A stretch of 64,000 bases of DNA, taken from NCBI RefSeq assembly GCF_018736065.1, contig NZ_CP076129.1:1178001-1242000 (forward strand). Direction: 5' to 3'. This document shows positions 1 to 64,000 of the stretch, piece by piece. Numbering within the stretch: the stretch's first letter is position 1; each line of letters begins with the position of its first letter. The notes below the pieces were generated by a model. It was not told where the DNA came from. It ran no database searches and was given only the letters and a program-made list of their open reading frames with translations. The DNA comes from Flammeovirga kamogawensis. GTDB lineage: Bacteria > Bacteroidota > Bacteroidia > Cytophagales > Flammeovirgaceae. The position numbers and the translations under genes are program-made.

Positions 1-2119
1 CCATTAATTCTACTCTTCTATTTTTGGCCTTATTCTCTTCCGTATCATTTGTAGTTGATGGTTGAGATTCTCCATATCCTCTAGGGGCAAGTCTTGCTCT
101 AGGAATATTGAATTGCATAACATACATGGCTACAGTTTGTGCTCTACTTTCAGATAGTTTCTGATTATAATTTTCAGCCCCTACATCATCAGTATGTGCG
201 GCAAGTTCAACAACAATGTTTGGGTTATCCTTCATTAGCTTAACCAAACGCTTTAATTCTTTGTAAGAACTTTCTATAATTTCTGAAGAATTAGATTCAA
301 ATAGAATGTCTTTTAATGGTAGCTTCGTATTTGGCTTTAACTCGGTAAGTGCAACATCAAAGTTTTTCTTTTTACCCGCTTTTAGTTTAGAAGAGAAGAA
401 AGAATACCCTCTAGGACTACGTACTTCAACTTGATAATTTGCACCATCTCTAACTTCAACTTTATATTTACCATCGGCCCCCATTTCTGCAGGAATGGCA
501 ATACGTTCGTCTGTTTCTGTGTTGTATAAGAAAATCATTGCTTCTAATCCTTCTTGTGTTGCGGCATCGGCAATGTTAAACTCTAATTCTACTTTATTTG
601 GGGCTAATTCAATAGATTTTTGGAACTTTTGATAAAGTACAAATGAGCTTAAATCAAAATTAAAAACAGATGGCTTAAAGTTATTTTTTGAGATTGTTAG
701 CTCATATTTATCACCAATTGGCAACATGAGGTGTTTTACATTCTCTTTTTCAATAATTTCAATATCAGTAATAATTTCTTGAGTAGTTAAACTTTTGATT
801 TGTATATCGGCATTGATTAATTCCATTAAATCCGCATCATAAATTTCTAACTCTAAATCAGTACGGTCAAAAAGTCCAATATCTTTATTAATTTGTTTGT
901 ATTCTTCTAGTTCCGTTAAATCTTCCGAGAAGATAATATTAGAATAGCCTTCTGCATTTACGCTCGCTTCGTAGTCAATTCCTTCTGTTAATACTAAAGC
1001 ATACTTACCATCTTCGGCAACGGGTAAATCAAATAGTTTTTCTGTTGTAGATCTATCCCTTACACTAATAGTTGCAGATACAGGTGAGTTATCATCGGTA
1101 TTAAATACCTTACCTTGGAAAGTTACGTTTTTATATAGCCTGAAATGTTCTGGTATAAAAGCAGTAAATATATCTTCCTGCCCTTTCATATTTGGGTATT
1201 TCTTTAAAACCTTAGGGTCAACCTCTCCATCATTTAGGAAATAGAGTGTTTCTCCAGATGCAGAAATAGAAGCATATAAATCGTCTCTTTCAGTATTTAC
1301 AAAATCTAAGTTTACAGGTTCAGACCATTCTCCATTAAAACCTAATTTAGACATCCATAAATCGTATTTTCCTTTACCTCCTGCACGAATAGAAGAGAAT
1401 ATTAAAGAACGCCCATCTGATAAGATTCTAGGGGCCTTTTCACAACCTAAATTAATAGGAGCAGGTAATAATACAGGTTCTCCCCAATTTCCTTTTTCAT
1501 CTTTCTTAGCTACTTTAATACTAAAACAACTACTACCTAAAGAGTTTGTACTTACAGTATCGAAACAAATAAAATACATACTTTGCCCATCTGCACTAAC
1601 ACTTGGGAAACCTTCATAAAGTGCTGTATTAATAGGAGCTCCAATATTTTTAGGAGAACTCCATTTATCACCAATACGAGTTGAATAGAAAATATCTTCT
1701 GAACCTAAACTCTCTTTAAACGAGGCAAAATAATAAAGTGTGTTACCATCATAAGAAATCGAAGGACCACCAATTAAGTCATTCGCTTCACCATAATTAT
1801 TGATGCTATCTAAAGATACTGGGTCAGTCCATGTAACACCATTATCAGGTGTTGTTGTTTCATAAATTCCCCAACGGTTATTTTCTCCCATATTTGCTTG
1901 AAAAATCATGATATTTCCTTCAGCATTTAGGGTAGGAGCGTATTCTCTAAAACTACTAGAACTTACATTGTCTGGTAATTTTTTATACTCTCGTTGAGCT
2001 AGTAGAAGTGATTGGCATGTAAAGAATAAAAAACAAAAAACGATAGTACTTTTAACGAGTAGTAGATGTTTGTTGTTCTTTTTCTTAATCATACTCTTAT
2101 TCATCGCACAGGTATTCAT
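1..2119 (-). CDS. OmpA-family envelope protein with PD40 propeller repeats (3' end cut by window edge)
   Basis: My own translation gives a signal peptide (hydrophobic core ending SLLLAQ), then beta-propeller PD40-type repeats over roughly residues 35-330 (motifs such as DGRSLIFSS and SGETLYFLN). Carboxypeptidase-regulatory/Ig-like segments follow, then a C-terminal OmpA peptidoglycan-binding domain (HTDDVG, then GYGESQP and NRRVEL). Only the last few residues are missing. This architecture is typical of Bacteroidota outer-membrane proteins that tie the envelope to peptidoglycan; the T9SS protein PorE is a relative with an extra TPR region, which I do not see here. The start is uncertain: in-frame ATGs lie at 2119, 2104 and 2092, and 2092 gives the most compact signal peptide. 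It lies about 45-70 nt downstream of the next gene on the same strand, so the two may be co-transcribed. Confidence 0.85.
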   Translation of the reverse strand, partial: MNTCAMNKSMIKKKNNKHLLLVKSTIVFCFLFFTCQSLLLAQREYKKLPDNVSSSSFREYAPTLNAEGNIMIFQANMGENNRWGIYETTTPDNGVTWTDPVSLDSINNYGEANDLIGGPSISYDGNTLYYFASFKESLGSEDIFYSTRIGDKWSSPKNIGAPINTALYEGFPSVSADGQSMYFICFDTVSTNSLGSSCFSIKVAKKDEKGNWGEPVLLPAPINLGCEKAPRILSDGRSLIFSSIRAGGKGKYDLWMSKLGFNGEWSEPVNLDFVNTERDDLYASISASGETLYFLNDGEVDPKVLKKYPNMKGQEDIFTAFIPEHFRLYKNVTFQGKVFNTDDNSPVSATISVRDRSTTEKLFDLPVAEDGKYALVLTEGIDYEASVNAEGYSNIIFSEDLTELEEYKQINKDIGLFDRTDLELEIYDADLMELINADIQIKSLTTQEIITDIEIIEKENVKHLMLPIGDKYELTISKNNFKPSVFNFDLSSFVLYQKFQKSIELAPNKVELEFNIADAATQEGLEAMIFLYNTETDERIAIPAEMGADGKYKVEVRDGANYQVEVRSPRGYSFFSSKLKAGKKKNFDVALTELKPNTKLPLKDILFESNSSEIIESSYKELKRLVKLMKDNPNIVVELAAHTDDVGAENYNQKLSESRAQTVAMYVMQFNIPRARLAPRGYGESQPSTTNDTEENKAKNRRVELM

Positions 2120-2164
2120 AAAAAATAGAATTGTAACTTTGTTGAGTTTATTTATCTGTAGTAT

Positions 2165-3709
2165 TTACTGAGCTGGTAATGTTGTTATTACAACACGTTT
2201 CTCCGAAAAAGCAATTTCTTTTTGTGAATCTTCCGATTGAGTTTGACTTAAGTTTCTATTCTTAGCATTAATTGTCTGTAAATCATCTTGAATGATTGAC
2301 ATTCTATCGTACTGCACAACATTAAGTGGTTCAAAAGGGATATCGGTACGTGCAAATGCTTGTAATGTTTCTACCCCAAATGGAGCAGAGCATTCAAACT
2401 CTTGACTTACTTTTATCATTTTATTTACTTGATCTGGAGATATCTTATAATTGTCTTGAAGTAATATTTTTGTACCATCTGCCATATGGTAAATAAAACG
2501 TACAAAACAAGGTCTGTTTGCTTTTACATACAACGACATTCTCTCTCCTTGTGTAAACAGTGTGCTTGTGTTCCCCTTATTTGTAAGTACATCCATACTT
2601 AAACCAGAGTTTTCTACAGTGTTAGAAAGGAATTGTTGCTGTGTTGATACTGCTTGCGAAAGGTTTTGAGGTTTATAGTCGCTCTCTGAAAGTGTAGATT
2701 TTAAAATTTGACTTTCTGAACTGCCAATTACACTTCCACTTTCATTTTCTCTTAATATGGAGATGATTGAGAGGTGATCTTTCTTTTCCCAAACAGTACC
2801 AGTAATTGTATATTTTGAAGGGCTAATACCTCTTGTATTCTTAACTACGAATTTATTTTCTTTCCCTAAATCAAGTGATAACCTTTGAAACAATTCTCTA
2901 GAAAAACGACTACCCATTTTTGTGTCTTCAAAGGTAAAGCACTCTAAGTTAACAGGCTGTTGAGATAATTGAAGTTGATCACTTAAAGTCATAGAAATAT
3001 CAGCTGAAAGTTCTGAAACTGTATTAATATTTCTATTGTTTAATGTATTTAGAAGTGTAGATACCTCAGTTTCTTTTGCTAAAAAATCTTCGTAGTCAAT
3101 ACTAATAGCCTGTCCTAAAGTGATAGAAACGGTATAAATTTCTTCTATTTCTCTAATGATAGGTAATAATCTGTTTAGCTCTTTTTTTGCGAGCATAGTA
3201 TTACCAGTTGCATTATTATTTTTTGCTTGATTTAACGATGATGAAAGTTTACTAGTAAGTGCAGTAAGTTTTGTTTGATTAACCTTAATGACTTCTGCAA
3301 TGTTGGCATAAACTAAAACATATAGCGTAAGATTTTTCTCGTCGTAATAGTGTTTTTGTTGTACTCCATTAATATTGACTTTAGAAAATGAAGTACTGTT
3401 TTGCTTAAAGTTTTCGAAAGAGGCTCCCGAAGCATTACCAATATCCATTTTACTTACACTTTCGATCTTAACATATACACCCTCGGCAAGTTCAACTTTA
3501 GCCAATTGTGTAAGCTCTTTTCTTGCTTCTTGCACCCCTTCTTTGGGTACATTTTCTTTTACCTGCCAACCAACAAGAAACTTATCTCTAGGGTAAGTTG
3601 CATTTCTTTCTGCATAATTTATCCATGTAGGTTTCTGATCTTTTGCAAATACTAGAAAACTAAAAAACAATAAAAGGAGTAGTAAAGAATAATTTTTTAT
3701 AGTCTGCAT
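2165..3709 (-). CDS. Exported LPP20-like / DUF4384-like protein
   Basis: A 514-residue protein with a clear signal peptide (hydrophobic stretch ending LVFA). The N-terminal ~140 residues resemble LPP20-type domains (PTWINY near the start, a 'FLVG' strand, then a helical segment). The C-terminal part around residues 375-460 resembles DUF4384 (GERMSLYVKANRPCF, then YHMADGTKILL), a domain often found in Bacteroidota envelope proteins and next to caspase-like proteases. The middle is predicted to be helical and charged. The exact role is unknown; it is probably periplasmic or outer-membrane associated. It sits directly upstream of the OmpA/PD40 gene on the same strand, which suggests a shared envelope function. 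Domain names are from pattern recognition only. Confidence 0.7.
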   Translation of the reverse strand: MQTIKNYSLLLLLLFFSFLVFAKDQKPTWINYAERNATYPRDKFLVGWQVKENVPKEGVQEARKELTQLAKVELAEGVYVKIESVSKMDIGNASGASFENFKQNSTSFSKVNINGVQQKHYYDEKNLTLYVLVYANIAEVIKVNQTKLTALTSKLSSSLNQAKNNNATGNTMLAKKELNRLLPIIREIEEIYTVSITLGQAISIDYEDFLAKETEVSTLLNTLNNRNINTVSELSADISMTLSDQLQLSQQPVNLECFTFEDTKMGSRFSRELFQRLSLDLGKENKFVVKNTRGISPSKYTITGTVWEKKDHLSIISILRENESGSVIGSSESQILKSTLSESDYKPQNLSQAVSTQQQFLSNTVENSGLSMDVLTNKGNTSTLFTQGERMSLYVKANRPCFVRFIYHMADGTKILLQDNYKISPDQVNKMIKVSQEFECSAPFGVETLQAFARTDIPFEPLNVVQYDRMSIIQDDLQTINAKNRNLSQTQSEDSQKEIAFSEKRVVITTLPAQ

Positions 3710-3848
3710 TACTTAGTAAAAAATGTAGTATATAAGAGCAACTACAAAATTAACTTTTTTTTTGCATCATCGATAATAAACGTAAATAAATTCCTTAAAA
3801 AATCCATTTTTAACATGAAAAGACTTTTCAACCGGTAACAAAGCCCTT

Positions 3849-6800
3849 TTATGTACTTTGTTTTTCCCCTTGTTTTAGGAACTCACTAGGTGACATTCCA
3901 AACTGTTTTTTAAATACAGTACTAAAATATTTGGGGTCAGAATAGCCACTTTCATATGCAATTGTACTGATACTTTCAGTAGATTCTATCAATAATTTTT
4001 TAGCGTGATTTAGGCGTTTGTGCTGAATATATTCTTTTGGCGATAACTTAGTAAGTGCCTTTAACTTTCGGTATAACACAGGTCTACTCATACCAATATC
4101 CTTACAGATTTCCATCACGTTATAATTCGGGTTCATCAAATTAGTATCAATAAGTTCATCAATATCTAACAAGAATTTATTGTCTATAGAATCCGTTTTT
4201 GCATGAATTTTTTCTATTACAATTCCTTTTTGAATTTTATTCTGATAGAAGCTACTTAAAGATTTTCTGTTCTCAATTAAACTGATAATCCTGTATTTTA
4301 ACATACGGATATCGAAAGGTTTAATTACGTAATGATCAGCGCCATGCATATAACCTTCTGCTTTATACATTGATGCATTTAAAGCAGTTAATAAGATAAT
4401 TGGTAGGTGGGAAGTCTCTATATTTCCTTTGATTTTATCGCAGAGTTCGTAGCCATTCATAATTGGCATCATTACATCACTTAATACGAGATCAAAATCA
4501 TGTTCGAGTAATGCCTCATAGCACTCTTTACCGTTTTCGTAAACCTCAATAGTAAAGCTATCTGATAACGAAGTTTTGATGAATGCTCTTAATTCTGCAT
4601 TGTCTTCTGCCACTGCAATTCTGTAATCGTACTTTTCTTTGTCTTTCTCAGAAAACTCTTCGCCATAATGCGAAATTTCACTTGGTACAGTATCACTTAA
4701 AATACCATTTACTTTTAGAGGAAGTTCTAAAAAGAAGGTTGTTTGCTGGTTTTCTTCACTTTCAAAATGAAGTTTACCACTCATCATAGCCGTGTATTTA
4801 TACGATAAAACAAGACCAATTCCACTACCAACTTTATGATTTTTCATTACATTTTCTGCTCTATAAAAGCGCTTAAAAATGTGTTTCTGATTTCCTTTAG
4901 GAATACCAATTCCGTGGTCTTGAATGTTGAATTTAAGGGAGTTAGCTTCTTTTTCTAAAGTAATCGTAATCGTATCCTTTTCTTTAGAGTATTTGATAGC
5001 ATTAGAGATAAGGTTATAAATTATTTTCTCTACTTTATCAAAATCTAACGTTACAATTAATTTTTCTTCTTTTGTAGTAATTGCTATTGTAATCCCTTTC
5101 TTTTGGATTAGTGGTTCAAAATCTCTAATCAGTACCTTAGTTAGGTCTAATAGATCAAATGTTTTGATGTGTAATTGTTCATTTATTTCATTAACTCTTT
5201 CATAGTCTAAAAGTTGAGTAATTCTCTTATTTAGACGTGTTAAGTTACTTCTAACCATGCTCATTAAACGCGTGGCAGATGCATCTAGGTCTGTATCTTC
5301 TTCTAATTTTTGAAGAGGCCCTTGCATAAGTGTAAGTGGCGTTCTTAGTTCATGGGCAATTTCAGCAAACATTGCATTCCTTGCTTTTAGGTGCTTTTGC
5401 TGAACGTTATCATGGTACCATTGATATACCAAATATAGTAGAATTATTGCACCAATAAGGTAGAATAAATACGCCCAAGTAGTTTTCCAGAAAGGAGGTT
5501 TTACACTAATAATCAATGATCTAGAAGACAACTCTTTAATTTTTCTACCAGAATAAAGCTTAATTTTTAAGTCGTATGTACCATAAGGTAAATTCTGATA
5601 ACTAATTTCTTTTGTATTACTTCTTCTATTAAAATTATTGTCAAAACCATCTAATTTCCAACTATATAAAAGGTTATCATCGTCGTACTCTGTAGAGGTA
5701 ATTTCTAATTTGAAACTTTTATCAGGATGGTTTAAAGTAATTTCTGTGGCGTGTTCAATAGTATTTGTAAGCGTCTCGCTATTAATAGGAGAAACTTTTT
5801 TACCATCAATTTCTAATTCGTTAAAGAAAATATGATGTTTCTTTTTTAAGTCTTCTTTAAAGTTTAATGGAAACTGATAAAAACCATCATAAGAACCAAT
5901 TATTAAAGAGTATTTATATCTAGAAGAAGCACCTTGATGTGCCTCAATTTGTTTTACAATTTCTTGTGTTTCAGATGGAGTATTTGATTTATGATCGTAG
6001 GTAAAACTAATAATTGAGTTATCTCCCATCACAATAAACTCTTTAAACCCAGTGTTTAATATTTGGGTAACATGATTAGGCAACCTTTTTCCCTCTTTAA
6101 TATTAAGTTTATCAAGTGTTTTATTTTCCGTATCCATTCTAAATAAACCATTCGATTCTGTACCAATTAAATAGTACCTTTCATCTATAGGAACAATAGA
6201 CGTAACAGATCTGTTTTTTAGTGGAATAATTAGCTTTTTTTCTTTTCTGTTTATAGCAAATATACCATCGTGGTTAGAAACATAAAGTGTAGCGCTTTTA
6301 CTATTGTATAGTATGTTAGATACACTATTAATAGGTAGCATGGTAAAAGAATTATTGCTTAAATCCATTTCAAAGGCTAAGCCTTTTACCAGTTTAAACC
6401 ACATTTTGCTACCGTAAAGCTGAGTCTGAATAATAAATTTACTACTGTATTTACTTCCATCAGCTGTAAAAGACTTAATTGTTTTCTCTATCGCAAAGTT
6501 GTTTCCATTTATATAAAATAAGCCGAATCCATAACTAGACACCCAAAAATTACCTTGTCTATCTTCTTGAATATTATTAATGACAAAGCTCTCGTTTCGC
6601 TTAAATTTTTTGATAAAATGATTGGGTTTTAGAAACTTCTTCTTGCCATTTTTATCACGAATTACTATTCCTTTATCTGTTCCTAACCAAAGTCTTTTCT
6701 TACTATCTGTAAAAGAAGTAAATCCACTTTGAGCATGTACGTTAGGCTCTGGATCAATATTAATTTTTCTAAGATAAGGTTTATAAGGATTGTGTAAAAA

Positions 6801-7736
6801 TAGCCCTCTTCCAAAAGAGGAAATCCATAACCTTTGGTACTGGTCTATATCAATTTTATTAATAGGTAAACCGTGGAGTAATTTAAAGCTAGAATTGTCC
6901 GCTTCATGGCCATCTAGATCAAAAACAAGCATTCCGTAACCATCAGTACCTGCTACAACTTTATTTTTAAAGATCTTTAGCTCACTAATTTTATAATCAA
7001 TATTGTTTTTTATATGCTGTATAGCATTGTTTTTAATCTGGTAGATTCCCTTATTATATGTTCCTATCCAAATTGTATTATCAGAACTTTTAAATAAACA
7101 AGTAATACCTGCTCCTCTTAGGTTATTACCATAAAGTTGAAAATCTACAAGTTCATCATTTTTAATTAGCTGTAAACCATTAGGGCTAGCAATTAGAATC
7201 CCCTGACTTCCGTAATCACAAGTAGATGTAATTCTCTTTTTTATAAATATTTTTTTTGATGAGTCAGTTTCGGGGTTCCATATCACAAGCATTTGCCATG
7301 AAAAGAAATAGTACTTTCCATTTTTTTCTAGAATACTGGTAACAGCCTTTTTATTTGCAAAGTTCTTGATTTTAAACTGTTTGAATTCATCTAAAAGGCT
7401 ATCGTATTTAAAAGCACCAAATTGATTATGTAGCCAGATATCCTTTTTGCTATCAATAAAAATCCCAGAATTATTTTTATAATAATGGATTTCTTCTTTG
7501 TCGTTTGTTACTACATTATAGGTTTTAAAAGTAGTTCCATCAAAACGCTGAATACCGTTAGGTGTAAGTACCCATGTAAAATCTCTATGGTCAGTTTCAA
7601 TATCATGAACAATATGACTCAATAATCCATTTTGGACATTAAAGTTATCAAATTGGAAAGTCTCATTCCATTGTGCCCAAGCAGAAATAGAAATTATTTG
7701 TAGTACTACTATAAAGTGTAAAGCTTTCAATTTCAT
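3849..7736 (-). CDS. Hybrid two-component system sensor/AraC regulator (HTCS)
   Basis: A 1295-residue one-protein two-component system. In order: signal peptide, two-component propeller (reg_prop) repeats forming the periplasmic sensor (about 25-650, repeated 'WIGT/WISS' motifs), Y_Y_Y domain (about 665-740), a membrane helix (about 752-775), HisKA with phospho-acceptor His795 in AEIAHELRTP, HATPase_c, a receiver with Asp1087 in LSDVMMP, and a C-terminal AraC helix-turn-helix (about 1190-1290, ending GYSDPKYFSTVFKKQFGMSP). Such proteins bind oligosaccharides in the periplasm and activate the neighbouring glycan-use operons. It lies just downstream of the susCD operon and is separated from it by a terminator, so it is probably transcribed on its own. 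It is the likely regulator of both the minus-strand and the divergent plus-strand PUL operons. Confidence 0.95.
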   Translation of the reverse strand: MKLKALHFIVVLQIISISAWAQWNETFQFDNFNVQNGLLSHIVHDIETDHRDFTWVLTPNGIQRFDGTTFKTYNVVTNDKEEIHYYKNNSGIFIDSKKDIWLHNQFGAFKYDSLLDEFKQFKIKNFANKKAVTSILEKNGKYYFFSWQMLVIWNPETDSSKKIFIKKRITSTCDYGSQGILIASPNGLQLIKNDELVDFQLYGNNLRGAGITCLFKSSDNTIWIGTYNKGIYQIKNNAIQHIKNNIDYKISELKIFKNKVVAGTDGYGMLVFDLDGHEADNSSFKLLHGLPINKIDIDQYQRLWISSFGRGLFLHNPYKPYLRKINIDPEPNVHAQSGFTSFTDSKKRLWLGTDKGIVIRDKNGKKKFLKPNHFIKKFKRNESFVINNIQEDRQGNFWVSSYGFGLFYINGNNFAIEKTIKSFTADGSKYSSKFIIQTQLYGSKMWFKLVKGLAFEMDLSNNSFTMLPINSVSNILYNSKSATLYVSNHDGIFAINRKEKKLIIPLKNRSVTSIVPIDERYYLIGTESNGLFRMDTENKTLDKLNIKEGKRLPNHVTQILNTGFKEFIVMGDNSIISFTYDHKSNTPSETQEIVKQIEAHQGASSRYKYSLIIGSYDGFYQFPLNFKEDLKKKHHIFFNELEIDGKKVSPINSETLTNTIEHATEITLNHPDKSFKLEITSTEYDDDNLLYSWKLDGFDNNFNRRSNTKEISYQNLPYGTYDLKIKLYSGRKIKELSSRSLIISVKPPFWKTTWAYLFYLIGAIILLYLVYQWYHDNVQQKHLKARNAMFAEIAHELRTPLTLMQGPLQKLEEDTDLDASATRLMSMVRSNLTRLNKRITQLLDYERVNEINEQLHIKTFDLLDLTKVLIRDFEPLIQKKGITIAITTKEEKLIVTLDFDKVEKIIYNLISNAIKYSKEKDTITITLEKEANSLKFNIQDHGIGIPKGNQKHIFKRFYRAENVMKNHKVGSGIGLVLSYKYTAMMSGKLHFESEENQQTTFFLELPLKVNGILSDTVPSEISHYGEEFSEKDKEKYDYRIAVAEDNAELRAFIKTSLSDSFTIEVYENGKECYEALLEHDFDLVLSDVMMPIMNGYELCDKIKGNIETSHLPIILLTALNASMYKAEGYMHGADHYVIKPFDIRMLKYRIISLIENRKSLSSFYQNKIQKGIVIEKIHAKTDSIDNKFLLDIDELIDTNLMNPNYNVMEICKDIGMSRPVLYRKLKALTKLSPKEYIQHKRLNHAKKLLIESTESISTIAYESGYSDPKYFSTVFKKQFGMSPSEFLKQGEKQST

Positions 7737-7794
7737 ATAGCTGATATTATTAATTTAGTGCTGTTAATAGAGAATGTTAGTAATGAAGTATTTC

Positions 7795-7829
7795 AAAAAA
7801 AGGAAGAGTAACTTGAATTACCCTTCCTT
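7795..7829 (-). terminator. Terminator of the susCD operon
   Basis: An inverted repeat (AAGGAAGaGTAA / TTACcCTTCCTT) followed, in the minus-strand sense, by a run of T. It lies just after the stop of the lipoprotein gene at 7854 and before the HTCS gene, and so marks the end of the susC-susD-fusion-lipoprotein operon. Confidence 0.7.
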
Positions 7830-7853
7830 CCAAATATAGCTTTAATCTATCAA

Positions 7854-9698
7854 TTACTCAATGATTGCGTCATATTTACGATATGTTTTGATTACAATAT
7901 CAGCTAATGCAAAAGAATGCCCTGTTCTAGCTTTTTCATCAGTAATTTGGTTTTTATGGAAATTCCAAGAGATGTTTAATTTATTACCTTGAATAAATTC
8001 TGCAGGAATTGATGTTTCCGAAACAGAAAATTGAGAAGGATCATTAAACCAATTTTTATTTGGATTATCAGCGTTAACCGAACATTCTGTTTTGCAAATT
8101 ACTGCATTAGTATCTTTTACCCATGTTGCTGAGTGAGGAGTAGCACCATCGTAATTATTACTGTAATTAAGTGATAAGTAATTTTGTGTTTCATCAAGAT
8201 TTTTGTTGATTCCATTCTTAAATCCAACAATTGCTTCTTTAACGTTATAGATATCTAAAGAAATACTATTGTATGCAATTCTTTCATAGTCTACAAAGTT
8301 TTTATCAGCATCTTTATCTCTATTCAACTGAAGTCTAGAATAGTTGAAATCTGCATTCATTCCAAGTCTTGGCACACTAGATGGATCACCACCTTGAAGA
8401 AGAACTGTTTGGCGAATAATTGCATCGTCCCATACAGTACCTTCAAAGTTATTTTGGTAAACAATTTCTTCTACTTTCTCGATCACAACTTGTACAAGAT
8501 TTTCTAATCGCACATCTCCTTCTGGAGTTGTAGCTACCATAGTAATGGCATATGTTGCATCCGCAAACTCTTGATCTTCAGCTATCGAAATTATACCACT
8601 TGTTGCATCAAAAGTCATTCCCGTAGGTAATACAGTTTCTAATGCTACTGACGTATTTCTTGGAAGTGAGAATAACTCAGGAGTTAAAGTGTAAGGAGTC
8701 CAAGGAGATAGAGTTACCTTATTCTCTGCAAATGTGATCTCCGGTGAGATCTTTTCTACAATTTCTATTTTAATTGCTTCTTCAAATTCGAATGATTGGT
8801 TATCTACTACTGCAATTACTGTAACTGTATATTCACCAATTGCATTATTATGGTTTTCTGGAAGTGTAATTACCGCATTTTGATCTATTGATATGCCCGA
8901 TAAACCACTATTATCTTTAATACTGAAAACAGCACCATCTAAGAAATCTAATTCAGTTGGTGTAGCAGTAATATCGTAATTTCCTTGAATTTTAAAGAAA
9001 CTAGGTTGGTAAGTCAATACAGGAGCACCGTAAATGTTTACCATTACAATATCTTTTTTAATGGTACTACCTGCTGTAGTATTTGCTTGTACAGTTAAAG
9101 GATATTTACCTACTTCTACATATCCTGTTTTTAAGATATGACCGTTTTCTTCATCAATTTCAAAACCTCTTGGAGCTTCTAGTAATTGGAAAGTACCCAT
9201 TTCTACATTTTCAGCAAAACCTGTACTGTCTAAGTGTGCTACTTCACCTTCAAAATTACGTTCGTAACTAGGAGCAGGGTAAGAATAGAAAAGTTCACCT
9301 TCTACATTAGTAACACCCATTGTCCATACTTTAGAAAAGAGCCTTTTACCACTTACGGTAAATGCAGCAACATCTGCATAATATGCTTTATCTAAATCTA
9401 AACGTGAGGCATCTATTATAGAAATAACCCCTGTTTCTTTATCTATCGAAGCGTTTTCGTATAAAGTAGAATCTGCAGGGTCATCACTATAGAAATTATC
9501 TAAATGGAAATGTACTCCAAATTTATTGTCATATTGAGGGGCATCAGAATCCATAGTTTCTAAAGGATAGAAAATGTTAGATGCATAACTCAAAGAATCC
9601 ATATATTCTGAACCTACTGTGTTAATAGGGTCATTTTTTTGACAACCTGCTATGGTAACAAGAAGTCCGATAAATGCTGTGTATAGTAACTGTTTCAT
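7854..9698 (-). CDS. Putative surface glycan-binding lipoprotein (SusE/F position)
   Basis: A 614-residue lipoprotein: lipobox VTIAGC with Cys19. After it come several beta-rich repeats of cadherin/Ig-like type (motifs of the form 'ATSGIISIAEDQEFADATY' and 'EENGHILKTGYVEVG'), which read as tandem 'putative Ig' domains. The C-terminal ~200 residues look like a beta-sandwich domain rich in Asn and aromatic residues. It is the last gene of the operon, 13 nt after the sulfatase-GH10 gene, in the place usually taken by non-catalytic surface glycan-binding proteins that help SusD. I see no catalytic motif. The binding role is inferred from position and lipidation; the fold assignment is tentative. 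Confidence 0.7.
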   Translation of the reverse strand: MKQLLYTAFIGLLVTIAGCQKNDPINTVGSEYMDSLSYASNIFYPLETMDSDAPQYDNKFGVHFHLDNFYSDDPADSTLYENASIDKETGVISIIDASRLDLDKAYYADVAAFTVSGKRLFSKVWTMGVTNVEGELFYSYPAPSYERNFEGEVAHLDSTGFAENVEMGTFQLLEAPRGFEIDEENGHILKTGYVEVGKYPLTVQANTTAGSTIKKDIVMVNIYGAPVLTYQPSFFKIQGNYDITATPTELDFLDGAVFSIKDNSGLSGISIDQNAVITLPENHNNAIGEYTVTVIAVVDNQSFEFEEAIKIEIVEKISPEITFAENKVTLSPWTPYTLTPELFSLPRNTSVALETVLPTGMTFDATSGIISIAEDQEFADATYAITMVATTPEGDVRLENLVQVVIEKVEEIVYQNNFEGTVWDDAIIRQTVLLQGGDPSSVPRLGMNADFNYSRLQLNRDKDADKNFVDYERIAYNSISLDIYNVKEAIVGFKNGINKNLDETQNYLSLNYSNNYDGATPHSATWVKDTNAVICKTECSVNADNPNKNWFNDPSQFSVSETSIPAEFIQGNKLNISWNFHKNQITDEKARTGHSFALADIVIKTYRKYDAIIE

Positions 9699-9711
9699 TT
9701 CAAATATCTTT

Positions 9712-12474
9712 TTAGTTGATAAGTTCAGTCAACTTTAGTTTAATATCATTTGATGCCTCAAGTACCTCAAAATATTGGATGTATGTTTTTCCTTTTTGAG
9801 TAATTTCAGCAGTATAAGTACCTTTATGGCCTCTAAATTTTACATTACCTTTACTATCTGATTTAGTCGATAATGAAGTGGTCCATTCGTCAAGTTGTGC
9901 TTTCCAAACTTTAGCTTCTGCTCTTGGATTGCCGTCTAAATCAAAGAATGCTTTACGATCTTTACCAAAAGGTGTCCAAACATATAAGCCTTCAACTTGA
10001 GGGTGACTGTAATAGATGGTCATCACTTCTTTTGTAATGTCTTTTCTATCTTGTTCTGTAAATTTCTGATATCCAGAATCTACAATTTCAAATTCAGTAC
10101 CTAACATTGGTAAGCCGTATGCAGCAAATGTGTTTAAACGATCATACAAGTCGGCAGGGTGAATGTGTTGTTTCATTCTAGATTGAAAACCAAGTGCTTC
10201 TAATGGTGCACCTTCAGCTAGAATCCCATCAATTACATTTTTATGAAATTTGATATTTCTCTCTGCTGTTTTATATGGTGAAGAAATCACTTTATTTTCA
10301 TTCAAGTAAAATTTAACCGAAGGGTCTTTTCTTACTTTATCTGCATAGAAAAACCAGTGTGCCCAAGAATTTTGTGTTGTAATATCTTGTACATCATGGC
10401 ACTCTCTAGGCTCATTAAGTACGTCCCATTCAATTGCATCATAATCTTGTAAGCCATATTTAGTGTAAGCTTCTAAACCTGCAATAACCTTTGTTGTATC
10501 TTTTACAGTAAGTTCTTTTTGCAAGTCTTTTGTCATGTTTTTCTTCTTTTCCCATACAAGTGCATGCCCTCTTAAAGAGATATCCTCTTTTGTTAACCAA
10601 GTAGTAATATCTTTGCCGTATTTATCAAAAAGTCTTTTATGTTTAATTTTAAAAGCATTTTCAAAACCTGTATGCTCAAACATTGGGACAAAAGCATCTT
10701 TATAAATTTGTGCTTTTTCGCCAGCAAACAAGCTAGAGTTAATAATACCGCCAAAACGAAATTGATGACTAGTTTGCTGAATTTTCACTTCTCCTTCAAA
10801 AGGTTTCCCTTTCTTATCGAGTACAGTTAAAAGTACTTCACCCTTTCTATTTTTCTCGATACGAGCATTCGCTTCTTCCAACCAGTTATCTGAATTTGAT
10901 TCAGCTTTTCCTATAGAAAATTCTTTATAATTTCTATCATTTGTGAAGAAATCTAGGAACAAAGCACGCATCATCTCTAACTGTTGTTTGTATGCTTTAT
11001 CATTTGCTAAATTTCGAGTTTCAAGAGGGTCTTCAGTATAATCATAAAGCTCTTCTGCCATCCTTTTAGAATCTGATAGAGAAGCCTTTTTACGAGGAGC
11101 ATTGTTGTACCATACCGTATATCTAAGGTTTTCAGATTTTAAAGAATAACCATTTATTTGTCCTCTAGCAATCTGAGTTACAGCGTATTTTTTTATTACT
11201 TTTTCAGAACCGTCCAACAAAGGTCTTAAACTTGTTCCTGAAAGTGATGTTGGTGTTGCAATACCCGCCAAATCTGTAAGGGTAGGGTAGATATCTACAA
11301 ATTCTGTAACACTTTCAACTCTTCTAACAGTTTTTTGAGAAGGATCTACAATTACCATTGGTGAGCGTGTAGCTTGTTCAAAATTTGAATGCTTGTTCCA
11401 TAAACGATGGTCACCTAAATGCCATCCATGGTCTCCCCAAAGAATTATAATTGTATTCTTATCTAAGTTACTTTCTTTTAGTTGAGTTAATAAACGACCA
11501 ACCAAAGCATCTACATAAGAAGTTGCTGCATAATAACCATGAATTAATTTACGTTGTCCATCTTCTGATACAACTGCTAAACCATCTTGTTCACTAATAT
11601 CAATACCTTCTGTTTTGTAGCCTTTCAACTCACTAGAATTGTGATAAGCTTTATCGTAACCACCAACCACTTTTTGTTGAAATTGAGCTAAAGGCACTTC
11701 TTTTTCTTGATACATCTCCCAATATTTAGAAGGAGCTGCAAATGGTAAATGCGGACGTTTATAACCTACTGCAAGAAAGAAAGGTTTATCACTATTTTCT
11801 AGGTCTTTGATGTATTGAATACCTTGTTCAGTAATAGCACCATCAATATACGCTTCATCTGGCACATCTGCTTTTTCGTAGGCAGGTTTAAATTGTGTTT
11901 GAATCCACTTATTGATTTTATTCTTTTTGATTCCCTTCTCAATAGCTTCTTTCCTTAATTCCTTAATACGAGCTCTATTAGCAGGGTCTTGGTAATACGA
12001 TAAAGATGGTTCACGGTATCCTTCAGGATATTTTAGTTGATTTGGTAAAGTATATGCTGTCCAACTTACTTCATCTTGTTGTTTATCTACTGATCTAGGA
12101 TCAAAGATTTTACCTACACCATACGTTGTATAACCGTTTTCCTTAAAATATTGAGGAAGCATCACTACGTTTGGACGCTGACTTCTGATTTTTGTTTTTA
12201 AATCCCACACACGAACAACATCAGGACGTAAACCCGTTAATAAACTTGCTCTTGATGGGCCACAAACAGCCTGCTGGCAATGATTATTTAAGAACACAGT
12301 TCCTTCGTCAGCCAAACGGTCTATGTTAGGTGTAATTGCAAAGTCATCACCAAAGCTACCAATAGTAGGTTTAAGATCATCTATTGCAATAAAAAGTACA
12401 TTTTTCTTCTCTTGAGCATGGCCTAACGACCATGCTGCTGAGAATATGATTATGCTTAAAATTAATTTTTTCAT
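9712..12474 (-). CDS. Sulfatase-GH10 fusion enzyme
   Basis: A 920-residue bifunctional enzyme with an N-terminal signal peptide (ending LGHAQ) and no lipobox or T9SS domain, so probably periplasmic. Residues ~22-515 are an S1-family sulfatase of the iduronate-2-sulfatase-like type: metal-binding IDDLKP (Asp32, Asp33), the formylglycine motif CGPSR with Cys71, and WGDHGWHLGDH near 346-356. After a short linker, residues ~545-915 are a GH10 domain: QFRFGGIINS entry strand, RGHALVW (635-641), acid/base Glu688 in WDVLNEP, nucleophile Glu794 in LGTEFEI, and a C-terminal beta extension. Both active sites appear intact. GH10 enzymes cut beta-1,4-xylan-type chains, so the protein probably removes sulfate and cuts the same imported oligosaccharide. 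It lies between susD (22 nt) and the surface lipoprotein (13 nt). Confidence 0.93.
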   Translation of the reverse strand: MKKLILSIIIFSAAWSLGHAQEKKNVLFIAIDDLKPTIGSFGDDFAITPNIDRLADEGTVFLNNHCQQAVCGPSRASLLTGLRPDVVRVWDLKTKIRSQRPNVVMLPQYFKENGYTTYGVGKIFDPRSVDKQQDEVSWTAYTLPNQLKYPEGYREPSLSYYQDPANRARIKELRKEAIEKGIKKNKINKWIQTQFKPAYEKADVPDEAYIDGAITEQGIQYIKDLENSDKPFFLAVGYKRPHLPFAAPSKYWEMYQEKEVPLAQFQQKVVGGYDKAYHNSSELKGYKTEGIDISEQDGLAVVSEDGQRKLIHGYYAATSYVDALVGRLLTQLKESNLDKNTIIILWGDHGWHLGDHRLWNKHSNFEQATRSPMVIVDPSQKTVRRVESVTEFVDIYPTLTDLAGIATPTSLSGTSLRPLLDGSEKVIKKYAVTQIARGQINGYSLKSENLRYTVWYNNAPRKKASLSDSKRMAEELYDYTEDPLETRNLANDKAYKQQLEMMRALFLDFFTNDRNYKEFSIGKAESNSDNWLEEANARIEKNRKGEVLLTVLDKKGKPFEGEVKIQQTSHQFRFGGIINSSLFAGEKAQIYKDAFVPMFEHTGFENAFKIKHKRLFDKYGKDITTWLTKEDISLRGHALVWEKKKNMTKDLQKELTVKDTTKVIAGLEAYTKYGLQDYDAIEWDVLNEPRECHDVQDITTQNSWAHWFFYADKVRKDPSVKFYLNENKVISSPYKTAERNIKFHKNVIDGILAEGAPLEALGFQSRMKQHIHPADLYDRLNTFAAYGLPMLGTEFEIVDSGYQKFTEQDRKDITKEVMTIYYSHPQVEGLYVWTPFGKDRKAFFDLDGNPRAEAKVWKAQLDEWTTSLSTKSDSKGNVKFRGHKGTYTAEITQKGKTYIQYFEVLEASNDIKLKLTELIN

Positions 12475-12496
12475 ACTATTGGATAGCTATATATGA

Positions 12497-14038
12497 TTAA
12501 TATCCAGGGTTTTGATCGTCTACAGTGATCATTAGGTTAGTGTTGATCTCACTAAGCGGAATTGGTTGTAACATTGCTTTTTCAGCATCATCATAATGTA
12601 CATCTACACCTTCGTTTCCATCTAGTTTAATACGTTCGTTATGGATATTTACTACTTCATTCTTAAAGTAATCAAGACCTCTACGTCTGTTTCTAAACCA
12701 TTCTCCACCTTCACCAAGTAATTCGTATTGGTACTCTCTCATAATTCTCATTCTAAATTCATCTTGAGAAAAACCAGACCAATTTGCAGGTACACTACCG
12801 TCGCCTCCTGTAGAGTTTCTAGCACGGGTAACCACTTCATTTACATATTGTTCTGCTGCACCAGGGCCATCAATTTCATTTGTAATTTCAGCAAGCATTA
12901 ATAACAATTCAGAGTAACGCATAATTACAAAGTTGGCATCTGAATATGGAGTAGGTGTTTTAGGATCCCAAATCCAATATTTTCCAACAAAAGGAAAAGA
13001 ATTAGCTTTGCTTCTTCTACTTACTAAAGGGTAGATTTTTTGCTCCCCATTTTCTGTACCATCACTATTGTATTTTATGTAATTGTACATCATTGTAGCT
13101 TCAAAACGAGGATCGTTAGGGTATTGATTCATATGGTAATCAATCACTTCTGGATTAACCAAAACTCTACCCCAAGATTGTCCAACAAAAGCATTACTAG
13201 GTGTATGTAACCTGATAATGTTACCACTATTTGCTTGGTTGTATTGAATTTCAAAAATAGCCTCTGTAGTATTGTTACGTGAACCATTTTCCCAAAGCGT
13301 AGTATAATCAGCAACCAATTGATACTGACCGTACACTTTCATTGCTTCTTCTTTAGCCATTGCCCAATACTCAGAACCAGCGTCATTGCCTGCCATTGTC
13401 ATGTATACTTGAGCAAGTAACATATTTGCCGCTTGTTTGGCAGGGCGCCCAATTGTTTGTACTCCTTTTTCGTAAAGGTTCTCTTCTGCCATCTTTAGAT
13501 CGCTAATAATCAATTGGTAGACACTGTCTAGTGCAGCTTTAGGAGCATTGATTGTTTCTATATTCAGCTTTTCAGTTCTAATAGGCACTTCACCAAATAG
13601 ACGTACTAGGTTAAAGTAAATTACTGCTCTTAAAAAGTATGCTTGTCCAACTTCGTTTAAAGTAACATCAGAAGGGTTTTCCTGAAAGTTCTGTACCCCA
13701 ATAATAGTTTCATTAGAACGGTTTATTGTTTGGTAAGAAGCTTTCCATACATTTTCTACAAAAGTACCGTTAGGCAATGTATTTAATGCAGCCACACCTG
13801 TTTGGTCTTGTGCTCTACCTGAGTTAAACATTCCAGAATGGTAATCCACTAATTGAATAAAGTCAGAACTATAATAGTTAAAACCAGCAATTGCAGAATA
13901 AATACCATTTACGGCAACCTTTACACCCTCATCTGTAGTGAATAAGTTCTCATCACTCAAAAATGGAGGATCTTCTTTTAAACAGCTTGTTGCCGAGAAA
14001 AGAACGATGGATAAGAATATGATGAATCTATTTTTCAT
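12497..14038 (-). CDS. susD: SusD/RagB-family glycan-binding lipoprotein
   Basis: A 513-residue SusD-family protein. It has lipobox FSATSC (Cys19) followed by LKED, an acidic stretch typical of surface-exported Bacteroidota lipoproteins. TPR-like helices (QAYFLRAVIYFNLVRLFGEVP) and the C-terminal signature (EYQYELLGEGGEWFRNRRRG) are clear. I chose the ATG at 14038; an in-frame TTG nine bases upstream would add three residues before the usual MKN start. It caps the SusC transporter and binds glycan at the surface. It begins about 10 nt after susC and leads into the sulfatase-GH10 gene. Confidence 0.96.
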   Translation of the reverse strand: MKNRFIIFLSIVLFSATSCLKEDPPFLSDENLFTTDEGVKVAVNGIYSAIAGFNYYSSDFIQLVDYHSGMFNSGRAQDQTGVAALNTLPNGTFVENVWKASYQTINRSNETIIGVQNFQENPSDVTLNEVGQAYFLRAVIYFNLVRLFGEVPIRTEKLNIETINAPKAALDSVYQLIISDLKMAEENLYEKGVQTIGRPAKQAANMLLAQVYMTMAGNDAGSEYWAMAKEEAMKVYGQYQLVADYTTLWENGSRNNTTEAIFEIQYNQANSGNIIRLHTPSNAFVGQSWGRVLVNPEVIDYHMNQYPNDPRFEATMMYNYIKYNSDGTENGEQKIYPLVSRRSKANSFPFVGKYWIWDPKTPTPYSDANFVIMRYSELLLMLAEITNEIDGPGAAEQYVNEVVTRARNSTGGDGSVPANWSGFSQDEFRMRIMREYQYELLGEGGEWFRNRRRGLDYFKNEVVNIHNERIKLDGNEGVDVHYDDAEKAMLQPIPLSEINTNLMITVDDQNPGY

Positions 14039-14048
14039 AATAATCAAA

Positions 14049-17000
14049 TTAGAATGTTAAGTTAACGCCAAGAGATAACGATGTCGCATTCGGGAACGAG
14101 TTCCAGTCTACACCCATAATTGTACCATCACCCATAAAAGAAGTTACTTCTGGATCGTACCCAGAGTAGTTTGTAAGTGTGAATAGGTTTCTACCAGCAA
14201 AGAATACATTAAGCCTTTCAATGCTATTCGATTTAAGAGGGACATCGTATCCAATTGTAAGGTTAGCTAATCTTAGATAGCTACCGTCTTCAACAATTCG
14301 ATCTGTAAATAATGTTTGGTTAGGATGATCTAAGCGAGGAGCAGATGCGTCTGTAACACCTGGTCGCCAAGCATTGTAGTAGGCATCTGGTCTAACATTT
14401 TTGTTGTTTTGGTAAGCATCTGATTCAATCAATAAGTTACCATTTACAATGTCGTTACCATAAGATCCCGTAAATAATGCACTTACAGTTAAGTTTTTGT
14501 AAGTGACTTTTGCATTGAACCCGAAGGTAAACAATGGGTTAGGATCACCTACTTTTGTTAAATCACTTGCATCGATATTACCGTCACCGTTTTGATCAAC
14601 AAAAGCAATGTCACCAGCAGATGGAGCATTACCATTTACATTAGGACCGTTCGCTGCTTCTTCACCTGTTTGATAAATTCCGTTAGTTTTATATCCCCAG
14701 AAAATACCTACTGGCTGACCGACCATAAAGATGTTTGCAGGTTGTTTAAAGTATGTACCAGAAGATACGTTACTACCTAAGTAATAAGAAGCATCTTGTT
14801 CAACCCCATTAATGTAAACTGGGCTATCTGGAATCCCTAAATGTGTTACTTCAGACCTAACAAAAGAGATATTACCACCTAGTGTGATATTCCAATCTTT
14901 TTTGGCGTAAAGTACACCTTCTAACATTAAATCAATACCATTATTCTCTATTGAACCTCTGTTTGTTAAGTAACTTTGGAAACCTGATGAATTTGGTATC
15001 TGAATTTGTTGTAAAAGATCGTCTGTTGTTTTATGATATACATCTACAGATCCGTATAGTTTACCGTTAAATAAACCGTAATCAATACCTACATTGGCTT
15101 GCGTTGTCGTTTCCCATTTTAGGAACTCATTCCCCAAGTTATTTGGTCCAGCACCAATAATTGTATTGTTATTGTAATCAGTATAATAAACTACGCCATA
15201 GTTATTGTATGTTTGGTACGGGCTAATTGCTTGGTTACCCGTCATACCCCAAGATGCTCTAACTTTTAAATTAGAAATAGTTTCTGAATGCTTTAAGAAA
15301 TTCTCTTCAGAAATATGCCACGCTGCAGCTAAAGATGGGAAGTAACCAAACTGATTCTCTTCTTTAAATTTAGAAGAACCGTCTGCTCTCATTGTTGCTG
15401 TAAACGTATACTTGTTATCGTAACTATATGTAAAACGCCCTAAACCAGATAGTAATAATTCTTGACTTGTCATTTCTGAATAAGGACGTACAATTGTTTG
15501 TCCTAGCTGTGGTGCTCTTGCTTTTAAAGTATGAACAGGGAAGTTTTCAGACTCACTATTTGATTGAGTAGAAGTAACACCATCCATTACAAAACCTACA
15601 ACAGCATCAATTCTATGTTTCTTACCAAACTTCTTGTTAAACATTAATAAGTTATCAACAACATAAGAATATCTATCGATACCAGAAATACCTAAAGCTC
15701 CGTTAGTTTGACTTCCTTTTTGAGTAGTGCTACCGTACCAAATAGAACGGCTTTTTGTTCTATAATTACCACCAGCTCTTACTTGGTACTTAAAGTGCTT
15801 GTTAAAAGAGTAAGTAGCATTAAAAGAGGCGAATAATTTAAATTCTTGAGAAAGATCTTCGTAATCGTTGATAAAAGAGTAAGGATTTGATAATCCGATT
15901 TCAGAAACATCTGCATCTGGAATAACTAATGGTTGGAAGTTAATCACAGACTTCGTGAAAGAACGACTACTACCTCCTTTAGAACCACTCTGTGCAAACT
16001 GCCCTTGAGAGTAATACATAGACATACGCGTATCCACTTTTAATTTATCCGAGATGTTAGACTGTAAGTTAATACGCATATCACCCGTTTTCATGTTCGA
16101 GTTTTGAACGATACCGTTTAAGTCGTTAAACCCACCAGAGATATAATATTTTGTTTTATCCGATCCACCAGTTGCAGATAAACCAGCAGTTGTACTAATA
16201 CCCGGTTGATAGATTTCATCTTGCCAATTAACTTGTTGTAATGCTGTAGGATCGATAGAACCATCTCCATTAATTGTATGAATTTGTCCATTTTCTAAAT
16301 GATACTTAGGAACAAACCCTTTTAACATAGATACCTCGTTAACCATTTGAGCAAAGTTAGGAGCATCTAAAACATCAATTTTCTTACTAATTGTAGAAAC
16401 GTCTGTATTTACAAACGCACTGATTTTACTTTTTCCTTTAGCTCCTTTTTTAGTGGTAATAAGTACTACACCGTTTGCACCTCTAGAACCATAAATGGCC
16501 GTTGCAGATGCATCCTTAAGTACTTCGATAGATTCTATATCTCTTGGGTTAATACCCGCTAAACCATTTTGAATACCTTGGTCTTCGTTACCATCAGAGA
16601 ATGCACTATTTGTATCTTCACCAGCAGAACTGATAACAATACCATCTACAATATATAGTGGCTCGTTGTTACCTCTTAAAGAGTTTGTACCACGTATTTT
16701 TACACTAATTCCAGATCCAGGCTGACCAGCATTACTAGAAACTTGAACCCCAGCCATTCGGCCTTCTAAAACTTCGTCTACACTATTATACTGACGAACT
16801 ACATCGTCCGATTCTTTTAATTGAGCAACTGAACCTGTTAAGTCACTGGCATTTTGACTACCGTAACCAACAACAACAATTTCGTCTAGCATTTCCATGT
16901 CTTCTTTTAACACTACATCTAAATTTCTTAGCGATGTATCAAAAGGGTCTATGTCAATTCTTTTCGTTTTCATTCCAATATATGAAAATACCAAAGTGGC

Positions 17001-17213
17001 ATTTCCGTTAAGCTTGATGCTGAACTTACCGTTGTAGTCCGTTTTTACACCGCTTTTAGTATCTCTGTTATATACATTAACTCCTGGTAGAGTTATTCCT
17101 GTTTCATCTTTAATTACACCTTGGACAGTATATTCTACTTCGTTTTGTGCAATTAATTGGTTGATAGAAAAAGATAGTAGTAACAGAATAAAGAGTATTT
17201 TTTTATACTTCAT
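14049..17213 (-). CDS. susC: SusC/RagA-family TonB-dependent transporter
   Basis: A 1054-residue outer-membrane importer. After the signal peptide (ending NQLIAQ) comes a carboxypeptidase-regulatory-like domain (about 27-100, VQGVIKDETGITLPGVNV). The SusC signature DEIVVVGYG follows at 110-118, then the plug (VKIRGTNSLRGNNEPLYIVD and ASATAIYGSRGANGVVLITT), then a 22-strand-type barrel ending in the usual aromatic C-terminus (LGVNLTF). It imports glycan fragments together with the SusD protein next to it, powered by TonB. It is the first gene of the minus-strand operon, and the 484-bp region upstream is shared with the divergent GH3 operon. Confidence 0.97.
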   Translation of the reverse strand: MKYKKILFILLLLSFSINQLIAQNEVEYTVQGVIKDETGITLPGVNVYNRDTKSGVKTDYNGKFSIKLNGNATLVFSYIGMKTKRIDIDPFDTSLRNLDVVLKEDMEMLDEIVVVGYGSQNASDLTGSVAQLKESDDVVRQYNSVDEVLEGRMAGVQVSSNAGQPGSGISVKIRGTNSLRGNNEPLYIVDGIVISSAGEDTNSAFSDGNEDQGIQNGLAGINPRDIESIEVLKDASATAIYGSRGANGVVLITTKKGAKGKSKISAFVNTDVSTISKKIDVLDAPNFAQMVNEVSMLKGFVPKYHLENGQIHTINGDGSIDPTALQQVNWQDEIYQPGISTTAGLSATGGSDKTKYYISGGFNDLNGIVQNSNMKTGDMRINLQSNISDKLKVDTRMSMYYSQGQFAQSGSKGGSSRSFTKSVINFQPLVIPDADVSEIGLSNPYSFINDYEDLSQEFKLFASFNATYSFNKHFKYQVRAGGNYRTKSRSIWYGSTTQKGSQTNGALGISGIDRYSYVVDNLLMFNKKFGKKHRIDAVVGFVMDGVTSTQSNSESENFPVHTLKARAPQLGQTIVRPYSEMTSQELLLSGLGRFTYSYDNKYTFTATMRADGSSKFKEENQFGYFPSLAAAWHISEENFLKHSETISNLKVRASWGMTGNQAISPYQTYNNYGVVYYTDYNNNTIIGAGPNNLGNEFLKWETTTQANVGIDYGLFNGKLYGSVDVYHKTTDDLLQQIQIPNSSGFQSYLTNRGSIENNGIDLMLEGVLYAKKDWNITLGGNISFVRSEVTHLGIPDSPVYINGVEQDASYYLGSNVSSGTYFKQPANIFMVGQPVGIFWGYKTNGIYQTGEEAANGPNVNGNAPSAGDIAFVDQNGDGNIDASDLTKVGDPNPLFTFGFNAKVTYKNLTVSALFTGSYGNDIVNGNLLIESDAYQNNKNVRPDAYYNAWRPGVTDASAPRLDHPNQTLFTDRIVEDGSYLRLANLTIGYDVPLKSNSIERLNVFFAGRNLFTLTNYSGYDPEVTSFMGDGTIMGVDWNSFPNATSLSLGVNLTF

Positions 17214-17697
17214 TATATAAGTGTTATTTTACAATAACAACCTTTTGATAAGATTATTATTTGTGATCTCATATTTGAACAGAAACTGGCTTAAATTTTC
17301 AAAAAATTCGTTAGATAGCGTTGCCAGTGTTAGTAGATTTATACAATTAAATCTCAAAGTAGTACTATAGCTTCATTCTTTAAAGTAGTGTTTTTTCATA
17401 TCATTTGAAATTAAAACGGTTAAAATTTTCTTAATGTGATTTTCTTTAATAGTGTTACAAAACTATAAAGTGTAGATAAGACATTAGTAGTAGGAATTGT
17501 TCGTGATAGTTTGAAAAACGTTCTATGTTCGGAAATCAAACAAAAACATTGATTTTAATACTATTATGATGGTTTTTTAAAAATTGATCAATTCTATATA
17601 GAACTATTCTCACCTTGGTAAGAATCATTTCTCTACCATAGTTTATGATTAAAGTGTGAGTTTTGTAGTCAAGAATTATTAACTTTTTAATGAGCAC
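17214..17697. promoter_or_regulatory. Divergent regulatory region between susC and the GH3 operon
   Basis: A 484-bp non-coding, AT-rich region between two divergent operons, and the expected place for HTCS binding. On the minus strand, the complement of 17458-17465 reads TAGTTTTG, a match to the Bacteroidota -7 box TAnnTTTG; I find no good -33 box at the right distance. On the plus strand, the sequence near 17658-17667 (GAGTTTTG) is one base off the same box and would give a leader of about 30 nt for the GH3 gene. I see no open frame of note. The promoters are proposals, not firm calls. Confidence 0.45.
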
Positions 17698-20076
17698 ATG
17701 AGAAATCTAATCACCGGCTTAATCTTTATAGCAATTGCTTTTAGTAACGTTTCGTGCGAAACTAGAGCAAGTAATGATCAGCCAATTTACAAGAACAGTA
17801 ATATAGACGTTCAAGACAGAGTAAGAGACTTAATGTCGCGTATGACTTTAGAAGAAAAAGTTGCACAGATGGCACAGTTTGTAGGTCTTGAACACATGAA
17901 AAAAGCAGAAGAAGATCTGTCTCCAGAGGAGTTACACAATAATGATGCATTGGGATTTTATCCTGGTCTTCATTCTTCAGATATTGCAAAAATGACAGAA
18001 GAAGGAAAAATAGGTTCTTTTCTTCATGTTATTTCTGCAGAAGAGGCGAACAAGTTACAGGGTTTAGCCATGAATTCACGTTTAAAAATTCCTTTATTAA
18101 TAGGTATTGACGCTATCCACGGTAATGGTTTAAATTATGGTGCTACTATCTATCCTACACCAATTGGTGTGGCAAGTACATGGGAAGAAAATTTATCATA
18201 TAGAGTAGGTGAAGAATCTGCAAAAGAAATGAGAGCTACAGGTTCTCATTGGGCTTTTACTCCTAACATAGATATTGCAAGAGATGCACGTTGGGGTAGA
18301 GTTGGAGAAACTTTTGGAGAAGACCCTTACTTAGTAGGTAATATGGGTGTGGAAATGATAAAAGGTTTTCAGCAAGGAGATTTTACAGGAAGTGAGAAAG
18401 TTATTGCTTGTGCAAAACACCTTATTGGTGGTGGAGAGCCATTAAATGGAACAAATGCATCTCCATTAGATTTATCAATGAGATCTATAAGAGAAGTGCA
18501 TTTACCTCCTTATAGAAGAGCAGTGCAAGAAGCAAATGTATTTTCTATAATGACTGCACATAATGAGGTAAACGGTATCCCTTGTCATAATAGCAAAGAA
18601 TTTATGACAGATATTGTGCGTAATGAATATGGTTTCGAAGGCTTTTATGTATCAGATTGGATGGATATTGAACGTATTCATACTTTACATGGTCAGGCAG
18701 AAAATTTAGACGATGCCTTTAGAAGTTCTGTAAATAATGGTATGGATATGCACATGCATGGTCCTAAATTCTCAGCATCTATAGTTGCAGCAGTAAGAGA
18801 AGGTATTGTTCCAGAAGCAAGAGTAAACGAAGCGTGTTCGAAAATATTAGAAGTGAAGTTTAGATTGGGCTTATTTGAAAACCCTTATGTGGACGAGAAA
18901 AAAGCAGATGAGGTGGTATTTAACCAACAACATCAGGCTACTTCTTTAGAAATTGCTAGAAAATCTATTGTCTTATTAAAAAACGATGGTATTCTTCCTC
19001 TTAAAAAAGGACAACATAAAAAAATCTTCTTAACAGGGCCAAACGCTGATAACGAAACAATTTTAGGAGATTGGACTTGGTACCAACCTCAAGATCGTAT
19101 AATTACTGTAAAAGAAGGTTTAGAGGCTGTATCTAAAGATAAAGGCTTTAAGTTAGACCACTATAATAGTGGAGAAATTATTGGTAAAACAACAGATAAA
19201 GCAATTAAAGAAGCGGCTTTAAGAGCAGCTAAAGCAGATTTAGCAATTGTAGTTGTAGGCGAAAACTCTATGCGTTGGGATTGGAAAAATAAAACATGTG
19301 GAGAAAATACAGATAGAGCACACATTGATCTTCCTGGTCGTCAGCTAGAATTAATTAAAGCAATTAAGAAAACAGGAACACCAGTTCTTGCAGTGCTTGT
19401 AAACGGACGTCCTATTGGAGAAGAGTGGTTAGAAAACAACGTAAGCGGTATCTTAGAAGCATGGGAACCTGGTAGTTTTGGAGGACAAGCAATTACTGAA
19501 ATCTTATTTGGTGATGTTAACCCTACAGCTAAATTGCCTATCACAGTGCCTCGTACAGTTGGACAAGTAAAGTTATATTATAACCACAAGCCATCGCATT
19601 ATTTCCATAAATATCACTTTACAAATAAAGACCCTCTTTATGCATTTGGTTACGGCTTATCGTATACTAAATATGCAACAGAGAATATTGCTGTAAACAA
19701 AACATCTATTAAAGGTGATGGTACATTTACTGTATCGTGTGATGTTTCTAACATAGGAAAAGTAGATGGAGAAGAAACAGTGCAGGTGTACATTAGAGAT
19801 GATTATTCTTCTGTAACTCGCCCAGTAAAAGAATTAAAAGCGTATAGAAAAATAAACTTAAAAGCAGGTGAGACGAAATCAGTAACTTTTGATTTATCTA
19901 CACAAGACCTTGCATTTTTTAATCAAGAAATGGAATGGGGAGTAGAAAAAGGAATGTTTACTATTATGGTGGGTTCATCTTCTAGAAATAAGGATTTAAA
20001 AAGTGTGAAACTTGAGGTTTCTGAAACTAAAAAGTTAGAACTTAACGATTACAAGCCAAATTATCCGGCGATGTAA
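17698..20076 (+). CDS. GH3 family beta-glycosidase
   Basis: A 792-residue glycoside hydrolase family 3 enzyme. Motifs in order: LLIGIDAIHGNG, RDARWGRVGETFGEDPYL, CAKHLIGGG, and the nucleophile Asp320 in YVSDWMDIE. The alpha/beta sandwich domain (IVVVGENSMRWDW) and a C-terminal fibronectin-like domain (DVSNIGKVDGEETVQVYI) follow. The N-terminus reads as a lipoprotein signal with Cys20 in FSNVSC; Asn at -3 is not ideal, so a plain signal peptide is possible. Family members are exo-acting beta-glucosidases or beta-xylosidases, and the partner GH10 domains favour release of xylose or glucose from short beta-oligosaccharides. It is the first gene of the divergent operon, with a 117-nt gap to the esterase. 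Confidence 0.95.
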   Translation: MRNLITGLIFIAIAFSNVSCETRASNDQPIYKNSNIDVQDRVRDLMSRMTLEEKVAQMAQFVGLEHMKKAEEDLSPEELHNNDALGFYPGLHSSDIAKMTEEGKIGSFLHVISAEEANKLQGLAMNSRLKIPLLIGIDAIHGNGLNYGATIYPTPIGVASTWEENLSYRVGEESAKEMRATGSHWAFTPNIDIARDARWGRVGETFGEDPYLVGNMGVEMIKGFQQGDFTGSEKVIACAKHLIGGGEPLNGTNASPLDLSMRSIREVHLPPYRRAVQEANVFSIMTAHNEVNGIPCHNSKEFMTDIVRNEYGFEGFYVSDWMDIERIHTLHGQAENLDDAFRSSVNNGMDMHMHGPKFSASIVAAVREGIVPEARVNEACSKILEVKFRLGLFENPYVDEKKADEVVFNQQHQATSLEIARKSIVLLKNDGILPLKKGQHKKIFLTGPNADNETILGDWTWYQPQDRIITVKEGLEAVSKDKGFKLDHYNSGEIIGKTTDKAIKEAALRAAKADLAIVVVGENSMRWDWKNKTCGENTDRAHIDLPGRQLELIKAIKKTGTPVLAVLVNGRPIGEEWLENNVSGILEAWEPGSFGGQAITEILFGDVNPTAKLPITVPRTVGQVKLYYNHKPSHYFHKYHFTNKDPLYAFGYGLSYTKYATENIAVNKTSIKGDGTFTVSCDVSNIGKVDGEETVQVYIRDDYSSVTRPVKELKAYRKINLKAGETKSVTFDLSTQDLAFFNQEMEWGVEKGMFTIMVGSSSRNKDLKSVKLEVSETKKLELNDYKPNYPAM

Positions 20077-20143
20077 TTTGAGTGATCACTTTAAAGAAAT
20101 AATGACTACTTATAATCACTCATGCATTATTAATAATTTAGGG

Positions 20144-20171
20144 ATTAGGCACATCAATTGGAGTGCCTAAT
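20144..20171 (+). other. Intergenic hairpin between GH3 and esterase genes
   Basis: A perfect 9-bp inverted repeat, ATTAGGCAC / GTGCCTAAT, with a 10-base loop, 23 nt before the esterase ATG at 20194. No T-run follows, so it is not a classical terminator. It could be an RNA processing or attenuation element within the operon. Confidence 0.4.
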
Positions 20172-20193
20172 TCCAACTTTAATCAACATTGAA

Positions 20194-21123
20194 ATGAAAC
20201 GAATTATACTAACATCTTTTATTATTTTCTTAGCTCTGCAATTGTTTGCTCAGGTGAAACCCACCGAAAAGGTGGTTTATAAAGAGATTGGTGATGTAAA
20301 ATTGAAACATCATATCTTTATACCAAAAGAACAAGATAAAAGCAGAGGAGCTGTTGTCTTAATTCATGGTGGAGGGTGGAACTCTGGTTCTCCAAAAGCC
20401 TTCTATTTACAAGCACAACATCTAGCAGATAGAGGTTTAGTAGTCTTTAGCCCAGAATATAGACTACGAAAAAAGCACGGTACAACCATTTATGAATGTG
20501 TTGAAGACACGCAAGAAGCTATAGCATTTGTCAGAAAAAATGCTGAAAAATACGGTATTGATCCCAATAAAATTGCAGTCGGAGGGGGTTCTGCAGGAGG
20601 CCATTTAGCGTTAAGTGCCGCTTTTATAGACCCCCTTACAAACAAGCTAAATCAAAAAGACTATGCACCAAACTTACTTGTATTATTTAACCCAGTTTTG
20701 GGAACAAGTAAAGAGGGTTATGGACATAGAAAGGTAGCAGAAGAATTATCAGCCAAAGGTATAAATTGGGAAACATTTAGCCCAAGACAAAACATTGATG
20801 CATCGTTTCCACCAATGCTAATTCAATTAGGAGATCACGATAAAGTGACTTCTATACCATTGGCAAATGATTTTGAAAGTAGATGTGTAGGAGCTAATGT
20901 AAATTGTAAATTAATGATTTATAAAGGAGCAGAACATTCTTTCTTTAATTTAGGTTACGGTAAAAAACAAGGATACCCAAAAGGGACCGTAGTTAACCGT
21001 TGGTATTATGATACTTTACAGGAGATGGATAATTTCTTTGTAGAGAATAATTACTTGTCAACGCCATTTACAGTAGAAATTCCAGCAGATGCCATTTATC
21101 CAATAAGAAAAGAGCATGAGTAA
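20194..21123 (+). CDS. Exported alpha/beta-hydrolase esterase
   Basis: A 309-residue alpha/beta hydrolase with a signal peptide (ending LQLFAQ). It shows the oxyanion motif HGGGW (near 58-62), the nucleophile elbow GGGSAGG with Ser133, and candidate acid and His residues in GDHDKV and AEHSFF. This resembles the BD-FAE/acetyl-xylan-esterase-like group in PULs, which remove acetyl or other acyl groups from glycans. I use the ATG at 20194; a TTG 36 bases upstream is in frame but would put a non-signal-like segment first. The last 8 nt overlap the next sulfatase gene, so translation is probably coupled. Substrate is not readable from sequence. Confidence 0.88.
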   Translation: MKRIILTSFIIFLALQLFAQVKPTEKVVYKEIGDVKLKHHIFIPKEQDKSRGAVVLIHGGGWNSGSPKAFYLQAQHLADRGLVVFSPEYRLRKKHGTTIYECVEDTQEAIAFVRKNAEKYGIDPNKIAVGGGSAGGHLALSAAFIDPLTNKLNQKDYAPNLLVLFNPVLGTSKEGYGHRKVAEELSAKGINWETFSPRQNIDASFPPMLIQLGDHDKVTSIPLANDFESRCVGANVNCKLMIYKGAEHSFFNLGYGKKQGYPKGTVVNRWYYDTLQEMDNFFVENNYLSTPFTVEIPADAIYPIRKEHE

Positions 21124-22519
21124 GAAAAGTACATTTCTTTTTCTTTTGATGTTTACGTTGTTAAGTGCACATGCTCAAAAGAAAAATGTATTTGTTTTTG
21201 TAGTAGATGACCTAGGATATTTTGATATAAGTGCCCATGGATCAGATTTCTACGAAACACCAAATATAGATCAATTAGTAAGTGAAGGAGTTGACTTTAC
21301 AAACGCATATTCTTCTCATCCAAGATGTGTACCCTCAAGATATGGATTACAAACAGGAAAAGCTCCAGCAAGAGTGGGTGCTCCTGGTAAATTAGGAAAA
21401 GATAAATGTGAATTGTCTGAAAGTGAAATATCAATTGGACAAGCTTTTAAAAATAATGGCTATACTACCTTCTTTGCAGGTAAATGGCATTTAGGAGAAA
21501 CTGTTGCAACATGGCCTCAAAGTAGAGGTTACGATAGTAATATTGCAGGGTGTAGTGCAGGGGCTCCTAAATCTTATTTTTATCCATATAATGTTCCTCA
21601 AGACCCTAAAAGATCTGGGAATCATAGGAATATTGAAGGTTTGGAAGATGGAGAAAAAGGAGAATATTTAACTGATAGACTAACAACAGAAACAGTAAAC
21701 TACCTTAAAGAAGAACATACAAAACCCTTTTTTGCAATGCTTTGCCATTATGGTGTACACACACCTTTAGAAGCAAAATCAGCATTGGTAGAGAAGTATA
21801 AAGCAAAATTACAGACATTATCTTTTGATGGGCTAGAATTTGAACTAAAGGATGGGGAAACAAAACAACATCAAAACAACCCGATTTATGCCGCAATGAT
21901 CGAGTCGGTAGACCAAAGTTTAGGCCAAGTAATTAAAACCCTGAAAGCAGAAGGTTTATACGAGAATACAATTATTGTTTTCACTTCAGATCATGGAGGT
22001 TTATCAAATAGAGGAGTTGGAAATAAAAGAAAAATTGCCACTTCAAATTTACCTTTAAGGGCAGGTAAAGGGCATGTTTATGAAGGAGGAATAAAAGTAC
22101 CTCTCGTTTTTGCAGGAGGTATATCACATAAAAAAAATATTTCTACTCAGGTAACAACAAATTTAGATATTTACCCTACAGTATTAGATTTATGCAGTTT
22201 GCCATTATTACCTCATCAACATAGAGATGGTATTAGTATTAAAAAGGCAATTACACATAATAAGATAGAACAACGTACTGTTTATTGGCATTCTCCAATG
22301 AGTAGATTACGTTCAACAGGAGATACAAACTGTACTGTAGTAAGGTATGGTGATTTAAAATTATTTGACTTCTTTACTGAAGGCCGTTATGAAATGTATG
22401 ACTTATCGAAAGACCCTTTTGAGACGACAAACATTTATACTGAAAATGGAAAACAGGAAAATAAACTTACGCAATTAATAAACACTTGGCGAAAAGAGAT
22501 TGACGCCGTAATTCTCTAA
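21116..22519 (+). CDS. S1-family sulfatase
   Basis: A 467-residue exported sulfatase: signal peptide ending SAHAQ, metal site VVDDLG (Asp31/Asp32), formylglycine motif RCVPSR with Cys71, GKWHLG, FTSDHGG and a C-terminal DLSKDPFETTN segment. It needs a maturase to turn Cys71 into formylglycine; no such gene is in the window. It is a close paralogue of the next gene, with long identical stretches, and overlaps the esterase gene by 8 nt. It is predicted to remove sulfate esters from oligosaccharides in the periplasm. Confidence 0.94.
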   Translation: MSKKSTFLFLLMFTLLSAHAQKKNVFVFVVDDLGYFDISAHGSDFYETPNIDQLVSEGVDFTNAYSSHPRCVPSRYGLQTGKAPARVGAPGKLGKDKCELSESEISIGQAFKNNGYTTFFAGKWHLGETVATWPQSRGYDSNIAGCSAGAPKSYFYPYNVPQDPKRSGNHRNIEGLEDGEKGEYLTDRLTTETVNYLKEEHTKPFFAMLCHYGVHTPLEAKSALVEKYKAKLQTLSFDGLEFELKDGETKQHQNNPIYAAMIESVDQSLGQVIKTLKAEGLYENTIIVFTSDHGGLSNRGVGNKRKIATSNLPLRAGKGHVYEGGIKVPLVFAGGISHKKNISTQVTTNLDIYPTVLDLCSLPLLPHQHRDGISIKKAITHNKIEQRTVYWHSPMSRLRSTGDTNCTVVRYGDLKLFDFFTEGRYEMYDLSKDPFETTNIYTENGKQENKLTQLINTWRKEIDAVIL

Positions 22520-22540
22520 TTTTTTAATAAATTGAAAAGT

Positions 22541-23956
22541 ATGAAATTTTTAAAATTACTAGTAGCATCTCTTTTATTAATGAGCTGCAGCGTTATTGCA
22601 CAAAATAAAAAGAACGTTCTCGTTTTTGTAGTAGATGATTTAGGGTACTATGATATCTCTAAACACGATGCAGATTTTTACGAAACGCCTAACATTGATC
22701 AGTTAGCAGAAGACGGATTAGATTTTAACAATGCTTATGTGGCCCACCCACGTTGCTTACCTTCTCGTTATGCTTTACAAACTGGTCGTTATCCAGCAAG
22801 AGCAGGTATTCCATCAAGAAATGAGAACACAATAAAAGATAAGAAATTTTACGATAACGAAGTAACAATTGGGCAGGCTTTTAAAAACAATGGCTATCAT
22901 ACTTTTTTTGCTGGTAAATGGCATTTAGGACATAAAGAAGACGAATGGCCTCAGAATAAAGGGTACGATATTAATATTGCAGGTTGTGCGGCTGGAGCAC
23001 CAAATTCTTATTTCTTCCCTTACAATGTTCCAAAAAATCCGAAGAAAGTAAACAAGAAAGGCCACGGGAAAATTGTTGGGTTAGATGATGGTGTGGAAGG
23101 AGAATACCTTACTGATCGTTTAACAGATGAGACGATTAATTTTATCAATGAAGACCATAAAGATCCGTTCTTTATTATGCTTTGCCATTATGGTGTACAT
23201 ACGCCTTTCCAAGCAAAAAAGGAACACATCAAAAAATATAAAGCTAAATTAGAAGGGGTTACTTTTGAAGGACCAGAATACACGCTTCAAGATGGATATA
23301 CTAAAATGCACCAAAATAATGTTGTGTATGGAGCAATGGTAGAGTCTGTAGACGAAAGTTTAGGACGTGTTGTAAAAGCATTAAAAGACAAAGGACTTTA
23401 TGATAATACAATTATTGTCTTTACTTCAGATCATGGTGGATTATCTAATAGAGGAGTAAATAATAAGAGAGAATTGGCGACTTCTAACTTGCCTTTAAGA
23501 GCTGGTAAAGGACATACTTACGAAGGTGGTACAAAAGTTCCGTTAATATTTGCTGGTGCAAAAATTACAAAAAAACACACTACAGATCAGGTAACAACAA
23601 ATACAGATTTGTACCCTACGTTATTAGATTTATGTGATTTAGACTTAATCCCATCAGAGCACAAAGATGGAAAAAGTATTAAAACAGAAATTCAAAAAGG
23701 AAAAACAACAGACCGTACATTGTTCTGGCATTCCTCTAGAGCAAGACCAAAATCTACAGGCGATACCAATTGCACAGTAGTTCGAGATGGAAATTTAAAA
23801 ATGTCTTATTTCTATGATGATGACCATTATGAATTGTATGATTTATCAAAAGATCCGTTTGAGAAAACAAATCTTATTGATGTTAATAAGAAAGATGCAG
23901 CTCGTTTAAAGCAATTGATTACCACTTGGAAAGAAGAAGTTAAAGCCACTATCTAA
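22541..23956 (+). CDS. S1-family sulfatase (tandem paralogue)
   Basis: A 471-residue sulfatase paralogous to its upstream neighbour. Motifs: VVDDLG, formylglycine motif RCLPSR with Cys72, FFAGKWHLG, VFTSDHGGLSNRGV, and YDLSKDPFEKTN. The N-terminus has LLLMSC at residue 16 followed by SVIAQ, so it could be either a lipoprotein or a signal-peptidase I substrate cut after Ala20. I use the ATG at 22541; an in-frame TTG nine bases upstream exists. The spacing of 21 nt and 1 nt to its neighbours shows one operon. The tandem copies may differ in position specificity on the same glycan. Confidence 0.94.
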   Translation: MKFLKLLVASLLLMSCSVIAQNKKNVLVFVVDDLGYYDISKHDADFYETPNIDQLAEDGLDFNNAYVAHPRCLPSRYALQTGRYPARAGIPSRNENTIKDKKFYDNEVTIGQAFKNNGYHTFFAGKWHLGHKEDEWPQNKGYDINIAGCAAGAPNSYFFPYNVPKNPKKVNKKGHGKIVGLDDGVEGEYLTDRLTDETINFINEDHKDPFFIMLCHYGVHTPFQAKKEHIKKYKAKLEGVTFEGPEYTLQDGYTKMHQNNVVYGAMVESVDESLGRVVKALKDKGLYDNTIIVFTSDHGGLSNRGVNNKRELATSNLPLRAGKGHTYEGGTKVPLIFAGAKITKKHTTDQVTTNTDLYPTLLDLCDLDLIPSEHKDGKSIKTEIQKGKTTDRTLFWHSSRARPKSTGDTNCTVVRDGNLKMSYFYDDDHYELYDLSKDPFEKTNLIDVNKKDAARLKQLITTWKEEVKATI

Positions 23957-23957
23957 T

Positions 23958-25370
23958 ATGAAGAATCTAGTAAAAACAGTGATGATATTGATGGCCTTTT
24001 TACCTTCAATTCTTACTGCTCAAGATAAGCCAAACATCATCTTAATTACAATAGATGATTTAAGACCAGAGTTAGGCGTTTATGGAAATACATTGATTCA
24101 AACTCCTCAAATTGATGCATTAAGCGAACATGCAACTACATTTAATAATGCTTTTTGCCAAGTGCCAGTTTGTGGAGCCTCAAGAGCATCTATGCATACA
24201 GGAGTTCGTCCAACGCCTAAAAGATTTACGTCTGCAGGAACAGAAATTGATCATGACCTGCCAAATGCAGTAACAATTGGTCAGCATTTTAAAGAAAACG
24301 GATACTATACTTTTTCAATTGGTAAAGTAATTCATGGTAAAAAAGATGCTGTAGAACGTACATGGACGGAGTATCTTCCTGCAGAAAGTATGTTCGAATA
24401 CCACGATAAAGCATTAGTAGAAGAAGCCACAAACCCTGTAGCTCCTTACAAAAGACCACAACCTTATGAGGTGGTAGTAGATAGTAAAGACACAGATTTC
24501 TTAGACGGAAGATCGGTTAAAGTTGCAAAAGAAAGATTGGCTGAACTGAAAAAGAAGGACCAACCATTTTTTATGGCAGTAGGCATTGCACGTCCTCACC
24601 TTCCATTTGTAGCACCAAAACGTTTTTGGGATTTATACAACGAAAATGATATCCCAATGGCGGACAATCCATACAAACCTAAGAATATGCCAGAGATGGC
24701 AAAAACAACGTATGGTGAGTTAAGAGCATATAATTCTGTTCCTAAAAAAGGGGATGTACCAAATGATTTAGCTAAGAAACTAAAGCATGGATATTATGCT
24801 TCTGTAAGTTTTTCAGATTATTTAGTAGGTGATCTTGTGGCTGAATTAAAAAAACAAGGTCTTTATGAAAATTCTATTATTGTAATTTGGGGAGACCATG
24901 GTTGGCAATTAGGAGAGCATTCTTTTTGGGCAAAACATACAAACTTTGATATTGCTTTAAGAGTACCGTTAATAATTAAACCTCAAAAAGGAAAAAACAT
25001 GAAGGCTGCAAAGGCAGATGGTTTTGCAGAAATTGTAGATATATTTCCAACTTTATGTGACTTGGCAGGGTTAGAGGGACCTTCACAATTACAAGGTCAG
25101 AGCTTAGTACCCGTTTTAAAAGATCCTAATTTCTCTACAAAAGAATATGCTTTAAGTAGATGGAAACAAGGGGATAGTATTCGTACAAAAGGCTTTAGAT
25201 ATACTGCTTTTAAAAACAAAAAGGGAGTATTAATTGCTGAAATGATGTATGATTTATCAAATGATCCTGAAGAAAATAAAAACATTGTAGAAGATGCCAC
25301 TTATAAAGGAGAGGTTGAAAAACATAGAAAACTTCTTGATAAGGCACTAAAGGAATATAGCTTAATTTAG
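23958..25370 (+). CDS. Iduronate-2-sulfatase-like S1 sulfatase with CGASR motif
   Basis: A 470-residue exported sulfatase (signal peptide ending SILTAQ). It is of the same subtype as the sulfatase domains in both fusion enzymes: ITIDDLRPELGVYG, GVRP, ARPHLPFVAP, WGDHGWQLGEH and VDIFPTLCDLAGL. The modification motif reads CGASR (Cys72), with Ala where most sulfatases have Pro; C-x-[P/A]-x-R is accepted by known maturation systems, so activity is still expected. It is the last gene of the plus-strand operon, one base after the previous stop and followed by a terminator. Confidence 0.94.
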   Translation: MKNLVKTVMILMAFLPSILTAQDKPNIILITIDDLRPELGVYGNTLIQTPQIDALSEHATTFNNAFCQVPVCGASRASMHTGVRPTPKRFTSAGTEIDHDLPNAVTIGQHFKENGYYTFSIGKVIHGKKDAVERTWTEYLPAESMFEYHDKALVEEATNPVAPYKRPQPYEVVVDSKDTDFLDGRSVKVAKERLAELKKKDQPFFMAVGIARPHLPFVAPKRFWDLYNENDIPMADNPYKPKNMPEMAKTTYGELRAYNSVPKKGDVPNDLAKKLKHGYYASVSFSDYLVGDLVAELKKQGLYENSIIVIWGDHGWQLGEHSFWAKHTNFDIALRVPLIIKPQKGKNMKAAKADGFAEIVDIFPTLCDLAGLEGPSQLQGQSLVPVLKDPNFSTKEYALSRWKQGDSIRTKGFRYTAFKNKKGVLIAEMMYDLSNDPEENKNIVEDATYKGEVEKHRKLLDKALKEYSLI

Positions 25371-25399
25371 ATATAGCGTATAGTAACGCAACAACTTTA

Positions 25400-25432
25400 A
25401 AAAGGTGTGGGTAGTACTCATGCCTTTTTTTG
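25400..25432 (+). terminator. Terminator of the GH3-esterase-sulfatase operon
   Basis: A stem AAAGGTGTGGG / CTCATGCCTTT (with G-T pairs) and a T7 run, starting about 30 nt after the last sulfatase gene. Confidence 0.65.
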
Positions 25433-25514
25433 TGACTAATAATTAATAGATGTCAATAAGTTCGGCCAGTGTTGTTTTTCGGTTTTCTTAATAGCGAACC
25501 AAAACATAACCCAA

Positions 25515-26450
25515 ATGAAAAAGATATTTATTATAGCAGCATTAGCCTTTACAGTTATTTCTTGTAATGATAAGAAAGATCCTGAACCGGAAGTGAAAGA
25601 AGAAGTTAAAATTGAAAAATTAGCTGACGATAAAAAAAATAATAAAGAAGAAGATAAAAAGAAAGGTAATACAGATTCTGTAAAACCTGCAAGTAAGCAA
25701 GTTACATCTTCACCAAAAAATAACACAAAGAAGCCTGTTACCAAACCAGCTTCTTCAACACCAAAAAATAAAACTACTACAGTTAAAAAGGCAACGAAAA
25801 TAGTAAAAGTTCAACCTAAGCCAAAATCAACTACACCAGTAATAAATAATCCAAAATCTGGATCAAAAAGTAATCCTGTATTAGGTGGTAATTCTTCAAA
25901 TTCATCATCTACAAATCCTTATAATGTTGAAAGAGAGATGGTAAGCTCTTCAGGTAAGAAACATATTATTTGGGGTACTTCTTCTGTTACTAAATCAGAT
26001 TTAGATCAATATGAAAAATTAGAAGCTGATTATATGGTTAAATTAAGTGTTCATAATGATAAAAAAGCAGTTTTACCTGGTTTGGAAATATCTTTAAATA
26101 ATCAGTTAAGAAAAATTCAAATAATTGAAGATAATAAGAAAACGATGTTTGATGCTGTAGTTGTTAGTGAAGGTTATATGAATGATTATCAATCTAAAGC
26201 AAATAAAGAAACTAATCCAAATAGTAAGCAAAATTTACTTAAGTTTGCTAATCTTCATAAGCAAAGATTAGCTGAACGTAAAGGTAGATTACAAACAATA
26301 GAATCAAAGCTAGCAGATGCTTTAGTTGAGAAAGCTAAACTAGAACAAAAATATAATTCAGCTTTACAGGAATTTAAACAAGCAGAATCAGTATTTTTTG
26401 CAGCAGGTACACTTCTAGAAGATGCAGCAAGAGTACATCATATAAAATAA
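25515..26450 (+). CDS. Lipoprotein with Lys/Pro/Ser-rich linker and coiled coil
   Basis: A 311-residue lipoprotein: lipobox TVISC with Cys17, then NDKKDPEPE, an acidic start that fits surface export in Bacteroidota. Residues ~20-130 are a low-complexity Lys/Glu then Ser/Thr/Pro/Lys linker. Residues ~150-311 are helical with heptad-like spacing (RLAERKGRLQTIESKLADA). No enzyme motif is present. It may be a wall- or surface-spanning tether, which is a guess. Its start and upstream sequence resemble those of the small lipoprotein at 27581: both have a GAACCAAAA stretch about 15-20 nt before the ATG. Confidence 0.75.
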   Translation: MKKIFIIAALAFTVISCNDKKDPEPEVKEEVKIEKLADDKKNNKEEDKKKGNTDSVKPASKQVTSSPKNNTKKPVTKPASSTPKNKTTTVKKATKIVKVQPKPKSTTPVINNPKSGSKSNPVLGGNSSNSSSTNPYNVEREMVSSSGKKHIIWGTSSVTKSDLDQYEKLEADYMVKLSVHNDKKAVLPGLEISLNNQLRKIQIIEDNKKTMFDAVVVSEGYMNDYQSKANKETNPNSKQNLLKFANLHKQRLAERKGRLQTIESKLADALVEKAKLEQKYNSALQEFKQAESVFFAAGTLLEDAARVHHIK

Positions 26451-26467
26451 GTATAATTGATATATCA

Positions 26468-26507
26468 AAAAAGGTCTTTCACATAACAAAATGTGAAAGA
26501 CCTTTTT
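26468..26507. terminator. Bidirectional terminator between convergent genes
   Basis: A perfect 17-bp stem, AAAAAGGTCTTTCACAT / ATGTGAAAGACCTTTTT, with a 6-base loop. It has A and T runs at the two ends and lies between the convergent genes ending at 26450 and 26522, so it can serve both strands. Confidence 0.9.
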
Positions 26508-26521
26508 AGTTTATAGAACTC

Positions 26522-27238
26522 TTATAATGAAAGAAGATCGTCTCTTAAAGAAGTATCAATAGGTGTATTACCTAAATAGATATTCATTAATGCTTTTTTA
26601 AATGCTTTATTATTAGTTTGGAATAACTCGTTACCATTTTTATAAAGTGTAACAAGGTTGTTCTGACTAATAATTCTAAAATGATCGCCTTTAACAATTA
26701 GATCACTAAAAGAAGCAATATAATCAACAATCTCACTATTGATAGTTTCAGTATTACCAGCATTAGAATTTTTAAATGCTTCTCCAAATAATTTTTCTAC
26801 GGTAATTACTTGTGAAGGATTAATTTGCTCTTGCTTTCTTAAAGCAGCAACAAATTTCTTGTCACTTTCAGATGCATCAGCACCAACTTTTAGATCAACA
26901 GCATACGCCTTTCTCATTCTTTTAATTGTAGCTTCTGACTGTAAATTATTAGAAGTCATTACAAGCTCAATTACTTTAAGATCGTCGCTATAAATTAAAT
27001 TGATAGCATCGTCTGATGGGTGTGCAACATAGAGTGCACAAGAAAAGATTTTTGATAAATTTTGCGATAATGCTCCATACCCATTGCACTGTAAAGACTT
27101 TTCTGTAACAGTTACAGTCTTAGGAAATTCTACTTCGTTAAAGAAGTTTGTTTTAAACGTTTTTTGCTCTTGTGCTGTAGCGACTACAGACAACAATAAT
27201 AACACAGATAGAAGCTTTAATTTTAAAAAATTTCTCAT
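26522..27238 (-). CDS. Exported chalcone-isomerase-like protein
   Basis: A 238-residue protein with a signal peptide (ending VVATAQ). The region around residues 40-110 follows the pattern of bacterial chalcone-isomerase-like proteins: CNGYGALSQNLSKIFSCALY, then DDLKVIELVMTSN and IKRMRKAY. Bacterial members of this fold usually lack chalcone isomerase activity and have no settled function; some bind fatty acids or other small hydrophobic molecules. It is a single gene, convergent with the lipoprotein gene at 25515 across a shared terminator. The family assignment is from motif pattern only and is moderately secure. Confidence 0.6.
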   Translation of the reverse strand: MRNFLKLKLLSVLLLLSVVATAQEQKTFKTNFFNEVEFPKTVTVTEKSLQCNGYGALSQNLSKIFSCALYVAHPSDDAINLIYSDDLKVIELVMTSNNLQSEATIKRMRKAYAVDLKVGADASESDKKFVAALRKQEQINPSQVITVEKLFGEAFKNSNAGNTETINSEIVDYIASFSDLIVKGDHFRIISQNNLVTLYKNGNELFQTNNKAFKKALMNIYLGNTPIDTSLRDDLLSL

Positions 27239-27580
27239 AAAAGTAGTTTAATTGTCTAGTTATTGAAACACATGGAAGTTAATTGACTTTTTAAAAGTAT
27301 TAATAAAATGTAATGATTCAAAGAAAAAGTTTAACAATGACAGTACTCAAGGTGATTTTATTGAAATAGTTATATTCTAAACAAAAAAATATAAGTAGAA
27401 GTAAAATAAAGTTGAACTTTTAACGTAAGGGCTTATTTAAGATTGGGGAGTATAAACTGTTAACAGTTGAATTAATCTTTCGTTTTTCTGTATTCCGTAA
27501 GATCTTCTCAACAGTTGTTAATTAGATTGACAAACTATCCCGTTCATTTTTCTTATTCATGAACCAAAAGATTAACGCTC
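27239..27580. promoter_or_regulatory. Divergent intergenic region with palindrome
   Basis: A 342-bp region without a gene, between divergent starts. It holds a perfect 14-bp palindrome AACTGTTAACAGTT at 27455-27468, a possible regulator site. Near the lipoprotein start there is an inverted repeat GTTCAT / ATGAAC within 27543-27563. I see no open frame or structured RNA beyond that. Confidence 0.4.
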
Positions 27581-27790
27581 ATGAAAAAGATACTACTTAT
27601 TTCTATACTTGCCATTTCAATGGTTTCTTGTAATGATGGTAGAGAAGAACCTCAACCATTAAAGAAAGATTTAAAAGAGTATTTATTAGAAGGGGTGGAA
27701 AAGCTAAATAAGGATAAAAAAAATAAAGAGGATGCTGAAGATAAAACGAAAAATGAGCAATCTGATAAGCAGAATGATACAAAAAAATAA
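27581..27790 (+). CDS. Small charged lipoprotein
   Basis: A 69-residue lipoprotein: lipobox SMVSC with Cys17, followed by NDGREEPQ and then an almost wholly Lys/Glu/Asp/Asn tail (KKNKEDAEDKTKNEQSDK). The N-terminus is a close match to that of the 311-residue lipoprotein at 25515 (MKKI, CND), suggesting a short paralogue or a truncated relative that kept only the signal and charged linker. Function unknown. A terminator follows about 70 nt after the stop. Confidence 0.65.
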   Translation: MKKILLISILAISMVSCNDGREEPQPLKKDLKEYLLEGVEKLNKDKKNKEDAEDKTKNEQSDKQNDTKK

Positions 27791-27857
27791 TAAAGTACAT
27801 ATATAGATAAATTTGACTATTCAGTATACTTATTTGTAAATAATATACTGAGCATAT

Positions 27858-27894
27858 AAAGCTAATAGAAGAGTAATCTTTTGTTAGCTTTTTT
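27858..27894 (+). terminator. Rho-independent terminator
   Basis: Stem AAAGCTAA / TTAGCTTT with a loop of about 20 bases and a T6 run, downstream of the small lipoprotein. The remaining sequence to 28079 is AT-rich and shows nothing else that I recognise. Confidence 0.6.
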
Positions 27895-28079
27895 CATATA
27901 GTTAATAAAAAACACTCTTTTTAGTACTCAAATCAACTTTTAGAACTCTTTTTAATAGGTATCGAACGAAAAGTACACCCGTATTTTTTACAATTAAAAG
28001 ACATTTACAAATAGAAATTTAAAGCTATCTATTCATTTACCTGAATAAGATTTCTCAACTATTTAGAAATGAAATTTTA

Positions 28080-31000
28080 ATGATTATGAAATTAATTACT
28101 ACCTCTTTAATTGTATTTTTTTCGCTACTACAATTTATAGCAACAGCACAGGATAACTTAATTACAAATCCTGGTTTTGAAACTGACTTTACTGCAAATT
28201 GGGAAGTGACATCAAAAAATACAGAATTTACACCTTCTACTGTTACACATATATTTAATGGAACAAATGCATTACAAATGGTTTTGCCAGATGATAATCC
28301 TTCTTTACCGAATGCGCAACTTAGATCAATTGGATATGCATCTTTTACAACTCCATTAACTGAAGCTACTACTTTTAGTATTAGTGTAGATGCTTATGCA
28401 GATAAAGACATGACGGTAAGATTTATGTTGCAGTCTGAAAAAGCAGGTATAAAAGAATTAAGCTCTAACTTATCTGTATCTACAAATAATCAGACATTAA
28501 CTACTACAATTACACTTACTCCAACAGAAGCGTTACCTTCTTTATCAGATTGGCAACTACTATTACAAATGGGAGGAAATACAGGTACTCTGGTAGTAGA
28601 CAATATTTCTTTAGTACAGGAAGCTGAAAAAACAGATGAAGAATTAGCTCAGGAAGCAATCGATGCAATCGCAATTAATTTTAATAGTATCGATCCTCAA
28701 GATGGAAATGGTATTCTATATTCAATCACTTTACCAACAGAAGGAGAGCATGCATCGACAATTAATTGGGCATCTTCTAACGAAAATAGTATTGCTACAG
28801 ATGGTAAAGTAATGCGAGGAGCTGCTTTAGAAGAGGTGACAATGACAGCAACTGTAACAATTGGAACTACTACTTTAACAAAAGACTTTGTGATTACTGT
28901 ATTACCATTAACTGTTGAGGGTGGAAATATGATTGTATCAAATGCTAATTTTAATGATGGATTAACGGCTTGGAGTGCTGCATTTAATACTGATCAAGTA
29001 AATGAAGGTGATTTTACTTTTACAAGTATCACGCATAAAGAAAATGGCTCTTTGGCAGCTCAATTTGATATTACAAATGGAGGAGTCACTTTTGCTAACC
29101 TTGTGACAAGAACAGTTTATTATCCTTTTAATGAAACAACAACAGTTCCTGTTTTCTACGAAATTACATCTGATATTTATGCCTCTGAAGAAGCAAAACT
29201 TCGTTATCAGTTTTCTGGTAAAGATATTGAGAATGTAAGCCAGAATATAAACACAGATTTCTTTTTTGTTGGTGAAGAAGTAGAAACAATTACTAAAATT
29301 ATAGAAGCTCCGGCTGACTTAGTTTCTTGGAGGTTACTATTACAAGTAGGTGGAAATACAGGTCAGATTGTTTATGATAATGTGATTGTGAAAGAAATAG
29401 AGACAAATGTAGGGCAAGTAACACTTACAAAAGAAGCCTTGAAATTAGTTTTAGCAGATGGTGATGATGTAGACAATGTTACTCAAAACTTCACCGTAGA
29501 TATTACAGATACAAATAATTATGGGACAACAATAACATGGGAAGCAGATAATGATGTTGTTTCTTTTGATGGTGCAAACGCAACTTTATTGCCTAGTTCT
29601 ACAGATCAGATAGTAAAACTAAAAGCTACCATAGAAAAAGAGGGTTTTACTGAAGTAAGAAACTTTACAGTTACAGTTTTAGCTACAGATGAACAGAAAT
29701 TAATTGATGCTACAGCGGCCCTAGAAATTGAATTTGCAGAAGGTGATACAGAAGCATTGATCACTACAAATGTAACATTACCTTTAGAAAGCTTATTTGA
29801 GACTACAGTAACTTGGCAAAGCGAAAATGCAAATATTTCTACAGAAGGTGTCGTCAGTTTAACTTCAGAAGAAGTAACAGGAAAACTAACGGCAACAGTT
29901 ACTCTAGGGGAATTAACACAGACAAAGGAGTTTGAATTAACTACAGATAGAAATAATGAAGCAAAAGTAGAAGAAGCTAAAACAAGCATTGCAATTACTT
30001 TTGCAGAAGAGGAAACGGCTGATAATGTGACATCAAATTTAGAATTACCAACAACTGGATTAAATAATACAACAGTAACTTGGGAGGCTAATAATGAAGC
30101 AATTTCTTCGGACGGAACGGTAACTAGAGCAAGTACAGACCAAGAAGTTGAGCTAACTGCAACAATTTCTTTAGGTGAAGTTTTTACCACTACAACATTT
30201 ATTGTAACTGTTTTAGGAGATGATGCAATTGCTTTAACAGAAGCAAAAGATGCTTTAGAAATTGTTTATGCAGAAGGTGAATCTGCAAGCAATGTTGTCT
30301 CAGATATTACTTTAGCAGCAACAGGTTTTCACAATGCTACAATTACATGGACGAGTACTCATGAAGAAGTAATTACTACATCAGGTACAGTTTCAAGGCA
30401 ACAATTATCTACAGATGTAGTAGTAGAAGCAACTCTAGTTATTGGAGATTTATCAGCAACAAAATCATTTACTTTAACTGTGATTTCTAATGAGCAAGAA
30501 CTAGTAAACGAAGCAAAAGAAACTTTAGAGATTACTTATGCAGAAGGAGATAATGCAAGTACTGTAACTAAGAATATTACGCTAACAAACACCGCGGATA
30601 ACAATACAACAGTAACTTGGGTATCTGATAATGAAACGGTAATTACAGCTACCGGAGAGGTTACAATACCTTTATCAGATAAAGATGTTATGCTTACGGC
30701 TACTCTTACATTAGGAGAATCTACAGCAACTAAAACATTTACTGTTAAGGTGATAGGTAATGCAGTAGTGTTATTATCAGAAGCAAAAGAAGCTTTAGTA
30801 ATTACTTATGCCGATGGCGAAGATGCTACTACAGTCACTCAAAATATTACTTTGGTTGACGAAGGAGAAAATAATGCGACAGTTACATGGTCTTCATCAA
30901 ATGAAGAAGTGATTTCTACATCTGGGGTAGTAACACAATCGTTTGCAGATCAAATGATTGATTTGACGGCTACACTTCTGCTTGGTGATGAAACTACAAC

Positions 31001-31283
31001 TAAAGTTTTTTCTGTAACAGTAATGAAAACAGAAGCACCAACGGCAGTAGAAGATACTAAAGTAGCAGTGAAAGTTTGGCCTAATCCATCGCAAGATAAA
31101 ATTAATATCACTTCGGAAACACCTATTAAAACGTTGCAAATTTACAACCTAACAGGACAGTTAGTGTATGTACTTCCAACAGCTTTAATAGGGAACACCA
31201 CACAAGTAGATATTTCTGGTTTGACAAACGGTAATTATATTCTTCGTGTAAACGGAGGACATAAAACTTTTATCAAGCAATAA
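28080..31283 (+). CDS. Secreted multidomain CBM/aBig repeat protein with T9SS sorting domain
   Basis: A 1067-residue protein with no catalytic domain that I can find. In order: signal peptide; a CBM-like jelly-roll (about 25-190, NLITNPGFETDFTANW); one atrophied bacterial Ig (aBig) domain; a second CBM-like domain (about 280-440); six more aBig repeats (about 445-985, each with a pattern of TVTWxSxN, a G-V turn and LTAT-xxxG); and a C-terminal T9SS type A sorting domain (VWPNPSQDKINI ... GNYILRVNG). It is predicted to be surface-attached or released and to bind glycan. The CBM, aBig and sorting domains match those at the C-terminus of the GH5-sulfatase encoded next, so it reads as a non-catalytic companion. 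Two in-frame ATGs (28080, 28086) are both possible. Confidence 0.85.
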   Translation: MIMKLITTSLIVFFSLLQFIATAQDNLITNPGFETDFTANWEVTSKNTEFTPSTVTHIFNGTNALQMVLPDDNPSLPNAQLRSIGYASFTTPLTEATTFSISVDAYADKDMTVRFMLQSEKAGIKELSSNLSVSTNNQTLTTTITLTPTEALPSLSDWQLLLQMGGNTGTLVVDNISLVQEAEKTDEELAQEAIDAIAINFNSIDPQDGNGILYSITLPTEGEHASTINWASSNENSIATDGKVMRGAALEEVTMTATVTIGTTTLTKDFVITVLPLTVEGGNMIVSNANFNDGLTAWSAAFNTDQVNEGDFTFTSITHKENGSLAAQFDITNGGVTFANLVTRTVYYPFNETTTVPVFYEITSDIYASEEAKLRYQFSGKDIENVSQNINTDFFFVGEEVETITKIIEAPADLVSWRLLLQVGGNTGQIVYDNVIVKEIETNVGQVTLTKEALKLVLADGDDVDNVTQNFTVDITDTNNYGTTITWEADNDVVSFDGANATLLPSSTDQIVKLKATIEKEGFTEVRNFTVTVLATDEQKLIDATAALEIEFAEGDTEALITTNVTLPLESLFETTVTWQSENANISTEGVVSLTSEEVTGKLTATVTLGELTQTKEFELTTDRNNEAKVEEAKTSIAITFAEEETADNVTSNLELPTTGLNNTTVTWEANNEAISSDGTVTRASTDQEVELTATISLGEVFTTTTFIVTVLGDDAIALTEAKDALEIVYAEGESASNVVSDITLAATGFHNATITWTSTHEEVITTSGTVSRQQLSTDVVVEATLVIGDLSATKSFTLTVISNEQELVNEAKETLEITYAEGDNASTVTKNITLTNTADNNTTVTWVSDNETVITATGEVTIPLSDKDVMLTATLTLGESTATKTFTVKVIGNAVVLLSEAKEALVITYADGEDATTVTQNITLVDEGENNATVTWSSSNEEVISTSGVVTQSFADQMIDLTATLLLGDETTTKVFSVTVMKTEAPTAVEDTKVAVKVWPNPSQDKINITSETPIKTLQIYNLTGQLVYVLPTALIGNTTQVDISGLTNGNYILRVNGGHKTFIKQ

Positions 31284-31339
31284 GGGAAATTGTCGGTTGA
31301 TAATTGACCCCACTTTTGAATTAAGGATGACAGACAATG

Positions 31340-31374
31340 TAGGCTGTTTCAAACTTTTGAGACAGCCTATTTTA
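31340..31374 (+). terminator. Rho-independent terminator
   Basis: Stem TAGGCTGTTTCAAA / TTTGAGACAGCCTA followed by TTTTAT, about 55 nt after the repeat protein gene. It separates that gene from the GH5-sulfatase gene, though read-through is possible because the gap to the next ATG is only about 20 nt. Confidence 0.7.
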
Positions 31375-31393
31375 TACTTATAAAAACTACGAA

Positions 31394-34300
31394 ATGAGAA
31401 AATTACTACTAACGATTTTTTTACAATTACTAATTGGAGGACTTGTTAAAGCACAGTCTCCAGCGCACGAAATGGCCAACCGTTTAGGAACGGGATATAA
31501 CTTTGGCAATGTAATGTCTGCAAATAATGAAGGTGATTGGGCAGCTCCAATTGAGGAATATATGATGGAAGATGTGGCAAACGCTGGCTTCGATCATATC
31601 CGTTTACCTGTACGTTGGGGCAGTCATACCGATGAAAATGCACCTTATACAATAGATCCCGCTTGGCTTACAAGGGTGGAACAAGTGGTAGATTGGGCAT
31701 TAGAACGCAATTTAATTGTGGTTTTAAATGCACATGGAGAACATTGGTTTATAGAAGAAGTACACAAAGAAGATAACGAATATCCTGACCCTGAAAAATG
31801 GGAAAGAATGGTGAAAATCTGGGAGCAAATAGGTTCCCATTTTAAAGGCAAATCTCATGATGTGGTTTTTGAACTTCTAAATGAGCCGTACTTTAATATG
31901 AATAAAAAGTTAGTAGATGAAATTAATATTGATTTGCTTGCTGCGGTTAGAAAAGAACACCCAGATAGAATTGTAATGCTTACAGGTGGTGGTGATAATG
32001 CTATTCATGCACCTCAGCAAATGGACCTTTCTATTTTTGAAAATGACAATAAGATTATCCCTTGGTTTCATTATTATTGGCCAAACACGTTTTCTAAGTA
32101 CCCTGAAATAAATGGAAGTTCTCCAATTTGGGGGACAAAAGAAGAATACGCGTCTTTATACGCTGATTTTAAAAATGTGAAGGATTGGGCTGATACAAAC
32201 AATTTACCGTTGTATTTAGGAGAGTTTGGGTCGAATTCTGTTTGTGATGCAAAAAGCAGAGAGCGTTATCATAAAGCAATAATTGAGACATCCGAAGCAT
32301 TAGATTTTCCAAGAGCAATATGGTGTGCTGGTCCTAAATCAAATAAAATGATTTACACACGTAACCAAGGAGAATGGGTAGATGGACAGCTGGAAGCATT
32401 GTTTCCATCATCTAAAAGAAAAAATATACTCTTCTTAGTGGTAGACGACCTGAATACAGACTTGGTGGCATTTAATAACTCAGAAGTACAAACACCGGTG
32501 ATAGATAAATTGGCAGAAGAAGGTATAAAGTACCTAAATGCACAATGTTCTTACCCTGTTTGTGGTCCATCGAGAGCAAGTTTTTTAACGGGCACTTATC
32601 CAGAAAGAAATGGAGTAACCAACCTATCTAATTTACTTCCTGATATTGCTCCAGATTTAACTACACTACCAGAATTATTATCAAAAAATGGCTATAGAAC
32701 GGCTGCTGTTGGGAAAGTTTTTGACCCTAGAAATGTGGATGACGGTCATTATAATGCCGCTTGGACAGAAGATTACACAGCGCCATCAAAATATATTTAT
32801 CCAGAAGAATACGGTGATTTTGTGGGTGGAAATAGTTACAGAGTAACGGATGGCACTTCTTATGAAATCGGCCCGGAAGGAGTAGGAGATGATGGTTACC
32901 AAGATGGTCAGTTTTCTGAACATGCTGTGGCTACTTTAGAAGAATTAGGAGCATCTAGTCAGCCTTTCTTTTTGGCTGTGGGCTTTAAGAAACCTCACTT
33001 ACCGTTTGTAGCACCTAAAAAATATTTTGATTTATATGATAGAAATACATTAACGTTAGCTGATTATCAAACTTTACCCCAAGGAGCACCCTCTTTTATA
33101 TACAAAGAGCCAACAGAACTTACAGGTTATAATGATATTCCACAAACCTGGGAAGCAATTTATAACGGTCATGAAAACGTACTCGATCCAGAAAAACAAA
33201 GAGAATTATTGCATGCTTACTATGCTTGTGCATCTTACATCGACGCGCAGATTGGTAAGGTAATTACTAAATTAGAAGAGATTGGAGAAAAGGAAAACAC
33301 GTTAATTATTTTGATTTCAGATCATGGTTTTAATCTGGGAGATCATAATATGTGGGGTAAACATAACTTACTTCAAAATGCAGTACAAGTGCCAATGATT
33401 GTGATAGACCCAGCTAAAGCACTAAAAAATGAAAAGGACAGAGCAGTACAATTAGTAGACCTCTACCCAACAGTTTGTGATTACACGAGTACGCCAAAAC
33501 CGAGTTTTCTACAAGGTAATTCGCTTTATATAGCAGACGATACAGAAACAAATTACCCATTAGATTTAGCCGTTACTTTTTATAAAAAAAATGGAAGCAA
33601 CGGGTATACATTTAAACAAGGAAAGTACCGTTATACCATGTGGACTTCTGATAAAACAATGACACCAATGGAGCAGCCTTTCTCTGTTGTAACTACTATT
33701 GAAGAAGAGTTTTATGTGTATCAGAATAATCAGGAAATAGAAACAGAAAATGTAATAAATAAGGCTGCCTACTCAAAAGAAATAGCCGTATTAAAAGAAG
33801 CTGCAGAAAAGTGGTGGACCGCTTATTACGGTCAGGTACATAATTTAGAATCTACCAATCTTATACGTATCAATAGTAATTTTGAAGAAGGAGTTTTAAC
33901 AGGTTGGACATCAACTTTTAAGAGTGGTAGTACTATTGATTATGATTTTGTAAGTGAAAATCATCCTGTAAATGGTACTAAAGCTGGGGTTTTTCATATT
34001 AGAGAAACAGGTACAAATGTGTCTAATATTGGTTTACGCTCTAATGAATATGCAATAGGTTATACAACAAATGAAATTGAAGATTTTGAAGTTGCTTTTG
34101 ATATTTATACCACCACAGCTACTACAATAAGGTATCAATTACAATTTGATGGCAATACAGAAAAAGTGATTAGTGATAATATTGAAATAGAGGCAGGGAA
34201 GGATATAAAAATAAATACAAAACACGAAGTTCCCATTGGCGTGTCATCTGTAAGAATATTATTTCAGTTAGGTACTGCAACAGAACGTGTTTATTTTGAT

Positions 34301-35137
34301 AATGTAAGTATAAAAATTGATGGTTTAGAGAATGATAAAGAGCTTTTGAAAGAAGCAGTTGATAACCTAGAAATCATTTATCAGGGAGAGGATTCTAAAA
34401 ATGCAGTAAGTAATAATTTAATTTTACCACAGGAGAGCACTAACGCTACAACCGTTACATGGGTAAGTGATACGCCAAATGCTGTACTTGTGCAGAATGA
34501 CACAGGTTATGTATTCTTAAATGAAGAGGCGATAACAGTAAAATTAACCGCAACAATCACCTTAAAAAATCTTACAGAAGTAAAAGAATTTGTAGTGAAA
34601 TTAAATCCAAATGTATCTCCAGAAATGATTGCAGCATTGGACAACCTTGAAATTCAATATTCTTATGGAGATAATGCAGAAAATGTTACAAAAGACATCT
34701 ACGTTAGTGGCACTTCTTTAACAGCTAAAGTGGATTGGGTTTCTAATAATTCTGGTGTCACATTTTCCGATTTTACTGGTGTCGTATCGCAGGTAACTGA
34801 AGATGTTCAGGGTACTATAGAAGCACGTTTATCAATAGGTAACGAGAAAGCAATTAAACTCTTTTTATTGAATGTTAAAGCAAAAGAAGAAACTCCAACA
34901 ACTACATTACCAAGTTTTGAAAACCCGGTTTTATATCCAAACCCTACTTCGTCATTATTATACATCAAAGGGATAATAAAACAAGGAGCTACTGCTAGTT
35001 TATATTCTTTAGAAGGCAAGAAATTAGGAGAATATTCTCTAGCGATAAATGGAGCTAGAATTGATCTATCTTCCATGAAGAAAGGAATTTACCTCCTTTT
35101 AATAGAAGGGAAATCATATAAAATTATAAGAAAATAA
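31394..35137 (+). CDS. GH5-sulfatase fusion enzyme with CBM, aBig repeats and T9SS domain
   Basis: A 1247-residue secreted enzyme. After the signal peptide (ending LVKAQ), residues ~22-338 are a GH5 cellulase-type barrel: GYNFGNVM, HIRLPVRW, acid/base Glu164 in LLNEP, nucleophile Glu277 in YLGEFGS. Only a few residues later, ~342-810 are an iduronate-2-sulfatase-like S1 sulfatase: VVDDLNTD, formylglycine motif CGPSR with Cys390, ISDHGFNLGDH. Residues ~822-990 are a CBM-like jelly-roll, ~990-1165 two aBig repeats, and the last ~75 a T9SS sorting domain (LYPNPTSSLLYIKG). Both active sites look intact. GH5 is broad (beta-glucan, mannan, xylan). The T9SS tail puts it at the surface or outside the cell, where it could start breakdown of a sulfated polysaccharide. 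Confidence 0.93.
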   Translation: MRKLLLTIFLQLLIGGLVKAQSPAHEMANRLGTGYNFGNVMSANNEGDWAAPIEEYMMEDVANAGFDHIRLPVRWGSHTDENAPYTIDPAWLTRVEQVVDWALERNLIVVLNAHGEHWFIEEVHKEDNEYPDPEKWERMVKIWEQIGSHFKGKSHDVVFELLNEPYFNMNKKLVDEINIDLLAAVRKEHPDRIVMLTGGGDNAIHAPQQMDLSIFENDNKIIPWFHYYWPNTFSKYPEINGSSPIWGTKEEYASLYADFKNVKDWADTNNLPLYLGEFGSNSVCDAKSRERYHKAIIETSEALDFPRAIWCAGPKSNKMIYTRNQGEWVDGQLEALFPSSKRKNILFLVVDDLNTDLVAFNNSEVQTPVIDKLAEEGIKYLNAQCSYPVCGPSRASFLTGTYPERNGVTNLSNLLPDIAPDLTTLPELLSKNGYRTAAVGKVFDPRNVDDGHYNAAWTEDYTAPSKYIYPEEYGDFVGGNSYRVTDGTSYEIGPEGVGDDGYQDGQFSEHAVATLEELGASSQPFFLAVGFKKPHLPFVAPKKYFDLYDRNTLTLADYQTLPQGAPSFIYKEPTELTGYNDIPQTWEAIYNGHENVLDPEKQRELLHAYYACASYIDAQIGKVITKLEEIGEKENTLIILISDHGFNLGDHNMWGKHNLLQNAVQVPMIVIDPAKALKNEKDRAVQLVDLYPTVCDYTSTPKPSFLQGNSLYIADDTETNYPLDLAVTFYKKNGSNGYTFKQGKYRYTMWTSDKTMTPMEQPFSVVTTIEEEFYVYQNNQEIETENVINKAAYSKEIAVLKEAAEKWWTAYYGQVHNLESTNLIRINSNFEEGVLTGWTSTFKSGSTIDYDFVSENHPVNGTKAGVFHIRETGTNVSNIGLRSNEYAIGYTTNEIEDFEVAFDIYTTTATTIRYQLQFDGNTEKVISDNIEIEAGKDIKINTKHEVPIGVSSVRILFQLGTATERVYFDNVSIKIDGLENDKELLKEAVDNLEIIYQGEDSKNAVSNNLILPQESTNATTVTWVSDTPNAVLVQNDTGYVFLNEEAITVKLTATITLKNLTEVKEFVVKLNPNVSPEMIAALDNLEIQYSYGDNAENVTKDIYVSGTSLTAKVDWVSNNSGVTFSDFTGVVSQVTEDVQGTIEARLSIGNEKAIKLFLLNVKAKEETPTTTLPSFENPVLYPNPTSSLLYIKGIIKQGATASLYSLEGKKLGEYSLAINGARIDLSSMKKGIYLLLIEGKSYKIIRK

Positions 35138-35247
35138 ATGAAGGAGGAATTGAATAGTTTTTAAACCATCACGAACCATATTTAAACCTGTTTATTGGCT
35201 AAATATATGACTTTTGGTGTAAGAACTATTCACATTAAATATACATT

Positions 35248-35901
35248 ATGAAAGCTATAATATCCTCAATTACCATTACACTACTATTACTTGTAAATAC
35301 AACTTATGCACAGCAATACCGTACGGTGGAAAAAGAAGTAAAGTATTACGTTAAATGGTTTGAGAACATTGTTCCTTTAACAGCAACGCAACACGATAAA
35401 ATGATTGCGGTGAGAACAGAATATGTAAAAGAATTGAGAACATGGAAAGCTAAGAAGTACACAGAACACCACGAAAAGCTTACCATTGATAAAAGATATT
35501 GGAAAAACAGAGACAAAGTTTTAAGTGAGACACAAGTAATTACACTTAGAACCTACCTGACGACTAAGCACGAAGTAGATCAATTGGATGATATTATACA
35601 TTTTTCGGAAGTTCAAAAAGAAGAGTTCTTCAATAAAATTTTGCCAATAAACAGAAACCTAGTTATGGCAAGTAATGAGTTTGGTATATACAATGCATCT
35701 TACTTAGCTATTGAAGAAGAGAGCATGTCTCAAAAAGATAAGTTAAAAGCAGCAATGTTTACTGCAAAACAACAACACGATTATATACTTCATAAATCAT
35801 CATATGAGAAGAAAGTGAAAGGATTCACAGATGCTTATTCAAAAAATGAACTTGAAGAAACCGAAACTTATAATCTTCTAGAACCCACAATCAACAAATA
35901 G
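35248..35901 (+). CDS. Exported helical protein of unknown function
   Basis: A 217-residue protein with a signal peptide (ending NTTYAQ). The mature part is mostly helical and rich in Lys, Glu, Tyr and Trp, with three similar-looking segments of 'LTATQHDKMIAVRTEYVKE', 'LSETQVITLRTYLTTK' and 'FSEVQKEEFFNKILP' type. These resemble the helix pairs of Spy/CpxP-like or Bacteroidota 'helical periplasmic' proteins, but I cannot name a family. It lies 110 nt after the GH5-sulfatase gene, and its own strong terminator follows immediately before the first island repeat. It is the last gene before the defence island. Confidence 0.7.
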   Translation: MKAIISSITITLLLLVNTTYAQQYRTVEKEVKYYVKWFENIVPLTATQHDKMIAVRTEYVKELRTWKAKKYTEHHEKLTIDKRYWKNRDKVLSETQVITLRTYLTTKHEVDQLDDIIHFSEVQKEEFFNKILPINRNLVMASNEFGIYNASYLAIEEESMSQKDKLKAAMFTAKQQHDYILHKSSYEKKVKGFTDAYSKNELEETETYNLLEPTINK

Positions 35902-35936
35902 AATTATTAAATGTTGTGTGATTGCCCATTGTATAC

Positions 35937-35970
35937 GGGAGTAAGTCTGTGAACTTACTCCCTTTTTTTT
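35937..35970 (+). terminator. Strong rho-independent terminator
   Basis: Perfect stem GGGAGTAAGT / ACTTACTCCC followed by T8, just after the exported helical protein gene and right before repeat copy A. Confidence 0.92.
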
Positions 35971-35971
35971 G

Positions 35972-36139
35972 TTCACATCTATTAGATAATTATTTAGTTT
36001 AATATGAAACAAAAAATCAACTAAAGCAGTTTATATAATCAGAAGTTAGATGAATGCGCTTAGTAGATAAGTGATAAAAAAATTGAGAGAGTTAAGTTCA
36101 TGAAAAACCTCGTTGGTGTTGCCGGCGAGGTTTTTTTGT
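35972..36139 (+). repeat. Island direct repeat, copy A
   Basis: A 168-bp sequence that recurs at 49649-49816 in the same orientation, with the same length and only four differences by eye. It contains no long open frame (a six-codon MKQKIN frame only) and ends in a terminator-like hairpin with T7 (36103-36137). The gene upstream already has its own terminator, so this copy is not needed to end that transcript. The two copies bracket the whole restriction block plus the caspase-like gene. Confidence 0.93.
36103..36137 (+). terminator. Terminator hairpin inside repeat copy A
   Basis: AAAAACCTCG / CGAGGTTTTT stem plus T-run. In copy B one stem base differs (C to T), but it still pairs as G-U, so the structure is kept. 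This suggests selection on RNA structure. Confidence 0.8.
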
Positions 36140-36220
36140 ATTTGTCTGATTTATTTGAATTATTACTCTGTAGCTTTTTTCTAAATAAAATGAGTAAGTA
36201 TTATTTAATAGTTTAATACT

Positions 36221-37582
36221 TTACATTAATGAATTAGATAACTCCGTAATCAGTTCATTCCTCAACCCAGAAAATAAAGTTTCCAACTCTACATTTCCCT
36301 TAAAAGCCATACTCATAACCTCATTACTTAAAAAAGGAATTTGATAGGCATGTATATCAATTTTTTTACCATCTCCCCATTCATCTTCGATAGTTAGGTG
36401 AGCTATTTTTTCTTGATAATTGTTTATCGTATTGGGATAGAAGAGAATGATTTCATCTACTTTAAAACGAATGGCATAGGCAAGCATTTGATATAAATCT
36501 GTTTGTGAAATACCCTTTTTAGGATCTGATTCATCTGTATAGACAATTTTATATTTTGTATCTGCAATGTAGTTTTTTGTTCCTGTTTTTATAAGAAGGT
36601 CTGGTTTTAGATTAAACGTGTTTTTTGTATCTAAGTACTTGTCTGAGACTTGTGCTTTGGCAGTTATTTCTTCCAGTTCCTTTTCAATAAAACCAAAAAT
36701 AAAATCTTCAAATACGTACTCCATTGGTAGGAGGAAAGCGAATAGTTTCAATTCATTTTTATAGCTAAATGAAATGGCATTACTCAAGAATAACTGACAG
36801 TAATCTCTTACTGTAGTAAACTCCTCAAAAACGGGATTAAATGATATAGTAGCACATTGAGAAGCGGTAGCTTGCTCATCCGATACTTCATCTAAAAAGA
36901 ATAATATCTCTCTAAGGTACTTTTTGTTATCGCTGTTTTGCGTAACAGTGAAAAGTAGATTTGCCACATACTTAATGATACGATTAAACTTATTATCCAT
37001 CACAAAAGCATCGTAGGAGCAATTTAGTTTATGCCAATTTCCCTTTGATAGATTTTGACGGATATATTCATTCGTATTAAGTCTGCCTTTGATATGATTT
37101 AATTCACTACTTTGCTCTTCATAATTTTGATAGATAGAAGTAGCGAGTAGTTTACGCGTATACTTTGCAAATAGATAGATTAGTACTTCAAAGAAATCAC
37201 TTTTCACATCACCCAAAGTAGTTTGATAGCTTGGAAACTTTATCTTCCTACAATAGCTTAGCCACCATAAAATGTGGTTTTGCATTTGACCTACTTCATC
37301 TTTAGAATACTCTTTACCTTGCTTGTAAAATACTTTAGGCAATAAGTTGATAGTATGTCCTTCAAACTGAACTACACCTACGTATTTATTAGATTTTAAT
37401 TCATTGGTTTTATGTAGTGTCTGAATGAAACGCTGTGTTTCTATTGCTTTAGATTCACCTTTTTCATTATACCAGGAATTCACTTCTCTATTTACCCAGA
37501 TTTCATCTAAAAATAAATCTAGACTTTCTAAATCAATGTCATCAGCAACTACTTTATTTTGATATTCAAATAGATTAATCAT
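36221..37582 (-). CDS. mcrC: McrC-family nuclease subunit
   Basis: A 453-residue McrC-type protein. The N-terminal half matches the McrB-binding region (KYVGVVQFEGHTINLLPKVF, then the helical stretch with LKGRLNT-like NHIKGRLNT). The C-terminal PD-(D/E)xK nuclease core is seen as LKPDLLIKTG and YIADTKYKIV around residues 325-345. McrBC cuts DNA with modified cytosines, using McrB as the NTP-driven motor. The first 8 nt overlap the end of mcrB, so the pair is translationally coupled. It is the last gene of the minus-strand defence operon. Confidence 0.93.
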   Translation of the reverse strand: MINLFEYQNKVVADDIDLESLDLFLDEIWVNREVNSWYNEKGESKAIETQRFIQTLHKTNELKSNKYVGVVQFEGHTINLLPKVFYKQGKEYSKDEVGQMQNHILWWLSYCRKIKFPSYQTTLGDVKSDFFEVLIYLFAKYTRKLLATSIYQNYEEQSSELNHIKGRLNTNEYIRQNLSKGNWHKLNCSYDAFVMDNKFNRIIKYVANLLFTVTQNSDNKKYLREILFFLDEVSDEQATASQCATISFNPVFEEFTTVRDYCQLFLSNAISFSYKNELKLFAFLLPMEYVFEDFIFGFIEKELEEITAKAQVSDKYLDTKNTFNLKPDLLIKTGTKNYIADTKYKIVYTDESDPKKGISQTDLYQMLAYAIRFKVDEIILFYPNTINNYQEKIAHLTIEDEWGDGKKIDIHAYQIPFLSNEVMSMAFKGNVELETLFSGLRNELITELSNSLM

Positions 37583-40295
37583 TGAATCCTTCCACTTTTA
37601 ATGGCCAAGAAGTTTTGTCAACTTTAAAACCTGCATAACCTAATATACTTTTTACATCTTTTTCATCATTGAGGAAATATTCTAAAAGAAGAGGAATTAC
37701 CTTATTATTGATGGTCTTGAATAAATCAAAGTTTTTATCCATAAAGTAGGAGTGCCCAATTTGAAAGTCATGCCCTTTCATTGAGATAATCTTATCATTG
37801 ATTTTTTGAAGAATTTCAGCATAATGCATTCCTTCTAAATCATATTGAGGATACAAGGATTCAAACTCAAAACGTCTTCTTAAAGCAATGTCTAATAAAG
37901 CAATTGATTTATCAGCTGTATTCATTGTGCCGATTATATAAAGGTTAGATGGCACTGTAAACTCATCGCCTGAAGGTAGTGTAGTGGTTAATGCTAAATC
38001 ACCTCCATAACGCTTATCGGGTTCAATAAGGGTTATTAATTCTCCAAAAACTCTAGAAATATTAGCTCTGTTGATCTCATCAATTATGATAACATAGTTT
38101 TTCTTTTCTACTTTTTCTTGTACTCCAGACTTACCAATTTTTAATAACTCCTCTAAAAGTGGTGTGTAATAGGTAGATAATCCTTGAATCCCCATTGTTG
38201 ATTCAGCAGAATACATTTTTCTTAATGATTCAATACTCAGTGTATGTGCTGTTCCTCCACTTGCTTTCCTAAATCCAATAGATTTATTACCTATTTCAGT
38301 AATGAAATAAGAAACCTTTTTCATTTGAATCTCTATTTCTTCAACTTCACCCTCTAAAAGTGGTTGAAAGAATTCTTGGAAAACTTCTTCGTAAGGTTTT
38401 TTACTAACTTTAAATTCTTTCGCATCTTTTAAATTAGACAACGCTTTATCTGCAATCGCCTTAAAAATACCATCTTTCTTCTCAAAAGAAAGTTGATCTC
38501 CTTTATCTGTATCAGGTCTTAAACCTTGAATAAAGTCTTCGTAACTATAGTTTTGATGGAAGGTGATAAATTCTATTTGATTTCCTCTATGTTCATTAAA
38601 TATCTTTTTAGCTTCCATATAATCTGTAATTTCGTAACCAGCTATAATTGAAGCAGCTTTTGATATTGTAGAGTAGGTTTTTCCTGTACCTGGAGGGCCG
38701 TAAAGAATAGAGTTTAGAGGGTAGTTTATTTCCACTTTTTTGTCTGTTTTTTCTGAAGTTATATTTTCTATTACACCAAATGCTTCCATTAATACTTCAT
38801 TTCTGAAATCTTTATCAAAAATGTATTTTTCAAATTCTTTTGAATTGGATTTACTATAACCTGTTTTTGATGTTCTCTCTAACTCAGATTTAGCATTTGT
38901 GATTATATTATCAAGTTGCTCCTTATAATTCTGATTATCTTCTAAAAAGTAGAACCAAGTATCCTTATCGGGTTCTTTTTGTTTATCAATGTACCCTTTA
39001 TTCCAACCGAATTTTCTTTTGTCGAGAACAGCGATATAACATTGTCCAATACTGAAACCTAGTTTATTTTTACTTTTAGGTAAGTTGAAAAAGAACCTTT
39101 CATCTCCTTGTTCTAATGCTAGAGTATTAATAACCGTATCAATGGTTTGGGTTAGATCAAAGATATTTTCTTTACCGATTTCTTTGAAGAGAGGTACGAG
39201 CAATGAAGTAGCTTTATTTATTCTCATACTTTTCAAGACTTCATATTCTTTTTTAGTAGAAGAGAAATTTGACCCTTGTGAACCCCCTTTAAATTTATCA
39301 AATACTTTATGTTTTGTTAAATCAGATTTTAATATAGGATTATCTACAAAGCTATACTCTATTGTAATATCAGCTTTAGAGGTTGCTTTAGATTCTTTTT
39401 TCCATAAATGCTCATCCGAAGAGGGTTTATAATCATAAGGTTTTGATGTCACTTCAGCTAGTGCATAGCAACCAGATTTATTTCCTGTTACCCACAAAAT
39501 AACTTTATCTCCCTCTTTTATTTTATCCTTGTGAGCAGTAACAGTCCAATTATCAAGAATTTTTTCTCTTAATGATCTTTCGATATCAAAAACAGACGGA
39601 TTACCTTGAAACACCCAATAGTTAACTTTATTATTTTCTTGTCCCCATAGCCAAGCATCATATGATATTTTATAAAATGACTCGTTTGTTTTAGATTGGA
39701 CTTTTTCTAAAACTTGGTTATACTCATCAAAAGTATTGAAGTTAGTATTGATATTTAAAACTTTCTCTAAATAGGGTTTTACAGGTCCGTTAATCGGGAA
39801 GTACTTTTCAGGATTTACGTAGAACAATACTTCCGTCAATTTGGTTTTACCAACATTTTTAATGTTTAGAATATCTTTAAAATTCTCATTATTTATATTT
39901 CCATCTAATACATCAAAAAAGAAATCCCAGAGTCTATTAATTTCATTATTTACCCTTTCTTTCTTATAAACAAATAGCCAAACTTTTTGAGCATTAGAAG
40001 TAGGTAAACCTGATACATCAGTTATATTTTCATCAAATTTCAAATGATTTGATAACCTTTGTATTAGATCAAGCCTATTTTTATCTCCATACTTATTCAA
40101 ATAGGCTAAAAAAGTAAAAGGGTCAATTTCATTCATTGGAAATTGAGTATCACTTTCATCAATATCATTTAATGCATCAACACCTAATAACCTTAAGATT
40201 TCAATTAATGACTCTTGTTTTTCTCTTTTTGTACTTAAAAAGGAGATGATCTTTTTGTAAGTATTTAACCAGGTAAATTGAAGGGTATTTGTCAT
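37575..40295 (-). CDS. mcrB: McrB-like AAA+ GTPase with EVE domain
   Basis: A 906-residue protein. Residues ~1-215 are a helical region that I do not recognise (it contains GKTKLTEVLFYVNPEKYFP, a motif seen in some restriction ATPases). Residues ~222-350 are an EVE (PUA-like) domain: NYWVFQGNPSVFD, then KEGDKVILWVTG, which fits reading of modified bases. The C-terminal AAA+ motor has Walker A GPPGTGKT (near 532), IIIDEINRANISRVFGEL, and the McrB signature IGTMNTADKSIALLD followed by ALRRRFEF. EVE-McrB fusions are known in other bacteria. Together with McrC it should restrict DNA carrying modified cytosine. Confidence 0.93.
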   Translation of the reverse strand: MTNTLQFTWLNTYKKIISFLSTKREKQESLIEILRLLGVDALNDIDESDTQFPMNEIDPFTFLAYLNKYGDKNRLDLIQRLSNHLKFDENITDVSGLPTSNAQKVWLFVYKKERVNNEINRLWDFFFDVLDGNINNENFKDILNIKNVGKTKLTEVLFYVNPEKYFPINGPVKPYLEKVLNINTNFNTFDEYNQVLEKVQSKTNESFYKISYDAWLWGQENNKVNYWVFQGNPSVFDIERSLREKILDNWTVTAHKDKIKEGDKVILWVTGNKSGCYALAEVTSKPYDYKPSSDEHLWKKESKATSKADITIEYSFVDNPILKSDLTKHKVFDKFKGGSQGSNFSSTKKEYEVLKSMRINKATSLLVPLFKEIGKENIFDLTQTIDTVINTLALEQGDERFFFNLPKSKNKLGFSIGQCYIAVLDKRKFGWNKGYIDKQKEPDKDTWFYFLEDNQNYKEQLDNIITNAKSELERTSKTGYSKSNSKEFEKYIFDKDFRNEVLMEAFGVIENITSEKTDKKVEINYPLNSILYGPPGTGKTYSTISKAASIIAGYEITDYMEAKKIFNEHRGNQIEFITFHQNYSYEDFIQGLRPDTDKGDQLSFEKKDGIFKAIADKALSNLKDAKEFKVSKKPYEEVFQEFFQPLLEGEVEEIEIQMKKVSYFITEIGNKSIGFRKASGGTAHTLSIESLRKMYSAESTMGIQGLSTYYTPLLEELLKIGKSGVQEKVEKKNYVIIIDEINRANISRVFGELITLIEPDKRYGGDLALTTTLPSGDEFTVPSNLYIIGTMNTADKSIALLDIALRRRFEFESLYPQYDLEGMHYAEILQKINDKIISMKGHDFQIGHSYFMDKNFDLFKTINNKVIPLLLEYFLNDEKDVKSILGYAGFKVDKTSWPLKVEGFND

Positions 40296-40329
40296 ATAAA
40301 ATATAAGTAAAGGAATTTCTTTAGTCAGT

Positions 40330-40530
40330 TTAATTATTATCTTTTTCTTTCTTGCCTATTTCATACATACGAATTATTGAGAACATACTAATTCCACCAA
40401 ATATAGCCGATGGTATGGCAAAATCTTCAGCAAATGAGCCTCGACGAAAAGAACCAACAACCATTATAAAGGTTATAAAAATACATAGTCCAATAAGGAA
40501 ATAAATGAATTTTTTCTGTTTGTTTTTCAT
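40330..40530 (-). CDS. Small two-helix membrane protein
   Basis: A 66-residue protein with two predicted membrane helices (FIYFLIGLCIFITFIMVV and IPSAIFGGISMFSIIRM) joined by a short charged loop, and a Lys-rich C-terminus. It sits in the 270-nt gap between hsdR and mcrB on the same strand, so it is probably part of the operon. I recognise no family. Small membrane proteins in defence operons can be effectors, but nothing in this sequence shows that. Confidence 0.6.
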   Translation of the reverse strand: MKNKQKKFIYFLIGLCIFITFIMVVGSFRRGSFAEDFAIPSAIFGGISMFSIIRMYEIGKKEKDNN

Positions 40531-40564
40531 AATTAACCAGTTTTTAAATTAAAAATAGTACTTT

Positions 40565-43420
40565 CTAAAACCCACTAAGAAAAGTCTCCACAAACCCCAC
40601 CATTTTATCCGTAACTCTCTGTGCTAGTTTCTTACGTTGCAATAGTTTAGGTCTGGTCTCAAATGTTTCTATAACATCCGATTGTATAGGGGTTCTATTG
40701 GTAAAGAGGTAATCGCTGATGACTTTTTCTGTAATATCAGCTTTTAGTTTCTCTTCATTTACGAGTTTGGTAAATGCATTTTGCTTTTCTACTTCTATAA
40801 ATTTATCAAATTCATCTGTCACCTCTTCGCTATCTTTGATGTGAGGTAAGTTTTGATCAATAAATTTTTCTATCAATTCTTTCTTGCTTCTTAGTTGTAC
40901 TTCACTAGATAAAGTGTCGATGATAGATTTTTTCTGACCTTCTTTTTTTGCTCCATCTGGAGTTTCACAAATTTGTGCTAGAAGGGTTAAAATGTAAGCG
41001 ACATTGACTTCATCTCTATGGATAAGTTCTAACTCAAAATCTACATCATCCAGAATAGATGTTTTATCTGTGCCTCTATCGTTCTTAACCTTGTCATTTA
41101 TATCCAAGTACTTACTTTTATAGTCTTCGTAAGCTTGTGCGGGGAGATCCAAATCATCTTCTTTATAATCAGCAAAACCATGAAGAATATGTTTGATACG
41201 CATTAGATTTCTAAATGCTTTTACAAAAGCAAGCTGCTCATCCTCTCTTATAATATCATCTACACTTTCTACTGTTGGTGCTAGATAAAGAAGCTTTTCT
41301 AATGCTTCATGGAATTTATCTAAATGTTGCTCATAAGGTTCTATTAGTATAACTTCTTTTGCATCTTTATTAGAAAAGAGAAGAATGGCATCGTCTGTGT
41401 TCTTCTTTAGGTTTCTGAAACAAACAATATTTCCATGCGATTTTTTCTCGTCTAAGATTCTATTGGTACGTGAAAATGCTTGGATTAAGCCATGGTATTG
41501 AAGGTTTTTATCGACATATAAGGTATTCAATAGCTTACTATCAAAACCTGTCAAAAACATATTCACAACCAAAAGAATATCAATTTCCTTGTTTTTGACT
41601 TTCTTGGCGATGTCGTTGTAATAGTTATAAAACGACTTAGAATCTTTGGTAGAGTAGCTTGTGCCAAACATTTTGTTGTAGTCGGCAATATATTTATCAA
41701 GAATTTCTCTACTGTGTAAGTTACCGTAAGTGGCTTGTGGTTCAGCGGCTATTGCTCCTTCAAACTCACCAAAAGCACCATTCGCATCCTTATCGTCTTC
41801 ATTGGCTTTGTAGCTAAAAATGGTTGCGACTTTTAGTTGATGTTCTCCAGCTTCTTTTTTCTTTTGGAGGATATCGTAATACTTGATTAATGTATCTACA
41901 CTACTCACACACATCATACCTGTAAAGGTTTTGCTGTGTGTTTTTCTTTCGTGATTATTGATGATATAATCAGCAATTTTTGTCAGTCGTTTTTCTGATT
42001 CTAACAGCTCTTTGGTGTCAATATCTTCTACTAAATTATCTGTATCGATATCCAATTCATTGTTAGAATTTTTCTGCTTGTAACGCCCTACGTATTCTAT
42101 AGCAAAGCGTAAAACATTTTGATCTTTAATCGCATCTGTAATGACATATTTATGCAAACATTCATCAAATAAATCTTTGGTAGTACGCTTTCCTAAATCA
42201 TTTTTTGCAGAATTATCTGCAAAAATAGGTGTACCCGTAAAACCAAACAGCTGCTTATTTTGAAAGAAGTTAGTAATGGCTTTATGCGTATCTCCAAACT
42301 GAGAACGATGGCACTCGTCAAAAATAAATACAATACGCTTATCCACTAAATTTCCCATTCTCGATTGATAGCGAGCTCCATTAATGGCTGTATTCAGTTT
42401 CTGAATAGTTGTTACAATCAATTTGGTATCATCGGTAAACTGTTTTACCAACTTATTGGTATTGTCTGTGCCATCTACACTACCATCAGAAAAGTGGTTG
42501 AACTCTTTAGTAGTTTGATAATCCAAATCTCTTCTATCTACTACAAAAACCACTTTGTGGACTTCGGGAATTTCCATCATAATCTGAGAAGCCTTGAAAG
42601 ATGTTAATGTCTTCCCTGATCCCGTCGTATGCCATATATAGCCGTTCTTCACACCCTTTTTTACTCTATCAGCAATGGCTTCCGTAGCGTAATACTGATA
42701 AGGACGAAGCACCATTAATATCTTATCCGATTCATGCAGAACAATGTATTTGGTGATCATCTTGGAGAGATGACATAGCTCTAAGAAAGCATCCGCAAAC
42801 TTGGTAAGTTCTGTAATGTTTCTATTCTCTTTGTCCGCCCAGAAAAACGTCTGCTTAAAAGACTGCTTACGGTTATTGGCGTAATACTTTGTATTGACAC
42901 CGTTGGAAATCACAAACAATTGGATATAATTGAACAATGCTTGCCCTGCACCATAAGAATGACGTTGATAACGGTTGGTTTGGTTAAATGCTTCTTTCAG
43001 CTCCAATCCTCTACGCTTCAATTCCACTTGTACCAACGGTAAACCATTAATCAAAAGTGTGACATCATACCTATTTTTATAACTTCCTTCCATAGTGATC
43101 TGTTGTGCCACTTGGAATTCATTTTTACACCACTGCTTCTGATTGATAAATTCTATATATTCACTGCTTCCATCGTCCTTATTGATCTGCATTTTATCTC
43201 GCAAAATCTTTGCTTTCTCAAATACAGAACCTTTGTTTAAGTGGTTCAAGACCTGCTTAAACTCGGCATCGGAGAAGGAAGTGTTGTTATGCTTTGCTAG
43301 TTGGCTTTTCAGATTAGACAGTAAGGCAGTTTCATCAGATAATTTTACTTGATCGTAGCCTAGTTGTTGAAGTTGTTGTACTAGGTTGTTTTCTAGGATT
43401 TGTTCTGGTTGGGTAGTCAT
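40565..43420 (-). CDS. hsdR: Type I restriction enzyme R subunit (HsdR)
   Basis: A 951-residue R subunit, normal in length. The N-terminal nuclease region has [21 protein letters not shown] (PD-(D/E)xK type). The SF2 motor has HTTGSGKT (Walker A, near residue 267), [10 protein letters not shown] (near 367), the TGTPIF motif, and [10 protein letters not shown] late in the helicase core. It cuts DNA after translocation when the HsdMS complex meets unmethylated sites. Its start codon overlaps the stop of the DnaJ-domain gene (ATGA), so expression of the two is coupled. Confidence 0.97.
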
Positions 43421-44085
43421 GATAACATTAAAGATAAAAAGAATAGTAATAAAATTACAGATATAACAATAACATATCCGGTTCTATTATCTGTAACTGT
43501 TTTAGTTTCTACATAATCTTCATTTTTTTTATTTTCTTCTTTTTTTAGTATTTCATTTTTTATTGCCTTGTAAGTTTTATTTTCAATAATTATATTTTTG
43601 AATGTACTTTTAGTAATAGTACTATTACTAGCAACCAATTCAAAACTGAAGCTCTCTTTATCAAAAACCTTACTTTTAATTGTCTTTGACCCAATAGGTT
43701 TCACTTGCCCAAAGGGTTTCAACATCACAACATCACAATTCAGACACTTCCAATAAAAAGTAATTTCTTCATCGAAAGCTACCTCTTTTTTATTAGCAGT
43801 AAATGACTCAATTACAGGAACGAAATAATTTTCTTGTGGTTCAGAATAAGACGATTGATTAGACTTAACTTTTCTTTCTTCATCATATATAGCCCTTTTA
43901 TGAGAATTACTCAATATCTCATACGCCTCTTGTATCTCTTTAAATCGATCCTCAAAAAACTTATCTCCTCCGTTCATATCTGGATGAAATTTTTGAGATA
44001 ACTTTCGATATGCCTTCTTTATTTCGCTATTATCGGCTTCTTGTGATACTCCAAGTATGTAGTAATAATCTTTATTTAAGTTCAT
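43417..44085 (-). CDS. Tail-anchored DnaJ-domain protein in the type I restriction operon
   Basis: A 222-residue protein from the ATG at 44085 (a TTG nine bases upstream is in frame). Residues ~5-70 are a J domain with the HPD motif at 34-36 (FHPDMNGG, then AYEILSN), which stimulates DnaK/Hsp70. Residues ~85-170 look like a small beta-sandwich ([20 protein letters not shown], then [13 protein letters not shown]). The protein ends in one membrane helix ([18 protein letters not shown]), giving a tail anchor. There is no Gly/Phe or zinc region, so it is not a housekeeping DnaJ. Its stop overlaps the hsdR start by 4 nt, a sign of co-expression. A link between Hsp70 recruitment at the membrane and restriction is inference. 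Confidence 0.85.
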
Positions 44086-44096
44086 CTGTTTCAATG

Positions 44097-44270
44097 TTAT
44101 TTCAACCTTATCAATTTCTCACCATTTTCGTCACTGAATGGTCTTCGGTTGTATTTCGTCTCAAAGTCATCAACATCAAGTTTATCAAAACAACCTATGT
44201 TTATACTATGCTTCTCATGGAAAAGTAACCAATATTCTTCATACCCTTCTATTTTTGAATTAAAATCCTG
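44097..44270 (-). pseudogene. Possible remnant of a gene lacking its start
   Basis: Between the DnaJ gene and the next upstream gene the minus strand has a 57-codon open stretch with protein-like composition (segments EGYEEYWLLFHEKHS and IGCFDKLDVDDFETKYN) ending at a stop at 44097-44099. Two in-frame stops lie just upstream (44271-44273 and 44277-44279), and there is no ATG, GTG or TTG near its beginning. It could be the tail of a decayed gene within the operon, or chance. I recognise no family. Confidence 0.35.
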
Positions 44271-44310
44271 CTAATCTTAAAGTCCTACTTAATCCTGGTG
44301 TAAAGGTTGT

Positions 44311-44805
44311 TTAATTCTGTGGAGTAACTTTAATTACAGTTTCATTATTCACTATCTGTAAATATTGTTTATAATCATTAGAACTAATTACTTTATCATT
44401 AAGGTTCTCAAGTATTCTAGTTAACCTGTCAGTAAATTCATTAAGTACTACTTCTCCAAAATTCATCTCTTTTTTAAGAATTTTGATTGGTTCTTTATAA
44501 TCTCTAGATTCAAAAGTCATTCTAATTGTATCATTTCTTAAATGATCAACCCATGTAGTAGCAAACATACTAGAACCTTCATATAATCGAGTTTTATCAG
44601 AAGTGATAAATAGGAAATTAGTATTGCATTTTGTTAAAAATTCTATACTTACTTGACTAAATATATATGGAGTTTTACGAATTGATAATGTATCATATGG
44701 TCGAGTAATGTCAATTAGATAAACTTTTTCTACCCATGAATATTTTGAGAAAATTCCCATTATTTTTTCTGTAAAATTGGAGAAATCAATATTAGTATAG
44801 TACAC
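44311..44805 (-). CDS. Unknown protein in the restriction operon
   Basis: A 164-residue protein starting at a GTG (44805); an internal ATG at 44760 would give 149 residues (MGIFSKYSW). It looks globular and cytoplasmic, mixed alpha/beta, with no signal peptide or membrane helix (segments VEKVYLIDITRPYDTL, NTNFLFITSDKTRLYEG, EVVLNEFTDRLTRILENL). I recognise no family. It lies 18 nt after hsdS and upstream of the DnaJ gene, so it is probably co-transcribed with both. An accessory role in restriction is possible but unproven. Confidence 0.65.
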   Translation of the reverse strand: MYYTNIDFSNFTEKIMGIFSKYSWVEKVYLIDITRPYDTLSIRKTPYIFSQVSIEFLTKCNTNFLFITSDKTRLYEGSSMFATTWVDHLRNDTIRMTFESRDYKEPIKILKKEMNFGEVVLNEFTDRLTRILENLNDKVISSNDYKQYLQIVNNETVIKVTPQN

Positions 44806-44822
44806 GCCTTTCTTTTATTTTT

Positions 44823-46145
44823 TTACACAAACATTCCCTGCAACAACCCCTTCTTCCACTCCTTAACTCCTTCCAACTCTTTACCAACTACCTCAATCTT
44901 CCTATCTAAAGAAGTTAAGAAATTAGCAATTTTTTGTTGTTCGGGGAAAGAAGGTAATTCGATTTTAATTTTAGAAACCCGACCAGTTGAAATACTAAGT
45001 ACTTTAGTTCCTTGAGCTATGAACATCATTTGTTTTCTAAATTTCCAACTTTTAGCATAATGACTTAGAAAACCATTATAGATTTTTTTAGAGTTAGTTT
45101 GTCGTGCTAAAAATGTATGTAGACCAGCTAATACTTTTTTATTATTCAAGTCTTTCACCTCAATTAGTTTACCTATATCAGCATAATCTTCAGAAGCATC
45201 TGCAATCACTAAATCACCAACTTCACAATAAGCCTCAGGTTTTATTTTTGATAGACTAACATCGGTATTAATGTAAGGAACTATTTCGTCCTGAAAAGAG
45301 AATTGTGATTTAAACTTTGTATGGATATCCCCATAATGAATATTATAAACGTTTGGAATTTCATAGTTAAGTTTTTCTCTTGAAAGAGAGTTTGTAGAGA
45401 TGAATTTATATAAGTCTCCAAAGTTGATCTCTTCCCACTCCTCAAACTCACTACCATCATCGGCTTTAAACCTAATCTCCCTAGAGAATATCTTTTGCAT
45501 GACGCCTTTCTTGTACTCCTCTAAAAGCGATTTTTTCTCCTCTAATTGTCCGATTTTTTTATCTACTGAGGATAAGAAGTCGGCGATTTTTTGTTGTTCG
45601 GGGAGAGTGGGAGTTGGAATAGTAACTTTTGCTAATTGTTTCGTTGATAAACCCAAGACCTTAGTTCCTTGAGCAACTACCATGATTTGCTTTCTCAAAG
45701 TCCATGACTGTAAAGAATAGCCTGTAAAACCTTTAGCAAAGTCTTCTTTTGGTCTTGCTAATAGTGTATGAAGACCTGCTAGGACTTTATAAGTATTAAG
45801 GTTGATGAGCTCGATAGATTTACCAATGTCATTATAGTCTTCTGATGCATCTGCTATCACTAAATCACCTTCTTTACAATAACTTTCTTCTTTTATCTTT
45901 GCGAGACTTACATCTTCATTTATGAAAGGAACATACTCATTAGAAAGGCTAAACATTGCCTGAAACTTAGTATGAATATCTCCATAGTGAAGATTCTTAA
46001 CCGATCCACCTTCATAGTTCAGTTTATCTCTAGAGAGTGAATTAGTAGTATAGAAGTTATACTTTTCTCCAAACTTTGGCACAGCCCACTCCCCACTAAA
46101 CTCAGGAAATCTCAATACAGGAATATTATTTTTTACTTCAGTCAT
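44823..46145 (-). CDS. hsdS: Type I restriction specificity subunit (HsdS) with two similar target-recognition domains
   Basis: A 440-residue specificity subunit. Target-recognition domain 1 (about 15-190) and domain 2 (about 235-400) are clearly homologous to each other: both have TNSLSR-KLNYE, HYGDIHTKF, GDLVIADASEDY and KVLAGLHT-LAR in the same order. Each is followed by a PEQQKIA-FL segment and a coiled-coil spacer (GQLEEKKSLLEEYKKG; EGVKEWKKG). Each domain reads one half of a split DNA site. It starts 3 nt after hsdM and leads into the unknown gene. Confidence 0.96.
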   Translation of the reverse strand: MTEVKNNIPVLRFPEFSGEWAVPKFGEKYNFYTTNSLSRDKLNYEGGSVKNLHYGDIHTKFQAMFSLSNEYVPFINEDVSLAKIKEESYCKEGDLVIADASEDYNDIGKSIELINLNTYKVLAGLHTLLARPKEDFAKGFTGYSLQSWTLRKQIMVVAQGTKVLGLSTKQLAKVTIPTPTLPEQQKIADFLSSVDKKIGQLEEKKSLLEEYKKGVMQKIFSREIRFKADDGSEFEEWEEINFGDLYKFISTNSLSREKLNYEIPNVYNIHYGDIHTKFKSQFSFQDEIVPYINTDVSLSKIKPEAYCEVGDLVIADASEDYADIGKLIEVKDLNNKKVLAGLHTFLARQTNSKKIYNGFLSHYAKSWKFRKQMMFIAQGTKVLSISTGRVSKIKIELPSFPEQQKIANFLTSLDRKIEVVGKELEGVKEWKKGLLQGMFV

Positions 46146-46148
46146 GGC

Positions 46149-47723
46149 TTAGAAAGGCGTTTTAATGTTCAACTGATTACAGAAATCTTGGATCGTTGTA
46201 TCTGTTTCTTCCATTTCAACCGCTAGATTTTGCAATCTATCCGAAACAGCATCTAAGTCCACTTGTGCTTCCTCCTCAAAAGTATCTACATAACGAGGAA
46301 TATTGAGGTTGTAATCGTTTTCTTTTACCTCCTCCAATGAAGCCACATGAGCATATTTCTCTTCCTCCTTTCTTTCTGCATAGGTAGAGATAATTTTTTC
46401 CACATCCTCCTGACGTAAGTAGTTTTGATTCTTCGCCTTCTCGAAGTGTTGTGAAGCATCTACAAAAAGAATAGCATCGTCTTTCTTACGGCATTTTTTG
46501 AAGACCAAAATACACGTTGGAATACTCGTACCATAGAAAATATTTGCAGGAAGACCGATCACCGCATCTAAGTAATTGTTCTCTTCAATCAGATGCTTAC
46601 GGATATGACCTTCGGCTGCACCTCTAAACAATACACCATGAGGAAGTACCACTGCCATTGTTCCGTTTTCACCTAAGTGATGTACCATGTGTTGTACAAA
46701 GGCAAAATCTGCTTTCGACTTAGGGGCTAATTTTCCATACTCACTAAAACGATCATCCGACAAATGTATAGGGTTAGCAGACCACTGTGCTGAGAAAGGA
46801 GGATTGGCTACGATGGCTTCAAACTGCGAGTCTCTATGTTGTGGATTCTCTAACGTATCTTCTTGCTGTATATCGAATTCATTGTAACGTACCCCATGCA
46901 AAATCATGTTCATACGTGCCAAGTTGTAAGTTGTTCTATTCAACTCCTGACCATAGAAATGGGCTACTTCTTTCACTTGTTTTGCAACACGAAGGAGTAA
47001 AGATCCAGAGCCACAAGTAGGGTCATACACCGATTGTAGCTTGTCTTTACCTACCGTTACCAACTGTGCTAAGATTTGAGAAACAGATTGAGGCGTATAA
47101 AACTCACCCGCTTTTTTACCTGCTCCAGAAGCAAACTGACCGATCAGGTATTCATACGCATCACCTAAAACATCAATCTCCGTATTTTCTAATTGGAAAT
47201 CAATTTGGTTTAAGTGGAAAAGCACTTTAGAAATTAAATCATTTTTCGCTTTCTCTGTTTTCCCTAGCTTAGAAGACGTAAGGTCTAGCTCTTCAAACAA
47301 ACCACTAAACTCTTCCTCACTGTCCGTACCCATTGTACTTTGCTCAATGTGGTTCAATACATCGCGCAATTTTTCTATAATAAAAGAGTCTTGTTCTTGC
47401 CCTTCTTCTGCAAGCACTCTAAATAATTCGCTCGGTAATAAGAAATACCCCAAAGATTCTAAGGCTTCCTCTCTAATGGCTTCTAAATATTCCTTTCCTT
47501 CTTCAGAGGCTTCTTTAATCTCCGAAAACTTCATTTCATCTTCCTCCAAAATTTTATCAGCAAATAATTCCATTCGCTCCGAAAGGTATTTGTAGAAGAT
47601 AAAACCCAATATATAATCACGGAACTCATCAGCTCCCATATTTCCTCTTAACTCATTGGCGATGTTCCATAACTGTCGCTCAATCTGACCTTTATGGTCT
47701 ACATTATTTGCTATTTCTGACAT
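46149..47723 (-). CDS. hsdM: Type I DNA methyltransferase subunit (HsdM)
   Basis: A 524-residue N6-adenine methyltransferase of type I systems. It has the N-terminal HsdM helical domain (GQIERQLWNIANELRGNM), the SAM-binding motif DPTCGSGSLLL (near 231-242), the catalytic motif VANPPFS (near 308), and the C-terminal helical tail that binds HsdS. It methylates the host site so that HsdR does not cut it. It is the first gene of the minus-strand operon hsdM-hsdS-unknown-dnaJ-hsdR-small membrane protein-mcrB-mcrC. Confidence 0.97.
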   Translation of the reverse strand: MSEIANNVDHKGQIERQLWNIANELRGNMGADEFRDYILGFIFYKYLSERMELFADKILEEDEMKFSEIKEASEEGKEYLEAIREEALESLGYFLLPSELFRVLAEEGQEQDSFIIEKLRDVLNHIEQSTMGTDSEEEFSGLFEELDLTSSKLGKTEKAKNDLISKVLFHLNQIDFQLENTEIDVLGDAYEYLIGQFASGAGKKAGEFYTPQSVSQILAQLVTVGKDKLQSVYDPTCGSGSLLLRVAKQVKEVAHFYGQELNRTTYNLARMNMILHGVRYNEFDIQQEDTLENPQHRDSQFEAIVANPPFSAQWSANPIHLSDDRFSEYGKLAPKSKADFAFVQHMVHHLGENGTMAVVLPHGVLFRGAAEGHIRKHLIEENNYLDAVIGLPANIFYGTSIPTCILVFKKCRKKDDAILFVDASQHFEKAKNQNYLRQEDVEKIISTYAERKEEEKYAHVASLEEVKENDYNLNIPRYVDTFEEEAQVDLDAVSDRLQNLAVEMEETDTTIQDFCNQLNIKTPF

Positions 47724-48145
47724 GATAACATTTTGTTCATTTCTACCTTTATAAAGTCCTTAAAAAGGTGTGTCGAATTTAAACTTTATTTCAGTCAAAA
47801 ACATAAAAAAGGGTAGCATTTTATTTACTTTACCATTATTTTGAATAATGTTTAAAAACTGTATTTCACCTAATAGTAAACATCTTATTTAAAATAACAG
47901 ATAATATAAACTAAAGCAGTTGATGAAATCAGATCTTAGAAAGATGTTTTTAGTAGATATGTGAAAAAAATAAGGAATTAAGAATACGTTTCTCCCATAA
48001 ACACAACCAATCCAATTTTGTATATCAAAATAATAATCTTTTAATAGATCAATTATCAAATTATTTTAATCAAAAAGTACGTAATTAGAGTAAATAGCCT
48101 TTATATTTAAAAAAAATAAGCTTTTTAGACTCAACATACGCTACT
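47724..48145. promoter_or_regulatory. Divergent region between hsdM and the caspase-like gene
   Basis: A 422-bp AT-rich region holding the promoters of the restriction operon (leftward) and the caspase-like gene (rightward), plus diverged repeat copy C. I could not fix a TAnnTTTG box with a proper partner. There is no open frame of note. Confidence 0.4.
47908..47990 (+). repeat. Diverged third copy of the island repeat (copy C)
   Basis: About 80 bp aligns with the middle of copies A and B in the same orientation. Shared blocks are AACTAAAGCAGTT, ATCAGA, TTAGTAGATA, GTGA and an A-rich run followed by GAATTAAG / GAGTTAAG. The terminator hairpin at the 3' end is missing. It lies between hsdM and the caspase-like gene. 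Confidence 0.7.
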
Positions 48146-49621
48146 ATGAAATACTTCTACTTAATACTACTATGTTTATTTACATCTATACATTTATTTG
48201 GGCAAACTGATTATAAAGTATATTCTGCTGTTCCAACATATGCAAAATCAATCTACTTTTCAGATGAATTTGAAGATAATACCAATGAATGGACAATTGT
48301 TCCTTATCTCTCAGATGATGTTCGTGAGAGTAAAATTAAAAAAGGAGAATATCGTCTAACATCTTATGATAAAGATGAAGTTGTGGTAGAAATAAAGTCT
48401 GGCTTTGGTTATACAGATTTAGACGATTATGAAATTGAAGTTGCCATTAAACATAACGATTATCAGCGTTCTAATGCAAATGGGGTAGTATGGGCAATGT
48501 CTCCTGATGGGAATAATGCATATGGTATAGCTTTTAATGCAATTGGAGAATACTACATACAAGAATTATTTGATGGGCAGGAAAATGATCTTGTTCCTTG
48601 GACGTACCATGATGCAGTTTTAAGAGATGATTTTAACAAAATTACAATTCGTAAAATTGAAGATTGGTATTATTTATTTATAAATGAACAATTTGTATAT
48701 ATGTTCCCTTTTGAAGAGTTACATATTAACGACGATGTAACGGGCTTTTTTGCAGAAGGAACAGCAATTGCGATTGATTATATTAAAGTTACGGAAGTTT
48801 TAACTGATAAAATAAGGACTGCACCAGCCACTTCTTCTCGTGTTGCTGTTCAGCCTACAAATAATACCAGAGCATTAGTTAGGACTGAAACAACGAATAC
48901 AACTGTTCACGCAAACGGAGATTATTATGCTTTAATTATTGGAGTACAAGATTATATAGATAATAGTGTAAAAGACTTACGTTTTCCAATAAGAGATGCC
49001 ACGCGTATTCATGATGTACTCGTGGGTAAATATGGCTTTACAGATAACCATATTATCTTTTTAAAAAACCCGACTAGATCTGAAGTTTTTAAGGCATTTA
49101 ATACACTAAGAGCCAATGTTAAATCTACAGACAATTTACTCATATTTTATGCTGGACATGGTTATTATGACCAAAAAGTAAATGAGGGATATTGGTTGCC
49201 TTCTGATGCCGTAGAAGGAGACGATTCTGGTTGGATTGCAAACTCTAGTTTGAGTACTAAACTTAAAGGAATTGATAGTAAACACACTTTATTGATTTCT
49301 GATGCTTGTTTTGGAGGAAGTATATTTAAGCCTTCCCGCTCAGCTTTTGCCAATGCAGAAAAATCAATTACTTCTTATTATGAAAAGAAATCTAGAAAAG
49401 GCATGACAAGCGGTACTTTAAAAACAGTACCCGATGAGAGTGTTTTTGCAAAGTATTTAATCAAAACTTTAGAAGAGAATAATAAGCAATACTTATCTTC
49501 ATCATCTTTGTTTTATAGCTTTAATGAAGCCGTAGCAAATAACAGTCTAAATGCACCTCAATATGGTGTTTTATTTGGAGTAGGTGATGAAGGAGGACAG
49601 TTTATTTTTATCAAGAAATAA
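48146..49621 (+). CDS. Exported caspase-like (peptidase C14) protein
   Basis: A 491-residue protein with a signal peptide (ending IHLFGQ). Residues ~30-215 form a concanavalin-like/3-keto-disaccharide-hydrolase-like beta-sandwich (YFSDEFEDNTNEWTIVP, NANGVVWAMSPDG, FFAEGTAIAIDYIKV). After a Thr/Asn-rich linker, residues ~258-490 are a caspase-fold domain: YYALIIGVQDYID, His338 in FYAGHGYYD and Cys388 in LISDACFGGSIF, so the dyad is intact. The signal peptide places it outside the cytoplasm, unlike caspases in suicide defence systems. It ends 27 nt before repeat copy B, which seems to supply its terminator. It points away from the restriction operon. Confidence 0.9.
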   Translation: MKYFYLILLCLFTSIHLFGQTDYKVYSAVPTYAKSIYFSDEFEDNTNEWTIVPYLSDDVRESKIKKGEYRLTSYDKDEVVVEIKSGFGYTDLDDYEIEVAIKHNDYQRSNANGVVWAMSPDGNNAYGIAFNAIGEYYIQELFDGQENDLVPWTYHDAVLRDDFNKITIRKIEDWYYLFINEQFVYMFPFEELHINDDVTGFFAEGTAIAIDYIKVTEVLTDKIRTAPATSSRVAVQPTNNTRALVRTETTNTTVHANGDYYALIIGVQDYIDNSVKDLRFPIRDATRIHDVLVGKYGFTDNHIIFLKNPTRSEVFKAFNTLRANVKSTDNLLIFYAGHGYYDQKVNEGYWLPSDAVEGDDSGWIANSSLSTKLKGIDSKHTLLISDACFGGSIFKPSRSAFANAEKSITSYYEKKSRKGMTSGTLKTVPDESVFAKYLIKTLEENNKQYLSSSSLFYSFNEAVANNSLNAPQYGVLFGVGDEGGQFIFIKK

Positions 49622-49648
49622 TTCAACTTACCTCATCTAATAATTACT

Positions 49649-49816
49649 TTCACATCTATTAAATATTTATTTAGTTTAATATGAAACAAAAAATCAACTA
49701 AAGCAGTTTATATAATCAGAAGTTAGATGAATGCGCTTAGTAGATAAGTGATAAAAAAATTGAGAGAGTTAAGTTCATGAAAAACCTTGTTGGTATTGCC
49801 GGCGAGGTTTTTTTGT
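49649..49816 (+). repeat. Island direct repeat, copy B
   Basis: The second 168-bp copy, in the same orientation as copy A. By eye it differs at four positions: two near the 5' end, one in the hairpin stem (keeps a G-U pair) and one in the loop. The hairpin and T7 run (49780-49814) follow the caspase-like gene directly. The distance between the two copies is 13,677 bp. Confidence 0.93.
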
Positions 49817-49853
49817 TTGTGGAATGATTTAAGTAGTTACCCTTTTATAAGCA

Positions 49854-49894
49854 TAAAAAAAGGTGCTACACCATATAAATTGATGTAGCACCTT
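49854..49894 (-). terminator. Terminator of the barrel protein gene
   Basis: Stem AAGGTGCTACA / TGTAGCACCTT with a T7 run in the minus-strand sense, about 25 nt after the stop of the gene at 49919. Confidence 0.88.
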
Positions 49895-49918
49895 CTTTGA
49901 AATACTTTCTGAGTAAGA

Positions 49919-50488
49919 TTAATTTTTACCTTTATCTTTTCCTCCACCTAAAATTATAGCAGTACCTAAGCTAAGTGTAGATATATTATTGTTATCGCTT
50001 AGATTAAGAGATTCCCATTCTAAACGGAACTGTAATCTTTGTGCAACTTCAACACCTACGCCAACAGCCCACATAAAATCTGTGCTTTTATCTACCCCAA
50101 CTAAAGAAGCAACCTCTCCAGTATTATCATATTGTCCAAAAAAGGCACCTGCTTTAGCAAATCCAAAGAAAGGACCGATATGAATTGTACCTTTTAAAGC
50201 AACATCCCAACCAGTAATATTTGTTTCCATTAGGCTACCATTAATCATAGATTGAGCACTACCCACACTTCTATAACCACCTTCAACGCCTAAAAACTTG
50301 TTACCAAGGCCACCATATACTTTCCAGCTACCTGTATTATCATTTACTTTAAAATCTTGACCACTAATGTTTCCAAGGTTATGGTTAATAAATGAATTAC
50401 CACCACTTGCACCAACATAAAACTGTGCGTTAGATTCGAAAGAAATTAATAACAATGCACCGAATATAAACAATAAACTTTTTTTCAT
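49919..50488 (-). CDS. Outer-membrane beta-barrel protein
   Basis: A 189-residue protein with a signal peptide (ending ESNAQ) and alternating strands typical of small 8-stranded OmpA/OmpX-like barrels (FYVGASGGNSFINH, WKVYGGLGNKFLGVEGGYRS, FMWAVGVGVEVAQRLQFRLEWE). The usual barrel strands run to near the end, followed by a Lys/Gly-rich tail (GGGKDKGKN). Role unknown. It is transcribed alone from the region it shares with the AraC-type gene at 50791. Confidence 0.82.
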   Translation of the reverse strand: MKKSLLFIFGALLLISFESNAQFYVGASGGNSFINHNLGNISGQDFKVNDNTGSWKVYGGLGNKFLGVEGGYRSVGSAQSMINGSLMETNITGWDVALKGTIHIGPFFGFAKAGAFFGQYDNTGEVASLVGVDKSTDFMWAVGVGVEVAQRLQFRLEWESLNLSDNNNISTLSLGTAIILGGGKDKGKN

Positions 50489-50790
50489 GATAATTTTAAT
50501 TTTGTGTTTTTAAATAACTTCTATCATCTAAACGCCTGTTTATGAGGTCTTTTTAGATAGATTTTGGTCATCTTTTTATAAAAAATGATTTTCATCGCTA
50601 AAAAGGTATCAATTAGGCAATATTGTTACTTTTAGTTGGAATGTGTTATTTTTTAACTAGAATATATAAATTTTAGATTAAAAAGATCACGTTTTAAAAG
50701 CTATACCTATTAATACTATAAGTAAGTAAAATGAAAAAACACTTCTTGTAGTTGTTTATTTCTCTTATTAAATCAATCTAAATTATTATT
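50489..50790. promoter_or_regulatory. Divergent intergenic region upstream of the first AraC gene
   Basis: 302 bp with no open frame. The segment at 50660-50700 (GAATATATAAATTTT ... TCACGTTTTAAAAG) resembles 53420-53460 upstream of another gene, and could be a shared control element. Nothing else is recognisable. Confidence 0.35.
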
Positions 50791-51759
50791 ATGAATAAAT
50801 TTAAGTTCGAGTCAACACTAGCATACTGGGAAGAGTTATTAGATGGTCAAAGAATTGGTGATACAATTCAATTTAATAATGAAAAAGGCAAAGGTAAGTT
50901 AGAAGGTTTTAGATTATCTGATGAAATAGAAATGTTCCGTCTTGATATGGAGTTAACTCAAGAACTTCACATTAATAATAAACAAGATAATGTTGATTTT
51001 ATTCCTTTATTTTTTGGCGAATCTGTAGATCAGACCTTAACAATGGATGAGAAGGAAGAGAAAGTTAAAGAATTTAATAATAATTCTATTGGTGCTTTTT
51101 GTACTAATGTAAATAAGTCATTACAATGGAAATTTCCTGTAAAGAAGAATTTAAAATTTGTAACGCTTAAAGTTAAAAAGGAGTTGTTTTATAATTTAGT
51201 AGAAAAGTCTGAAAAACTTAAAAATGTATTAAGCAAAGAACAAATCTTTTTTGAATTTGAAGAGTTTGACCCTAAGATGAGAGAATTCTTTAATAAAATA
51301 CATAGTATTGAGGGCACTGGTATTTTTGATTTAGATTTTATGGAAAATTACGCAAATAACCTCCTACTATTATTTTTCAAAAATATTTTAGCAAGAGAGG
51401 ATATTTCGGAAACAAAAAAATACCCATTTAATGTAGATCCAGTATTTAAGGCACAAACTATTTTAGAAAATACTTTAGATAGACCAGTAAGTATAGATAA
51501 TTTAGCAGAAGATTGTGGCATTAGTGAAAGTAGATTGCGCTTTTTATTTAAACATGTTTTTGGAACTACAATACATCAATACCACCAGGATTTAAGATTA
51601 AATAAATCTCGTTTCTTATTAAGAAAAGGAAGTAAGACCATGTCTATGATTGCAATGGATTTAGGTTTTTCAAGTTCAAGTCATTTCTCTATGGTATTTA
51701 AAAAACAATATAAAGTAACGCCAAAACAATTTAAGAATAATCATTTTGCAATGGCGTAA
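50791..51759 (+). CDS. AraC-family transcriptional regulator (paralogue 1)
   Basis: A 322-residue regulator. The C-terminal ~100 residues form a double helix-turn-helix: SIDNLAEDCGISESRLRFLF and MSMIAMDLGFSSSSHFSMVF. The N-terminal ~210 residues are a sensing domain that I do not recognise (GDTIQFNNEKGKGKLEGFRL, IEMFRLDMELT, NSIGAFCTNVNKSLQWKFP), without clear cupin motifs. It is strongly similar over its length to the regulator at 56964, so the two are paralogues. Followed by a terminator, then by an outer-membrane protein gene it may control (inference from proximity). Confidence 0.92.
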   Translation: MNKFKFESTLAYWEELLDGQRIGDTIQFNNEKGKGKLEGFRLSDEIEMFRLDMELTQELHINNKQDNVDFIPLFFGESVDQTLTMDEKEEKVKEFNNNSIGAFCTNVNKSLQWKFPVKKNLKFVTLKVKKELFYNLVEKSEKLKNVLSKEQIFFEFEEFDPKMREFFNKIHSIEGTGIFDLDFMENYANNLLLLFFKNILAREDISETKKYPFNVDPVFKAQTILENTLDRPVSIDNLAEDCGISESRLRFLFKHVFGTTIHQYHQDLRLNKSRFLLRKGSKTMSMIAMDLGFSSSSHFSMVFKKQYKVTPKQFKNNHFAMA

Positions 51760-51785
51760 ACCATAAATTATAGATATATAAAGGA

Positions 51786-51821
51786 AGGCATTTTAACAAA
51801 GCGTTAAAGTGTCTTTTTTTT
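51786..51821 (+). terminator. Terminator after the first AraC gene
   Basis: Stem GGCATTTTAAC / GTTAAAGTGTC (with G-T pairs) and a T8 run. The rest of the gap to 52051 is AT-rich with no recognisable feature. Confidence 0.75.
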
Positions 51822-52051
51822 GTTTTAAGTAATTGATAGTTAGGTAATTAAAATCATTACCAAAAATCGATATTTATCATTTTATGATCAAATGTTTATA
51901 ATCTACCTCTCCAAAATACAGTTTATATAAGTGTACTAAGAAATTATTAAAGAATAAAAATTTCAAAGGTACACAGTTTTCATCTAGGTGAAAAAGTAAC
52001 TAAAAAGTAAAAAAGAAAAAGTTTAATATAAAATTTTAAATAATCAGAATC

Positions 52052-52576
52052 ATGAAAAAACAAATATTATTAATCATTTCAATGTGTTTTTTATTCCACT
52101 TTTCAAATGCAGAAGGAGATCCAAAAACATCTACAGATTCATTTGTATCATCTGATAAATCATATTTATTCCAAACACCTCAAAATACAATAGATGGTTC
52201 TAAAACACCAAAAGGAAAAATGGAATTAGGTATTAGATTCTGGGATGAAATTGGTATTGATTTCACATATAATCTTGCAAAAAACAGAATTCACGCAACT
52301 GGTACATTCGATAATAACTTTAGAATTAACGTGTATTACGATTGGATATTTAATGTATCATCTGCACCTGGTTTAGCTTTATATGTTGGTGCTGGTGCAG
52401 CAGTGAAATTTACAGAATATGCTCCATTTGGTTTAGGTGCTAATTTAGGTGTTCAATACTCTTTTGCTAAAGCTCCTATTGCTATTGGTTTTGATTGGAG
52501 ACCAACATGGTACTTGGCAAGCAATTCTTATTATTCAGGAAACGACTTTGCTTTAATGGTTAGATATAAATTCTAA
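52052..52576 (+). CDS. Outer-membrane beta-barrel protein, small
   Basis: A 174-residue exported protein: signal peptide ending FSNA, then EGDPKTSTD, then repeated amphipathic strands with aromatic ends (MELGIRFWDEIGIDFTYNL, FRINVYYDWIF, LALYVGAGAAVKF) and a C-terminal LMVRYKF, the hallmark of barrel insertion. It is probably an 8-stranded outer-membrane protein. The start of the mature part (GDPK) is also seen in the small exported protein at 58820. It lies 38 nt before the lipoprotein gene and is probably co-transcribed with it. Confidence 0.8.
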   Translation: MKKQILLIISMCFLFHFSNAEGDPKTSTDSFVSSDKSYLFQTPQNTIDGSKTPKGKMELGIRFWDEIGIDFTYNLAKNRIHATGTFDNNFRINVYYDWIFNVSSAPGLALYVGAGAAVKFTEYAPFGLGANLGVQYSFAKAPIAIGFDWRPTWYLASNSYYSGNDFALMVRYKF

Positions 52577-52613
52577 ATAAAAAATTATTAAAGTAATACA
52601 TAATATATACAAA

Positions 52614-53270
52614 ATGAAAAATTTCCTAATAGCTCTTGCATCAACTGCAGTTTTAGCAACATCATGTAGTCAAACTAATGATTCTGATAGCAATTACATT
52701 CCTGCAACAACTGCAGACATTTCTCTTCAAGCAACAGGTTTAGACACAAATACCTCTACTTATGGTGCTGGAAATGGTTTAGATGGAGTCGATTCTGTTG
52801 TAGTTGGTATAACATCTTTCCATTTAAGTATTAATGGAGATACAGTAACTTTTGAAAAAGTTGGAAATGAAGGTTCAATTGATCTTTTAAGCTTTACATC
52901 AACAGATACTCTTATTTGGACGAACGAAGAAATTCCTTCTGGAGATGTTGGTGATGTTGCAACACTATATCTTGATAAAAATTACGACAATAATTATGTA
53001 ATTGAATCTGATGGAAATAAAGCTGATTTACATTTATCACATACAGCGTTAGACTTTAGATTAGTGTCTGATGAAGATGACTTTGATGAAGGTAATAAAT
53101 ATGTAATTAAGCTAAATATGTCAAATAGCTTACGTCTGGTAAGCAAAGGAAATGGTTCTTATAATTTACAGCAAGGCACTGCTGGAACAGAAAAAATGGG
53201 AACAATGGTGCTTGTAGAAACTGTAGATAATGATATAGATACAGATGATGATGAAAATGATGATGATTAA
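52614..53270 (+). CDS. DUF4382-like lipoprotein
   Basis: A 218-residue lipoprotein with Cys18 in LATSC. The mature part is a beta-rich domain (DVDSVVVGITSFHLSI-like stretch, GSIDLLSFTSTDTLIWTNEEIPSGDVG, ATLYLDKNYDNNYVI) that follows the order seen in DUF4382 lipoproteins, but the match is by pattern only. It ends in a tail of Asp/Glu residues. Probably at the outer membrane or surface. It is co-oriented with, and 38 nt after, the barrel protein gene, and a terminator follows. Confidence 0.72.
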   Translation: MKNFLIALASTAVLATSCSQTNDSDSNYIPATTADISLQATGLDTNTSTYGAGNGLDGVDSVVVGITSFHLSINGDTVTFEKVGNEGSIDLLSFTSTDTLIWTNEEIPSGDVGDVATLYLDKNYDNNYVIESDGNKADLHLSHTALDFRLVSDEDDFDEGNKYVIKLNMSNSLRLVSKGNGSYNLQQGTAGTEKMGTMVLVETVDNDIDTDDDENDDD

Positions 53271-53311
53271 TGTTTTATATATGAATAGTAAAATATATAG
53301 TTAAGTGTATT

Positions 53312-53347
53312 ACACCTTCTTACTAATAGTAAGGAGGTGTTTTTTTT
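53312..53347 (+). terminator. Terminator of the barrel/lipoprotein operon
   Basis: Stem ACACCTTCTTACT / AGTAAGGAGGTGT with a 3-base loop, then a T-run; about 40 nt after the stop. Confidence 0.92.
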
Positions 53348-53491
53348 ATTTAATTGGTTGATAGATAGATTTATATAAAAAAGGTTACAATGTAGCCAAA
53401 TTGTGACATTTTATTGTTGGAATTTATAAATTTTGATGACTATAGTCACGTTTATAAAAGAGTAGTTTAAGGAAATACAAATAATTTTATA

Positions 53492-54034
53492 ATGAAAAAA
53501 GGAAGTACTATTTTAATTGTTATCATGCTAAGTATAAGGGCTTCATTTAGTTTTGGCCAGACGGCAGAAACTATACGGTTTAATGAAGTTAATGATTCTG
53601 ATTTTGTTATTAGTGAATTGGTTGATCATGTTTATAATGAAGACCCACATTTATATATAGGTAAAATTGTTTCAATTAATTACGATTTAATAGAAGAAGA
53701 AATTTATAATTTATATGATGAAGAGGCTATTGAAACACTAAGTATTTTAGATTATTATAAGGTAGATATCATAACTGAGGATGGTTATGAAGAAAGATAT
53801 TATGATAAGGAAGGAACGTTATACTTAGTGATTTCAGATTTTAATAAGAGCTATTTACCTTATGAGATTGTTAACCAGATAGATAATCAATATTTAGCAT
53901 GGAATATGACTGTTTTAGAAATAAGTAGTCCTGATAATAGCGATAAAAAAATTTACAAAGTCCATTTAAAACAAGAAGAAGAAGAACAAGTATTTTTCTT
54001 TGAGCATAGCGGTGGAATGTTTACAAGAGTTTAA
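53492..54034 (+). CDS. Exported acidic protein of unknown function
   Basis: A 180-residue protein with a signal peptide (ending FSFGQ). The mature part is rich in Asp, Glu and Tyr (HLYIGKIVSINYDLIEEE, DYYKVDIITEDGYEERYYD), mixed beta/alpha, with a final 'EEEEQVFFFEHSGGMF' stretch. I recognise no family. It appears to be a single-gene unit whose upstream region resembles that of the first AraC-type gene (see 53420-53460). Confidence 0.65.
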   Translation: MKKGSTILIVIMLSIRASFSFGQTAETIRFNEVNDSDFVISELVDHVYNEDPHLYIGKIVSINYDLIEEEIYNLYDEEAIETLSILDYYKVDIITEDGYEERYYDKEGTLYLVISDFNKSYLPYEIVNQIDNQYLAWNMTVLEISSPDNSDKKIYKVHLKQEEEEQVFFFEHSGGMFTRV

Positions 54035-54405
54035 GTACTTAGAAATTCACCCAAACCAACAATTATATTAATCATAAGTTATGTATTACAGAATACTATA
54101 TAGCATACAAAGAAATAAGTACCGATCCTATTTTAGTTTAGTAGTTAAGGTTTTAATTCTTGTTGTTACAATGTGCTAAGACATAATTTAACTCTCTCTC
54201 TCTTATTAATGATCATAGTGTATTTTCTCTCTTTAAAAATAAAATAAGTATATGTAATTCTGTTAGTAGTAATAGAGTTTTCATGTGTCCAAAATAATAG
54301 AAAGGGGAAAGGAGCAATAAAACTGATGAGTAATCAAGGCAATACTTGATGCCATCAGTTGCTTCACCTTTCTAATTTTGTAGAATCAACCATAAAAAGT
54401 TAAGA
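54035..54405. promoter_or_regulatory. Intergenic region with possible structured leader of the MarC gene
   Basis: 371 bp. A 32-codon open frame (54081-54179, ending in a hydrophobic stretch LVVKVLILVVTM) could be a tiny membrane peptide but is not convincing. At 54299-54373 the RNA would fold into a long interrupted hairpin: outer arms AGAAAGG..GAA..GCA / TGCTTCACCTTTCT, middle stem AACTGATG / CATCAGTT, inner stem ATCAAG / CTTGAT. No T-run follows, and the structure ends 32 nt before the marC-like ATG. This suggests a cis-acting leader rather than a terminator. Confidence 0.45.
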
Positions 54406-55014
54406 ATGTTACATCTTATTTTTACTAAGTTCATAATGTTTTTTACTGTAATTGATCCAATAGGTACTATACCTGTATTTATTGCAATTACAGCCAAAAG
54501 TAATAATGCTAAGAAGCTCATTATTGCTAAAAAAGCTACTTTAACCGCTGCAGGTGTACTACTGTTTTTCACAATTGCAGGCGAGATAATATTAAATGTA
54601 ATTAATATCCCAATGTCTGATTTTCAGGTAGCAGGTGGTATTGTACTATTTCTTTTTGCATTAACCATGATTTTTGGCGAAAGTAAGCCAGAGGAAGAGA
54701 TTTCTCATATAGATAATCAAGAAGATAAAGCGATATTTCCGTTGGCCATTCCCTCTTTGGCCAGTCCAGGAGCTATACTTGCTGTTATGCTACTAACAGA
54801 AAAGAATAAATATAGTTTTCAGGAGCAATTTCTTACGGTACTTGTAATGTTATCTGTTGTTGCAACTGCTGGGTTATTAATGGTTTTCTCAACAAAAATA
54901 TTTAAATATATAGGGAACAGCGGAGCGGCAATTATCAGTCGAGTTATGGGTTTAATACTATCTGCTGTTGCTGTTCATAATATACTTGAGGGTTTATCAG
55001 AATATCTTACATAA
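54406..55014 (+). CDS. MarC-family integral membrane protein
   Basis: A 202-residue inner-membrane protein with six predicted helices. The family signatures are clear: VIDPIGTIPVFIAIT at the N-terminus, GGIVLFLFALTMIFG in the middle, and PLAIPSLASPGAI, with AVHNILEGL near the end. MarC proteins have no settled function; the name came from the E. coli mar region, but a role in drug resistance was not confirmed. It is followed after 14 nt by a small membrane protein gene, and preceded by the hairpin leader described separately. Confidence 0.93.
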   Translation: MLHLIFTKFIMFFTVIDPIGTIPVFIAITAKSNNAKKLIIAKKATLTAAGVLLFFTIAGEIILNVINIPMSDFQVAGGIVLFLFALTMIFGESKPEEEISHIDNQEDKAIFPLAIPSLASPGAILAVMLLTEKNKYSFQEQFLTVLVMLSVVATAGLLMVFSTKIFKYIGNSGAAIISRVMGLILSAVAVHNILEGLSEYLT

Positions 55015-55028
55015 TTTTACTTATTAAA

Positions 55029-55274
55029 ATGGAACTTCAAAATAATCATCTACTCATACTAATGCTGCTAATTTGTATGGCACTTATCGTTCAAGAATTA
55101 ATAAATAAGTATTTAGCATATTTACATAAGAAAAAAGACTTGTTAAGTCATCAAACGAATTATTTAAATAGTGCACTGACATTAATGAATATATTCGGAA
55201 TTGTAGCTACTGCTATCTACTTACTAAAAGTAGAAGTGTATAATTTTGAAATACCCATTATCCAGCTTTTTTAG
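55029..55274 (+). CDS. Small membrane protein next to marC
   Basis: An 81-residue protein with two predicted helices (LLILMLLICMALIVQELI and LTLMNIFGIVATAIYLL) and a Lys/His-rich loop between them. No family recognised. It starts 14 nt after the MarC-family gene and shares its terminator, so the two form an operon; the protein may be a partner of the MarC protein. Confidence 0.65.
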   Translation: MELQNNHLLILMLLICMALIVQELINKYLAYLHKKKDLLSHQTNYLNSALTLMNIFGIVATAIYLLKVEVYNFEIPIIQLF

Positions 55275-55285
55275 ATAAAAATATT

Positions 55286-55338
55286 AAGGTTAGCAAAACT
55301 TCATTTCACCATAAAATGATATTTTGCTAACCTTTTTT
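55286..55338 (+). terminator. Terminator of the marC operon
   Basis: Stem AAGGTTAGCAAAA / TTTTGCTAACCTT with a loop of about 25 bases and a T6 run. Confidence 0.85.
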
Positions 55339-55434
55339 CAAAAACATATTTTTATACTTTTCTTCCATTTTATACAAATCTGCTTCTCATGTTAAATCGT
55401 TTAATTTATCTAGATGTAAATAAATTGTAGAGAG

Positions 55435-56859
55435 ATGTCAGTTAGAGTTAATTTAAAGAGTAAATTATTTATTAGTGGTACGTTAATAATGGCGTGTGTA
55501 GGTTTGAACGCCTTTAAAGAATTTTCGGTATCCGATCAAGAAATAGCTAGAAGAAAAGAGATAATTACAAAAGCATATAACTTTGGATTCCCATTAGTAT
55601 TAATGGAATATTCTAAGAAAGCGATGCTTACAAAAACGGAAACTAAAACAAATCAGTTTGATCATTTATCCACTTTTCCAGATTGGAAATTCAGGGATGT
55701 TGTAAGACCAAATCTAGATACTTTTTATTCACATGCTTGGTTAGACCTAAGTAATGGTCCGGTTGTAGTAACGGTGCCTTCTACAAAACGATATTACTTA
55801 ATTCCCGCCTTAGATGCATATACCAATGTTTTTTCATCCGTAGGAACAAGAACAACAGGAACTAAAGCACAAAAATTTGTTTATACAGGGCCAAATTGGT
55901 CTGGTAAATTACCCAAAGGAGTAAAAGAAATTAAGTGCCCAACAAATATGGTGTGGTTACTTGGTAGGATCGAAGTTCAAAATCAAGAAGATGGAGAAAC
56001 TATTGTGGCTGATATTCAAGATGAAATTTACATTAAACCTTTAAAGTGCAATAGAAAAATAACATACAGAAGTAATTCTTTTTCTTCTGAAAAATATACA
56101 GCGAAAGAACCGCCAATAGACTATGTAAAGCAACTAAGTATTGAAGAATTTTTCACAAAGATGTCTTATTTAATGAAGCTGTACCCTCCAGCTGCTGCAG
56201 ATTCGGTATTGATTGAAGAACTTAAAGAAATTGATTTTGAGATTGGTGATGGTTTTTCTTTAGGGATGTTTTCTGATGAAGAGAAAGAAATATACAGTAA
56301 TATTCCAGAAGAAGTACAGGCACAATGGGACGAAAACTTATATGGAGAACAAACAAAGCCTTGGAATTTATATATTAAAGATATTGGTAATTATGGCATT
56401 AATTACGAGCATAGAGCGTACATTTCTGCTATTGGTTTAGGAGCAAATTTACCAGAAGATGCAGTTTACCCAATGACTACTGTGGATAAAAATTTGGAAG
56501 ATTTAAATGGTGAAAATAATTATGTAATTCATTTTTCAAAAAATGAAATACCATCTGTAAATGGTTTTTGGTCGTTAACCTGTTATAATAACAACGATTT
56601 TTTAGTGCATAATGAATTGGATAGGTATGCCATTGGAGATCGTTGTCATTTAAAGTTTAATAAAGATGGTTCTTTAGACATATACTTACAGGCAAATAAA
56701 CCATCAAATTATAAATCAATTAATTGGTTACCTATTCCAAGTGATGCAACATTTTCTTTAGTTTTACGAATGTATTGGCCTAAAAAAGAGGTGTTCGCGA
56801 CAGATTATAAATTGCCTTGTGTTAAGAAAATTAATAGTTCGAATAAAGTTATTATATAG
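55435..56859 (+). CDS. DUF1254/DUF1214-domain protein
   Basis: A 474-residue protein, probably exported (hydrophobic stretch LFISGTLIMACVGLNA). Residues ~35-180 follow DUF1254 (AYNFGFPLVLMEYSKKAML, VVRPNLDTFYSHAWLDLS, VVTVPSTKRYYLIPALDAYT). Residues ~355-465 follow DUF1214 (YVIHFSKNEIPSVNGFWSLT, then NWLPIPSDATFSLVLRMYWP). These proteins are widespread in bacteria and the function is not established. It is a single gene, about 100 nt before the second AraC-type gene on the same strand; they could be co-transcribed. Confidence 0.92.
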   Translation: MSVRVNLKSKLFISGTLIMACVGLNAFKEFSVSDQEIARRKEIITKAYNFGFPLVLMEYSKKAMLTKTETKTNQFDHLSTFPDWKFRDVVRPNLDTFYSHAWLDLSNGPVVVTVPSTKRYYLIPALDAYTNVFSSVGTRTTGTKAQKFVYTGPNWSGKLPKGVKEIKCPTNMVWLLGRIEVQNQEDGETIVADIQDEIYIKPLKCNRKITYRSNSFSSEKYTAKEPPIDYVKQLSIEEFFTKMSYLMKLYPPAAADSVLIEELKEIDFEIGDGFSLGMFSDEEKEIYSNIPEEVQAQWDENLYGEQTKPWNLYIKDIGNYGINYEHRAYISAIGLGANLPEDAVYPMTTVDKNLEDLNGENNYVIHFSKNEIPSVNGFWSLTCYNNNDFLVHNELDRYAIGDRCHLKFNKDGSLDIYLQANKPSNYKSINWLPIPSDATFSLVLRMYWPKKEVFATDYKLPCVKKINSSNKVII

Positions 56860-56963
56860 TGATTGAGCATTGTGAAACTAAAGAATATTATAATTAATAG
56901 AATATTCTCTTTCATTTTATATCGAAGATTCTCTTTTTAAAGAGACATGTTTTATTTTTAATT

Positions 56964-57938
56964 ATGGAAAAAACAGATTTTGATATTTCATTAAAAGCTT
57001 GGGCTGATATTTTTAAAGCTAAAGTAGTAAACAATAGAGTAGATTTTAATAATGCTATTGGCATTGGTAGTATTGATGGATATAAATGTTCTGATCAATT
57101 AGAAGTTTTTAGATTTCAATTTAAACTACATGAAGTATTAGAAATAGAACGTAAAAAGAAGGATGAAGAATATGAGTTTATTCCTGTTTTTTTTGGTGAC
57201 CCTGCAGATGAAAGTGTTTTAATAAATAGTGATGATGATGAAGAAGGGAAGAAATATACGTATAATTCTAAAGGAGCTTTTTGTTCAAATACCTTAGGGT
57301 TGGCAAACTGGAAGTACCCAAAAAATAAGGATCTTAAAGTAATATCAATTCGAATAAAGTTAGATTATTTTAAATACTTTGTAAGCCAATCAGAAAATTT
57401 ACAAAAGGTATTTAACCCTAATCAAACATTTTTAATTTTTGAAGAATTTGACCCTCGAATGAGAGAGTTATTTACTCAAATATTTGAATTAAAACGAGAT
57501 GAAATTTTTGAAAATGAACATATTGAAGTATATGCTCAGAATATGGTGCTTACCTATTTTAAAAATATCTCAAAAAGAAAAGAACTTTTAGAGAACAACA
57601 AATATCCATTTAATGTTGAACCTGTTTTTAAGGCAAGATCAATTTTAAAATCAACATTAAATAAACCTGTTAGTATAGATTATCTTACTGTGGAATGTGG
57701 TTTATCCGAAAGTAGGCTCCGCTTTTTATTTAAGAAAATTTTTGGAGCAACAATTCATCAATACCATCAGGATGTTAGATTAGATAAATCGAGAATGTTA
57801 TTAAGAGAAGGTAAGAAAACAATGTCTATGATTGCTCTAGATTTAGGTTTTTCGAGTTCCAGTCATTTTACTTTAGCATTTAAGAAAAAATATAGTATTA
57901 CACCAAAAGATTTTAAGAAAGAACAAATGCTTTATTAA
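56964..57938 (+). CDS. AraC-family transcriptional regulator (paralogue 2)
   Basis: A 324-residue regulator similar along its whole length to the one at 50791: the same N-terminal pattern (VDFNNAIGIGSIDGYKCSD, LEVFRFQFKL, KGAFCSN), the same FEEFDPRMRELF block in the middle, and the same double helix-turn-helix (SIDYLTVECGLSESRLRFLF, MSMIALDLGFSSSSHFTLAF). The sensing domain is of unknown type. Followed by a terminator and a 450-bp gap before two small genes. Its targets are unknown. Confidence 0.92.
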   Translation: MEKTDFDISLKAWADIFKAKVVNNRVDFNNAIGIGSIDGYKCSDQLEVFRFQFKLHEVLEIERKKKDEEYEFIPVFFGDPADESVLINSDDDEEGKKYTYNSKGAFCSNTLGLANWKYPKNKDLKVISIRIKLDYFKYFVSQSENLQKVFNPNQTFLIFEEFDPRMRELFTQIFELKRDEIFENEHIEVYAQNMVLTYFKNISKRKELLENNKYPFNVEPVFKARSILKSTLNKPVSIDYLTVECGLSESRLRFLFKKIFGATIHQYHQDVRLDKSRMLLREGKKTMSMIALDLGFSSSSHFTLAFKKKYSITPKDFKKEQMLY

Positions 57939-57951
57939 GCTGTAATTAGAA

Positions 57952-57982
57952 GGAGTAATTAGTAATAATTACTCTTTTTTTA
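57952..57982 (+). terminator. Terminator after the second AraC gene
   Basis: Stem GAGTAATTA / TAATTACTC and a T-run, about 15 nt after the stop. Confidence 0.85.
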
Positions 57983-58079
57983 TTAGAGTTTATCACGGTT
58001 ATATTTTCAATGCTCTATATATAAATCAGTAATAAACCGTACTAAAATCTATTTTTAATTAGACATTTCAGCATAAAAA

Positions 58080-58109
58080 AAAGATGTCCTAAATATTTAG
58101 GACATCTTT
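58080..58109 (-). terminator. 30-bp perfect palindrome, terminator-like for the minus strand
   Basis: The two arms AAAGATGTCCTAAAT / ATTTAGGACATCTTT form a perfect 30-bp palindrome. On the minus strand it is followed by a T8-type run, as in a terminator, but no minus-strand gene lies upstream of it. The rest of 57983-58427 is AT-rich and without an open frame; it must hold the promoter of the gene at 58428. Confidence 0.6.
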
Positions 58110-58427
58110 ATCATCATCATACACTTTAACAAAACAATTATGTTAGTTTTAGGGCTATTTTTTTTACTATCTGAAATTGTAATAGATCTCTTTATCACAA
58201 CTTACAACTATATAAACGTCTAATTATTAGTGAGTTTTGTATACATTAATGTAAATTTTTATCAAAAACTGATTTTCATCATCATATTTTTTTAGCTCTA
58301 AAAACAAAAAACATATTATGTAATTTTCTAACTAATTTATGATAATCTAAACACCTTAGATATGGTTTAATTATTTATAAGTGATTAATAGAATGGATTA
58401 TCATAATTAAAAAAGGAATCTGAAAGT

Positions 58428-58778
58428 ATGGTTGACACTAATGATAAATGTTACGCGTGGGCAATGGAAACCACTGGTTACGAACCTGTATATTTTGAAG
58501 AGTTTACTTCTATAGAAACTCAAGAAATTGAAACGGCTTCGGTAGTAGAAAATATCCTTTTAGGAGGAATTGGTGGTGCTTTATTGGGGTTAGTACTTCA
58601 GGCTCCAATAACGGGTGCAATAGCAGGTATGGTGCTAGGAGGTTTTAATGTTTTAGAAAAGAAGGAAGTTGATATTGACGTTCTATTAGAGCAAAAAGAC
58701 GGCGAGTATTCTAAAGAAGAAAAATTTCAATATAAAAAATTTCATCATGCTTACAATGCATGTAAAAGTTGTAACTAA
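58428..58778 (+). CDS. Glycine-zipper-type small protein
   Basis: A 116-residue protein with a central glycine-rich hydrophobic segment, LLGGIGGALLGLVLQ then GAIAGMVLGG, typical of glycine-zipper membrane proteins. Flanking segments with Cys and Tyr (NDKCYAWAMETTGYEPV at the start, AYNACKSCN at the end) fit the layout of glycine-zipper family proteins, where such Cys/Gly-Tyr motifs recur. There is no clear signal peptide. Function unknown. It lies 41 nt before the small exported protein gene and is likely co-transcribed with it. Confidence 0.65.
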   Translation: MVDTNDKCYAWAMETTGYEPVYFEEFTSIETQEIETASVVENILLGGIGGALLGLVLQAPITGAIAGMVLGGFNVLEKKEVDIDVLLEQKDGEYSKEEKFQYKKFHHAYNACKSCN

Positions 58779-58819
58779 ACTAAATAATCAATATAAAAAT
58801 AGCTTTACGATTTTCAAGA

Positions 58820-59125
58820 ATGAAAAAATATATATTCTTAATTATTTCATGTTTTATGGCTCAGTTTGCACAAGCATCTGGCGACCCTAAAATAGAAATT
58901 GAAGGTGATTCTACAATGATTGCATATCAAGATAATCAAATTGTAGCATTAGACTCAATCCATTTTCATTATTTAAATGATGTTATGTTTAGTACATCAT
59001 TAACAGATCCTAAAAATGCCAAGAAAATTCAAGACCTTACAGAGGAGGATACTGATGAAGTTGATATTCTTTATTCTGTATCTTCTGTAGTTTCTTATTT
59101 GGTTTTAAAACCTATTTTAGATTAA
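58820..59125 (+). CDS. Small exported protein of unknown function
   Basis: A 101-residue protein with a signal peptide (ending AQAS), then GDPKIEIEGDS, resembling the mature start of the barrel protein at 52052 (GDPKTSTD). The remainder is short and acidic, with a hydrophobic end (SVVSYLVLKPILD). No family recognised. A terminator follows. Confidence 0.6.
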   Translation: MKKYIFLIISCFMAQFAQASGDPKIEIEGDSTMIAYQDNQIVALDSIHFHYLNDVMFSTSLTDPKNAKKIQDLTEEDTDEVDILYSVSSVVSYLVLKPILD

Positions 59126-59193
59126 AGTATTTTAAAATTTAGAGTAATATGATTTAGACATTGCATAGTAATAATATAAATTAAGTTCTTAAT

Positions 59194-59227
59194 AAAACCT
59201 CTTCGGTACTACTGAAGAGGTTTTTCT
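59194..59227 (+). terminator. Rho-independent terminator
   Basis: Stem AAAACCTCTTC / GAAGAGGTTTT with a 9-base loop, then a T-run. The rest of the 307-bp gap 59126-59432 shows only AT-rich sequence that should contain the amylase promoter. Confidence 0.92.
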
Positions 59228-59432
59228 TTTTTTTAACAGGTTGTTTATTTAAGCATTTGATATTCAATCTATTAAAAGGTGTCAATTCATGTATTGGTAC
59301 GTGTTTATATACTATGTTTACCAATTAATTTTATAATGGTACGCAAAACACTTAATCATTTTATAACATTGTACAACAGAAAGCGCTTTTTAAACCTATT
59401 CAACTTTTTTATATTATTTACATTTAACTGAA

Positions 59433-62306
59433 ATGAAGAAAAAATTACTACAATTAACTACATGGATTTCGCTATTACTTATAATCACCAGCTATAACGT
59501 AGAAGCACAAGAATCAGGAAGAGGAGACGTATTATTACAAGGTTTCCGATGGGAAGCTGCAGATGCAGCAAAGAAAGATTGGTGGACAAAATTGAATGGT
59601 CAGGTTGGAGATATTAAAAATGCAGGCTTTGATGCAATTTGGTTACCACCTCCATCAGATGCTGGAGATAGAGCGGGTTATTTACCAAGAAAATGGTATG
59701 ACTTAAATACTAATTATGGAACAGAAGCAGAATTAAGAGCTTTAATTTCAAACTTAGATAATAATAATGTTCAGGCAATTGCCGACATAGTTATTAACCA
59801 CAGAGTTGGTACAGTTGGTTGGGCAGGTTTTACAGAGCCTTCTTTAGGAGGATGTAATTCAATTTGTTCTGATGATGAAGTAAATTGGTCAGAAAATAGT
59901 AATGAACATGGTGCTGCCTGTGGTGATGCTGATACAGGTACACAATATGAAGCTGCAAGAGATTTAAATCATAACTCAGAAACTGTAAGAACTGAGATTA
60001 TTAAATGGATGCAGTGGTTAAAAAATGATGTTGGTTTTGATGGATGGAGATACGACTTTGTACACGGTTTTAATGCGTATTACTTTAGTGTTTACAATAA
60101 TGCAACCGATCCGTACTTATCAATTGGTGAGCAATGGAAACCGTACAACGAAATTGTTTCTTGGTTAGACGGTACTCAAAATACATCTTCAGCTTTTGAT
60201 TTTCCTTTAAAATATACTTTGCATGATGCTGTAAAAGGTAATTACAATTATCTAAATGGTGTTCCTTCAATTACAGGATCTAGAGGAAATCAATCTATTA
60301 CTTTCTTAGAAAACCATGATACAGAGCCTGTAAGATCAGAATATGGTGATAATTCATTCCCTAATTATATTTCTGATAACGGTCAGTTATTACAAGGTTA
60401 CGCTTATATTTTAACACATCCAGGTATTCCTGTTGTATTTTACTCGCACTTTTTTGATTACGGAATTAAGGATGCAATTTCTGACTTAATTGCAGTACGA
60501 AAAGACAACGGTATAACGAATACATCTTATATTGATGTACAAGGGCAAGACGATAATAGCTATTACGCTGCAATTATTGATGGAAAAGTAGCCATGAAAA
60601 TTGGTGGAGGAAACTGGTCTCCTTCAGGAGGTGATTGGAACCTTAGAGCATACGGAAATGGTTATGCAGTTTGGGACAAAGGTGTTGTGGTTACATTACC
60701 AGAATTAACTATTGAAACACCAAGCGGTAACCATGCAGATGGTTGTGCAACTTTAAACATGTCTGCTACTGCAGGTACAATTTATTATACATTAGATGGA
60801 ACAACACCAACTACATCTAGTGCAGTTTATACAAGTAGTGTAGAAGTTTGTGGCTCGTTAGGAGAATCTAAAACAGTTAAAGCAATTGCAATAAACGAAA
60901 ATGGAGCATCAGCAGTACAGTCTGTTACATTTACATATGAAGAAGCTCCATCAATGACAGTTTATTTTAAACCAACTTGTGGAAATCCAAATATATATTT
61001 CTGGGGTGTTGTTGGTTCTGCAACTACAACGTGGCCAGGAGAGTCTATGCAACCCTCTTCTAAATACGAAGGATATTACGAATATACGTTAGAAGGAAGC
61101 TGTACTAATCTTATTTTGTTGTGTGGTAATGGTAAAATTACAGGTGATGAAATGAATATTTGTGGAGATGTTTGGTATGATAACGGTTGGGTTTCTGAAC
61201 CAATTGTGGAAGATGATACTCAAGCCCCAACTCTGGGTATTACTCCAAATGGAGGAGAACATCAAGGGAGTGTATCGGTTACCTTAACAGCAACTGATAA
61301 CACCGATGACCAACCAATTATTTACTACTCTACGGATGGTTCTACACCATCAATTCAAGTATCATCATCTGTTTCTTTTACTTTATCTAGTGATGCAACG
61401 GTAAGAGCATATTCAGTAGATGCTTCTGGAAACCAGTCGGCAGAAATTACGAAAAACTTTACTGTTGTACCTGTAGAAGGTGGTTTTACAGTAAGAGTTC
61501 AAGGTTTAAACTTAATTCATCATTGGGGAGCTTCTCCAGTCGGTAGCTTTGAGAGTTCAGCTTGGCCGGGTGTTCAAATGAGTCAAGAAAATGGATGGTA
61601 TGTATTCCAATTTCCATCAACAGTAGTATCTTCCAATCTACTTTTCCATGATAACAATGGGAATAAAACAGTAGATTTATCAAGAGATAAAGACGGATGG
61701 TATAAAGATGGTGTGTGGCACGATCAAGAGCCTGTGGCAGCATCAGGATTAACAATTCACTACAAATCTTCATGGGGCAATAGCACAAAAATGCATTATT
61801 GGGGAGCTTCAGACGGGTCTGCAAGTGCATGGCCTGGAGTAGCAATGAGTAGCGAAGGTAACGGTTGGTATACGTATACTCTTGAAGGAGTAACATCAAC
61901 AAATTTACTTTTCCATAATGGAAGTGGAGCGCAAACAGGAGATTTATCAAGAGCATCGGAAGGATGGTACAAAGATGGAGTATGGTACAACCAAAACCCT
62001 GAAGGTTCATCTGCAAGAACAAGTGCAAATGATTTAGGATTAAACTCTCTTGAAGCAGAATTATCAGTATTCCCAACACTGATTACAAATAGTTTCAGCA
62101 TAAAATTCTCATTAGAAAATGAAGGTTCTGTAGATGTAAGATTGTTTTCAGTAAATGGAGGTGAAGTTATGCTTCCAATTCAGAAAGTATTATCGGCAGG
62201 AAACCACAAGCTAGATATTGCTCCTATGGATTTAAAATCAGGAGTTTATGTGGTGAAAATGCAAGTAGCAGGAGAGAATTACATTAGGAAAGTTATAAAG
62301 CAGTAA
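59433..62306 (+). CDS. Secreted multidomain GH13 alpha-amylase
   Basis: A 957-residue extracellular amylase. Signal peptide (ending NVEAQ); GH13 barrel (about 30-415) with ADIVINH, nucleophile Asp208 in GWRYDF, acid/base Glu233 in SIGEQW, and Asp296 in LENHDTE. Then, in order: a chitobiase-like C-terminal repeat (IYYTLDGTTPTTSSA), a CBM26-like starch-binding domain (NIYFWG ... TWPGESM), a second chitobiase-like repeat (IIYYSTDGSTPS), two more CBM26-like domains that closely resemble each other (HHWGASPVGSF, MHYWGASDGSASAWPG), and a T9SS sorting domain at the end (VFPTLITNSFSIKF). It should cut alpha-1,4-glucan outside the cell. No SusCD pair is next to it in the window. Confidence 0.95.
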   Translation: MKKKLLQLTTWISLLLIITSYNVEAQESGRGDVLLQGFRWEAADAAKKDWWTKLNGQVGDIKNAGFDAIWLPPPSDAGDRAGYLPRKWYDLNTNYGTEAELRALISNLDNNNVQAIADIVINHRVGTVGWAGFTEPSLGGCNSICSDDEVNWSENSNEHGAACGDADTGTQYEAARDLNHNSETVRTEIIKWMQWLKNDVGFDGWRYDFVHGFNAYYFSVYNNATDPYLSIGEQWKPYNEIVSWLDGTQNTSSAFDFPLKYTLHDAVKGNYNYLNGVPSITGSRGNQSITFLENHDTEPVRSEYGDNSFPNYISDNGQLLQGYAYILTHPGIPVVFYSHFFDYGIKDAISDLIAVRKDNGITNTSYIDVQGQDDNSYYAAIIDGKVAMKIGGGNWSPSGGDWNLRAYGNGYAVWDKGVVVTLPELTIETPSGNHADGCATLNMSATAGTIYYTLDGTTPTTSSAVYTSSVEVCGSLGESKTVKAIAINENGASAVQSVTFTYEEAPSMTVYFKPTCGNPNIYFWGVVGSATTTWPGESMQPSSKYEGYYEYTLEGSCTNLILLCGNGKITGDEMNICGDVWYDNGWVSEPIVEDDTQAPTLGITPNGGEHQGSVSVTLTATDNTDDQPIIYYSTDGSTPSIQVSSSVSFTLSSDATVRAYSVDASGNQSAEITKNFTVVPVEGGFTVRVQGLNLIHHWGASPVGSFESSAWPGVQMSQENGWYVFQFPSTVVSSNLLFHDNNGNKTVDLSRDKDGWYKDGVWHDQEPVAASGLTIHYKSSWGNSTKMHYWGASDGSASAWPGVAMSSEGNGWYTYTLEGVTSTNLLFHNGSGAQTGDLSRASEGWYKDGVWYNQNPEGSSARTSANDLGLNSLEAELSVFPTLITNSFSIKFSLENEGSVDVRLFSVNGGEVMLPIQKVLSAGNHKLDIAPMDLKSGVYVVKMQVAGENYIRKVIKQ

Positions 62307-62336
62307 ATATGATTAGAAATTGATTATTTGATTGGG

Positions 62337-62371
62337 AACGGCTTCAATAGTTATATTGGAGTCGTTTTTTT
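62337..62371 (+). terminator. Terminator of the amylase gene
   Basis: Stem AACGGCTTCAATA / TATTGGAGTCGTT (with G-T pairs) and T7. Confidence 0.8.
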
Positions 62372-62477
62372 ATTTAAGCTCGCGAATTTAAATTTGTTAA
62401 CGTAAACCTATTGTCACCACCTTAAAGTTAATTGTTTAGTAAGTGTATAAAACTATAACAAAACCTAAATAATTATT

Positions 62478-63266
62478 ATGAAGAATTTATTCATAACTCT
62501 CTCAATTTTAGTATGTATATCATGTAACAATGATAAAGATGAAGTTATTGTACCAGAAGTAACTCCAACAACTAACACTATACCTCAAACAGATGACAAA
62601 AAAGAGGAAGACAAGAAAAAAGAGGAGGAACCAATTGCAGAAACTTCAAAATTCAACAACAAAGAGTACCGTATTTCTAGTTATAAAACTAACAAGTCAA
62701 ATATGATTCTAACTTTCGAATACGATAAGAATAATCATGTTGTTGGAGGGGAATTTAAAGGAGAGAAGTATAATGTAGTTTATACAAATGGTCAAATCTC
62801 GAAGATTGATGTTGTAAATGGACCTACTTTTAATATTTCTTATAACGGAAATACAATCACTCAAAAAATCACAAATACTAATTTTAGCAATGATGAAGTG
62901 ACCTACACTTTAAATGCTGATGGTAAAGTGATTAAAATCAAAAACTCATCAGGATTTATTGATTTTGAATTTGAATACGATGCAAATGGAAATGTGAAGA
63001 AATCTTTAGAAGTTGATACAGGGAAAGATTGGGAACATAATTTTTCAGAAAAAATTGATAGCCCATATGCTCCTGTAAAAGAAGTAGTGAGGTATTTTCA
63101 GTTAATGTTAGGGAAAGATCTTCATCAATCTATTGAGACAGAATCTACAAATAGAATAGCCAAATGGTATGGTTGGGATTATATTTATTCTGAATCAGAT
63201 TTGTCATTTACTCAAGAACTAAAAGGACAGAGCTTACTTACTACAATAACATTTAAAAAACTGTAG
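62478..63266 (+). CDS. Lipoprotein with acidic linker and beta-rich domain
   Basis: A 262-residue lipoprotein, Cys16 in CISC followed by NNDKDE, then a Thr/Pro/Lys/Glu linker (TDDKKEEDKKKEEEP). The C-terminal ~200 residues have repeated hairpins of the YD/RHS-like 'FEYDKNNHVVGG' and 'FEYDANGNVKKS' form, as in Bacteroidota DUF4595-type lipoproteins. The acidic start after Cys suggests surface display. It is between the amylase gene and the GH31 gene, but a glycan role is unproven. Confidence 0.72.
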   Translation: MKNLFITLSILVCISCNNDKDEVIVPEVTPTTNTIPQTDDKKEEDKKKEEEPIAETSKFNNKEYRISSYKTNKSNMILTFEYDKNNHVVGGEFKGEKYNVVYTNGQISKIDVVNGPTFNISYNGNTITQKITNTNFSNDEVTYTLNADGKVIKIKNSSGFIDFEFEYDANGNVKKSLEVDTGKDWEHNFSEKIDSPYAPVKEVVRYFQLMLGKDLHQSIETESTNRIAKWYGWDYIYSESDLSFTQELKGQSLLTTITFKKL

Positions 63267-63303
63267 TTATTATAGCAAGTCAACCTATTTTTAGAAAGAA
63301 AAA

Positions 63304-63341
63304 TCCCTGTTATAACATAATGTTGTAACAGGGTTTTTTTA
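63304..63341. terminator. Terminator between convergent genes
   Basis: Stem CCCTGTTATAAC / GTTGTAACAGGG with A-rich and T7 flanks, lying between the lipoprotein gene and the convergent GH31 gene. It can serve both, and best the plus strand. Confidence 0.88.
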
Positions 63342-63402
63342 TGTGTTTCTTGTCAACGGATCCTCGAATATTCGTTTTTTAATCAAGTAGCCATACACTT
63401 AT

Positions 63403-64000
63403 CTATACTTCTTCAGCATTGATAATAATGCTTAGCTCTTTGGAGATATCTATATTTTTACTTTTTATTGTATTGCATTTTAAATTTTCATTGTAAATTA
63501 TCTTAGCTTTTTTCCCATTTATAGTTGCAGATTTAGCCTTTTTTGTTCCCATAAACTCAATTTGATACGAACGCTTTTTAGGTTGATTTGCAAAGTTACC
63601 TTCTTCTGGAGTTATCGTTATCTTATGCGAATTATCTGTTCTTTTATAGGTTAAGTTGGTAATAGTATACGCTCCTTTTTTGTAATTGATACTTGTCCCA
63701 TCATCTTCATATAATTTGAAACTAGCTTCTTGGTTTTGTAATCCAGGATAACATTTTACACGGAGATTTTGAATGGTAGAAGTAGTCATTCTAGGTGTAT
63801 AATCTTGCATTGGGATTGGTAATCCTCCTTTAATAAATAATGGAAAGGCGTTAATGTCTGCAGAAGAAGTGATTACTTGATTGCCCTCAAATTTTTCTTG
63901 ATTAAAGAAATGATACCATACACCTTCTGGCAGCCATACATTTTGAGAAGCTATTTTGTTTTCGCCTTTACCTGCAGAGGTAATTGGGGCAGAAATAAAT
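63403..64000 (-). CDS. GH31-family alpha-glycosidase, C-terminal part (start outside window)
   Basis: The open frame runs off the right edge; an internal Met at 63810 is not the start. The translated end has VWLPEGVWYHFFNQEKFEG, then FPLFIKGGLPIPMQ, and KLYEDDGTSINYKKGAY, which are the C-terminal beta-sandwich and DUF5110 motifs of GH31 enzymes. The catalytic barrel lies outside the window, so the substrate (alpha-glucoside, xyloside or other) cannot be read. Next to the amylase, alpha-glucosidase is the simplest guess. Confidence 0.88.
   Translation of the reverse strand, partial: FISAPITSAGKGENKIASQNVWLPEGVWYHFFNQEKFEGNQVITSSADINAFPLFIKGGLPIPMQDYTPRMTTSTIQNLRVKCYPGLQNQEASFKLYEDDGTSINYKKGAYTITNLTYKRTDNSHKITITPEEGNFANQPKKRSYQIEFMGTKKAKSATINGKKAKIIYNENLKCNTIKSKNIDISKELSIIINAEEV

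Follow-up and report, generated by a model that had tools for sequence, protein, structure and literature searches.

In the ulvan locus of Formosa agariphila, P36 joins a GH78 rhamnosidase to an S1_25 sulfatase (PMC8511951, PMC8360166). Like the protein that we describe here, P36 has a glycoside hydrolase and an S1 sulfatase in one protein from a marine Bacteroidota locus, but it acts on ulvan, and both halves are reported as proven active, acting successively on one and the same oligosaccharide (PMC8511951, PMC8360166); our fusion combines GH5 with an S1_7-like sulfatase and has sulfated xylan as its putative substrate. Predictions place sulfated xylans among the main targets of marine Bacteroidetes in algal blooms, and the pattern given for putative sulfated-xylan PULs is a sulfatase-GH10 fusion, a GH3, and two further sulfatases (PMC6794258). 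The sulfatase-GH10 protein shares with ours its locus type and the joining of a sulfatase to a xylanase-type hydrolase in one chain; it differs in that the sulfatase comes first, the hydrolase is from another family, there is no match to a T9SS tail, and the sulfatase is from another clade. CelAly from the marine flavobacterium Aquimarina sp. 2-A2 also has a GH5 domain fused to a second catalytic domain and accessory binding modules, but there the second domain is an alginate lyase (PL31), the GH5 is of subfamily 2, and the targets are two different polymers (PMC13235733).

Among proteins of known structure, the ulvan sulfatase FA22070 (6hhm, family S1_7) is the best sequence match of the fused sulfatase, but the title of its entry mentions no GH domain and it belongs to ulvan degradation. 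The GH5 domain is most closely related, among solved proteins, to the endoglucanases CtCel5E and TmCel5A, whose matched chains have no sulfatase domain.

A GH5-sulfatase fusion protein in Flammeovirga

We analyzed a window of 64,000 nucleotides from the marine bacterium Flammeovirga kamogawensis. The initial annotation proposed that one gene in this window encodes a GH5 domain and then a sulfatase, with a CBM, aBig domains, and a T9SS tail. All of these were found, the CBM by its fold, in a single uninterrupted open reading frame that begins with ATG:

31394..35137, + strand: GH5-sulfatase fusion gene, 1247 aa, start to stop codon; conserved in 8/8 other genomes of the genus
31454..32383, + strand: GH5 catalytic domain, about aa 21-330, HG-type clade (Pfam match 43-316)
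31394..31453, + strand: probable signal peptide, aa 1-20, judged by eye from the hydrophobic N-terminus
31883..31885, + strand: Glu164 codon, GH5 acid/base (NEP); identical in 11/11 copies
32222..32224, + strand: Glu277 codon, GH5 nucleophile (GEFG); identical in 11/11 copies
32420..33829, + strand: S1 formylglycine sulfatase domain, about aa 343-812, S1_7/iduronate-2-sulfatase-like (Pfam 343-698; end approximate)
32561..32563, + strand: Cys390 codon, formylglycine site (CGPSR); identical in 11/11 copies
33845..34333, + strand: CBM4/9/16/22-like module, aa 818-980 (weak Pfam match, fold matches of predicted model)
34352..34900, + strand: two aBig_2 domains, about aa 987-1168 (Pfam, two stretches, best 987-1070; outer limit approximate)
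34931..35134, + strand: T9SS type A sorting tail, aa 1180-1247 (Pfam and NCBIfam)

From the N-terminus, the probable signal peptide is followed by GH5, the S1 sulfatase, the CBM4/9/16/22-like module, the two aBig_2 domains, and the type A T9SS tail. Pfam identifies Cellulase/GH5 at aa 43-316 (E = 1.2e-41), Sulfatase at aa 343-698 (E = 2.7e-48), and two stretches of aBig_2 (E = 2.2e-21), and the key residues lie in N163-E164-P, G-E277-F-G, and C390-GPSR. At the C terminus, both Por_Secre_tail (aa 1180-1247, E = 1.5e-8, 35.2 bits versus the Pfam cut-off of 27) and NCBIfam's TIGR04183 (35.8 bits, cut-off 23) match. Such a C-terminal match above the cut-off (TIGR04183/PF18962) predicts that the protein is a type A cargo of the T9SS.

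The CBM of the window's copy is below the Pfam cut-off (CBM_4_9, E = 0.37); among nine copies, CBM_4_9 is listed at E values up to 1 in eight, with a best E of 5.4e-4. The module's predicted structure is confident (pLDDT 82.6, pTM 0.80). Foldseek ranks CBM4 modules highest among its fold matches (3p6b, E = 1.3e-9), and it aligns with CBM4-2 of the Rhodothermus xylanase (2y6j) with Z = 15.6 and rmsd 2.7 over 149 residues. Judging from the model, the module is a PF02018-type beta-sandwich of the CBM4/9/16/22 group, and its predicted fold resembles xylan- and glucan-binding CBM4 and CBM22. The model of GH5 and sulfatase together was poor (pLDDT 64.2, pTM 0.57) and was used for fold matches only, so we make no statement on the geometry of the two active sites.

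Near full-length copies of the fusion are present in all eight of the other Flammeovirga genomes (G001-G008; 56-92% identity), and two of these have a second copy. Five of the eight copies match named Flammeovirga strains (L023-L027), with identical last 300 residues. The joint is free of stop codons in all eight genomes, which excludes an assembly or frameshift artefact: the fusion is real. The initial annotation described Glu164, Glu277, and Cys390 as intact, and all three are kept in the 11 aligned copies (the window, eight genomes, and two second copies). Neither of the findings that it named as counting against it, lost catalytic residues or separately made parts, was seen: every copy is one reading frame with these residues in place. 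In the least saturated pair (the window and L011), dN/dS was 0.049 for GH5 and 0.069 for the sulfatase, so both catalytic halves are under purifying selection.

The surrounding locus

The fusion is the distal gene of a utilization locus with an HTCS, SusC/D, a sulfatase-GH10 fusion, a GH3, an esterase, and three sulfatases:

3849..7736, - strand: hybrid two-component regulator (HTCS) (Pfam)
7854..9698, - strand: 614-aa protein with He_PIG match (Pfam), probable surface glycan-binding protein
9712..12474, - strand: sulfatase-GH10 fusion, 920 aa, sulfatase then GH10; no T9SS tail match
12497..14047, - strand: SusD-like (Pfam)
14049..17213, - strand: SusC-like (Pfam)
17698..20076, + strand: GH3; top NCBIfam model is a beta-xylosidase (574 bits against a cut-off of 1350)
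20158..21123, + strand: BD-FAE/alpha-beta-hydrolase esterase (Pfam)
21116..22519, + strand: sulfatase S_a; nearest solved protein is the S1_16 kappa-carrageenan sulfatase 9fo1
22532..23956, + strand: sulfatase S_b; 63% identity to S_a
23958..25370, + strand: sulfatase S_c; nearest solved protein is 6hhm
28080..31283, + strand: non-catalytic surface-type protein with CBM4/9-like modules, 7 aBig_2 stretches, and T9SS tail; conserved neighbour
35248..35901, + strand: 217-aa protein, unknown family; adjoins the fusion in 8/8 other genomes

As the initial annotation stated, the sulfatase-GH10 protein is a second fusion with the reversed order and a different hydrolase family. It is in the same locus in all six genomes (of eight) with long enough contigs. 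The best solved match of its GH10 is the beta-xylanase 7d88 (E = 1.1e-32), and its signal-peptide-like start and lack of a T9SS tail match suggest a periplasmic location. The view that the two fusions are independent is also supported: besides the different hydrolases and reversed order, their sulfatase domains form separate clades (each with support of 100/100, in a tree with 8 of the 11 copies of the GH5 fusion), with no support for their sharing one origin.

The locus matches the published putative sulfated-xylan pattern, with three additional sulfatases here, so the locus type and the GH10 fusion are already known. Because the sulfatase-GH10 protein has been described in such PULs (PMC6794258), only the GH5 fusion is new.

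The GH5 half belongs to a distinct clade

Membership in GH5 is apparent from the Pfam match, the conservation of E164 and E277, and the fold match to CtCel5E. The closest solved relatives are 5byw (31% identity, Z = 25.3) and 3mmu (Z = 24.8), and the nearest are endoglucanases (C. thermocellum endoglucanase H/CtCel5E and FnCel5A). In alignments, the fusion's GH5 has HG where the C. thermocellum enzyme, 6kdd, and FnCel5A have HH. TmCel5A, whose 3MMW is the representative structure of GH5_25 (PMC3526467), is among the best sequence matches; nevertheless, the domain lies in its own supported clade (97/90), which joins it with unfused GH5 proteins. The tree included 7 of the 11 fusion copies; G763 and G982, which are cut by contig ends, were left out.

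The unfused HG-type relatives are 15 proteins from another family (15 matching genomes of 299), the largest in a frame of 696 aa, and 10 of the 11 that were scanned with Pfam (of 15) have a T9SS tail. A sulfatase is encoded within 10 kb of 14 of the 15, versus 1 of 20 HH-type controls (two of these on short contigs of 6.5 and 5.1 kb), and GH10 is nearby for 12 of 15 versus 0 of 20. Test and control loci come from different taxa, and habitat may therefore account for part of this contrast. No clear counterpart of the fused sulfatase was found in the unfused loci: just 1 of 73 sulfatases (14 loci) has it as its best reference from the window. The novelty lies in the GH5 half, whose clade stands apart and has HG at the position of the HH motif of related cellulases.

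The sulfatase half

With its C-x-P-S-R motif and conserved active-site residues, the second half belongs to the S1 formylglycine sulfatases. D351, D352, R394, K441, H535, D643, H644, and K656, which we take to be the active-site residues, are invariant across nine aligned rows. Formylglycine maturation is presumed. Seven proteins in the genome match the FGE-type family, which lumps true FGE with other members, and the radical-SAM maturase model had no match above its cut-off in this genome.

In sequence as in fold, the sulfatase domain is closest to 6hhm (S1_7) and iduronate-2-sulfatase. For 6hhm, which is titled as a family S1_7 ulvan-specific sulfatase from Formosa agariphila, E = 1.7e-69, with 33% identity over 417 aligned residues and Z = 32.3. 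S1_7 is described as including iduronate-2-sulfatase and a kappa-carrageenan sulfatase (PMC5066984), and the S1_25 and S1_7 sulfatases of ulvan degradation as exolytic rhamnose and xylose sulfatases (PMC8360166). GH10 is present in four of five annotated loci with close relatives of the fused sulfatase (G396, G028, G057, L028, and L029).

A survey for similar fusions

Outside Flammeovirga, we found no GH5-sulfatase fusion in overlapping samples of 395, 325, 299, and 123 genomes (in the set of 325, among the matches listed). When the GH5 domain was searched against 395 genomes of the phylum (E <= 1e-40, at most 5 candidates scored per genome), 26 matched, with no frame above 678 aa outside the genome of the window. 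A search of 325 genomes of the class with PF00150 (at most 7 scored per genome) gave, outside the genome of the window and among the matches listed, eight frames above 780 aa, none with a sulfatase match by BLAST. Just two of 49 genomes from outside the genus match the fusion at E <= 1e-80, over the sulfatase only, and the six matches among 123 genomes at the level of the order are all Flammeovirga. Searches with the sulfatase domain and with sulfatase-GH10 (4 and 2 candidates scored per genome) gave weak negatives. Beyond Bacteroidota (Planctomycetota, Verrucomicrobiota, and metagenomes), the survey covered L028 and L029 only. The open-licence literature searched, as far as its text was available, did not contain a GH5-sulfatase fusion either. 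Digestion gene clusters of this type are known; what is new is the joining of GH5 to a sulfatase within one of them.

Proposed function and alternatives

The initial annotation suggested algal sulfated polysaccharides as substrates; this can be narrowed, with sulfated xylan the likely one. On balance, we favor the view that the fusion is a bifunctional enzyme that belongs to a sulfated-xylan utilization locus and is exported through the T9SS to the cell surface or the medium, with GH5 cutting xylan and the tethered S1_7-like sulfatase desulfating xylose on the same chain. The CBM would hold the enzyme on the polymer, the GH5 domain, from a clade found with such loci, would cut the xylan backbone, and the sulfatase would remove sulfate from xylose of that chain. 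The resulting oligosaccharides would then pass SusC/D and be finished in the periplasm by the sulfatase-GH10, GH3, esterase, and other sulfatases. The substrate, surface location, and order of action are all presumptive.

Several observations count against the sulfated-xylan reading: the nearest solved GH5s are endoglucanases, some GH5_25 members are active on mannan, and no sulfatase in the unfused loci clearly corresponds to the fused one. Also, the characterised ulvan S1_7 acts exolytically and would suit an endo-acting partner only once the chain has been cut.

It is possible instead, but rather unlikely, that the protein loosens a mixed cell wall by acting on two polymers, with GH5 cutting neutral beta-glucan or cellulose and the sulfatase acting on a sulfated polymer meshed with it. 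CelAly, a flavobacterial GH5_2-PL31 protein, is reported to degrade cellulose and alginate (PMC13235733), the nearest solved GH5s are endoglucanases, and cellulase CBM4 modules are the top Foldseek matches of the CBM. However, the HG-type GH5s are a separate clade with a sulfatase nearby in 14 of 15 cases, and the HH-type paralogue from the same genome is in a 20-kb stretch with a GH3-like protein, an HTCS-like protein, and another GH5, but no sulfatase match.

Somewhat less probable still is the same architecture and logic on another sulfated backbone, such as mannan, an ulvan-like xylorhamnan, or another hemicellulose. Mannan is also a substrate of GH5_25 members, some of which can be mannanases (PMC3526467), S1_7 is poly-specific, judging from the two enzymes listed in it (PMC5066984) and the ulvan-specific 6hhm, an S1_16 carrageenan sulfatase is the nearest solved protein to S_a, and some related loci contain GH29-type fucosidases. 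Against this, GH10 is in both locus types, the GH3 scores best with a beta-xylosidase model, and ulvan lyase, GH78, GH92, and GH26 had no Pfam match among the 17 locus proteins scanned.

Genes for multi-domain sulfatases, many of which include glycoside hydrolase domains, are reported as frequent in two Planctomycetes genomes (PMC4807772), but a surviving accidental fusion with a silent half or a neutral joint is very improbable given the three residues kept in every copy, the low dN/dS, and a joint retained in all nine genomes of the genus that were searched. The initial annotation's suggestion of selection for joined activities is instead supported by the genus-wide conservation, the constraint on both halves, and the unfused counterparts of both hydrolases in the same kind of locus elsewhere.

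Implications

More tentatively, the HG-type clade could represent a so far undescribed subfamily of GH5 with specificity for the sulfated xylan of algae, and could supply the surface endo-enzyme that is missing from these loci; in Flammeovirga, the uptake of an S1_7-like sulfatase would have turned it into an endo-xylanase with a desulfating activity of its own. The fused protein could also find use as an off-the-shelf reagent that both removes sulfate from algal xylan and cuts it in a single step. The loci assigned to sulfated xylans are predictions; a T9SS-tailed GH5 clade that tracks these loci, together with its fusion to one sulfatase, gives two prime candidate enzymes and suggests that they work on the same chain.

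The GH5-sulfatase fusion and its conservation

The joining of a GH5 hydrolase to a sulfatase in the ORF at 31394-35137 (plus strand; 1247-aa product) is real. Pfam places the following features in the protein:

aa 43-316: GH5
aa 343-698: sulfatase
two stretches: aBig_2
aa 1180-1247: T9SS tail

Among the closest matches to solved enzymes, similarity to GH5 stops at aa 328-338, and similarity to sulfatases starts at aa 341, so the linker between the domains is very short. The initial annotation placed the catalytic residues at Glu164, Glu277, and Cys390; these positions are correct, and the residues are identical in all 11 aligned copies. The annotation also proposed a carbohydrate-binding module (CBM). 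The relevant region (aa 818-980) is below Pfam's cut-off for CBM_4_9, and AlphaFold confidently predicts a beta-sandwich (pLDDT 82.6, pTM 0.80), whose top fold matches are the CBM4 modules of CelK, CbhA, and a Rhodothermus xylanase, followed by CBM22 and CBM16. Judging from this model, the label is right as to fold, and carbohydrate binding is a putative role.

The fusion is present in all eight of the other Flammeovirga genomes that were searched (56-92% identity over almost the full length). Outside the genus, just 2 of 49 genomes match it at E <= 1e-80, and only in the sulfatase part. Copies from five of the eight genomes correspond to those of named strains, namely F. aprica JL-4, OC4, EKP202, F. 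pacifica WPAGA1, and SJP92 (final 300 residues identical). Genomes G003 and G008 also encode second copies (L022, 1555 aa, and L021, 1553 aa), which branch apart from the first copies in the sulfatase tree; the second copy in G003 has three CBM_4_9 stretches (Pfam).

We estimated dN/dS with a Nei-Gojobori script for five pairs of copies, four of which were computable for the sulfatase; synonymous sites were saturated in most pairs, and the ratios were 0.03-0.06 for GH5 (five pairs) and 0.03-0.07 for the sulfatase (four pairs). In the least saturated pair (the window's copy and L011), dN/dS was 0.049 for GH5 and 0.069 for the sulfatase and was higher outside the catalytic halves (CBM, 0.138; aBig, 0.123; tail, 0.166).

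The utilization locus

A single utilization locus occupies the left half of the window:

minus strand: HTCS, probable surface glycan-binding protein, sulfatase-GH10 fusion, SusD, SusC
plus strand: GH3, BD-FAE esterase, three sulfatases, CBM/aBig surface-type protein, GH5-sulfatase fusion, 217-aa protein
between these: 311-aa gene and one minus-strand Chalcone_3 gene

The CBM/aBig protein, the fusion, and the 217-aa protein occur as a group in all eight other genomes, with the first of these cut by a contig end in two of them. Sulfatase-GH10 shares the fusion's locus in all six of the eight genomes whose contigs reach far enough. Section 18 of PMC6794258 reports sulfatase-GH10, GH3, and two further sulfatases as a pattern of putative sulfated-xylan PULs.

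The non-catalytic neighbor of the fusion (28080-31283) has CBM4/9-like modules, seven aBig_2 stretches, and a T9SS tail. Its uncut counterparts range from 889 to 1788 aa, and from its sequence it is probably a surface binder with a variable number of repeats. The 217-aa protein (35248-35901) has no Pfam family (best E 0.036), directly follows the fusion in all eight other genomes, and is 25-88% identical within the genus; further relatives lie elsewhere in the stretches examined from G007 and G008. By eye it appears helix-rich, with LTxxQ-like stretches. It could conceivably be a chaperone or T9SS helper. The lipoprotein-like 311-aa gene (25515-26450) has a long low-complexity stretch and is the best match of no ORF of at least 150 aa in the stretches examined from the eight other genomes.

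Beside the locus lies a defence-like island:

36221-49621: McrC; McrB-like AAA protein carrying an EVE domain; HsdR, HsdS, and HsdM, plus a DnaJ-domain gene lying among them; caspase-domain protein

In G002, the utilization locus is flanked on its opposite side by a 741-aa gene that gives a caspase-like match. A GH13 amylase at 59433-62306 has three CBM26 stretches and a T9SS tail barely above Pfam's cut-off.

The GH5 half

Among solved enzymes, the fusion's GH5 is nearest to endoglucanases (CtCel5E, 6kdd, and FnCel5A, for example), which have HH in the N-x-H-H stretch; all 11 fusion copies have HG instead. Among 25 homologues from the phylum and the genome's own paralogue, only one, from G172 (a genome of another family), shares HG. 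In G172, this GH5 has a gene of its own (635 aa) and carries a T9SS tail; its locus also contains HTCS, SusC/D, seven sulfatases, two GH10 genes, and a GH3 that is 57% identical to the window's. When 299 genomes of G172's family were searched, GH5s of this kind were found in 15 of them (including G172), every one with HG.

Of the 15 HG-type GH5s, 14 have a sulfatase no more than 10 kb away (the remaining one is at a contig end) versus 1 of 20 HH-type controls (Fisher 9e-8), and 12 have a GH10 within this distance versus 0 of 20 (Fisher 5e-7); the controls were drawn from other taxa, so habitat may add to both contrasts. In the GH5 tree, 13 HG-type and 7 fusion rows are separated from 20 HH rows by a branch with support of 97/90. 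Relative to the HH rows, a loop close to the domain's end has two extra residues in the fusion rows and in the 13 HG rows that reach it, and its sequence there is mostly NKTIY-like. Most unfused HG-type GH5s have a T9SS tail (10 of 11 scanned), and 2 of the 11 match CBM_4_9; none of the 15 outside Flammeovirga has a frame long enough to add a sulfatase domain. Thus, the HG-type clade is a regular member of such loci, mostly with a T9SS tail, and the Flammeovirga chain adds a sulfatase. The GH5 is accordingly no chance cellulase that a sulfatase happened to join. Adjoining the HH-type paralogue is a 1101-aa ORF with two tandem GH5 domains (L130, G000 C1:4567028-4569388).

The sulfatase half

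The closest solved structures to the fused sulfatase are human iduronate-2-sulfatase and 6hhm, which is titled as a family S1_7 ulvan-specific sulfatase from Formosa agariphila. A phylogeny of 42 sulfatase domains puts the fused domain, the sulfatase-GH10 domain, and S_c (an unfused sulfatase of the locus) in separate clades, each with 100/100 support. The GH5 and GH10 fusions therefore took different sulfatases, which bears out the proposal of two independent fusions. Other bacteria's sulfatases side with sulfatase-GH10 and S_c (88/91, not a top-supported branch). GH10 is on the same contig as close relatives of the fused sulfatase in four of five annotated loci (G396, G028, G057, and L028, but not L029). 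In L029, from a Verrucomicrobiales MAG, one 947-aa ORF (7934-10777) contains both S_a-like and sulfatase-GH10-like sulfatases.

Novelty and proposed mechanism

Bifunctional GH-sulfatase enzymes are already known. Passages of PMC8511951 describe P36, with both halves active; it also joins a GH to an S1 sulfatase, but these are GH78 and S1_25 rather than GH5 and an S1_7-like domain. Planctomycetes are reported to carry multi-domain sulfatase genes, which often include GH domains (parts of PMC4807772). CelAly, in the portion of PMC13235733 that covers it, joins GH5 to another catalytic domain, which in our fusion is instead the S1_7-like sulfatase. The GH5 and S1_7-like pairing was not found in the open-licence literature searched, and the matches listed from overlapping samples of 395, 325, 299, and 123 genomes included no GH5-sulfatase fusion outside Flammeovirga; within these samples, the pairing is new.

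The locus's other xylanase-type enzyme, GH10, behaves like GH5. In G172 and some other genomes, the sulfatase and GH10 are encoded separately, but they share one ORF in G763, G876, and G760 (858-878 aa) and in G057 (1193 aa, with CBM_4_9 between them). The existence of two different fusions within one pathway, a classical sign of joint action, suggests that the parts act together.

We propose that the fusion's GH5, whose specificity is putative, would make endo-cleavages at the cell surface and that the tethered S1_7-like domain would desulfate the chain that GH5 cuts; SusC/D import and finishing in the periplasm would follow. Against this, no sulfatase of the unfused loci clearly corresponds to the fused one: among 73 sulfatases from 14 loci, just 1 had the fused domain as its best reference. 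Desulfation might precede the cut and open the site for it, or it might follow the cut and act on the newly made end. The latter would be favored because the S1_7 sulfatase characterized in ulvan degradation is exolytic: the review PMC8360166, in its treatment of this pathway, describes the S1_25 and S1_7 enzymes as exolytic rhamnose and xylose sulfatases.
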